Shown piece after piece: positions 1-33,399 of a stretch of DNA of 33,399 nucleotides (position 1 is its first letter; the number at the start of each line of letters is the position of its first letter). The stretch spans positions 1 through 33,399 of the forward strand of contig JAQUYA010000025.1 of the NCBI GenBank assembly GCA_028692055.1, given 5' to 3'. The notes beneath the pieces are model-generated. The model searched no databases and was not told the origin of the DNA. It was given only the letters and a program-made list of their open reading frames with translations. The stretch comes from Lachnospiraceae bacterium. Lineage in GTDB: Bacteria; Bacillota; Clostridia; Lachnospirales; Lachnospiraceae. A program made the position numbers and the translations under genes.

Positions 1-12
1 CAAAATTAAAGT

Positions 13-2325
13 TTAATCTGTCAATTTCCAGATGTCGCGGTTGTATTCAGCGATGGTTCTATCGGATGAGAAGAAACCTGCTTTTGCAATATTTACCAGC
101 ATCATTTTTTTCCATTTTGTCTGGTCTTCATAGTCTTTAAACATTCTGTCTTTCGTGGCAATGTAGTCTTCCAAATCAAGTAATGTCATAAACCAGTCTT
201 TATTCAGTAATTCATTGTATAATCTTTCCAGATTTTCTTTATGTCCTGCCTTGAGTGCTTCCTTACCTACAATAAAATCAACTGCTTCCTTGATTACTGG
301 TGATTTCTTATAATAATCCTTGGATACATAGTCCGCTTTTTCATAATGTGCAATTACCTGTTCGCTCTTTTCGCCAAACACATAGATGTTATCGCTACCT
401 ACCAGTTCATCTATCTCTACGTTTGCACCATCGGAAGTTCCGAGTGTTACAGCACCATTTAACATAAATTTCATGTTACCTGTACCAGATGCTTCTTTTG
501 AAGCTAATGAAATCTGTTCAGAAATATCACATGCAGGAATCAATTTTTCTGCCTTACTTACATTGTAATTTTCCACCATCAGCACTTTCATGTATGGGCT
601 GACGTCAGCATCATTATTTACGATTTCCTGTAATACTAATAGTAAGTGAATGATATCCTGTGCAATGACATACGCCGGAGCTGCTTTTGCGCCAAAGATA
701 AAGGTCAATGGTGTACTCGGCTTCTTTCCTGCCTTAATTTCCAGATATTTATGAATGATATACAGTGCATTCATTTGCTGACGTTTGTATTCATGCAATC
801 TCTTTATCTGAATATCAAAGATAGAATTTGGATTAAGTTCCACACCCTGCGTTTCCTTAATAAAATCAACCAGCTGCTCTTTTTTCAGCTTCTTAATATC
901 AGCAAGCTTATCTAATACTTCTGTATCCTCCTGGAATTCCAGCAATTTTTCAAGCCGCATAGCATCCTTCTTATAACTCTCCCCAATGGTTTCTGAAAGG
1001 AAGGAAGCCAGCTCCCTATTACAGGATAATAACCATCTGCGGAAAGTAATACCATTGGTTTTGTTATTGAATTTATCCGGATAAATATCATAAAAATGCT
1101 TTAATTCTGTTTCCTTCAAAATTTCGGTATGAATTGCTGCAACACCATTTACACTAAATCCGTAGTGAATATCAATATGCGCCATATGAACACGATTATC
1201 CTTATCAATAATCTGAACCTTCGGGTCTTTATATTTTGCTGCAACTCTCTTATCTAATTCCTTGATAATCGGAACCAGTTGTGGTACTACCTTTTCCAGA
1301 TATGCAAGTGGCCATTTCTCTAATGCTTCTGCCAGAATCGTATGGTTTGTATATGCACAGGTTCTACTTACCACCTCAATGGCTTCATCCATTGTAAATG
1401 CTTTTTCTTCCATAAGAATACGAATTAATTCTGGGATAACCATCGTTGGATGCGTATCATTAATCTGGATAACTGCATGCTCATACATCTTACGGAGATC
1501 GTATTGCTTTTCTCTCATTTCTTTTAAAATCAGCTGTGCTGCATTGCTTACCATGAAATATTGCTGATAAATACGGAGTAATTGTCCTGCTTCATCCGAA
1601 TCATCCGGATACAGAAATAACGTCAGATTCTTTTCGATATCTTCCTTATCAAAGTCAATTCCTTTTTTTACAATGCTCTCATCTACCGTTTCAATATCGA
1701 ATAAGCGTAATTTATTCATGCCATTGTCATAACCCACAACATCAATATCATATAATCTGGAGGTTACTTTTTTGTCCCCAAAGGAAACATCAAAGGTAAC
1801 ATCTGTCTTATTCAGCCATGATTGAGTCTGAATCCAGTCATTCTTTTCTGCACTCTGAAGTCTGTCCTTAAATACCTGTTTGAAAAGTCCAAAATGATAA
1901 TTCAGACCAATTCCTTCTCCCGGAAGTCCAAGTGTTGCAATAGAGTCCAGAAAACAAGCTGCTAATCTGCCAAGTCCACCATTGCCAAGTGACGGTTCCG
2001 ATTCGATTTCTTCAATGGCACTCAGTGATTTTCCATTTTCTTTTAAAATATCGTCTAATTTGTCATATACACCCAAATTAATTAAATTATTGGAAAGTAA
2101 TTTACCAATCAGAAATTCTGCGGAAATATAATAAATCTTCTTATCTCCAGAAATAGGTGTCGTAATATCTACTAATCCTTTTGCCAATTTGAGAATTGCA
2201 AAATATAATTCTTCATTGCTGCAATCTTTGATTGCTTTATGGTACATACTCTGTACAAGTTCTTCTAATGTCTTTTCTAAGTTCATCAACATGACCTCCC
2301 GCTGCATTTTTAATTGTAACGTCAT
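13..2325 (-). CDS. glgP: Glycogen phosphorylase (GT35, PLP-dependent)
   Basis: Cytosolic alpha-glucan phosphorylase, which releases glucose 1-phosphate from glycogen using phosphate. The pyridoxal-phosphate motif [16 protein letters not shown] is intact, with the PLP lysine at about residue 619 of 770. The N-terminal [17 protein letters not shown] block and the INDTHPT block are also canonical. I start it at the ATG at 2325 because AGGAGG lies 9 bases upstream. An in-frame ATG at 2286 also has a good GGGAGG 8 bases upstream and is the main alternative; the longer reading from 2367 has no site. The 770 aa length is slightly short of the roughly 800-aa family norm, but the domain is complete. 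A promoter with an internal LacI-type palindrome lies at 2409-2437, and the regulator gene upstream is co-directional. The function is very secure; which glucan is used in vivo is inferred. Confidence 0.96.
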
Positions 2326-2408
2326 AACTTTGTTCCTCCTTCTGCCAGTACCGACTCTGGCATGCAAATCGCTTCTGCGAATCTATCCTACTACTAATCT
2401 CCTCTTTT

Positions 2409-2437
2409 AAGATAGCACAGGAAAACGTTTTCCGCAA
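2409..2437 (-). promoter_or_regulatory. glgP promoter with embedded LacI/CcpA-type operator
   Basis: On the minus strand, TTGCGG (2432-2437) and TATCTT (2409-2414) are 17 bases apart. The spacer contains the perfect 14-bp palindrome GGAAAACGTTTTCC (2420-2433), which overlaps the -35 box. It matches the LacI-family core AAACGTTT and 12 of 14 positions of the catabolite site TGWAANCGNTNWCA. Binding there would block RNA polymerase. Either the adjacent LacI-type regulator or a CcpA homologue could be the ligand. Confidence 0.75.
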
Positions 2438-2453
2438 GTATGTTTTTCATTTT

Positions 2454-3443
2454 TTAACAAATAATATCCAGATACTGCATTCTTACCAGTTCGTATTGCA
2501 CTATCACATTCCGTCCTGCTGCCCCTTCCATCAGTTGATGTAATTCCTTTACTGCTTCCTCTGATATATGTGCAAAGTTCTGTCTTACTGTATTCATCTG
2601 CTTACCCACGTATCCCATAAGCGTAATACCGTCAAACCCACATACCGGTCGAAAAATATCCATTTCTGTCAATGCTTTCATCGCTCCGATTGCCATTAGA
2701 TCCGACGCACATACTACTATATCTTTATGCTGGCCATATTGAAAGGTTAATTTTCTGGCTTCCAATTCGCTGAAATTTCCATACCGTATCAGCATAGTTA
2801 GGTTCAATTCCCGCACCAGTTTCTCCATTCCCTTCAGTCTTTCGTCTGTCACATATCCATTTTTCTTTCCGGCTATATATAACACACGTTTTGCATTATT
2901 TTGGAGAATCGTCCTTTTTGCAATATCATATTGTGCCCTCTTATGGTCAATCCATACCGAAGATGTTGTTGCATTTACAATCGGTGCATCTACCAGCACT
3001 ATTTTAAATTTTTCAGCTTCAATCAATTGCTGTAATATCACATCGTCCTTCGATATCCCGCAGATAATGATTCCTGCAATATTCTGTGATAAAAAATATC
3101 GGGTGATTTCCTCGTAGCTCATATCCTGTATCATGGAAAAAAACACTGTAACCAGGTCAAGATTATATTCCTTTGCCTGTCGAATTGCGCCTGCCATATA
3201 TTGCATCCCAATCTCATCAATTGCCTGCGTTTGCGTATTCAGATTCATCAGCAATGCAATTCTTCCCGATTTCTTAGAAGAAAGAGCCGCCGCAATCGCA
3301 TTTGGTACAAATCCTAATTCGGCAATTGCCTTATTTACTTTTTTCTTTGTTTCACTGCTGACATTCGGATAGTTGTTCAAGACTTTGGATACCGTGGATA
3401 TTGCTACTCCCGCATGACTTGCCACATCTTTAATTGATACCAT
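2454..3443 (-). CDS. LacI-family transcriptional regulator
   Basis: A DNA-binding regulator of 329 aa. The N-terminal LacI helix-turn-helix (VSIKDVASHAGVAISTVSKVL, residues about 2-22, followed by the hinge helix near residues 45-57) precedes a periplasmic-binding-protein-like effector domain. I chose the ATG at 3443 because AAGGG lies 9 bases upstream and it begins exactly at the HTH; a reading from TTG at 3515 would add 24 unconserved residues. It sits between an oxidoreductase gene and glgP, all on the same strand. The palindrome in the glgP promoter about 20 bases beyond its stop makes glgP a likely target. Its leader holds two copies of an unusual hairpin module and a possible seven-residue leader peptide. 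The effector sugar is unknown. Confidence 0.92.
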   Translation of the reverse strand: MVSIKDVASHAGVAISTVSKVLNNYPNVSSETKKKVNKAIAELGFVPNAIAAALSSKKSGRIALLMNLNTQTQAIDEIGMQYMAGAIRQAKEYNLDLVTVFFSMIQDMSYEEITRYFLSQNIAGIIICGISKDDVILQQLIEAEKFKIVLVDAPIVNATTSSVWIDHKRAQYDIAKRTILQNNAKRVLYIAGKKNGYVTDERLKGMEKLVRELNLTMLIRYGNFSELEARKLTFQYGQHKDIVVCASDLMAIGAMKALTEMDIFRPVCGFDGITLMGYVGKQMNTVRQNFAHISEEAVKELHQLMEGAAGRNVIVQYELVRMQYLDIIC

Positions 3444-3445
3444 AT

Positions 3446-3469
3446 TTATTTGCCCTTCGTTCTTATCAT
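3446..3469 (-). CDS. Possible leader peptide MIRTKGK upstream of the LacI-type gene
   Basis: An ATG at 3469 lies 7 bases after the GGG of the hairpin module and opens a seven-codon frame (MIRTKGK) ending in TAA. The stop is only 2 bases from the regulator's ATG, and the regulator's Shine-Dalgarno (AAGGG) lies inside this frame. Translation of the leader would therefore directly affect initiation on the regulator. It is too short to support by coding statistics, so this remains a proposal. Confidence 0.3.
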   Translation of the reverse strand: MIRTKGK

Positions 3470-3474
3470 TTTTA

Positions 3475-3500
3475 TTCCCATCTGCGTGCTTTAGCACGCG
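3475..3500 (-). ncRNA. Hairpin-AGATGGGA module, copy 1
   Basis: On the minus strand the stem GCGTGC/GCACGC with loop TAAA is followed at once by AGATGGGAATAAAA and then ATG. Two other copies in the window (3549-3573 and 13043-13067) share the tail but not the stem sequence. Here the tail would act as the ribosome site of the leader peptide. Confidence 0.5.
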
Positions 3501-3548
3501 TACAATCAAAACCAATGTGAAATAATTGTCAAATCATTTCACTCTTAT

Positions 3549-3573
3549 TCCCATCTGTGACCTTTGGTCGCAG
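3549..3573 (-). ncRNA. Hairpin-AGATGGGA module, copy 2
   Basis: The minus-strand stem TGCGACC/GGTCACA, with loop AAA and one G-U pair, is followed by AGATGGGAATAAGA and then GTG. That GTG opens a frame of only two codons (GTG AAA TGA). The element begins 3 bases after the oxidoreductase stop, so it lies between the oxidoreductase and LacI-type genes. Confidence 0.5.
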
Positions 3574-3575
3574 AA

Positions 3576-4715
3576 TTATATAGTCAATGCCGCTTCCTCG
3601 TCTGCCTGCAAATATTCCTGATTTAAATAACCCTGAGGTAACGGAGGCATTTTTTCAAAGGTCGATTGTAAAATAATCGTCCGCTCCGTCAAATTACTCT
3701 TCGCAATACCATGCAATAATTCCAAAGCATGATATGCCATTTCTTTGTTTGCACGTGGTCGTCTTTGATTTTGAATCGCCCATGCCATTTCTGCTGCCCC
3801 AAGTCCTCTGCTATTATCGGAATATCCAAAGTTTCCCGGAAATACGATTGCTTCTGTCTGTCCTTTTCGCAACAGCCTGACTTCCCCACCAAATTCATTT
3901 GGATCAGACATATATATAACACCTTGTGTCCCATATAATGTTACATATGGTTTTTCTGGAAATACACTTTCCGAATTAAATTGCAGGCTTCCAATCACTC
4001 CATTTTCAAACAATATTGTTCCTGCAAGAATTCCTTCATTTTCAATCTGATATCTTTCATTAAAATTATCTTCACGCGGAAAAGGATGGATTCTTTCCGT
4101 AATACTGTTTTTCATCATACCATTTACTTTTTTTACGGGCCCCAAGATGGATAATAATGCTGTCACATAGTAAATGCCAAGATCAAATCCAATCCCCGCT
4201 CCTTTTCCCTTTAAGAAGGAAAATAACTCCGTTAAGGTTGCATAATCTCTATTTACTATTGCTGTACAGGAGGTCACTTCTCCAATCAGTCCACTTTCTA
4301 CCAGTTGTCTGGCTGTCTGAATAGAGGAACCCAAAAAGGTATCGGGTGCTACTCCCAAATAAACCCCCTTTTTGTCAGCCAGCTCGGATAGCTCCTTTGC
4401 TTCTGCTAATTCAACGGCAAATACTTTTTCTGTGTATACATGCTTTCCTGCTTCTATTAGTTGTTTGATTACTGCATAATGTGCTGATGGTGGTGTCAGA
4501 TTAACCACTAGTTCTATTTCATCACTTTCACATATTTCCTCTATCGTCATTGCCTTTATTCCAAATTGCTCTGCCTTACGCTTTGCCGATTCCATATGAC
4601 TGGCAGCGCAACCCACTACCTCTAAAATCTGAAACTTTTGCTGCATATTCTGAATATATATGTCACTAATATTTCCGCAACCTACAACTGCCGCCTTTAT
4701 TGCTTTAACCTTCAT
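3576..4715 (-). CDS. Gfo/Idh/MocA-family NAD(P)-dependent oxidoreductase
   Basis: A cytosolic sugar or inositol-type dehydrogenase of 379 aa. The N-terminal Rossmann fold begins AVVGCGNISDIYIQN, the nucleotide-binding glycine turn of this family. EKVFAV near residue 97 corresponds to the usual EKP lysine motif, and the C-terminal half has the alpha/beta substrate domain of the family. I start at the ATG at 4715 (AGGGAG, 10 bases upstream) rather than the TTG six bases earlier. It is the first gene of a co-directional set with the LacI-type regulator and glgP. That suggests a sugar substrate, but the sequence does not show which one. Confidence 0.88.
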   Translation of the reverse strand: MKVKAIKAAVVGCGNISDIYIQNMQQKFQILEVVGCAASHMESAKRKAEQFGIKAMTIEEICESDEIELVVNLTPPSAHYAVIKQLIEAGKHVYTEKVFAVELAEAKELSELADKKGVYLGVAPDTFLGSSIQTARQLVESGLIGEVTSCTAIVNRDYATLTELFSFLKGKGAGIGFDLGIYYVTALLSILGPVKKVNGMMKNSITERIHPFPREDNFNERYQIENEGILAGTILFENGVIGSLQFNSESVFPEKPYVTLYGTQGVIYMSDPNEFGGEVRLLRKGQTEAIVFPGNFGYSDNSRGLGAAEMAWAIQNQRRPRANKEMAYHALELLHGIAKSNLTERTIILQSTFEKMPPLPQGYLNQEYLQADEEAALTI

Positions 4716-4792
4716 TTGCAATAATCTCCCTTCTAATGTAGTGCCAATGATGTAAACCTGTTCACTTTTTTACATTCTAACAAATCGTATGC

Positions 4793-4834
4793 AAAAAAGG
4801 AACCATACATTGTTTAAAACAATGATATAATTCC
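4793..4834 (-). terminator. Terminator of the phosphofructokinase gene
   Basis: The minus-strand hairpin has the inner stem CATTGTTT/AAACAATG and the outer pairs GGAA/TTCC, and is followed by TTTTTT. It lies 60 bases beyond the pfp stop codon. Confidence 0.8.
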
Positions 4835-4894
4835 TTTTCTTGATATGATATTCAAATTTTCTATCTATTTTCTATCTTTTTTTCATCAATCTAC

Positions 4895-6553
4895 TTATTC
4901 CTGCTCAAGTGCAAGAGTTCTTGTTGTAATATCACATACTTCGGTTGGTCCGTAGTACTGAATAGCACCTGGATATACATAGCTTGTTTCAACAGACCAT
5001 TCTTCTCTATGTGCTTCGAAGAATTTAAATGGCTTGCCATCAAGTTCAACGAGTGCTTTTCTAATAACTGGTTTGTCTTCTCCGTGTCTTCTTTCCACGT
5101 TCATCATCTTCGTGATTGGCATACCACCGGCAACCCATTCACTTGCTGGAGCAGAAAGGTTCGATACTTTTGATAAATATCCATTATAACCATACTGAAT
5201 CAGCATAAATGCATTGTAGCCTAATGAGTAGCAGTAATCAGAATCAAAGTTAGATGGGAATGCACATCTTCCTTCATAACCGAAGAAGTGGTGAAGGGCA
5301 CCAAATTTTCCTTTGTATGTGCCTTTTTTCTTACGTTCTGCTAATTTATCTGCAACAAGCGCTGAGAATAATTTTTCAGATTCAATAAGAGAAACCTGTA
5401 CATTACCATGTGGATCTCTTTCCAGGAATAACTGTTGCTGGATTCCCTGTGGAAGAATTGCAAATACTGCCATGGATTCTTTGGAAAGACCCTGTTCAAT
5501 AAATGTATATTTTTCTCCCCATGTGGAAAGTGCGTTAAAGGTTTCTGCTTTGCTTCCTGCAAGAAGTTCATTGATTTCTCCAATTAATGCAGAGAATTCA
5601 GGAACAAATTCAACAACGCCTTCTGGAATAACTGCAACACCAAAGTTCATACCTTTTGCTGCTCTTTTTTCTACAGAATCAGCGATATAGTCTGCGATTT
5701 GTGAGAGTGACATCTTTTTCGCTGCAACTTCTTCTGAAATTAAGCAGATGTTTGGCTGTGTTTCAAGAGCACATTCCAAAGCTACGTGAGAAGCAGAACG
5801 ACCCATAACTTTGATAAAATGCCAGTATTTTTTAGCAGAGTTTGCATCTCTCTCGATGTTACCGATTAATTCACTATAGGTTTTTGTAGCCGTATCAAAA
5901 CCAAAGGAACACTCGATATCTTCATTCTTAAGGTCACCATCAATTGTCTTAGGACAACCGATAACCTGAACACCTGTATCTTTTGCTGCGAAATATTCAG
6001 CCAGTACAGCTGCATTTGTGTTGGAATCATCGCCTCCGATGATAACAATAGCAGTAATGCCATGTTTCTTGCATACATCTGCTGCAATTGCAAACTGTTC
6101 ATCTGTTTCCAGTTTTGTTCTGCCGGAACCAATGATATCAAATCCGCCTGTATTTCTGAACTCATTAATATAGCTATCATCAAAAATCAGATAATCGTCT
6201 TCTACAAGACCACTTGGACCATTTTTGAAGCCATAAAGAACATTTTCCTTATTCGTAGCTTTTAATGCATCGTATAATCCACAAACAACATTGTGTCCAC
6301 CTGGCGCCTGTCCGCCTGAAAGAATAACACCTACTACCTGTTTCTTTGTAGCAGCTGTATTCTGTCCTTTTTCAAATGTAATTTCTTTCTTACCATATGT
6401 GTTAGGGAAAAGAGCTTTGATCTTATCCTGATCCGCTACGCTCTGTGTTTCTTCGCCTTCTTTAACACCGATTTCTGTAATACCATTTCTGAGCATTCCC
6501 GGAAGCTTTGGAGTATACTCATATCTAGCTTTTTGTAATGGTGAATAATTCAT
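4895..6553 (-). CDS. pfp: Diphosphate-fructose-6-phosphate 1-phosphotransferase (PPi-PFK, long form)
   Basis: Phosphorylates fructose 6-phosphate with pyrophosphate in place of ATP, reversibly, in the cytosol. The 552-aa length and the motifs GGDDSNTNA and PKTIDGDLK are the PPi-type signatures; ATP enzymes have GGDGS and PGTIDND at those places. The glycine-rich [15 protein letters not shown] loop, [14 protein letters not shown] and the C-terminal [12 protein letters not shown] block are also typical of the long, plant-beta-like class. The ATG at 6553 has AAAGGAGA 6 bases upstream. It has its own promoter (6598-6626) and terminator (4793-4834), so it is monocistronic. This enzyme fits with the two phosphorylases of the window in an ATP-sparing glycolysis. 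Confidence 0.95.
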
Positions 6554-6597
6554 ATTTTGTCTCCTTTGCATTATCTAAACTTAAACCTACATCTTAG

Positions 6598-6626
6598 ATT
6601 CTAAGGCATTCTTTTGAAAATGTAAA
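6598..6626 (-). promoter_or_regulatory. Promoter of pfp
   Basis: Minus-strand TTTACA (6621-6626) and TAGAAT (6598-6603) are separated by 17 bases. The transcript would have a leader of about 40 bases. Confidence 0.65.
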
Positions 6627-6654
6627 CTATAAAAAGCCATTTTTTCTTCCTTTT

Positions 6655-7599
6655 TTAAAAAAGTGTTAAATATACAAAATATACTGCATAGACCGCGAGC
6701 ATAAATATTCCACCACTTCTTTTCAGCGTTCTGTCCTTTACAACACAGATAAATAGAATAACCGCCGCCACAATTGCCATAATGGTGTCATAGACAAAAT
6801 TAGAGGCAAAGGAAATTGGTATAATCAGTGCTGCTGTTCCTACTACAAACAGAATATTAAAAATATTACTTCCTACAATATTTCCAATTGCAATATCTGT
6901 CTTTCCCTTAATGCCAGCAGTTACCGAAGTAATTAATTCTGGAAGTGAGGTACCAAATGCCACGATGGTCAGTCCTATTAGACGTTCGCTCATGCCAAAA
7001 GCCTTTGCAATGCTGCTTGCACTGTCTACTGTCACATCACTGCCCCATACGATGAGTCCCATACCAATTGCGGTTAAGAATAATAATTTACCGATACTGT
7101 CTTTTTTAGAGTCCTCAGGTAGGTCTTCCATTGGCATATCTCCTGATTTCGCCATGCGAAATAAATAAGCCAGAAATAGAATCATAAACACCCAGAAAAT
7201 CGCACCATCGATTCTGCCAACGGAGTGTCCGGCGACTCCAAGTCCCAACAGAAGTACTGTAACGACAACAACAAATGGAATTTCATATTTTAAAGTATTC
7301 TTTTGAATGGATAACGGTTTGATTAATGCGGTAATCCCAAGAATCAATAAAATATTCATAATATTGCTGCCAACCACATTACCAATCGTCAATTCTGCAC
7401 TGCCTTTTATGGCTGCACTAATACTAATCGCCGCTTCCGGTGCACTGGTTCCAAATGCTACAATGGTAAGCCCAATGATAATCTGTGGAATACCAAAGCA
7501 GTCTGCAATACCCGCTGCACCTTCGACAAACCAGTCTGCCCCCTTTACCAGCATTGCAAACCCTACTACTAATAAAAAAATCTGTACTATAATACTCAT
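6655..7599 (-). CDS. CaCA-family calcium/sodium (cation) antiporter, YrbG type
   Basis: An inner-membrane cation exchanger of 314 aa with about ten hydrophobic segments in two homologous halves. Each half carries the alpha-repeat signatures: IVAFGTSAPEAAISISAA and IGNVVGSNIMNILLILG in the first, IVAFGTSLPELITSVTAG and IGNIVGSNIFNILFVVG in the second. These hold the acidic and asparagine ligands for the ion. The ATG at 7599 has AAAGGAGAA upstream. The gene lies directly behind a yybP-ykoY manganese riboswitch with a terminator, so its expression should rise when Mn2+ is high. Family annotation alone would say Ca2+/Na+; the riboswitch suggests that Mn2+ export is its real or additional role (inference). 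Confidence 0.92.
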   Translation of the reverse strand: MSIIVQIFLLVVGFAMLVKGADWFVEGAAGIADCFGIPQIIIGLTIVAFGTSAPEAAISISAAIKGSAELTIGNVVGSNIMNILLILGITALIKPLSIQKNTLKYEIPFVVVVTVLLLGLGVAGHSVGRIDGAIFWVFMILFLAYLFRMAKSGDMPMEDLPEDSKKDSIGKLLFLTAIGMGLIVWGSDVTVDSASSIAKAFGMSERLIGLTIVAFGTSLPELITSVTAGIKGKTDIAIGNIVGSNIFNILFVVGTAALIIPISFASNFVYDTIMAIVAAVILFICVVKDRTLKRSGGIFMLAVYAVYFVYLTLF

Positions 7600-7626
7600 T
7601 TTATTTTCTCCTTTAAGTGTACACGC

Positions 7627-7685
7627 AAAAAAAGGAACGAGTCCTTTTGGTACACAAATATAGTGTGTACCAAAAGTCTCGTTCC
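7627..7685 (-). terminator. Riboswitch-controlled terminator
   Basis: The long minus-strand hairpin pairs GGAACGAG with CTCGTTCC and TTTTGGTACACA with TGTGTACCAAAA, and ends in TTTTTTT. Its 5' arm contains the CTTTTGG that also closes the aptamer's first stem. Aptamer folding and termination are therefore mutually exclusive. Confidence 0.92.
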
Positions 7686-7763
7686 CATTGTATCAAACAG
7701 GGATGTAACCACCGCTTACATGCGGGAGATTGTTGACTACATCAGCTAACTACTCCCTTTTGG
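7670..7763 (-). ncRNA. yybP-ykoY manganese riboswitch aptamer
   Basis: On the minus strand the closing stem CCAAAAG/CTTTTGG surrounds the conserved yybP-ykoY elements: GGGAGTAG after the 5' strand, AGTCAACA with TCTCCCGC, the GGTGGTTACATCCC arm, and ACGAGAC at the 3' end. In this class (established knowledge) Mn2+ joins the two coaxial legs and switches expression on. Here it would prevent the overlapping terminator and allow the antiporter gene to be read. The identification is by motif; a covariance search would confirm it. Confidence 0.92.
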
Positions 7764-7772
7764 ATTAAACCG

Positions 7773-7802
7773 AATATAGCATACTTCCACTCTAAGAGTC
7801 AA
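7773..7802 (-). promoter_or_regulatory. Promoter of the riboswitch-antiporter unit
   Basis: Minus-strand TTGACT (7797-7802) and TATATT (7773-7778) with an 18-base spacer. The -35 box overlaps the stop codon of the upstream hydrolase gene. Transcription would begin just before the aptamer's first stem. Confidence 0.75.
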
Positions 7803-8934
7803 TTACTTTTTGATTTATCTTATCCTTATTTTCATTTATGGTTAGTAACTGTTTTGCCCCCATACGCATAAATTGTTTTAACATTTTCCATAATATTTTT
7901 CGCGTTTCTTCGTCCTGCTCCCTGGTCGCTGCCATAATCTGGCGAAAAACCTTCTTCCAATCCGCGATTACTTCTGTTGCGTCTGTCATCTGTGATGTGT
8001 GAATGATATCAAAAATTATATTTACCAGCTTCTCTCGTGCGGCATCATCCATATTTTGAATCCATTCATTCAATGTTTTATCCATGAGATAGGCTGCCCT
8101 GTCAACTTCCTTCAGATATTGGAAGTTTCCTCTTTTTACAATCCAGGAAAATGGGTCATGCTGTAGGATACCGTTTTGCGAACTGCGAATCACCTGATAT
8201 TCTTCCTGATTTTCCAATAGCATTCCTATAATGGAGGATTGCGGAATGATTTTCTTTATTCTATGCGCAATTTTCAGATATCCCTCGTCTTCCAGAAAAT
8301 CTTCCTTGAACCCTGGGCCATCCAGACTATAAATCCTGCGTATCCGCTTCTGCATATCTTCCTTCATATGCATCGCTGCATATACTGCCACATTTCCCCC
8401 TTTGGAATGACCACCCATATAGAATTTTCCCTTTTGAGGCAATGCCGGAGTTATTTTTGTCATGTATTCCACTGCCCGTTCCTGTGCAGGTACTGGGCTT
8501 AAAAATGCCATATTGAAATCTTCCTTCCACCCAATCAGCGTTTCATCCGTTCCACGAAATGCAATAAATGGACAGCATTCTTCCAATAGGAAAATCATCG
8601 CTGCAAACTGTGTTTCCTTCTCAGGCTCTACCAGATTTTCATAATAAACCATCTGCGTATTTCCAAAACGTTTGCTGCCTGCTGCCTCTTTCAATAGCTG
8701 CATATTGCTCTTCACGTCCAATAAGCCTTCAAATAAGGCATCGTACTGCGTATCACTCAGCTCATTGATTTGCCGTAATGTAATCTTTTTTTGTATCTCA
8801 TCTACGCCGGAAACGCAATCATCAAATTTCAAATAGGACAGCTCGGATAATACCAGGCTGTCCACAGAATTAAATACCTTTTCCAGAAAGGTATTGTTCC
8901 CATATTCTTTTATATAATCAATGATATTCCCCAT
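7792..8934 (-). CDS. Mbeg1-like (DUF2974) alpha/beta hydrolase
   Basis: A predicted cytosolic serine hydrolase of 380 aa. The nucleophile elbow GGHSKGGNVA puts the serine near residue 177. IAFRGTDETLIGWKEDF earlier in the chain is the lipase-like block of the Mbeg1/DUF2974 family, and SLDGPGF follows the elbow. There is no signal peptide or membrane span. The ATG at 8934 has GGGAG 8 bases upstream and overlaps the end of the FUSC-type gene by 17 bases, so the two are translationally coupled. Family members are common in Clostridia, but their substrate is not established. The pairing with a membrane exporter does not settle it. Confidence 0.85.
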   Translation of the reverse strand: MGNIIDYIKEYGNNTFLEKVFNSVDSLVLSELSYLKFDDCVSGVDEIQKKITLRQINELSDTQYDALFEGLLDVKSNMQLLKEAAGSKRFGNTQMVYYENLVEPEKETQFAAMIFLLEECCPFIAFRGTDETLIGWKEDFNMAFLSPVPAQERAVEYMTKITPALPQKGKFYMGGHSKGGNVAVYAAMHMKEDMQKRIRRIYSLDGPGFKEDFLEDEGYLKIAHRIKKIIPQSSIIGMLLENQEEYQVIRSSQNGILQHDPFSWIVKRGNFQYLKEVDRAAYLMDKTLNEWIQNMDDAAREKLVNIIFDIIHTSQMTDATEVIADWKKVFRQIMAATREQDEETRKILWKMLKQFMRMGAKQLLTINENKDKINQKVIDS

Positions 8935-9940
8935 TTAACTTACTCCCATGATTCGTACCTCCAAAGGTGACATTCCTGAAGGTATTGAAAAAAAGCTGAA
9001 ATAAATAACTGGAAACTATTGCAATTGCCACTCCGATAAGGTTCGATATCACACGTAGCACCATCGCATCCTTTGCCGAAAATAATAATACCGCCGCGAT
9101 TAAGGCACTGAATGAATTATAGATTGTTTTAATAAAATAAGAGGTAATAAACATGGAACCGAATCCAGCAAGCAAAATTATTATCTGATGATACTCTGTC
9201 GGAATCCACCATTCAAAAACCATGAAGAAAAGTATTGCTCCCAGTATCGTCGCCGGTACTCTGCTCATTCTCCGTAGGCGATGTTCCTCCTCTAACGGTG
9301 TCACTAACGATAGGATAACCAGATTTATCCACATAATTCTAGGATAGTGCAATAAATTTCCCACAAAGGTAACCATACATATAGTAAGTGTCAATTTGAT
9401 ATACCATTGTGTTCTTGTCGAATGAATATCAATTTCCTGAAATACATCTTTTAACGTTCTTTTATATTCCTTCTTTCGGTTCATAACATAATACATGCCC
9501 ATTACTATCATAGCACTTATCAATAAGCTTACAACACGTTTTCCATAAATAACACCACTTACATCATAGCCCTGACACATCAGATAACCCATCATAAAAG
9601 CTACATGGTTGCTCATCGTAATATTATGACTGGATAATACTAAAATGCTAAAAATGCAGATAACGTTTACCACCAATCCAATATAGGGATTCATCAGTGA
9701 CAGCTTTGGTCCAATCGCTACAATTAAGAACAATACCAGTATCATCGGTGTCGCCTGTTTTGTCTGATATCCCATATTATTCTGCATAAACATTAAAAAT
9801 GCAATTTAAAAAACCACACCTACCACACTGTTATCCGTTCCAAAGAAATGATTATGCAGGGACATATAACCCACACAAAATAGAAATACTGGTAATTTTA
9901 TCAATATGGATTTCCCAATTACTTTTAACTGACTATTCAT
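8918..9940 (-). pseudogene. FUSC/aromatic-acid-exporter-like membrane protein, interrupted by in-frame TAA
   Basis: A predicted multi-pass membrane protein of the FUSC type, with hydrophobic segments grouped at the N-terminal and C-terminal thirds around a hydrophilic middle. The natural start is the ATG at 9940 (GGAG, 10 bases upstream). The reading frame then runs MNSQLKVIGKSILIKLPVFL and on to GVVF, meets TAA at codon 45 (9806-9808), and continues without any frame change as IAFLMFMQNNMGYQT through to 8918. A single base change therefore splits an otherwise intact 340-codon gene. The downstream part could be made as 291 aa from the ATG at 9793, but no ribosome site precedes it and the first membrane segment would be lost. 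It may be a recent loss of function or a sequence error. Its promoter and leader palindrome are still present. Confidence 0.75.
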
Positions 9941-9966
9941 CGCTTGTTTTCTCCAATCTTTATATT

Positions 9967-9996
9967 ATTTGGAAATAAATTCATTTATTTCCAAAT
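9967..9996. repeat. Perfect 14-bp inverted repeat in the FUSC-gene leader
   Basis: ATTTGGAAATAAAT and ATTTATTTCCAAAT are separated by 2 bases. The repeat lies between the start of transcription (about 10008) and the ribosome site, where a repressor operator for an exporter gene would be expected. It could also fold as an A/T-rich RNA hairpin, but no U-tract follows. Confidence 0.7.
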
Positions 9997-10014
9997 TTAG
10001 ACTTCTAATCGGCG

Positions 10015-10043
10015 ATTATAGCATGGTTAAAAAATCTTGTCTA
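10015..10043 (-). promoter_or_regulatory. Promoter of the FUSC-type gene / hydrolase unit
   Basis: Minus-strand TAGACA (10038-10043), 17-base spacer and a perfect TATAAT (10015-10020). It lies in the gap after the ABC-2 permease genes. Confidence 0.75.
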
Positions 10044-10101
10044 TAACGTATATTTCTAAAATTTTCCTTAAATTTCTATATTCAAAATCAAATGATTATA
10101 T

Positions 10102-10818
10102 TCAAAGCTCCAGTTTCTTCTGAAATTTTTTATATAGAACGGTTATCCATGCAAGTTCCATCACAATAGCCGGAACTATATATATGTTCTGATTACTCAT
10201 TTGCATTTTCATAATCCAATACGTTGGCAGTATCCCTGCAACCACCCCAATTGGTTTTTGAATAAAGAAAGCTGCCAGTAATCCAAAGATTGAAAACCCG
10301 CTTAGCTTTGTTAATGCCATTCCTTCCACCTTGTTATGAGCAAATCCTACCACTAGCAAAGAAACAATAAGTCCCATAAAGCTACTTAAAATAGAGATAC
10401 TTATTACAAGTATACTGCTTAATTTTGTCAATGAGCATACATATAGAAGTACCATATCATATATGGCCGATAGTATCATGGATAGTCCCAGCCGTGACAT
10501 GAGATAGCCAGACTTACCGAGTGGAGTCACGATTAAAAACCGCGCAATTCCATTATCAAATTCCTCCAGCATAACCATGACCCCTGCAAAAGCAAACATC
10601 ATAGGAGTCATGCTTGCTAATAACAGGTCGAAAATCGCATAATACGGTACCAGTAATGTTGTAAATCCCAACTTTGAACACAGTACCTTATCCAATACGG
10701 GTATTCCAAAACGGAATAATACGCCCATTAAAACAGGAACAAACAGGCAAACCGACATCATATAATCCCGCCAGATTTCTTTCATAAACTGATTATATGC
10801 AGATAGCACCTTTTTCAT
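10102..10818 (-). CDS. ABC-2-type exporter permease, second subunit
   Basis: An integral membrane protein of about 238 aa with six predicted hydrophobic segments, resembling the permeases of fluoroquinolone-export ABC systems. It is the last gene of an operon of TetR regulator, ATPase and two permeases. The reading frame is open from a GTG at 10845, which would overlap the previous stop by 7 bases. ATGs at 10830 and 10818 are also possible. I prefer 10818 (MKKVLSAYNQF) as a normal membrane-protein N-terminus, with GAAGGG 13 bases upstream, but the start is uncertain. The transported substrate cannot be read from the sequence. Confidence 0.82.
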   Translation of the reverse strand: MKKVLSAYNQFMKEIWRDYMMSVCLFVPVLMGVLFRFGIPVLDKVLCSKLGFTTLLVPYYAIFDLLLASMTPMMFAFAGVMVMLEEFDNGIARFLIVTPLGKSGYLMSRLGLSMILSAIYDMVLLYVCSLTKLSSILVISISILSSFMGLIVSLLVVGFAHNKVEGMALTKLSGFSIFGLLAAFFIQKPIGVVAGILPTYWIMKMQMSNQNIYIVPAIVMELAWITVLYKKFQKKLEL

Positions 10819-10838
10819 TTTAATAACCATGCCCTTCT

Positions 10839-11510
10839 CTAACACTCGGAAAATGCTTTTTTTGTTTTATATTTACATAATGTATAAAGAATAATAATCC
10901 ATGCAAGGAGAATTCCCACACATAATATTCCGATATTTTCTTCCCCTTTGATTAATGCAATCGCTGCTATCCCCGGATGAAACAAAATTCCCCTCCCTCG
11001 GATTACGCCAAATAAATATAATAATGCAGGAGCAAAAATACCCAGTTCAAAGGGTACTGTAGCAAGTAAAAATTGGTTCAGACTTGTTATCCTTATTGCA
11101 ACAAGCAGACCACATAAGGAAAAAATAATAGACGACAATCCAATTCCAAGTGTAGCAGAAAACAAATGCGGTATTTTCGCATATATGCCCAGCATCATTC
11201 CAATTAGTGTTCCTGTCACTACCATAGACAGTACTTTTGCTGTAATATACTCTGACACTTTCATGGGGGCTACTGCCAGAGAGCAGTTAATTCTTTGACT
11301 CTTTTCCAAAAGAATGACCGCTCCCATAAAAAATAATCCCATGGCTGCCGGGTCCGTGAATATTAAAATAATTGCAACTGTCTGTCGAACTGCCATTGGA
11401 ATCGCCGCCAGCAGACCTATATATACCGCTATTAAAATCACATAAATTGCAAAAATGCCATATTTATACTGAAAACGGAAATCTCCTTTGATTAATTCTA
11501 TCTGTCTCAC
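10839..11510 (-). CDS. ABC-2-type exporter permease, first subunit
   Basis: A membrane protein of 223 aa with about six hydrophobic segments. I start it at the GTG at 11510. This overlaps the ATPase stop (GTGA), with AGGAG 6 bases upstream inside the end of the ATPase gene, which gives translational coupling. The longer reading to 11642 would only re-read the ATPase gene in another frame. It pairs with the next permease as the two membrane halves of a heterodimeric exporter driven by the 11507-12370 ATPase. No substrate-binding protein is present, as expected for export. Confidence 0.85.
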   Translation of the reverse strand: MRQIELIKGDFRFQYKYGIFAIYVILIAVYIGLLAAIPMAVRQTVAIILIFTDPAAMGLFFMGAVILLEKSQRINCSLAVAPMKVSEYITAKVLSMVVTGTLIGMMLGIYAKIPHLFSATLGIGLSSIIFSLCGLLVAIRITSLNQFLLATVPFELGIFAPALLYLFGVIRGRGILFHPGIAAIALIKGEENIGILCVGILLAWIIILYTLCKYKTKKAFSEC

Positions 11511-12370
11511 GCTAATCTCCTTCCCGTAACTTCCATGAATATATCGCCCAGATTTGGTTCCTCTGAATGAATTGTCAAAATCTTTCCTTCCCGCATTAAA
11601 TTTTGTAGTTGCACGTTTTGTCCCGTTTCTTTCAGCAGGCATTGGTCTGTGACTTCAGCTCCATTATTCAGATAGCTGTAATGAAGCTTATTGGTTCCTT
11701 TTTCCATAATTAGATGATGCGGGGAATCCAATGCTTTTATTTTTCCCTCTACAATAAATGCAACTCTGTCACACAGTTCTGCTGCATCCTCCATATTATG
11801 CGTGGTTATAATAATTGTCTTTCCTTTTTGTTTTTCTGTGATTATCATATCTTTCATCAGGCGGCTATTCGTTGGGTCCAATCCACTCGTTGGTTCATCC
11901 AGAAATAAAATATCTGGATTATGTAATAAGGCTTTTATAAAATTTAACCGGCTTTTCATTCCCTTTGAAAAATCTGACACCTTTTTGTCTGCATCACGCA
12001 GTAATCCTACTTGTTCCAATAATTCTTCCATTCTTTTTTCTCTTGCTTCTTTTCCTCTATTTTCATAAAGGGACGCAAAAAACTGCAGATTCTCACGTGC
12101 CGTTAATTTCTCGTATAAACTTGGAAATTCAAAATCAATTCCTATCTTTTCATAAAAGGAATTATCCCTTTCTCTCACTTCTGTCCCATCTACCTGTACG
12201 CTTCCCTTATATCCGGTTAATAATCCAATTAATATTTTCTGTAACGTACTTTTTCCTGCACCAGATGGTCCCAGAAATCCAAAAATTTCTCCTTTCTGAA
12301 CTTCAAATGATATATCCTCCATAAATACCTTTTTCGTATAACTAAATGATACATTTTCAACTCGAATCAT
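11507..12370 (-). CDS. ABC exporter ATP-binding subunit
   Basis: A peripheral ATPase of 287 aa. Walker A is GPSGAGKST (residues about 33-41), the signature is FSKGMKSRL, Walker B is DILFLDEPTSGLDP, and the switch histidine lies in TTHNMEDAAELCDRVAFI. The C-terminal 70 residues are an accessory extension. The ATG at 12370 has AGGCAGG just upstream. It sits 77 bases after the TetR gene and is coupled to two ABC-2-type permeases. The arrangement matches drug/antibiotic-type efflux units such as the Rv2686c-Rv2688c class. The role in drug or lipid export is inferred from this context. Confidence 0.93.
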   Translation of the reverse strand: MIRVENVSFSYTKKVFMEDISFEVQKGEIFGFLGPSGAGKSTLQKILIGLLTGYKGSVQVDGTEVRERDNSFYEKIGIDFEFPSLYEKLTARENLQFFASLYENRGKEAREKRMEELLEQVGLLRDADKKVSDFSKGMKSRLNFIKALLHNPDILFLDEPTSGLDPTNSRLMKDMIITEKQKGKTIIITTHNMEDAAELCDRVAFIVEGKIKALDSPHHLIMEKGTNKLHYSYLNNGAEVTDQCLLKETGQNVQLQNLMREGKILTIHSEEPNLGDIFMEVTGRRLA

Positions 12371-12420
12371 AGAAACCTGCCTTTCTTACTATCCTAAAAT
12401 TATTCTTCACACTTCCAAAC

Positions 12421-12451
12421 ATGAATTGCTTTTGCGGCACAAGCAATTCAT
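12421..12451. repeat. 11-bp inverted repeat between TetR gene and ABC operon
   Basis: ATGAATTGCTT and AAGCAATTCAT are separated by 9 bases, and the repeat starts over the TetR stop codon. No U-tract follows on the transcript, so it is not a standard terminator. It could be an operator for the TetR protein, or an RNA hairpin that sets the ratio of regulator to transporter mRNA. Confidence 0.55.
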
Positions 12452-13035
12452 ATGAGGAGTTGCATTACAATTCCTCGCAGCATGATCCTGATTGCCTCAT
12501 GAAAATGTGCACCCATCTCCCGCTCATACAAGAGCAATCCAAAAACTCCACGAAGTGCCGCACTGTATGGTCCGGTTTCCATCTTTCGCATATTAGGGAC
12601 TATCTTCTTTAAGGAAAGAAGCATATCTTCATCATGTTCCATATGTCCCTGTACATACGTTTCCGGCATTTTTCGCATTAATACTTCAAGTTCTCCACTT
12701 GCAATTAATTTTGCAAGTCCTGTTTCTTCGACAGACAATATACATTGGTAAAAAATCTCTGTTAATTCTTCTACCCCTACATTTCCTGACTTCTTAATAA
12801 TCTTTTGTATCATTTCCTGTTCTATTTTTTCATGCCACTGCATCACCACTTCCATTAGCAGCATTTCCTTGGATTCATAAAACAGATAAAAAGTTCCCTT
12901 GGGTATCTTTGCCAACCGTACCAGTTCATCCACGGTTGTTTTTTTTATTCCATAGGTACCCATACACTCTGCTGCATAGTGAAGCAATTCTGCTTTTATA
13001 ATTTCCTTTTCTTTTTCCGAGTATTGCTTTGGCAT
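12448..13035 (-). CDS. TetR-family transcriptional regulator
   Basis: A repressor-type protein of 195 aa. The N-terminal HTH (CMGTYGIKKTTVDELVRLA, then IPKGTFYLFYESKEMLLMEV) is the standard TetR pattern. The C-terminal helical ligand domain is variable. I start at the ATG at 13035 (MPKQYSEKEK), because GGGAG of a hairpin module lies 7-8 bases upstream; the longer reading to 13098 would run through that hairpin. It is first in line with the ABC exporter and presumably controls it. Its leader contains a perfect 22-bp palindrome at 13079-13100 and the hairpin module at 13043-13067. The effector is unknown. Confidence 0.9.
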   Translation of the reverse strand: MPKQYSEKEKEIIKAELLHYAAECMGTYGIKKTTVDELVRLAKIPKGTFYLFYESKEMLLMEVVMQWHEKIEQEMIQKIIKKSGNVGVEELTEIFYQCILSVEETGLAKLIASGELEVLMRKMPETYVQGHMEHDEDMLLSLKKIVPNMRKMETGPYSAALRGVFGLLLYEREMGAHFHEAIRIMLRGIVMQLLI

Positions 13036-13042
13036 TTTTAGC

Positions 13043-13067
13043 TCCCATCTGTGACGTTTGGTCACAT
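13043..13067 (-). ncRNA. Hairpin-AGATGGGA module, copy 3 (TetR ribosome site)
   Basis: The minus-strand stem TGTGAC/GTCACA, with loop CAAAC, is followed by AGATGGGAGCTAAAA and the TetR ATG. The GGGAG in the tail is the Shine-Dalgarno, so the stem stands directly against the ribosome site. See copies at 3475-3500 and 3549-3573. Confidence 0.5.
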
Positions 13068-13078
13068 ACAAATAAAGT

Positions 13079-13100
13079 GGTTGAAAGTTCTCTTTCAACC
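13079..13100. repeat. Perfect 22-bp palindromic site upstream of the TetR gene
   Basis: GGTTGAAAG and CTTTCAACC are separated by 4 bases. The site lies about 65 bases downstream of the predicted start of transcription and 44 bases before the TetR start codon. Size and symmetry fit a TetR operator (autoregulation); an RNA hairpin is the alternative. Confidence 0.6.
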
Positions 13101-13171
13101 TTCAGACCTTTCTGGTTTTTCTCATCCTGTAAAAGTGAATATACTATTTGACCAAATTTAACTTTATAGTC

Positions 13172-13200
13172 ATAATAAATCTTTCCTTTTCTTTTGTCAA
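13172..13200 (-). promoter_or_regulatory. Promoter of the TetR-ABC operon
   Basis: Minus-strand TTGACA (13195-13200), 17-base spacer and TATTAT (13172-13177). It implies a leader of about 130 bases containing the palindrome and the hairpin module. Confidence 0.8.
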
Positions 13201-13277
13201 CAAAAAAACAAATATAGAAAGACTCTATAGCACCTATTGTTTACAGATGCTTTGGAGAATTTCCATATTTGTTTTTT
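13201..13277 (-). terminator. Probable terminator of the YHYH gene
   Basis: A 13-bp perfect inverted repeat (AAAAAACAAATAT / ATATTTGTTTTTT) encloses about 49 bases that themselves hold the partial stem AGCATCT/AGGTGCT. On the minus strand the 3' arm ends in a T run. It separates the YHYH gene from the TetR promoter immediately downstream. Confidence 0.55.
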
Positions 13278-13299
13278 CGTTTTTATTTTTTATTATTCT

Positions 13300-13944
13300 T
13301 TATTTTGCAATTCGTCCTTCTGCTTTTCCAGCCGTCAGATAGTGAGTCACATATGCGCTGTTATTATCTCCATATGCACTGACCAGATCCGGGTTATTGG
13401 CTTTATACGCTGCAATACTAAATTCTTCGCTTGCAACTCGTCCTTCTGCAATCCCACTTGTCAAATAGTGTGCAAACAGTGCTACTGCATCACTTCCCAC
13501 GACGGACTGCAGGTCTGGATTGGCAGTATAGTAAGTAACTGCGTTAAATACAGGTGCATAATCCACTCCATTATAAACAGTTCCAGCCGAAGCTATCGTC
13601 GTCGCTGCTGATGCTGCTGTGGTTGCAGCTGCCGGTTGTACAATTGCCGCAGCAGTAACGCTTTCGGATGTTGTGCTCTGTGTCGCTGTCGCAGATGCAT
13701 ATGGGCATACACCATTGGTATGCAAGTGTGCCGGATGTCCGCCACAATGATAGTGATAAGAGCCAAGTCCACTCTTATTCTTATAATCATGGTGACCGCC
13801 CGATGCATCCGTTCTTCCAGAATGAGCCTCTACCTGTAACACAGTAGCACTCCAGGTGTTTGTCGGAAGTGTCGCCATTAAAATAAAAGCGCATAACACT
13901 CCTGTAAAAAGTCTTTTTAATACATTTTTCTTTCTTCTTTCCAT
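13300..13944 (-). CDS. Secreted YHYH-domain protein with two C-terminal repeats
   Basis: An exported protein of 214 aa of unknown function. A basic N-terminus and hydrophobic core (residues about 12-28, ending near NTWSA) form a signal peptide. Residues about 40-80 are the His-rich YHYH domain (HSGRTDASGGHHDYKNKSG, then YHYHCGGHPAHLHTNG), which looks able to bind metal. An Ala/Thr-rich linker leads to two copies of a repeat of about 40 residues ending HYLTSGIAEGR and HYLTAGKAEGR. That repeat type is seen in clostridial surface proteins. The ATG at 13944 has GAGGGAG 8 bases upstream. It has its own promoter at 13973-14002. No LPXTG or other wall anchor is seen. Confidence 0.85.
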   Translation of the reverse strand: MERRKKNVLKRLFTGVLCAFILMATLPTNTWSATVLQVEAHSGRTDASGGHHDYKNKSGLGSYHYHCGGHPAHLHTNGVCPYASATATQSTTSESVTAAAIVQPAAATTAASAATTIASAGTVYNGVDYAPVFNAVTYYTANPDLQSVVGSDAVALFAHYLTSGIAEGRVASEEFSIAAYKANNPDLVSAYGDNNSAYVTHYLTAGKAEGRIAK

Positions 13945-13972
13945 TTTACATTCTCCCTCATATTTTTCTTTT

Positions 13973-14002
13973 ATTATAATTCAATTTACTATGAAATTGC
14001 AA
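13973..14002 (-). promoter_or_regulatory. Promoter of the YHYH gene
   Basis: Minus-strand TTGCAA (13997-14002), 18-base spacer and TATAAT (13973-13978). Confidence 0.65.
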
Positions 14003-14071
14003 TTTATTTTCAAAATATTCTGTTTATTATAAGTTTTATTCAATTATTTTACAGGTATATCTTTTTATCAT

Positions 14072-14099
14072 TTGCTTATACTACTCTTATAACTATAAA
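14072..14099 (+). promoter_or_regulatory. Possible promoter of the 65-aa gene
   Basis: TTGCTT (14072-14077) and TATAAA (14094-14099) with a 16-base spacer. A small hairpin TCGTGT/ACACGA follows just before the ribosome site. Confidence 0.5.
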
Positions 14100-14152
14100 A
14101 TGCATATTCAACCTTATTTTGAATCGTGTTCATACACGAAGACAGGAGTATT

Positions 14153-14350
14153 ATGGGTATAATAAATGATGATGCAGTTCCTTTGGGATTTGGGATGGCT
14201 CTTGCGCAGAATTTGAATGCAATGAACCGCTACTCTTCCTTGACGGAAGCAGAAAAAGAAGATTTACTAAACCGTGCCAGAGATGCCAAAAACAAAAAGG
14301 ATATGTCGGCTCTGGTCGATGAACTGTCCTCATATGAAGGGCTGTCTTAA
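14153..14350 (+). CDS. Small acidic protein of unknown function (65 aa)
   Basis: I do not recognise a named family. The chain begins MGIINDDAVPLGFGMALAQN, has a Tyr/Ser linker, and ends in a charged helical half (LTEAEKEDLLNRARDAKNKK and MSALVDELSSYEGLS). There is no signal peptide or membrane segment. I start at the ATG at 14153, which has AGGAG 4 bases upstream; the longer reading from 14126 lacks a site and runs through a leader hairpin. It stands alone on the plus strand with its own promoter and a strong terminator, which argues that it is a real gene. The C-terminal half looks like a short protein-binding helix pair. Confidence 0.75.
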   Translation: MGIINDDAVPLGFGMALAQNLNAMNRYSSLTEAEKEDLLNRARDAKNKKDMSALVDELSSYEGLS

Positions 14351-14369
14351 CATAGTAAAATAATGCATA

Positions 14370-14413
14370 AAAAGTCTTAAAACCCTTGCTATAACAAGAC
14401 TTTTAAGACTTTT
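14370..14413. terminator. Bidirectional terminator
   Basis: AAAAGTCTTAAAA pairs with TTTTAAGACTTTT across an 18-base loop. On the plus strand it ends the 65-aa gene; on the minus strand it ends the tRNA-Leu transcript. Confidence 0.8.
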
Positions 14414-14418
14414 AAAAG

Positions 14419-14498
14419 TGCGGATAACAGGAATCGAACCTGCACGGTCTCCCACTAGATCCTAAGTCTAGCGCGTCTGCCAGTTCCGCCATATCCGC
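14419..14498 (-). tRNA. tRNA-Leu (anticodon UAG)
   Basis: The acceptor GCGGATA/TATCCGC is perfect, with discriminator A. The anticodon arm GCTAGA-CTTAGGA-TCTAGT gives anticodon TAG (14462-14464). A long variable arm marks a class II tRNA and the T-arm GCAGGTTCGATTCCTGT is intact. CCA is not encoded. Confidence 0.96.
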
Positions 14499-14502
14499 GT
14501 AC

Positions 14503-14521
14503 CGTGGCTGAGTCAGCCACG
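14503..14521 (-). other. Leader hairpin between promoter and tRNA-Leu
   Basis: CGTGGCTGA/TCAGCCACG is a perfect 9-bp stem with a one-base centre. It lies between the -10 box and the tRNA 5' end, so it overlaps or closely follows the start of transcription. Confidence 0.5.
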
Positions 14522-14527
14522 AAAATT

Positions 14528-14557
14528 ATTATAACCTTATCCTCATTCCCTTGTCAA
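14528..14557 (-). promoter_or_regulatory. Promoter of tRNA-Leu
   Basis: Minus-strand consensus TTGACA (14552-14557) and TATAAT (14528-14533), 18 bases apart. Confidence 0.85.
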
Positions 14558-14583
14558 GTCCCAAAGAGAATCTATTTACCATT

Positions 14584-16056
14584 CTATTTATTATCAAATA
14601 CAGCTTCGCCATTTTTTGTCATTTCGGCGATTTTCTTTTGTGTACCATCCAAGGTTGCCAGTAATTGTTTTGATAATGCAATCGCTTCCTGGTACAGTTC
14701 CTTTGCAGCCGTTTCATCCTTTTGTCTTACCTTGTCCACTACAGACTGCCCCATCGTATGGAACGTGTTATGCAGAGTTCCTATCTTTTGCCAGTCTGAT
14801 TTCACATGCTCATTTTGTACCTGCAAAGCATTATAAAAATGTCCAAAGGCACATTTTTTTGGGTTTACCTGTAATGGAAGTATATACATTTCATTTACAA
14901 TGCGTGCTAATACCTTCAGCCATTCGCCATGTGCATCTTTTGCCTTTTGCAGTACCTCAATAATTTCGTTATTTGTAACTGCTCTCTTACCACTACGCAG
15001 ACCAGCAAACATTTCCTCTGTGATTTCGGATAACTGGTCATCTATTTTTGCAATTTGTCTTGCAAAAGCAACACTTTCATCCGCCTCTTTGCTGACACTT
15101 TGTGTCATTTCCGCAAGTCTTTGTGCATCCTGACTGGTTGATTCCATTGCACGATTTACTTCATTCGTTGAAAACTTAATATGTTCCATTGAAGAATTGA
15201 TACTTCCTACCTGTGTTACTATATTATGTAATTTACCAATGTTGTCTGTAACACTAGTAGATACAACTTCTATCTTTTCCCCCATCTTGCCTGTTGATAC
15301 AATCGAACGCTCCAGACTTTCTTTTCCTTCTGCTGCCGCCGTGCTGATATCGGTAACAAATTCTCGCATACCCTGAAGATTCTCTTTTGTATCATCTGCC
15401 AAAGCACGCACTTCCTCTGCAACCACGGCAAAGCCTTTTCCATGCTCTCCTGCTCTTGCCGCTTCAATTGCAGCATTTAAAGCAAGTAAATTGGTTTGGG
15501 AAGCAATCCCCTGTACACTTTCCACTATCTTTTCTACTTCCGATGCAAGAGATACCAGTTGTGCTATTTTTTCTCCCATGATATCGGTATCTTCTAATAC
15601 ATTACCCTTTAATGCCTGTACTTCATTTAATAACCTTTTACTTTCATCATTCTTTGTTACCAGTGTTTCAGCGTCCTCATTCAAGCGTCCTAATGTTTCC
15701 GCAGTAGATTCCACAGTTTCATTTACCTCATTCATACTGGCCGTTGTTTCTTCAATAATGGCTAAATTGGCTTCACTTAAGCCCTCTAATTCTCTTGCAA
15801 AGCTCATTAACTCATTTGATATATGTGCCATTCCCACATCAAAGCTACTTATACTACTCGTTGCAGCCATTAAATTTTTAGCCGCCTTTGACATACGAAT
15901 CTCATTGGTAACCAATTGCTCCATTTGCGCAATTACCTTGCTGTGAACTGGATGACAGCTTGTTGGACAGTCTGAACACGTTTCACCCTTTATTTTATGT
16001 TCTACATATTCGAGAAAATTTTCCATTTCTCCACAATTACGCTTCTTAAACATCAT
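14584..16056 (-). CDS. Soluble methyl-accepting chemotaxis protein with C-terminal CZB domain
   Basis: A cytoplasmic chemoreceptor of 490 aa with no membrane segment or signal peptide. The conserved signalling tip, from GIASQTNLLALNAAIEAARAG on, lies near residues 183-221 and is flanked by long coiled coils. The C-terminal part has the chemoreceptor zinc-binding (CZB) pattern: H376 in AHGEW, C402 in CAFGHFY, and H429 and H433 in LHNTFH. This is the His3-Cys zinc site known from CZB proteins. The N-terminus adds the cluster CSDCPTSCHPVH (C27, C30, C34, H35, H38), a possible second metal or redox site. The ATG at 16056 has AAAGGGG 8 bases upstream. CZB receptors elsewhere sense zinc or oxidants such as HOCl (established); a similar input is inferred here. 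Confidence 0.92.
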   Translation of the reverse strand: MMFKKRNCGEMENFLEYVEHKIKGETCSDCPTSCHPVHSKVIAQMEQLVTNEIRMSKAAKNLMAATSSISSFDVGMAHISNELMSFARELEGLSEANLAIIEETTASMNEVNETVESTAETLGRLNEDAETLVTKNDESKRLLNEVQALKGNVLEDTDIMGEKIAQLVSLASEVEKIVESVQGIASQTNLLALNAAIEAARAGEHGKGFAVVAEEVRALADDTKENLQGMREFVTDISTAAAEGKESLERSIVSTGKMGEKIEVVSTSVTDNIGKLHNIVTQVGSINSSMEHIKFSTNEVNRAMESTSQDAQRLAEMTQSVSKEADESVAFARQIAKIDDQLSEITEEMFAGLRSGKRAVTNNEIIEVLQKAKDAHGEWLKVLARIVNEMYILPLQVNPKKCAFGHFYNALQVQNEHVKSDWQKIGTLHNTFHTMGQSVVDKVRQKDETAAKELYQEAIALSKQLLATLDGTQKKIAEMTKNGEAVFDNK

Positions 16057-16152
16057 CTTTAGCGCCCCTTTCGATAAATATCATTTTATGATATTCCACA
16101 TGAGTTAATAGTACCATATTTTATCTAATTCGACTAGTAAAAGTGTCATCAT

Positions 16153-17514
16153 TTAAATTCTTTTTATGACCCTTTCAAAAATCCGAAACAGGAAAAATAA
16201 GCTCATTGCCAAAGACATTAATTCTGCAATAGGAAAAGCCCACCATACCAAATGCAATCCACCAAATTTTGCCAGTAAATATGCCGCTGGTAGTAAAACA
16301 ACCAGCTGTCTTGCTATAGATACTAGCATACTGTATACACCATTTCCAAGCGCCTGGAAGGTAGAAGAACAGATGATACAGAATCCTGCAAAAATAAAAC
16401 TTACGCTAATAATGCGAAGTGCCGGTATTCCTATCGTGAGCATTTCGCCTGATGCACTAAAGAAGCCCAGTAAAATACCTGGCATTATTTGAAAAATGCA
16501 AATACCGGCTAGCATAAGCACCATTGCATACAACATGCTAAGCTTTATTGCTTTTACCAGGCGCTCCTTTTTCCTTGCCCCATAATTATACGCAACAATT
16601 GGTACTAATCCATTATTCATACCAAACAAGGGCATGAAAAAGAAACTTTGCAACTTATAATATACCCCCAGAACAGCGGTTGCCGTAGCGGTAAAATGAA
16701 TTAAAATGCGATTCATACCATAGATGGTTATAGAACCAATTGCCTGCATAATAATAGACGGAACCCCAACAGCATAAATATGTTGAATAATCTTTCTGTC
16801 TGGGCGAAATTTTTTCATACAGATTTGAATCTCATGATTTTTCTTTTTATTAATTATAATTGCCATAATTCCTGCTATGATTTGTCCTGTTACTGTAGCT
16901 AATGCAGCACCTGACACACCTAATTTGGGAAAACCAAGAAGTCCAAATATCATAATCGGATCTAATATAATATTTATAATAGCACCTGTTCCCTGCGTTA
17001 TCATGGTATAGATTGTCTTACCTGTTGATTGCAATAACCGTTCAAAAGTCATCTGCGTAAATAGCCCAAAAGAACAAGCCATGCATAGTGTTAAATAACT
17101 GTTTCCTGCTTGTAATATAGTCGGATTATCCGTCTGTGTATGGAAGAAAATATTGGTTCCAAAGATACCAATCAATAAAAACACTAAATAACTTAATATT
17201 GTAAGAAATACCGCATTATCAGCTGTTTTATTTGCCCTGTCATAATTTTTCTCACCAAGCGCCTTTGACAATACCGCATTTACACCTACACCGGTTCCCG
17301 CACCAACCGCAATCGCCAGCATCTGAATCGGAAACGCAAGGGATACTGCCGTTAATGCTTCTTCACTCACCATGGCTACAAAGATACTATCCACAATATT
17401 GTAAAGTGCCTGCACAAGCATTGATATCATCATAGGCAATGACATCGATATCAGCAACTTATCTACCGGCATAACTCCCATTTTATTTTCCTGCTGTTTA
17501 TTTTCCTGACTCAT
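16153..17514 (-). CDS. MATE-family multidrug/cation exporter
   Basis: A membrane exporter of 453 aa with about twelve hydrophobic segments in two homologous halves. The MATE pattern is clear: PVDKLLISMSLPMMISMLVQ with ALYNIVDSIFVA at the start, a PKLGVSGAALATVTGQ loop in the middle, and NNGLVPIVAYNYGARK in the second half. I start at the ATG at 17514 because it gives the family's usual length and N-terminus. An in-frame ATG at 17610 has a good GAGG 8 bases upstream and would add 32 mostly basic residues, so the start is not certain. Substrates are typically drugs or organic cations, exchanged for Na+ or H+; this one is unknown. Confidence 0.92.
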   Translation of the reverse strand: MSQENKQQENKMGVMPVDKLLISMSLPMMISMLVQALYNIVDSIFVAMVSEEALTAVSLAFPIQMLAIAVGAGTGVGVNAVLSKALGEKNYDRANKTADNAVFLTILSYLVFLLIGIFGTNIFFHTQTDNPTILQAGNSYLTLCMACSFGLFTQMTFERLLQSTGKTIYTMITQGTGAIINIILDPIMIFGLLGFPKLGVSGAALATVTGQIIAGIMAIIINKKKNHEIQICMKKFRPDRKIIQHIYAVGVPSIIMQAIGSITIYGMNRILIHFTATATAVLGVYYKLQSFFFMPLFGMNNGLVPIVAYNYGARKKERLVKAIKLSMLYAMVLMLAGICIFQIMPGILLGFFSASGEMLTIGIPALRIISVSFIFAGFCIICSSTFQALGNGVYSMLVSIARQLVVLLPAAYLLAKFGGLHLVWWAFPIAELMSLAMSLFFLFRIFERVIKRI

Positions 17515-17643
17515 CGTATGCATATCCTCTTTCTTCCTATTTATAATATGTAAACGCTGCTGTTCGCCTATTTTATTATTCCGTACCTTCCGGATCCAGT
17601 TCCTTTGCATAATTTTTTCCTCGTTTCCTTTCTGTTTATAGCG

Positions 17644-17672
17644 AAAAAAAAAGTACTGATTTTCAGTACTTT
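17644..17672 (-). terminator. Terminator of the tRNA operon
   Basis: Minus-strand stem AAAGTACTGA/TCAGTACTTT with a 3-base loop, continuing into TTTTTT. It lies just after the tRNA-Lys tail repeats. Confidence 0.88.
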
Positions 17673-17681
17673 CTTAAAAGC

Positions 17682-17862
17682 GAGACATCGGAGATTCAGA
17701 ACCCACGGGGTTCGACTCCTTCCACGTTTTCTCGATAGTGAGACATCGGGGATTCAGAACCCACGGGGTTCGACTCCTTCCACGTTTTCTCAATAGTGAG
17801 ACATCGGGGATTCAGAACCCACGGGGTTCGACTCCTTCCACGTTTTCTCAATAGTGAGACAT
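17682..17862 (-). repeat. 58-bp tandem repeats derived from the tRNA-Lys 3' end
   Basis: Three units with an exact 58-bp period (starting at 17682, 17740 and 17798), followed by the tRNA-Lys gene, whose own end starts the fourth repeat at 17856. Each unit carries the last part of the tRNA (GAATCCCCGATGTCTC, with one change in the outermost copy). A spacer with the hairpin GAACCC/GGGTTC and GAGAAAACGTGGAAGG is also present. The T-loop is altered (TTCTGAAT in place of TTCGAAT), so none can be a tRNA. The 340 bases between the MATE start and tRNA-Lys hold only these repeats and the terminator. Confidence 0.93.
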
Positions 17863-17927
17863 CGGGGATTCGAACCCCGGACAACTTGATTAAAAGTCAA
17901 GTGCTCTACCAACTGAGCTAATATCCC
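17855..17927 (-). tRNA. tRNA-Lys (anticodon UUU)
   Basis: Acceptor GGGATAT/ATGTCTC, anticodon loop CTTTTAA giving TTT, and a perfect T-arm CCGGGGTTCGAATCCCCG. It is the last tRNA of the operon and the source of the downstream tail repeats. Confidence 0.96.
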
Positions 17928-17954
17928 ATTCATTATATGTGTCTGCACACAAAA

Positions 17955-18026
17955 CAGGGCTAGCAAGATTCGAACTTGCGAATGCAGCAGTCAAAGTGCT
18001 GTGCCTTACCGCTTGGCGATAGCCCT
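17955..18026 (-). tRNA. tRNA-Gln (anticodon UUG)
   Basis: Acceptor AGGGCTA/TAGCCCT with discriminator G, and anticodon loop CTTTGAC giving TTG. The weak first pair (A-U) and G73 are normal for glutamine tRNAs. Confidence 0.95.
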
Positions 18027-18046
18027 AAAAAAACTCACAATATAAG

Positions 18047-18121
18047 GGTGGGTAAAGGGATTCGAACCCTTGACCTTCGGAACCACAATCCGACGCGATA
18101 ACCAACTACGCTATACCCACC
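18047..18121 (-). tRNA. tRNA-His (anticodon GUG)
   Basis: Acceptor GTGGGTA/TACCCAC, with the extra 5' G (18121) opposite C73, the histidine identity pair. Anticodon loop TTGTGGT gives GTG. Confidence 0.96.
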
Positions 18122-18192
18122 ATGGATATACGGTTTCTCTTTCTCTAAAATATCTATCAGATACCTGAGTCTGAGTAATCCAAGATAATAAA

Positions 18193-18266
<74 letters not shown>

Positions 18267-18269
18267 ATA

Positions 18270-18340
18270 AGCGGGTGATGGGAATCGAACCCACGTATCT
18301 AGCTTGGAAGGCTAGTGTTCTACCATTGAACTACACCCGC
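18270..18340 (-). tRNA. tRNA-Gly (anticodon UCC)
   Basis: Acceptor GCGGGTG/CACCCGC and anticodon arm CTAGC-CTTCCAA-GCTAG giving TCC. It lies only 3 bases from tRNA-Arg. Confidence 0.96.
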
Positions 18341-18388
18341 ATTTTGGCTCTGATAAAATCAGAACTTTCAAATTTTGAGGTTAAAAAA

Positions 18389-18463
18389 TCGGGGTGACAG
18401 GATTCGAACCTGCGACCTCCTGGTCCCAAACCAGGCGCTCTAGCCAAGCTGAGCCACACCCCG
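18389..18463 (-). tRNA. tRNA-Pro (anticodon UGG)
   Basis: Acceptor CGGGGTG/CACCCCG and anticodon arm CCTGG-TTTGGGA-CCAGG giving TGG. It is first in the transcript. Confidence 0.96.
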
Positions 18464-18527
18464 TTATAACATGTTAACATACAAAGCAGTTTTTATGACT
18501 GTTTGTCTGTGTCACAACGCAAGACAT

Positions 18528-18556
18528 ATTATATAATACGGTTTGAACAATGTCAA
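18528..18556 (-). promoter_or_regulatory. Promoter of the six-tRNA operon
   Basis: Minus-strand TTGACA (18551-18556), 17-base spacer and TATAAT (18528-18533), both perfect. The A-rich stretch just upstream of the -35 box looks like an UP element, as in strong stable-RNA promoters. Confidence 0.9.
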
Positions 18557-18634
18557 CACGTTTTTCTAACTTTTTTTTCAACTTTTTTCTTGCTTCTTTT
18601 TAAAGTCCCATTTTATGAGCTTTCATGCATAAAA

Positions 18635-19114
18635 CTACACATATTTTATTTCAAAATGTGCATCTTTAAACGCATCTAACTCCATCACAACATAAGATGG
18701 TTGTTTGCCATCCTGCCGCGGATAAGTAAGGCTGCCCGGATTAATTGCAATCACATCTTCTTCTATATCAATGACCGGTCTGTGTGTATGACCATACACC
18801 ACAATGTTGATTCCACGGCTTCTGGCTTCCTCTTTTATCGTCTCGTTCCCCATGGATACATAATAATTATGTCCATGTGTCAGCCAGACTTTATATGAGC
18901 CGATTGTAAATTCCTTTTCCCGATCCAAATCAGAGAAAAAATCGTTATTGCCTAATACAATCTGTACCGGACAGCCTGCTGCCTCCTGGATTAAATACTC
19001 ACTGCCTTCCGCATCACCACAATGAATTACCATATCAACTGGCTTTTCACGCTCTATAACCTTTAAGTAATTTTCATTTTTTCTATGTGTATCACTTACA
19101 ATTAATATTTTCAT
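18635..19114 (-). CDS. yfcE: YfcE/MJ0936-type metallophosphodiesterase
   Basis: A cytosolic phosphoesterase of 159 aa with the complete calcineurin-like metal set: DTH (residues 8-10), CGDAEG, GNND, THGH and GHTH. This is the small YfcE/MJ0936 class, which acts on phosphodiesters in vitro and whose natural substrate is not settled. I start at the ATG at 19114 (GGGAG, 10 bases upstream); a GTG six bases earlier is possible. The start lies inside the end of rdgB (overlap 23 bases), so the two are coupled. It is the last gene of a four-gene operon starting at 21954. Assignment to the family is secure. Confidence 0.93.
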   Translation of the reverse strand: MKILIVSDTHRKNENYLKVIEREKPVDMVIHCGDAEGSEYLIQEAAGCPVQIVLGNNDFFSDLDREKEFTIGSYKVWLTHGHNYYVSMGNETIKEEARSRGINIVVYGHTHRPVIDIEEDVIAINPGSLTYPRQDGKQPSYVVMELDAFKDAHFEIKYV

Positions 19115-19718
19115 GCTCACATAACTCCCGTTTCATCATTTGCAACGCCTTACCTCTATGGCTTACCTGATTCTTTTGTTCCGGCGTCAGTTCTGCAGTT
19201 GTACAATGAAATTTATTTACATAGAAAATAGGGTCATATCCAAATCCATTCTCACCCTGCTCTGTATAGCCGATTCTTCCTTCCATCGCGCCTCTGGTTG
19301 TCTTTATATCACCATTCGGAAATACAGCTGCAATTGCACATACAAAACGCGCTGTTCGCCGTTCATCCGGTACCCCCTCTAATCTTCCGATTAGATTTGC
19401 ATTCTTTATGTGGTAGGAAGTGTCCTCGCCCATATAGCGTGCAGAATAAATACCTGGTTCCATATTCAAATAGTCAATTTCCAGACCGGAATCATCCGCC
19501 AGTACAATCGTATCACAAATCGTATCTCTTGATTTTGCCTCGGCAATTGCTTTTGCTTTTATGATTGCATTTTCTTCAAAAGTGCTTCCATTTTCATCAA
19601 TCTCCACATCGATTCCTGCTTCTTTCAGGGATTGTACTTCGATATCCAAATCTCCTAAAATCATGCGAATCTCTTTCATCTTTCCTTCGTTTCCGGTTGC
19701 AAATATAATTCTTTTCAT
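19092..19718 (-). CDS. rdgB: RdgB/HAM1 non-canonical purine NTP pyrophosphatase
   Basis: Hydrolyses dITP, XTP and similar aberrant nucleotides to the monophosphate plus PPi, protecting DNA and RNA. The N-terminal IIFATGNEGKMKEI is the substrate loop. STFEENAIIKAKA, LADDSGLEIDYLN and GENGFGYDPIFYV are the conserved catalytic and base-recognition blocks, and SHRGKAL closes the family pattern. Its 208 aa are typical. The ATG at 19718 has GAGG 5 bases upstream; a GTG at 19724 is less likely. It lies 25 bases after the amidase-like gene and overlaps yfcE. Confidence 0.96.
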   Translation of the reverse strand: MKRIIFATGNEGKMKEIRMILGDLDIEVQSLKEAGIDVEIDENGSTFEENAIIKAKAIAEAKSRDTICDTIVLADDSGLEIDYLNMEPGIYSARYMGEDTSYHIKNANLIGRLEGVPDERRTARFVCAIAAVFPNGDIKTTRGAMEGRIGYTEQGENGFGYDPIFYVNKFHCTTAELTPEQKNQVSHRGKALQMMKRELCEHENINCK

Positions 19719-19743
19719 AAACACCTCTTCCGCCCTGTTAGCC

Positions 19744-20781
19744 CTATGATTCTTCTTTTCCTAATTTTGCATACGCTTCCATAATACCATCGTACAAACC
19801 GTCTGCCACCTTTTCTATATAGCTGTCATCCTCCAGAAGCTCTTTTTCCTTTTTATTTGACACATAACCTACCTGCACAATTGTAACCGGTCTTGACACC
19901 TTATTTACGAGGATTTCACTATCTTCTGCAGGAATCAATCCTCTCGCTGCGGCACCCGTTTCTCTGCATACCTCTTTTTCCATGATATCTGCCAAATCTA
20001 TACTGCTTAAGAGTGGAATAAAGAAGGTCGGATTATAGATGGTTTGAATCCCCTGCATCATGGAATCCTCCGTGTCTTCATTTACCTGAACACTGATGAG
20101 CATATCTGCTTTAAGCAAATTTGCCAGCGCCACTCTTTTCTCCTGGGAAGGATTACTTTCGTCTAATCGCGTATAATATGCGCGAATATCTGTTGCATCT
20201 AATTTTTCCTTTAATCTTTTTACGATTGTAAGCGGTATCTCTCCATATGTATTCCCTGCATCAATTACAACTATTTTATCATATTCTTCTCTTGGAATTC
20301 TAAACTCAATAAACAACATATTGTTTTTGCAGAATACATTATATTCATATAATCCATTTAACTGTAATTGTAATTTTGTATTTCCCCTATGGTAGCTCCA
20401 CAATACCTTACCAATACAACCACTATTGTCAGTAATGCGGTTGTCATTATAAAAGCCTTCTTCCTGTCCAGTAATTGTAATACACAATTGCTGCTCTACA
20501 TAATTTGCTTCCAGTACCAACTGTTCTTCTGTAATATTCTCAGATAAAGGAATACACAAATAAGCCTGTCCATTGTCCTCTTTGACAATTGCAAGCTCTT
20601 TTGTATTCACCGGGGATTCGATGGTTTCCGCTTCATTTACTTTATGTTCTGGCGATATCTCTCCTGCAGCTACAGAAGCCTCCACCGTCGTATGAAATGC
20701 AACATATAGCATAATACACATCGCTGCAATCGAAAACATGATGCTGCCGATTGCTGTATGTTTCATTAATTTATCATACAT
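19744..20781 (-). CDS. Degenerate amidase_3 (N-acetylmuramoyl-L-alanine amidase-like) protein, probably inactive
   Basis: A membrane-anchored or exported protein of 345 aa. It has one N-terminal hydrophobic segment (residues about 8-30), a beta-rich AMIN-like region and a C-terminal amidase_3 fold. The fold is recognisable from IVVIDAGN, TIVKRLKEKL, KRVALANLLKADMLISVQVN, RPVTIVQVGYVSN and the closing helix. The catalytic residues, however, are changed: DPGHGG has become DAGNTYG (His to N177), SIHxN has become SVQVN (His to Q232), and VELGFxSN has become VQVGYVSN (Glu to Q303). Zinc binding and hydrolysis should be lost. The ATG at 20781 has AGGATACGG upstream. It sits in an intact operon, so it is not simply decaying. 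A role in binding or regulating peptidoglycan enzymes is inference. Confidence 0.82.
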   Translation of the reverse strand: MYDKLMKHTAIGSIMFSIAAMCIMLYVAFHTTVEASVAAGEISPEHKVNEAETIESPVNTKELAIVKEDNGQAYLCIPLSENITEEQLVLEANYVEQQLCITITGQEEGFYNDNRITDNSGCIGKVLWSYHRGNTKLQLQLNGLYEYNVFCKNNMLFIEFRIPREEYDKIVVIDAGNTYGEIPLTIVKRLKEKLDATDIRAYYTRLDESNPSQEKRVALANLLKADMLISVQVNEDTEDSMMQGIQTIYNPTFFIPLLSSIDLADIMEKEVCRETGAAARGLIPAEDSEILVNKVSRPVTIVQVGYVSNKKEKELLEDDSYIEKVADGLYDGIMEAYAKLGKEES

Positions 20782-20808
20782 ATATCCGTATCCTGTTTCT
20801 CAATTTTC

Positions 20809-21954
20809 CTATGCTCTTCTTGGTGGTTTTGGTCCCAAAAACTGATAAAAATAAGTTTTCATCATACCATTATATATCTTACGGTTCTTCGTTGCTTTTA
20901 ATCCAATATCCATTTCTGCCTGTTCGTACGCAGTAATCAGATACATAGACCATGCATCCAGTGCACGGTAACGTTCTCCAATCATTCGATATAATGGAGG
21001 GAGATTCTCCTTTTCCTCCAGACGTTCCCCATAAGGCGGATTGGTAATGATAAATCCGTACTTCTTCGGGTGACTCAGCTTCTCCAGCGGACGCTGTTGA
21101 AAATGAATTAATTTTTCCACTCCTGCCAGCTTTGCATTTTCTCTTGCTATCGCTACCATATCCGGGTCAATATCATAGCCTTGAATATCAGTTTCTATAT
21201 TCATATCCACCATATCGTTGGCTTCGTCCATACAGTCATACCAAATCTTCTTACCGACTATCTCTGACCAGTTTTCAGCGGTAAAGGAACGATTCATTCC
21301 TGGCGCAATATTTGCCGCCATAAGAGCCGCTTCAATTGGAAAAGTACCGCTTCCGCAGAAGGGATCTACCAAAATACGTTCCTTGTTCCAAGGTGTCAGC
21401 ATAATCAGGGAAGCTGCCAAATTTTCTGCAATTGGTGCTTTTGCCGTTAATTTACGATAGCCTCTTTTATGTAAAGATTCTCCTGTTGTATCCAGACAAA
21501 CAGTCACTTCATCTTTCATTAAAAATACCCGAATCGGAAATGATTCTCCTTCTTCCTCAAACCAGGTCACCTTATATATTTGTTTTAATTTTTCAACCAT
21601 TGCCTTTTTCATAATGGATTGAATATCCGACGGACTGAATAATTTACTTTTAACACTCGCAGCCTTTGCTACCCAGAATTTACCATCTTTCGGAATATAA
21701 GTTTCCCAGGGAAGCTCCTTGGTTCCCTCAAAAAGCTCCTCAAAGGTCGTCGCCTTAAAGGACCCCACCTTAATCAGAATACGTTCCGCAGACCGTAGAA
21801 ATACATTTGCTCTGCACACCGCTTCCTCATCTCCATAAAAAGTAATCCTGCCATCTTCCACTGCAAGAATATCATACCCTAAATCTATAATTTCTTTTTT
21901 TAATACTGCTTCCAAGCCAAAATGACATGGTGCTACAATCTCATATTTTCTCAT
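20809..21954 (-). CDS. THUMP-domain class I rRNA methyltransferase (RlmL/YpsC-like)
   Basis: An RNA guanine-N2-type methyltransferase of 381 aa. The N-terminal THUMP region (residues about 1-155) begins MRKYEIVAPCHFGLEAVLKKE. The Rossmann methyltransferase domain follows, with the SAM block VDPFCGSGTFPIEAALMA, the acidic strand IQGYDIDPDM and the catalytic FIITNPPYGERL motif. The equivalent part of E. coli RlmL makes m2G in 23S rRNA. The ATG at 21954 is the family's N-terminus, yet no ribosome site is properly spaced before it. The predicted promoter places the transcript start at or next to this ATG. It heads the operon with the amidase-like gene, rdgB and yfcE. Confidence 0.93.
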   Translation of the reverse strand: MRKYEIVAPCHFGLEAVLKKEIIDLGYDILAVEDGRITFYGDEEAVCRANVFLRSAERILIKVGSFKATTFEELFEGTKELPWETYIPKDGKFWVAKAASVKSKLFSPSDIQSIMKKAMVEKLKQIYKVTWFEEEGESFPIRVFLMKDEVTVCLDTTGESLHKRGYRKLTAKAPIAENLAASLIMLTPWNKERILVDPFCGSGTFPIEAALMAANIAPGMNRSFTAENWSEIVGKKIWYDCMDEANDMVDMNIETDIQGYDIDPDMVAIARENAKLAGVEKLIHFQQRPLEKLSHPKKYGFIITNPPYGERLEEKENLPPLYRMIGERYRALDAWSMYLITAYEQAEMDIGLKATKNRKIYNGMMKTYFYQFLGPKPPRRA

Positions 21955-21960
21955 AATTCT

Positions 21961-21989
21961 ATATTATATGCCCCTTCGTTTACTGTCAA
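21961..21989 (-). promoter_or_regulatory. Promoter giving a probably leaderless mRNA
   Basis: Minus-strand TTGACA (21984-21989) and TAATAT (21961-21966), 17 bases apart. An overlapping TATAAT would have a 15-base spacer. Only 6 bases separate the -10 box from the methyltransferase ATG, so transcription should begin at about the start codon. AAGGGG is 16 bases before the ATG, and with the start of transcription predicted here it would not even be in the mRNA. Confidence 0.65.
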
Positions 21990-22043
21990 TCTATTTCGTG
22001 CCCAGCCAACGTAAAATAGCGTGAAAAAAAATTTCCTATTATT

Positions 22044-22072
22044 AAAAAAGGTGGCAGAGATTCTCTGCCGCC
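22044..22072 (-). terminator. Terminator of the Asn-rich small gene
   Basis: The minus-strand stem GGCGGCAGAGA/TCTCTGCCACC has a one-base centre and is followed by TTTTTT. It lies 28 bases after the stop codon. Confidence 0.85.
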
Positions 22073-22099
22073 TTATCGTACCTTTTATTGCCCCTTACT

Positions 22100-22267
22100 C
22101 TAGTATTCGCTGTTCTTTTGACTATTTTTATTACTTTCGTTGCTCTCGTTTTTGTTATTATTGTTATTTGAGCAATTATTCATTTTGTTCTTGTCCTGAT
22201 TCTTCTGGCTGTTTTTGTTACTGTTGTTGCTGTTTTGTTCTAATGAATTATAATCGTTTTTAGACAT
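22100..22267 (-). CDS. Asparagine-rich 55-aa protein of unknown function
   Basis: I recognise no family with certainty. The 55-residue chain begins MSKNDYNSLEQNSNN and contains 21 asparagines (38%), with Ser, Lys, Gln and Glu making up most of the rest. It has a single Cys (C32) and no hydrophobic core. The heptad NKNSQKN occurs twice (residues 17-23 and 46-52). AGGAGGTG is 5-6 bases before the ATG, and a strong terminator follows, so this is a real gene. An opposite-strand reading rich in Cys and Tyr has no such signals. The composition suggests a disordered protein, possibly a small spore or coat-type protein, but nothing in the sequence proves this. The leader has an inverted repeat reaching into the ribosome site. 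Confidence 0.72.
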   Translation of the reverse strand: MSKNDYNSLEQNSNNSNKNSQKNQDKNKMNNCSNNNNNKNESNESNKNSQKNSEY

Positions 22268-22278
22268 TATGCACACCT

Positions 22279-22320
22279 CCTAAAATTTTTAGTTACAAAA
22301 CTATTATTTCAAATTTTAGG
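22279..22320 (-). promoter_or_regulatory. Leader hairpin overlapping the ribosome site of the Asn-rich gene
   Basis: CCTAAAATTT (5' arm of the RNA) pairs with AAATTTTAGG over a 22-base loop. The last three bases of the 3' arm are the first AGG of the AGGAGG Shine-Dalgarno. Folding could hide part of the site; the A/T-rich stem would melt easily. Confidence 0.5.
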
Positions 22321-22473
22321 TATAATATACAAACAAGCGTTGGTACTTTAGTACTAATTTTGTATGTTTTGTCAATTGTCTTTTGTCAGTATATCAGATA
22401 TAATTAGGTTCGTAAAGAGGATTGTATCCATTCTTTTTACATCCCTTATTTATAAGTTATTATACTCCCCTCG

Positions 22474-22502
22474 AAAAGCGGTCATTTTGAATGACCGCTT
22501 TT
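22474..22502. terminator. Terminator downstream of the HAAS-domain gene
   Basis: A perfect 13-bp stem AAAAGCGGTCATT/AATGACCGCTTTT with a 3-base loop. It has A and T runs on both sides and can work in either direction. The 270 bases between this gene and the Asn-rich gene hold nothing else clear. Confidence 0.85.
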
Positions 22503-22536
22503 CCTTATACATATTTCTGACCTGTCTTCCTTATTT

Positions 22537-22992
22537 TCACTCCATCATTCTTCTAATAATTCGTATCACCACGAAGATTAATATTATCGGCAGTAAATAT
22601 GGCAGCAGTGCAAATAAAGTCGTAGTTACCAGCGTAAATAGCATGAATAACAGAATGACCGTCAGCACACCCACCAGCCATAGTGGAAGACCAAATACAT
22701 GCACCCCACTGTTTCCTCTGGCAGACTGTCTGCTCTCTGCATTATTTTCATAGGTAGAATTTTCACTATATTCCTCTGTTTCAGAACCTGCCGTTTTATT
22801 CGTTTCAATAATTGTTTTTGCAATCAACCTCGGATTTCCCAGTTCTGACAGCACTTGTTCCTCTGTCTTTCCCTTACGCATCTCCATATCAATATAGTCT
22901 TCATAATAACGTACATTATCTTCTATCACGATATGATTTACCACCCCGGACAAAGCAATTCGTAACTGCTTTATAAACTCAATTCTATCCAT
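22537..22992 (-). CDS. HAAS/DUF1700-domain membrane protein
   Basis: A membrane protein of 151 aa. The N-terminal 65 residues are the HAAS helical domain (IEFIKQLRIALSGV, DNVRYYEDYIDMEM and the GxTEEQVLSELGNPRLIA block). They are followed by a polar, Ser/Glu/Asn-rich linker and two close hydrophobic helices (residues about 102-145) with a basic C-terminus. HAAS proteins are often encoded beside PadR regulators and act in envelope signalling (family knowledge); no PadR gene is seen here. The ATG at 22992 has AGGAG upstream. It stands alone with its own terminator. Confidence 0.85.
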   Translation of the reverse strand: MDRIEFIKQLRIALSGVVNHIVIEDNVRYYEDYIDMEMRKGKTEEQVLSELGNPRLIAKTIIETNKTAGSETEEYSENSTYENNAESRQSARGNSGVHVFGLPLWLVGVLTVILLFMLFTLVTTTLFALLPYLLPIILIFVVIRIIRRMME

Positions 22993-23192
22993 AAATTTAA
23001 CTCCTATATTTTAATTTATATAACAGTCCACTTTCCCTATCTCTCGTTACTCTTGTCTGTATATTCCTTCTTAGAAAAGCATCTCTTTACTATAGTACTT
23101 CATACACCGTTATTTTCCAATAGTTTACACATTAATTTTAGGATTCTTTCACAATTTCTTTACACTTTTAATAAAAAGCAGAGTGAAAACAG

Positions 23193-23222
23193 AAAGAAAG
23201 GACACAGAACCTGTCTGCATCC
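23193..23222 (-). terminator. Terminator of the sugar ABC operon
   Basis: The minus-strand stem GGATGCAGA/TCTGTGTCC, with two wobble pairs and loop CAGGT, is followed by TTTCTTT. It lies 37 bases beyond the last permease stop. The 266 bases from here to the HAAS gene hold nothing else that I can support. Confidence 0.65.
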
Positions 23223-23258
23223 CTTCTATTACTATATATTACCTTTTCTTTTATTTAC

Positions 23259-24152
23259 TTATCCTTTCACTGCACCAGCTACCATACCTTTGATAATCTG
23301 CTTACTAAATAAGAAGTAGAGAATTATAATTGGTGCCATGGTAATCAGCATCGCGGTCATCATTCTCGGATAGTTTGTAGAAAACTGTCCCGAGAAATTA
23401 GTCAATGCCAATGGGACTGTCTGATATTTAACATCATTAATCAGTACCAGGGCAAAAGAAAATTCATTCCAGCAGGCAAAGGTTTGAATAATACCAACGG
23501 TTGCCAGGATAGGTTTACAAACCGGGAGGATAATTGAAAATAATGTATTTGTAAAACTACTTCCATCAATGGCTGCTGCTTCCTCTAATTCTACCGGAAT
23601 CCCCTTCAAATAACTTTCAATCAGGAAAATACCAATAGGCAATCCAAAGGATATGTATGGAAGTAACAGAGTAAACCACTTATTATACATACCGCATTTT
23701 TGAAACACTACCACGATAGGTACTAGCAAAGAGTGAATTGGAATCAGCATTCCCAGTAAAAACATTCCATAAATAATTTTGTTTAACTTAAAATCAATTC
23801 TGGATAAAATATATCCTACAATAAAGGAAAACAATACAATAAATATAATGGAAATAATGGTGGTTCGAAAGCTTGCAAATAGGGAAGTCCAAATATGTGA
23901 ATTTGGATCGTTTGCTACATAAATGTAATTTTCAAAGGTTGGTGCCTTTGGCAGTGCAATAATATCTGCCTGAAATTCTTTTGATAGTTTCAGAGAAGAA
24001 TAAAGCATCCATATTAGTGGAAACATACAGGTTACTGAAAACACTATTAATATAAAGTTCAAAATAACTGTTAAAATTCCTTTTTTTGCTTTTTCTGCCG
24101 GAAGATTCTCTTTTACTTTCTTGCCTGCAATATCACTTGGATTAAATGCCAT
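23259..24152 (-). CDS. Carbohydrate ABC transporter permease, MalG/AraQ type (CUT1)
   Basis: An inner-membrane sugar permease of 297 aa with six predicted spans. The conserved cytoplasmic EAA loop is VELEEAAAIDGSSFTNTLFS followed by IILPVCKPILATV; it docks with the ATPase. The ATG at 24152 has GGGAGGTG upstream and overlaps the previous stop by one base (TAATG), giving tight coupling to its partner permease. It ends an operon of binding protein and two permeases. No ATPase gene is present, so it presumably uses a shared MsmK/UgpC-type ATPase encoded elsewhere. The neighbouring cellobiose phosphorylase points to cello-oligosaccharide uptake. Confidence 0.95.
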   Translation of the reverse strand: MAFNPSDIAGKKVKENLPAEKAKKGILTVILNFILIVFSVTCMFPLIWMLYSSLKLSKEFQADIIALPKAPTFENYIYVANDPNSHIWTSLFASFRTTIISIIFIVLFSFIVGYILSRIDFKLNKIIYGMFLLGMLIPIHSLLVPIVVVFQKCGMYNKWFTLLLPYISFGLPIGIFLIESYLKGIPVELEEAAAIDGSSFTNTLFSIILPVCKPILATVGIIQTFACWNEFSFALVLINDVKYQTVPLALTNFSGQFSTNYPRMMTAMLITMAPIIILYFLFSKQIIKGMVAGAVKG

Positions 24153-25078
24153 TATTCTGCACCTCCCTTATCTTTAGATATAAGTTTTGCTCCCTGTTGG
24201 CTTAAAACAATGACAAATAGACTGCAGCAGAATATGCCGATTGAAATTGCGGAGCCATAGCCCATATTATGATCTCTGAAGGAAGTCTTATATCCATATA
24301 ATGCCATAACCATCGATGAGGTACCTGGACCACCTTTGGTTAAGTTGTAAATATGATCAAATGCTTTCATATTACCTGCAATACATAGGGTTACACAGAC
24401 AAGCAGGGTGTTCTTAATCAACGGGAAGATAATATATACCGCACGTTGGAACGCGTTTGCTCCATCTAATTCCGCTACTTCAAATATTTCCTGATCTACG
24501 GAAGATATTGCAGAAAGAATAATGACCATATAATAACCGATAAACTGCCAAATCAACGGAATGGATACAATCAGCATAATATGGGAAGTCATGTCTTTCC
24601 ATACCAGCGGCTGTCCATTATTCATTACATTCATGAACCATTCGGTAGCACCTGCTTTGTCAATAAAATAATTCAAAAGACCATAACTGTAATCATAGAT
24701 AATTTTCCAGATAAAGCCAATGGCAACGGCTGAAATCGTACTTGGGAAGAAGCCAAAGGTACGATGAATTCCTTTAAATTTTACCAACCGTGAATTAATC
24801 ATCAGCACAAATACAAATGCAAAACCAATTTGTCCAATGATACATGCTACGACTAAATATATATTATGACCAAACGAACTCCAGAATACTTTATCTGTTA
24901 ATAAGTTCGCATAATTTTCGAGTCCAATAAAAGTTTTCTTTGGTCCACCTTTCCATTTGAAAAAACTAAAATAAAACGCTGCAATCAATGGAATAAATAC
25001 TGTAAACACATAGATAAGAACCGGGATAAATAAATACATAACGATTACTTTATTTTTCGGTCGGATAGCTTTTAGCAT
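24152..25078 (-). CDS. Carbohydrate ABC transporter permease, MalF/UgpA type (CUT1)
   Basis: The partner permease, 308 aa with six spans. The EAA loop is VDQEIFEVAELDGANAFQRA followed by VYIIFPLIKNTLLVC, and the segment GGPGTSSMVMALYGYKTSF near the end is typical of this subfamily. I start at the ATG at 25078 because AGGAGG is 7 bases upstream; the longer reading to 25120 lacks a site. It follows the binding-protein gene by 229 bases that hold a stable hairpin. Function and context are as for the MalG-type partner. Confidence 0.95.
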   Translation of the reverse strand: MLKAIRPKNKVIVMYLFIPVLIYVFTVFIPLIAAFYFSFFKWKGGPKKTFIGLENYANLLTDKVFWSSFGHNIYLVVACIIGQIGFAFVFVLMINSRLVKFKGIHRTFGFFPSTISAVAIGFIWKIIYDYSYGLLNYFIDKAGATEWFMNVMNNGQPLVWKDMTSHIMLIVSIPLIWQFIGYYMVIILSAISSVDQEIFEVAELDGANAFQRAVYIIFPLIKNTLLVCVTLCIAGNMKAFDHIYNLTKGGPGTSSMVMALYGYKTSFRDHNMGYGSAISIGIFCCSLFVIVLSQQGAKLISKDKGGAE

Positions 25079-25154
25079 TTTCCTGCCTCCTTGTAGTTTG
25101 TGAAATACGGGGTAATACACTTACATCCAAAATTTTTTCATATTTCTGATAAAC

Positions 25155-25193
25155 TTTCCGGAGTGCTGTTTGTAAAACAGTTCACTCCGGAAA
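25155..25193 (-). other. Stable intergenic hairpin between binding-protein and permease genes
   Basis: The minus-strand stem TTTCCGGAGTG/CACTCCGGAAA carries an inner stem CTGTTT/AAACAG. It lacks a proper U-tract (GTTTATC follows). It probably protects or partly terminates the upstream message, so that binding protein exceeds permease. A second small repeat, GAAAAGT/ACTTTTC, lies nearer the binding-protein stop (25276-25297). Confidence 0.7.
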
Positions 25194-25307
25194 ATAGTAT
25201 CTCTATGCCCGGTTACTGACTATGTCATACTGCTAACCGTGGCACTTTCCTCTTTATTTTAATTACCTCTTTATTCGAAAAGTACACACGCACTTTTCTA
25301 CTACTAA

Positions 25308-26741
25308 TTAATTTCCGTAAACAGAATCGTATTCTGCCTGTGTTTCTTCTGCAACCTCTTCCGGTGTCATCTGTCCGCTAAGCATTGCCTGAACATCCTG
25401 ATTTAATACACCAATTACAGCGCTGTCAATATAAGAATCGTAGATTTCACAACCTGGGTTTTCATTGAATGTGTAGCAGTCCTGTGTAAATTGGTCAAAT
25501 GCGGATAAATCAACATCTGCTGTTTGTGTAAGACCTGTTAAAGCAAAGTTTTCTGCTACATAATCAGCGAATGTAGGTCCTGTGATTTCATAAATCAAAT
25601 CTAAGCAAGCTGCTAATTTTTCTGGATCTTCTGCAACCTTAGGGTTGATAGCAAGGCCATATCCCATACCAATATCATGTGTTTTCTGTGAAGCGGTAGC
25701 TCCGTCTGGTTGTGGTAATACAGCAATACCTGTTTTAGCAATTAATTCTGGATCTGCATTTGTGTATACATATGTTGCATCCCAGTTACCACAGATTACA
25801 GATGCTGCCTGACCTGATACATAGTAGTCATTACCTGTCTGCTGTGAAGCGGAGTTGAAATCTGGGTTAAATAAACCTGAAGCAAAAATGTCTTTTGTAG
25901 CTGTAAGAGCATTTACGAAAGCTTCATCTGTAAATTTAGAACCTGTGTTCTCAATTAATGAATAGGTCCAGTCAGCACCTGTGAATCTGTCGCCTAATGT
26001 AGATAAGAAACAGGAATTTGCCTGCCATGCATCACCATTTGCAAATCCCATTACATAATCAACACCTTGTGCTTTGATTTTGTCCTGTGCTGCAATTAAT
26101 TCTGCCCATGTTTCAGGGAATTCATCAAAACCTGCTGCTTTAAAGATTTCTTTGTTATAGAGAACCTGGCAGCAAGTGCCTGCTGTCAAAGCTGGAACTG
26201 CATATTGTTTGTCATCTGCTGTAAAAGCGTAGAAGTAAGATTGTGTATATTTGTCATAGTATGGTGAATTTTTGATTGCATCTGTCAAGTCAAGGATAAG
26301 TCCCTGATCTGCCCAGTTGGCGGTATTCATACCTTGAAGCATGAATACATCTGGAAGAGAATCAGATGCTGCCAAAGTAGCAATTTTGTCTTTATAATCG
26401 TTATTGGATAATACATTTTGTGTTAATGTGATGTCTGGATGAGCTGCTTCCCATTCGCCAATTGCATAGCGGAATGCGGTAGCACCACCATTTTTACTGT
26501 TTTCTTCTTCTGCAGTTGAATAATGCATGATTTCGATATCACCTTTATAGGTAACTTCGCTTGACGCTGTTGTAGCTGCTGCATCGGTTGTTGCTTCGTC
26601 GGTAGCTGCTGCTTCTGTTGTAGCTGTTTCTTCTGCTGCTGGAGCTGATTCTGTTTCTGTTGTTGCTGTACTTCCACATCCAACTAACATTGTGGATACC
26701 ATTGCAACGGATAACAATGCGCTTAATAATTTCTTTTTCAC
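25308..26741 (-). CDS. Sugar-binding lipoprotein of the ABC transporter
   Basis: An extracellular solute-binding lipoprotein of 477 aa. The signal peptide ends in the lipobox LVGC, with the lipidated cysteine at residue 22. A low-complexity Ala/Thr/Glu linker (residues about 24-62) spaces the mature domain from the membrane. The rest has the family-1 pattern: LPDVFMLQG, DLTDAIKNSPYYDKYTQ, YAVPAL, VLYNKEIFKAAGF and PETWAELI. The start is the GTG at 26741 with GGAGG 8 bases upstream. It follows the LacI-type gene and precedes two permeases. The ligand is most likely a cello-oligosaccharide, from the adjacent phosphorylase; that is inference. Confidence 0.95.
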   Translation of the reverse strand: MKKKLLSALLSVAMVSTMLVGCGSTATTETESAPAAEETATTEAAATDEATTDAAATTASSEVTYKGDIEIMHYSTAEEENSKNGGATAFRYAIGEWEAAHPDITLTQNVLSNNDYKDKIATLAASDSLPDVFMLQGMNTANWADQGLILDLTDAIKNSPYYDKYTQSYFYAFTADDKQYAVPALTAGTCCQVLYNKEIFKAAGFDEFPETWAELIAAQDKIKAQGVDYVMGFANGDAWQANSCFLSTLGDRFTGADWTYSLIENTGSKFTDEAFVNALTATKDIFASGLFNPDFNSASQQTGNDYYVSGQAASVICGNWDATYVYTNADPELIAKTGIAVLPQPDGATASQKTHDIGMGYGLAINPKVAEDPEKLAACLDLIYEITGPTFADYVAENFALTGLTQTADVDLSAFDQFTQDCYTFNENPGCEIYDSYIDSAVIGVLNQDVQAMLSGQMTPEEVAEETQAEYDSVYGN

Positions 26742-26827
26742 TTTTACTTCCTCCTATAAAATGTAAGTGTTTGGTTAATACGTTTCTGCATTTATTTTTA
26801 TATTGTCTCTTCAACAATAAAAATGCC

Positions 26828-27838
26828 TTAAATACTCCTTACTGATTTGCCTTCGACAAGCGTTCCTTCTATAGTAATAGGCTGAACAATTGTGCTTTTT
26901 GGTTTTTCAATTAAACTAATTAATTTTTCTGCTGCTGTTTTTCCCATTGTTTTTGTATCCTGTTTTATGGTTGTAAGCTTTGGTTCCAATAAATTTGCTA
27001 TATTGATTCCATCGTAGCCTGCAATCGATACATCTTCGGGAATATGCAATTCTTTTAGTTTAATCACATTCATACCGCCCAAAGCCGAAAAATCATCCGC
27101 ATATAAAATGCAAGTCGGGGGATTTTTTAATGCTAAAAGTTCCTCTGTTTTTATGCCTGCCTGAACCGTGTCACGATAAGCTACTTCCTTCATGTATTCT
27201 TCCGGTATCGTCAACCCCAATTCTTCTGTTGTCTTGTAGAAACTTGCTAAACGACTTTTCGTAACTGCCGAATCAGCACCATGGATATATGCAATTTTTC
27301 TGTGACCCTGATCATATACATATTGAACCAGATCCCTCATTCCCTTTACATTGTCTGACATAATTGCAATTCTGTTGTTAAATAAATGGTCGATTGTCAC
27401 CACTGGCAATTTGCTTTCAATCAGTTCCACTACTTCTGGGTCGTAGAAATCTACACAGGCTATTACTACTCCATCAAGACCACGATACATGCTATGTTCC
27501 AAATAAGACATTTTGTTTTTTCTTTTCTTATTACAGTTAAGGAATGTAATGTCATATCCCTGTTCCTCTGCTGTAACCTTAAAACTGTCTAATACATTTG
27601 CAAAATAATCATGTGTCAAACCGCTGTTGGATTCATCTGCAAATAATACTCCCAAATTAAATGTACGGTTTGTTTTTAATGCTCTGGCAGAAGAATTTGG
27701 AAAGTATCCCATTTCCTTTGCTACCTTTTTAATATGTAATCTTGTATCCTCTCCTATGTCGGTATGATCGTTCAGTGCTTTACTTATCGTTGCTACTGAT
27801 ACTCCGCATCTGACCGATATGTCTTTCATTGATACCAT
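26828..27838 (-). CDS. LacI-family regulator of the cello-oligosaccharide locus
   Basis: A DNA-binding regulator of 336 aa. The HTH (VSMKDISVRCGVSVATISKAL) and hinge (NSSARALKTNRTFNLGVLF) are at the N-terminus, followed by the two-lobed sugar-sensing domain, with DDFSALGGMNVIKL and VSIAGYDGINIANLLEPKLT as typical late blocks. The ATG at 27838 has AAGGAG upstream. It is divergent from the cellobiose phosphorylase gene and directly upstream of the ABC genes, so it very likely controls both. The sequence ACTTAATCGTTTTC lies at its own predicted transcription start and again in the phosphorylase leader, which supports autoregulation and joint control. Confidence 0.94.
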   Translation of the reverse strand: MVSMKDISVRCGVSVATISKALNDHTDIGEDTRLHIKKVAKEMGYFPNSSARALKTNRTFNLGVLFADESNSGLTHDYFANVLDSFKVTAEEQGYDITFLNCNKKRKNKMSYLEHSMYRGLDGVVIACVDFYDPEVVELIESKLPVVTIDHLFNNRIAIMSDNVKGMRDLVQYVYDQGHRKIAYIHGADSAVTKSRLASFYKTTEELGLTIPEEYMKEVAYRDTVQAGIKTEELLALKNPPTCILYADDFSALGGMNVIKLKELHIPEDVSIAGYDGINIANLLEPKLTTIKQDTKTMGKTAAEKLISLIEKPKSTIVQPITIEGTLVEGKSVRSI

Positions 27839-27928
27839 GTCTTCTCCTTCCCAAAGTCCGAAGTAGCTATTCTGTAAATGGCTTCTTTATCTTCTGCCCC
27901 ATATACCTTCAAACATTGGTGCTAAATC

Positions 27929-27942
27929 ACTTAATCGTTTTC
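27929..27942. promoter_or_regulatory. LacI-type operator copy 1
   Basis: ACTTAATCGTTTTC contains AATCGTTT, which fits the LacI-family core AANCGNTT. It begins 9 bases downstream of the regulator's -10 box, at the start of transcription. The same 14 bases recur exactly at 28258-28271. Confidence 0.65.
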
Positions 27943-27950
27943 GTATTTTT

Positions 27951-27979
27951 AGTATATTACACTTCCTATAATTTTTCAA
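27951..27979 (-). promoter_or_regulatory. Promoter of the LacI-type gene
   Basis: Minus-strand TTGAAA (27974-27979), 17-base spacer and TATACT (27951-27956). Confidence 0.7.
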
Positions 27980-28121
27980 TATATTTTCTATATTTTTTGT
28001 GTATAATTTACATTTTTGTATATTTTACACAGTTTTCACATCTATTTTTTCATACTTTTGACGATAACATAAGTAATAATTATAATTATTACTTTATTTT
28101 AGTCTTTTTAAAGCTTACCTT

Positions 28122-28135
28122 TTCAAACGTTTACA
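28122..28135. promoter_or_regulatory. Possible catabolite (cre) or LacI-type site
   Basis: TTCAAACGTTTACA matches 12 of 14 positions of TGWAANCGNTNWCA and contains the perfect core AAACGTTT. It lies about 65 bases before the -35 box of the phosphorylase promoter. Confidence 0.5.
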
Positions 28136-28199
28136 TGTTTTATAATTTTTATTTTCGTAGTTTTTTAAAAAATGATTTTTTCAAAAAGATTGTTTTATG

Positions 28200-28228
28200 T
28201 TGATTTTTAGGTACTTCTTATGTATAAT
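28200..28228 (+). promoter_or_regulatory. Promoter of the cellobiose phosphorylase gene
   Basis: TTGATT (28200-28205), 17-base spacer and TATAAT (28223-28228). Transcription would start near 28235 with a leader of about 115 bases. Confidence 0.75.
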
Positions 28229-28235
28229 CATAGCA

Positions 28236-28285
28236 AGAAGCGAATTTTCGTCTTTTTACTTAATCGTTTTCTAAATTTCGCTTCT
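28236..28285 (+). promoter_or_regulatory. Leader hairpin (possible attenuator) with operator copy 2 in its loop
   Basis: AGAAGCGAA pairs with TTCGCTTCT and is followed by ATTTTTAT, like an intrinsic terminator. The loop holds ACTTAATCGTTTTC (28258-28271), identical to the operator at 27929-27942. It may be a roadblock operator, an attenuator, or both. Confidence 0.55.
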
Positions 28286-28348
28286 ATTTTTATATTTATT
28301 TTAATTTGTCTTTATTAACTATTTCTATTTTATTTAAGGAGAAAACAT

Positions 28349-30784
28349 ATGAAATTTGGATTTTTTGATGATGTAAATCAGGAATATGTTATCACAACTC
28401 CTAAAACTCCATTACCATGGATTAACTATTTAGGATGCAATGATTTCTTTTCTTTGATTTCTAATACCTGCGGAGGCTATACCTTCTATAAAGATGCTAA
28501 ATTATTAAGACTAACACGTTACCGCTATAACAATGTTCCTTTCGATAACAATGGCAAATACTTCTATATTAAAGAGGGGGATACAATTTGGAACCCTGGC
28601 TGGCAGCCGGTTCGTACTGAATTAGATTCTTACGAATGTCGTCACGGTATTGGCTATAGCCGCTTTACTTCGAGTAAAAATGATTTACAGGCTTCCGTCT
28701 TAACCTTTGTCCCTATGGATGACACCTGTGAAGTAAGCCAGATAAAACTAGCAAACAGCTCTGCCAGTACCAAAACCATTTCACTATTTTCTTATGTCGA
28801 GTGGTGTCTTTGGAATGCAGATGATGACATGAAAAACTTCCAGAGAAACTTAAGTACCGGAGAAGTTGAAGTAATTGGCTCTACTATTTACCACAAGACA
28901 GAATACCGTGAACGTCGTAATCATTATGCTGTCTACTCCGTAAATGCAGAGGTAGATGGCTTTGATACCAGCCGCGATGCTTTTCTCGGTGCTTATAATG
29001 GTCCTGATTCGCCAGATGTTGTTAAAAACGGAAGTGCTACAAATTCCATGGCAAGTGGCTGGTCCCCTATCGCTTCCCATCAGATTAACATTACATTAGA
29101 GCCTGGTGAAACCAAATCCTTTGTATTTGTACTCGGTTATGTAGAGAATCCAGAGGAAGAAAAATGGGAATCCTATGGTATTATTAATAAAATTCCCGCA
29201 GTAAAAATGTTAACAAAATATCAATCTGATGCAGATGTAGAAAAAGCATTTACTGCTCTGCAGGATTACTGGAAAAACTTATTGGCAAAATATAGTGTCG
29301 CTACGAGCGATTCCAACGTAAACCGTATGGTTAATATCTGGAATCAGTATCAGTGCATGGTTACCTTTAATATGTCACGTTCTGCTTCCTATTACGAATC
29401 TGGTATCGGCCGTGGAATGGGCTTCCGTGATTCCTGCCAGGATTTACTTGGATTTGTACACCTCATCCCAGACCGTGCAAGAGAAAGAATCATTGATATT
29501 GCCTCTACTCAGTTTGAAGATGGCAGCGCTTATCACCAGTATCAGCCGCTTACCAAAAAAGGAAATTCCGATATCGGAAGTGGATTTAATGATGACCCAT
29601 TATGGCTCATCGCCGGCACTTCTGCCTATATCAAGGAAACTGGTGATATGTCCATCCTGGATGAAATCGTACCCTTTAATAATGATATGACTGTCGCAAA
29701 ACCTTTAATGGAACACCTGAAACGTTCCTTTGATTACATTGCAAATCACAAAGGTCCACATATGCTGCCCCTCATTGGCCGTGCGGATTGGAACGACTGT
29801 CTGAATCTGAACTGTTTTTCCAAACATCCAGGCGAATCCTTCCAGACCTTTGGTCCCAGCGAAGGTTCTGTTGCCGAATCCATCTTTATCGGCGGAATGT
29901 TTGTAAAATACGGCAAAGAGTATGCGGAGCTTTGCGAATTAACAGGTGATAAAGCTGAAGCCAACCGTGTTCTGGCAGAAGTTGATGATATGAACAAGGC
30001 TATTACCAGCGATGGCTGGGACGGTGACTGGTTTGTACGTGCCTATGATGCACATGGCAATAAGGTAGGATCCAAAGAATGCCGGGAAGGTCAAATCTTT
30101 ATTGAGCCACAAGGCTTCTGTGTACTTGCTGGTGTCGGTGTAGAAAATGGTCTTGCCAAAAAAGCATTGGATTCTGTCAAAGAAAAATTAGATACAAAGT
30201 ATGGTATTATGATTCTGCAGCCTGCTTATACCGAGTACCATCTGGAACTTGGTGAAGTGTCTTCTTATCCACCAGGATATAAAGAAAATGCCGGTATCTT
30301 CTGTCATAACAATCCCTGGGTATCCATTGCCGAAACCGTTATTGGCCGCGGTGACCGTGCCTTTGAAATTTACAAAAAGACTTGTCCTTCCTATTTAGAG
30401 GGTATAAGCGAAATTCACCGTACAGAGCCTTATGTATATGCGCAGATGGTAGCCGGACGTGATGCCAAATTCCACGGTGAAGCAAAGAATAGCTGGTTAA
30501 CCGGCACTGCTGCCTGGACTTTTGTCAATATTTCACAATACATTCTCGGTGTACAGCCAACGCATAAGGGACTCAGCATTAATCCTTGTGTACCAAGTGC
30601 ATTTGGTGACTTTACTCTTACCAGAAAGTTCCGTGAAGGTACTTATCATATAAATGTAAAAAATCCAAAGAATGTTGAAAAAGGAGTTGCAAGCCTAACC
30701 GTCGATGGCAAAACAATTAGTGGCTGCATAATTCCTTATGAAAAAGGGAAAACCACCTATCACGTGGAAATCATTATGGGGTAA
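28349..30784 (+). CDS. Cellobiose phosphorylase (GH94)
   Basis: Splits cellobiose with phosphate into glucose and alpha-glucose 1-phosphate in the cytosol. The 811 aa, the start [20 protein letters not shown], the [14 protein letters not shown] block and LTRYRYNN are characteristic of true cellobiose phosphorylases. Cellodextrin enzymes are longer. The general-acid aspartate lies in [10 protein letters not shown] (D480/D483), and [16 protein letters not shown] is the conserved sugar-site block. There is no signal peptide. The ATG has AAGGAG 7-8 bases upstream. It is divergent from the LacI-type gene and ABC operon and presumably metabolises what they import. Chitobiose phosphorylase is the nearest alternative but fits less well. 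Confidence 0.94.
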
Positions 30785-30857
30785 TATGGTAATAATTTAT
30801 TTGCTTCTGTATAGTTATTAATAGGTTATTAATATGCGTGAATTCCCTCTAATTAGC

Positions 30858-30887
30858 TTGAAATCGGATACGCTTACAGTATATAAT
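30858..30887 (+). promoter_or_regulatory. Promoter of the secreted-protein gene
   Basis: TTGAAA (30858-30863), 18-base spacer and TATAAT (30882-30887). No terminator is evident between the phosphorylase stop and this promoter. Confidence 0.7.
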
Positions 30888-30934
30888 GATAGTATGTACT
30901 TTAGAAAAGAAAAGGAAAATTAGGAGGATATCAA

Positions 30935-31651
30935 ATGAAGCAGTATGTACAAAAGTTTTTTACATTATTTACACTATCCCTTATTTTGTCACTTGGTTTT
31001 GCCATGTCTGTATGCGCAGAAGGCGACTATGCAATCGCAGGTTACGTTGAGGAAACTAAAACAATTGATGTAGGTGTACCGGTTACCGCTGTACAGGGTT
31101 ATTCCGGGATGACTTTTTCCGGCACTACCGTAACTGTTGTTGTTCCATCTGGATATCAGGACCAATTAAATACTCTGGAATCCTATTATTATTATAACAA
31201 CAATACGCAAAGAGGAACCATTTATATCACAGTGCAAAAGCGTACCGATGCAGATGCCATGCATCAGGAATACGATACAGAAGTTTTCACTGAAATAAAC
31301 CGTAAATATCAGGAAGCTCTAACCAAAGAATATCCTGCCGGTTACAATTTTATTACGATGGCATCCGGTGAAAAAGCTTCCATCCTGATGAATGATGACC
31401 ACCTGACCGCAAGAGTTTGCCACAAGGGAAATACCATTGCTTCTATTAAAGTGGTAGGACCTGACGGTATTGAACGAAAAATGTATGTATTAGATACCCA
31501 TTATGAAAACAAGGTGCCTTATATCGGGATGTATGTAAACCACGATGACGGTCAGCCTTTGACCATTCAAATCAGCGATACCGACAAAGCTACTCTGATT
31601 GAAAATGGTATCACTGGACTCTACCTGAATAAACAGATTGTTAAATTTTAG
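30935..31651 (+). CDS. Secreted protein of unknown function (238 aa)
   Basis: I do not recognise the family. A signal peptide (MKQYVQKFFTLFTLSLILSL, ending SVCA, cleavage after about residue 28) is followed by a mature protein of 210 residues that looks beta-rich. It contains a Tyr/Asn patch (YYYYNNN, about residues 84-90) and repeated valine-rich strands (TVTVVVPSGY, TIYITVQKR). There is one Cys in the mature part and no anchor motif. AGGAGG lies 7 bases before the ATG. It has its own promoter and a very strong terminator. Position downstream of the cellobiose gene does not by itself imply a role in sugar use. Confidence 0.8.
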   Translation: MKQYVQKFFTLFTLSLILSLGFAMSVCAEGDYAIAGYVEETKTIDVGVPVTAVQGYSGMTFSGTTVTVVVPSGYQDQLNTLESYYYYNNNTQRGTIYITVQKRTDADAMHQEYDTEVFTEINRKYQEALTKEYPAGYNFITMASGEKASILMNDDHLTARVCHKGNTIASIKVVGPDGIERKMYVLDTHYENKVPYIGMYVNHDDGQPLTIQISDTDKATLIENGITGLYLNKQIVKF

Positions 31652-31663
31652 TATCCTTACAAC

Positions 31664-31717
31664 AAAATGCATCTCCAGACAACAACCCTGCTTGGTTGCC
31701 TCTGGAGATGCATTTTT
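31664..31717. terminator. Strong bidirectional terminator
   Basis: AAAATGCATCTCCAGA pairs with TCTGGAGATGCATTTT over a loop with its own CAAC/GTTG stem, followed by T's on the plus strand and A/T on the other. It separates the convergent secreted-protein and cardiolipin synthase genes. Confidence 0.93.
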
Positions 31718-31733
31718 ATTTGTATATATTTCT

Positions 31734-33269
31734 TTATAAAAGGGGGGCAATAATTCGGTAAACCCTTCCCATTATTCTCTGTAATAATGGTATTTGTCTG
31801 TAAGTTCCCATTTCGACTTGCTGACATTCCAGTAAGGTTTTCTGATAATCCATTTCAATATCACCTATGACTGGATTTCGATAAATATAGGTCGCACATT
31901 CAAAGTGATGGTATAAACTACGATAATCTAAATTAATCGTTCCCACCACTGCCTTCTCATCATCTGATACAAAGCATTTGGCATGGACAAAGCCCGGTGT
32001 ATATTCGTAGATTTTCACCTTGTTATGAAGCAGTTCTGGATAAAAACTCCGTGCAATCTCAAAAGGTATTTTCTTATCCGGTATATGCGGCATAATAATA
32101 GATACATCAACACCACGCTTTGCGGCGTAGGTTAGTGCCGTCACCATCTGATAATCCAGTATCAGGTATGGAGTCATGATATGTACATACTTCTTTGCCC
32201 GGTTTAATATATCGATATAAACCGTTTCCCCCAATTGTTCGCCATCTGTCGGCACATCACCATACGGAATCACGTATCCGGCACTTTCTACATTTCTCTG
32301 TGGAAGTTTCAGATACTGCTGCATCTTTTCTGTCGTTTCCTCTGCATTCCACATCTGTAAAAATAATGCGGTAAAACCTTGTACCGCATCACCTTCCAGC
32401 TTCACAGCGACATCTTTCCAATGTCCGTAAATCACTTTTTCATTGATATATTCGTCAGCCAGATTTACACCGCCATTATAAGCAACCCTGCCATCAATGA
32501 CTAATATCTTACGATGGTCCCTGTTGTTTTGATGTGTTGATAACATCGGTTTTATAGGCGATACCATTTTTGCCTGTATTCCTTTTTTCTGCAATTGTTT
32601 TGGATACGTGTACGGCAGCAATAGCAAAGAGCACATACCGTCATACATCACACGTACCTCTACACCCTCTTGTGCCTTCCGTTCTAATACCTCCAAAATG
32701 GAATTCCACATTCTACCACGTTCTATAATGAAATACTCCAAAAAAATAAACTTTTCCGCTTTTTCCAGCTCTACCAGTAAATCTTTGAACTTATCCTCCC
32801 CCAATGGGAAATACGTTACCCTTGTATTTTGATATGTCGGACACGTAGAGATGCTCTGAATATAGCTCGACAACTGCCGTATGGAAACATCCTCCTGCAG
32901 TGACTTCGTTACTTCTTCACTCGTTTTTAAATACACGCTCGTCGACTGAATGCCTCGTTGCACTACCTTCTTTAATCCTATTGTTCCCCAATTTGTGGCA
33001 ACCATCAGATAAAGCAATGCCCCAAAAACAGGAAAGACACAGATGGGCAATACCCACACCAGTTTCATCTCCGGTAATATATCTTTATTAATAATATAAA
33101 CGATCAGCACTCCCGCCAAAAACGTAAATGAGCCAAATATAACACTCATATAAGGACGAAAGAAATTGAATGAAGCAAGTAAAACACCTATCTGAAGTAA
33201 AATCAGCAAAATCGTAATCATCGTCCTGCTAAAAACAATTCTAAAAAGAACCTGTAACGTCTTCTTCAT
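31734..33269 (-). CDS. cls: Cardiolipin synthase (phospholipase D type)
   Basis: Condenses two phosphatidylglycerols to cardiolipin and glycerol at the membrane. It is 511 aa long, with two N-terminal membrane spans (about residues 15-60) and a third hydrophobic stretch near 70-92. The two catalytic HKD motifs are HRKILVIDGRVAYNGGVN and VHAKCFVSDDEKAVVGTIN, both complete. The ATG at 33269 lies one base after the aspartate kinase stop, and no clear ribosome site precedes it, so translation is probably coupled to the upstream gene. The downstream terminator at 31664-31717 is shared with the convergent gene. Confidence 0.95.
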   Translation of the reverse strand: MKKTLQVLFRIVFSRTMITILLILLQIGVLLASFNFFRPYMSVIFGSFTFLAGVLIVYIINKDILPEMKLVWVLPICVFPVFGALLYLMVATNWGTIGLKKVVQRGIQSTSVYLKTSEEVTKSLQEDVSIRQLSSYIQSISTCPTYQNTRVTYFPLGEDKFKDLLVELEKAEKFIFLEYFIIERGRMWNSILEVLERKAQEGVEVRVMYDGMCSLLLLPYTYPKQLQKKGIQAKMVSPIKPMLSTHQNNRDHRKILVIDGRVAYNGGVNLADEYINEKVIYGHWKDVAVKLEGDAVQGFTALFLQMWNAEETTEKMQQYLKLPQRNVESAGYVIPYGDVPTDGEQLGETVYIDILNRAKKYVHIMTPYLILDYQMVTALTYAAKRGVDVSIIMPHIPDKKIPFEIARSFYPELLHNKVKIYEYTPGFVHAKCFVSDDEKAVVGTINLDYRSLYHHFECATYIYRNPVIGDIEMDYQKTLLECQQVEMGTYRQIPLLQRIMGRVYRIIAPLL

Positions 33270-33270
33270 A

Positions 33271-33399
33271 TCATAATTGGATTTCTACGAAGATTGCATA
33301 GATTGCTTTGATTGCAGCTTCGAAGTCTTCATTTTTCACACCAATGATAATATTTAACTCGGAAGAACCCTGATCAATCATCTTGACGTTTACATTTGC
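33271..33399 (-). CDS. lysC: Aspartate kinase, C-terminal ACT region (partial)
   Basis: The 42 residues visible run NVNVKMIDQGSSELNIIIGV and end AIYAIFVEIQL; the gene enters from beyond the right edge. The MIDQGSSELNI block followed by an acidic helix is the last ACT repeat of clostridial aspartate kinases, where lysine or threonine feedback acts. The rest of the enzyme is outside the window, so the catalytic domain is not seen. Other ACT-ended proteins are possible but fit less well. The stop TGA is one base from the cls start. Confidence 0.8.
   Translation of the reverse strand, partial: ANVNVKMIDQGSSELNIIIGVKNEDFEAAIKAIYAIFVEIQL

Follow-up and report, generated by a model that had tools for sequence, protein, structure and literature searches.

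A hairpin repeat in the interval from Shine-Dalgarno sequence to start codon at many unrelated Lachnospiraceae genes, likely to have spread as a mobile element

Stable hairpins close to the Shine-Dalgarno (SD) sequence are familiar from the 5′ stabiliser leaders of Firmicutes mRNAs such as aprE, and the repeat described here has the same feature; those leaders, however, belong to single genes, unlike the present dispersed family with its turnover by presence and absence. In the IS200/IS605 elements, the target at the left flank resembles the right end of the element. These elements and their derived mini-elements also have subterminal hairpins (PMC6006769, available in part), whereas the present unit contains no transposase gene. 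REP and REPIN sequences, with their TnpA-REP (RAYT) transposases, are a comparable known system (PMC3116915; PMC6006769, available in part); like the present repeat they are short hairpins of high copy number, arranged in pairs or clusters, likely to be non-autonomous and divided into sequence subfamilies within one genome. In the same partial account (PMC6006769), REP hairpins are preceded by a GTAG/GTGG foot on their 5′ side, form inverted pairs and are generally intergenic; in contrast, the present units are arranged as direct repeats, finish with an SD-like tail and sit at start codons, in a genome where no Y1 transposase was found. The BOX, RUP and SPRITE repeats of Streptococcus pneumoniae are likewise small, interspersed and folded, occur in 5′ regions and are transcribed with operons, but their sequence is different, and neither confinement to the interval between SD and start nor a supplied ribosome-binding site features in the available part of their description (PMC3049150).

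The window analysed here is a stretch of 33,399 nt from Lachnospiraceae bacterium (GCA_028692055.1, contig JAQUYA010000025.1, positions 1-33,399, forward strand). Its 2.97-Mb genome (G000) was compared with those of the closest relative (G003), another species of the same genus (G004) and further relatives, the assemblies G000 to G004 all being drafts of 70-230 contigs. The unit is a hairpin repeat of 60-75 bases with many copies in Lachnospiraceae. It runs from hairpin 1, which begins GTGAAA or TTGAAA, through a linker of the TTGATTTGTACG type to hairpin 2, AGATGGGA, 6-7 bases and the start codon of a gene. The foot of hairpin 2 is variable, most often GTAC or a related sequence, and the GTAG/GTGG tetranucleotide is absent from its 5′ side (alignment A2); no terminal inverted repeats are seen at the element ends, the exact positions of which are blurred by A-rich junctions.

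An initial annotation had found three copies of a hairpin with a fixed SD-containing tail (3475-3500, 3549-3573 and 13043-13067), and these are present, all on the minus strand; the hairpin and SD-like tail recur throughout the genome. The unit is, however, longer than the module first drawn, with an extra hairpin 5′ of two of these copies. Those at 3475-3500 and 3549-3573 stand in tandem as two units. Unit 1, a short form (3543-3571, minus strand), consists of hairpin 2 (3557-3571), the AGATGGGA tail (3549-3556) and a spacer (3543-3548), as read from the sequence, the open reading frames and the genome-wide family, and starts a few bases past the stop codon (3576-3578) of a Gfo/Idh/MocA-type gene. 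Unit 2, also on the minus strand, has a complete hairpin 1 (GTGAAATGATTTGACAATTATTTCAC, 3517-3542), a 26-mer that is repeated in the genome, followed by a hairpin 2 (GCGTGC-TAAA-GCACGC, 3484-3499) identified by sequence and stem covariation, and a AGATGGGA tail (3476-3483). The GTG after 3549-3573, first taken for a start codon, is thus the first triplet of the next unit. Nor does the ATG after 3475-3500 start a gene: it opens a putative frame of just seven codons (MIRTKGK and a stop, 3446-3469, minus strand), and the LacI-family regulator (2454-3443, minus strand) starts at 3441-3443, in agreement with its orthologues; in each of four relatives, the 200 bases upstream of the orthologue lack such an element.

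The proposed layout, ending at a start codon in the leader of a regulator gene, thus holds for one copy of the three, directly before a TetR-family gene (12448-13035, minus strand) that in the list of open reading frames starts at the ATG 13033-13035. Here hairpin 1 (GGTTGAAAG-AGAA-CTTTCAACC, 13079-13100) is supported by sequence, by hairpin 1 recognition and by folding; hairpin 2 (GTGAC-CAAAC-GTCAC) spans 13051-13065, and the AGATGGGA tail (13043-13050) lies 7 bases ahead of the ATG, all on the minus strand. Just 5′ of this copy is an AAAGG (13107-13111, minus strand), placed as in other long copies, which could possibly be a remnant of an older SD sequence.

Since AGATGGGA alone occurs in the window at an unremarkable frequency (37 matches with at most one mismatch, 31 expected), a chance similarity among ordinary leaders might be suspected. 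This is extremely improbable, being contradicted by the whole motif AAANNNNNNAGATGGGA, tail with hairpin context, which is found at 65 exact places in the genome, and at 253 with at most one mismatch against 80 for the reversed pattern; by the 26-base hairpin 1, which recurs at 15 places and at 14 of these is followed directly by its hairpin 2 partner in a joined unit; and by the presence or absence of whole units at orthologous sites, discussed below. A model (R1), built from 62 of 63 copies with L018 left out, matched at least 111 places in G000, at least 63 in G004 and at least one in G003, and at least 120 in a genome of another genus; these are lower bounds because up to 150 candidates (elsewhere 20) were scored per genome. 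For the same reason, the lack of a match in 290 of 299 family genomes says little about whether the element is truly missing there. Across the genus, 150 of 187 model matches were examined, and hairpin 1 was recognised by a single script rule in 59 of the 150. The architecture is the same across genera. One strict pattern had no match in viral contigs. Rfam returned only tRNAs in the window and nothing above gathering score in seven element-bearing stretches, and a limited literature search, a weak test of absence, found no description of the element. The letters AGATGGGA do occur in the literature, in a paper that by its title concerns human hairpin RNAs.

The observation that stems differ and yet stay paired extends to the whole genome. 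In 63 copies (61 from G000, 2 from G004), pairing holds at 364 of 378 stem cells; 2000 shuffles of the arms gave 279 on average and never more than 307, with the better of two registers taken for each real copy and retained in the shuffles. In a further comparison, 34 cells are changed on both sides, where shuffles gave 9.7. Alignment A3 retains copies with at least four of six pairs in one register (51 distinct) and drops L031, a chance match, and L022 and L049, which use the other register, a selection by pairing that inflates its percentage paired. RNAalifold recovered only three pairs from a mixed alignment because the two registers were combined, and single-sequence folding of five stretches gave z-scores near -3 in the two with a complete hairpin 1 and -0.2 to -1.3 in the other three. 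The covariation shows a folded single strand, but it reads the same for RNA, as first proposed, and for single-stranded DNA. Pairing between linker and tail to hide the SD was considered and rejected, native pairs being no better than swapped tails or shuffled linkers.

The predicted outcome, many further copies with covarying stems and most of them just before start codons, was obtained. R1 itself has columns over the start codon, which bias its matches to starts, and the fair counts come from patterns that ignore downstream sequence. With these, the start of an open frame lies 4-9 bases 3′ of the copy in 49 of 62 cases in G000 and 33 of 35 in other records, and eight further copies lie within tandem arrays. 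In other genera, 8 of 32 copies have no start within 9 bases, and in genus G283 four of five inspected copies have no start codon just downstream, which counts against a mobile element that targets starts.

Strong stem covariation in leaders, a constant tail adjoining the start codon and an architecture unchanged across genera are what a cis-acting regulatory RNA class would show, in which hairpin 2 and the AGATGGGA tail would be the binding site, in many leaders, of a protein or small RNA controlling the translation or mRNA stability of a regulon. The element before adk, common to three species as a conserved regulator would be, points the same way and against mobility. However, the downstream genes are diverse (groEL, pgk, adk and cysS among them), not mainly regulators: 83 downstream proteins in G000 match 148 Pfam families without a functional theme, the commonest family occurring in three of the 83 and TetR_N in two. 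Among the downstream genes of G000 analysed, just two, adk and one AraC-like gene, have a sister-species orthologue that also carries the element, the other matches being paralogues of 24-35%. Copies at unrelated genes in G000 and G004 resemble each other by up to 92%, whilst for orthologous stretches of the window the similarity is 73-80%; such near-identity, like the tandem arrays, speaks against a regulon. A regulatory RNA is thus unlikely, and one of transcription-regulator genes, as first suggested, is not supported as the main reading, although the element may have a regulatory side effect. The other option then raised, a small mobile repeat, is the one that suits the data best.

None of the eight orthologues compared in the closest species has the element in front of it. 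Upstream of pgk, G003 has GGAGGACATAAAAATG, where G000 has GGAGGACATAA, 63 bases and AAATG; at groEL, AAATATCAGGAGG is common to both, but the element lies before the ATG only in G000, four relatives being without it. At both genes the whole unit is present or absent, and the old SD sequence is kept, displaced upstream by the insert (by 63 bases at pgk). The other six include pgsA, which in G003 lacks the AGATGGGA element and carries a different leader, made of two hairpins and closing with an SD, so that this site is not plainly empty. AA or TAA flanks the insert on both sides, which could be a duplication or the element's own bases. Of 44 long copies outside tandems, 32 have an SD word of at least 4 bases upstream, where two farther intervals give 12 and 4; its position peaks 6-8 bases ahead of the element's TTG or GTG. 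AA is found at the junction in 34 of the 44, against a background of 12.5%. The junctions tend to read SD, about 4 bases, AA, and so resemble the element's own right end. Insert lengths fall in all three frames (17, 16 and 15), contrary to a translated N-terminal extension through the element.

From these sequence comparisons, the repeat has probably spread as a non-autonomous mobile element, likely to be selfish DNA, the 3′ end of which would replace the ribosome-binding site of the gene it separates from its SD. Insertion would occur in one orientation, behind a target SD, about 4 bases and AA. Because this target seems to resemble the element's right end (GGGAGCTAA or GGGAATAA), each copy could take the next, and arrays would form. 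The replacement site is likely to be hairpin 2, AGATGGGA and the following 6-7 bases; as each copy ends in its own ribosome-binding-like sequence, ribosomes would now bind the tail behind hairpin 2, and the invaded gene would still be translated and the host gene stay expressed. By pairing, however, tails of the GGGAA type are weak SDs, which counts against this reading. Transposition may involve recognition of the hairpins in single-stranded DNA, and they may also protect the mRNA.

The hairpins near the ends, the likeness of left flank to right end, the want of a clear target duplication and a hairpin-plus-foot layout that recalls REP sequences (PMC6006769, in part) suit an element of the REP or IS200/IS605 type that a Y1 (HUH) transposase mobilises in trans. 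This is quite unlikely, given the missing GTAG/GTGG foot and a search for PF01797 that gave no match in G000, G001, G003 or G004 and one in G002, which is poor in copies (at least five), a search that would miss an enzyme that has been lost, lies on a contig absent from the draft or belongs to a family not recognised. A reverse transcriptase is not a constant partner either, with four matches in G000 and one in G004 but none in the copy-rich G127, so it is not required. For the mobile repeat, we lean slightly towards a class of transposable element that targets translation starts, recognising an SD-like sequence and AA, inserting between SD and start, bringing its own ribosome-binding site and stacking in arrays because the end of each copy is a fresh target.

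The choice of target suggests that the element is moved by an enzyme not yet characterised. Insertion just 5′ of a start codon would normally separate a gene from its ribosome-binding site. About a hundred such copies in one genome, at genes that include those for GroEL and phosphoglycerate kinase, each with a substitute site, would be a new lifestyle for selfish DNA in dense genomes. If this is true, the gene is kept alive by the element's own ribosome-binding site, in a way comparable to the use of splicing by introns and inteins, and new translation signals would arise naturally from the element. It is to be expected by annotators of Lachnospiraceae genomes and in surveys of RNA motifs.

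The three hairpins of the window (3475-3500, 3549-3573 and 13043-13067), all on the minus strand at the places first noted, are members of a repeat family whose existence, folding and placement at start codons are established here. The first two stand in tandem, flanked by a Gfo/Idh/MocA-type gene and the LacI gene, and the third lies upstream of the TetR gene. The initial annotation placed the copies in leaders of transcription regulators; across the genome the genes behind the element are unrelated. In the genome of the window (G000; 2.97 Mb, 180 contigs), 83 downstream proteins match 148 Pfam families, with at most three members each. NCBIfam matches above cut-off include GroEL, adenylate kinase, peptide deformylase, cysteine-tRNA ligase, PgsA and GalT; the sole match of the phosphoglycerate kinase gene, the bifunctional PGK/TPI model, is below cut-off.

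A pattern search of G000 places AAANNNNNNAGATGGGA exactly at 65 places and, with at most one mismatch, at 253, against 80 for the reversed pattern. A covariance model (R1) was built from 62 copies, 60 from G000 and 2 from its relative G004, and searched through the genus (E ≤0.1, 150 candidates scored per genome). Matches number at least 111 in G000 and, in the draft genomes of the relatives, at least 63 in G004, 7 in G001, 5 in G002 and 1 in G003, although G003 is the closest of these four to G000. The model search proposed at the outset returned many further copies with covarying stems, mostly before start codons.

Steps within tandem arrays of G000 (62 bp at contig C15; 65 at C41, C65 and C172; 70 at C143) make the unit visible. 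Hairpin 1 is GGTTGAAAG-AAAT-CTTTCAACC, GTGAAATAATTTGACAATTATTTCAC or a relative of these, and is joined by a linker of the TTGATTTGTACG type to hairpin 2, GCGACC-AAA-GGTCGC or GCGTGC-TAAA-GCACGC. There follow the tail AGATGGGA, about five bases (most commonly GCTAA or ATAAA), one or two more bases and the start codon. By one script rule hairpin 1 was detected in 59 of 150 examined matches; in the remainder it is absent (short forms), decayed, or overlooked by the rule. One subfamily has a 26-base hairpin 1 that occurs at 15 places (16 matches, of which one is a place read again in reverse), and 14 of these adjoin a hairpin 2 matched by the model. In 63 copies, 364 of 378 stem cells are paired, against a shuffled maximum of 307. 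In a set of 48 different class-2 stems taken from several genera, both partners have changed in 34 cells (9.7 after shuffling), and five of the six pairs are involved. This covariation shows a folded single strand, which may be RNA or DNA. A switch hiding the Shine-Dalgarno sequence (SD) through linker pairing was tested and is unsupported. At C142:5948 of G000, TTGACC-17-TATAAT stands immediately upstream of hairpin 2; this resembles the promoter consensus, and the mRNA there could start at hairpin 2.

ATGATAAGAACGA, after the ATG following the element, is identical at the LacI leader (window 3457-3469) and an unrelated C143 gene, either by chance or as copied flank. An imperfect palindrome, 75% matched to its own reverse complement, lies upstream of the TetR leader (13199-13281), and seven minus-strand tRNA genes, six clustered, occupy 14418-18463. 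A second, unlike dispersed repeat, about 170 bp long (stretch L211:3590-3757, C101), has many more G000 copies at 73-90% identity.

Since R1 includes start-codon columns, a fair count of placement needs patterns without them. With such patterns, and with a start taken as ATG, GTG or TTG opening at least 50 codons or a frame running off the stretch, 49 of 62 distinct G000 copies lie 4-9 bases upstream of a start and eight are tandem-internal. The remaining five are a chance match (L031), the groEL copy (ATG at 12 bases), the LacI copy of the window, a copy whose SD and start come later (L033) and one with a further unit 135 bases on (L009). Outside G000 the same patterns place 33 of 35 copies in this way, with G004 contributing two of the records. 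Among the R1 matches listed, 150 divide into 126 with a start at 4-9 bases, 12 tandem-internal and 12 neither; ATG stands exactly 6-7 bases downstream in 109, against 1.7% of random positions. Neither start nor following unit is found for 6 of 110 matches with the exact tail, compared with 6 of 40 with a changed tail, which hints mildly that the tail is conserved where it is used.

Among the four relatives, G003 stands nearest to G000 in LacI (92% versus 79-83%), in the GroEL N-terminus and in most of the DNA matches to C41. At pgk it reads GGAGGACATAAAAATG, where G000 reads GGAGGACATAA, 63 bases of element and AAATG. At groEL, AAATATCAGGAGG is common to both, and ATG follows AGGAGG by 7-9 bases in all four relatives, with the element in between in G000. 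At both genes these readings show insertion of a whole unit between SD and start. Six further G000 element genes (LacI, three in C101, C41:42734 and pgsA) are empty in G003, making the element absent at all eight genes with a G003 orthologue found; two other C101 sites, for which no comparison was obtained, stand outside the eight. Within 200 bases upstream of each of these eight starts in G003 there is no AGATGGGA-tailed hairpin, and AGATGGG at -74 of G003 pgk lies in sequence common to G000 outside the element. An AraC-like gene in C101 is occupied by another subfamily in G004 and empty in G001, G002 and G003. At C41:42734 the frame of the upstream gene extends into the element and appears to end at a stop codon inside hairpin 1; in G003 it stops earlier, at its own codon. 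The G003 pgsA leader folds into two non-element hairpins before AGGAGG and reads hairpin, A-rich linker, hairpin GCACC-GGAT-GGTGC, GAGGAGGATAAA and ATG. Alike in layout and different in sequence, it may represent a further family of this sort; no second such leader appears among 99 SD-start contexts of the fetched G003 stretches.

Across 44 non-tandem long copies, an older SD is most frequent 6-8 bases ahead of the first TTG/GTG of the element, and 34 of the copies have AA at the junction, against a 12.5% background. A target site would be recognised at insertion, and the element's right end, GGGAGCTAA or GGGAATAA, resembles that target (SD, then AA at the junction), which would explain the stacking of units. 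The repeat is probably mobile and would be moved by an enzyme; a genome search for a Y1 transposase gave no match in either G000 or G004, and a reverse transcriptase does not consistently accompany the repeat across genomes. Once in place, the AGATGGGA tail would be used by ribosomes. The element may also have a regulatory role, and adk carries it in G000, G001 and G002. The nearest kinds are REP/REPIN and BOX/RUP repeats; the element lacks the foot that defines REP, and G000 and G004 lack the REP-defining transposase. We place the element among the short interspersed hairpin repeats, and a literature search, narrow in part, turned up no account of a repeat restricted to the gap between SD and start.

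A strict screen of 299 family genomes (20 candidates scored each) gave at least nine positives, G000 included. On rescanning with 150 candidates scored, G127, of another genus, had at least 120 matches and five others at least 5-16 each. In a scan of named genomes the motif turns up in 36 stretches with the titles Lachnospiraceae, Anaerocolumna sp., Clostridium sp. or Clostridiales; among them is Clostridium sp. KNHs205, with a record title that does not mark it as a MAG. Of 32 copies inspected in other genera, 24 are followed by a start within 9 bases. In G283, also of another genus, four of five lack a nearby start and three of those precede a further TTGAAA-type stretch. At L169, L254 and L264 of G283, another hairpin-like stretch starting TTGAAA comes between the AGATGGGA element and the gene, as if a second repeat had entered a site of the same type. 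Between unrelated genes of G000 and G004, copies reach 92% identity, though many fall below this; for comparison, orthologous stretches of the window show 73-80%. Such likeness points to recent spread or exchange, or else to constraint.
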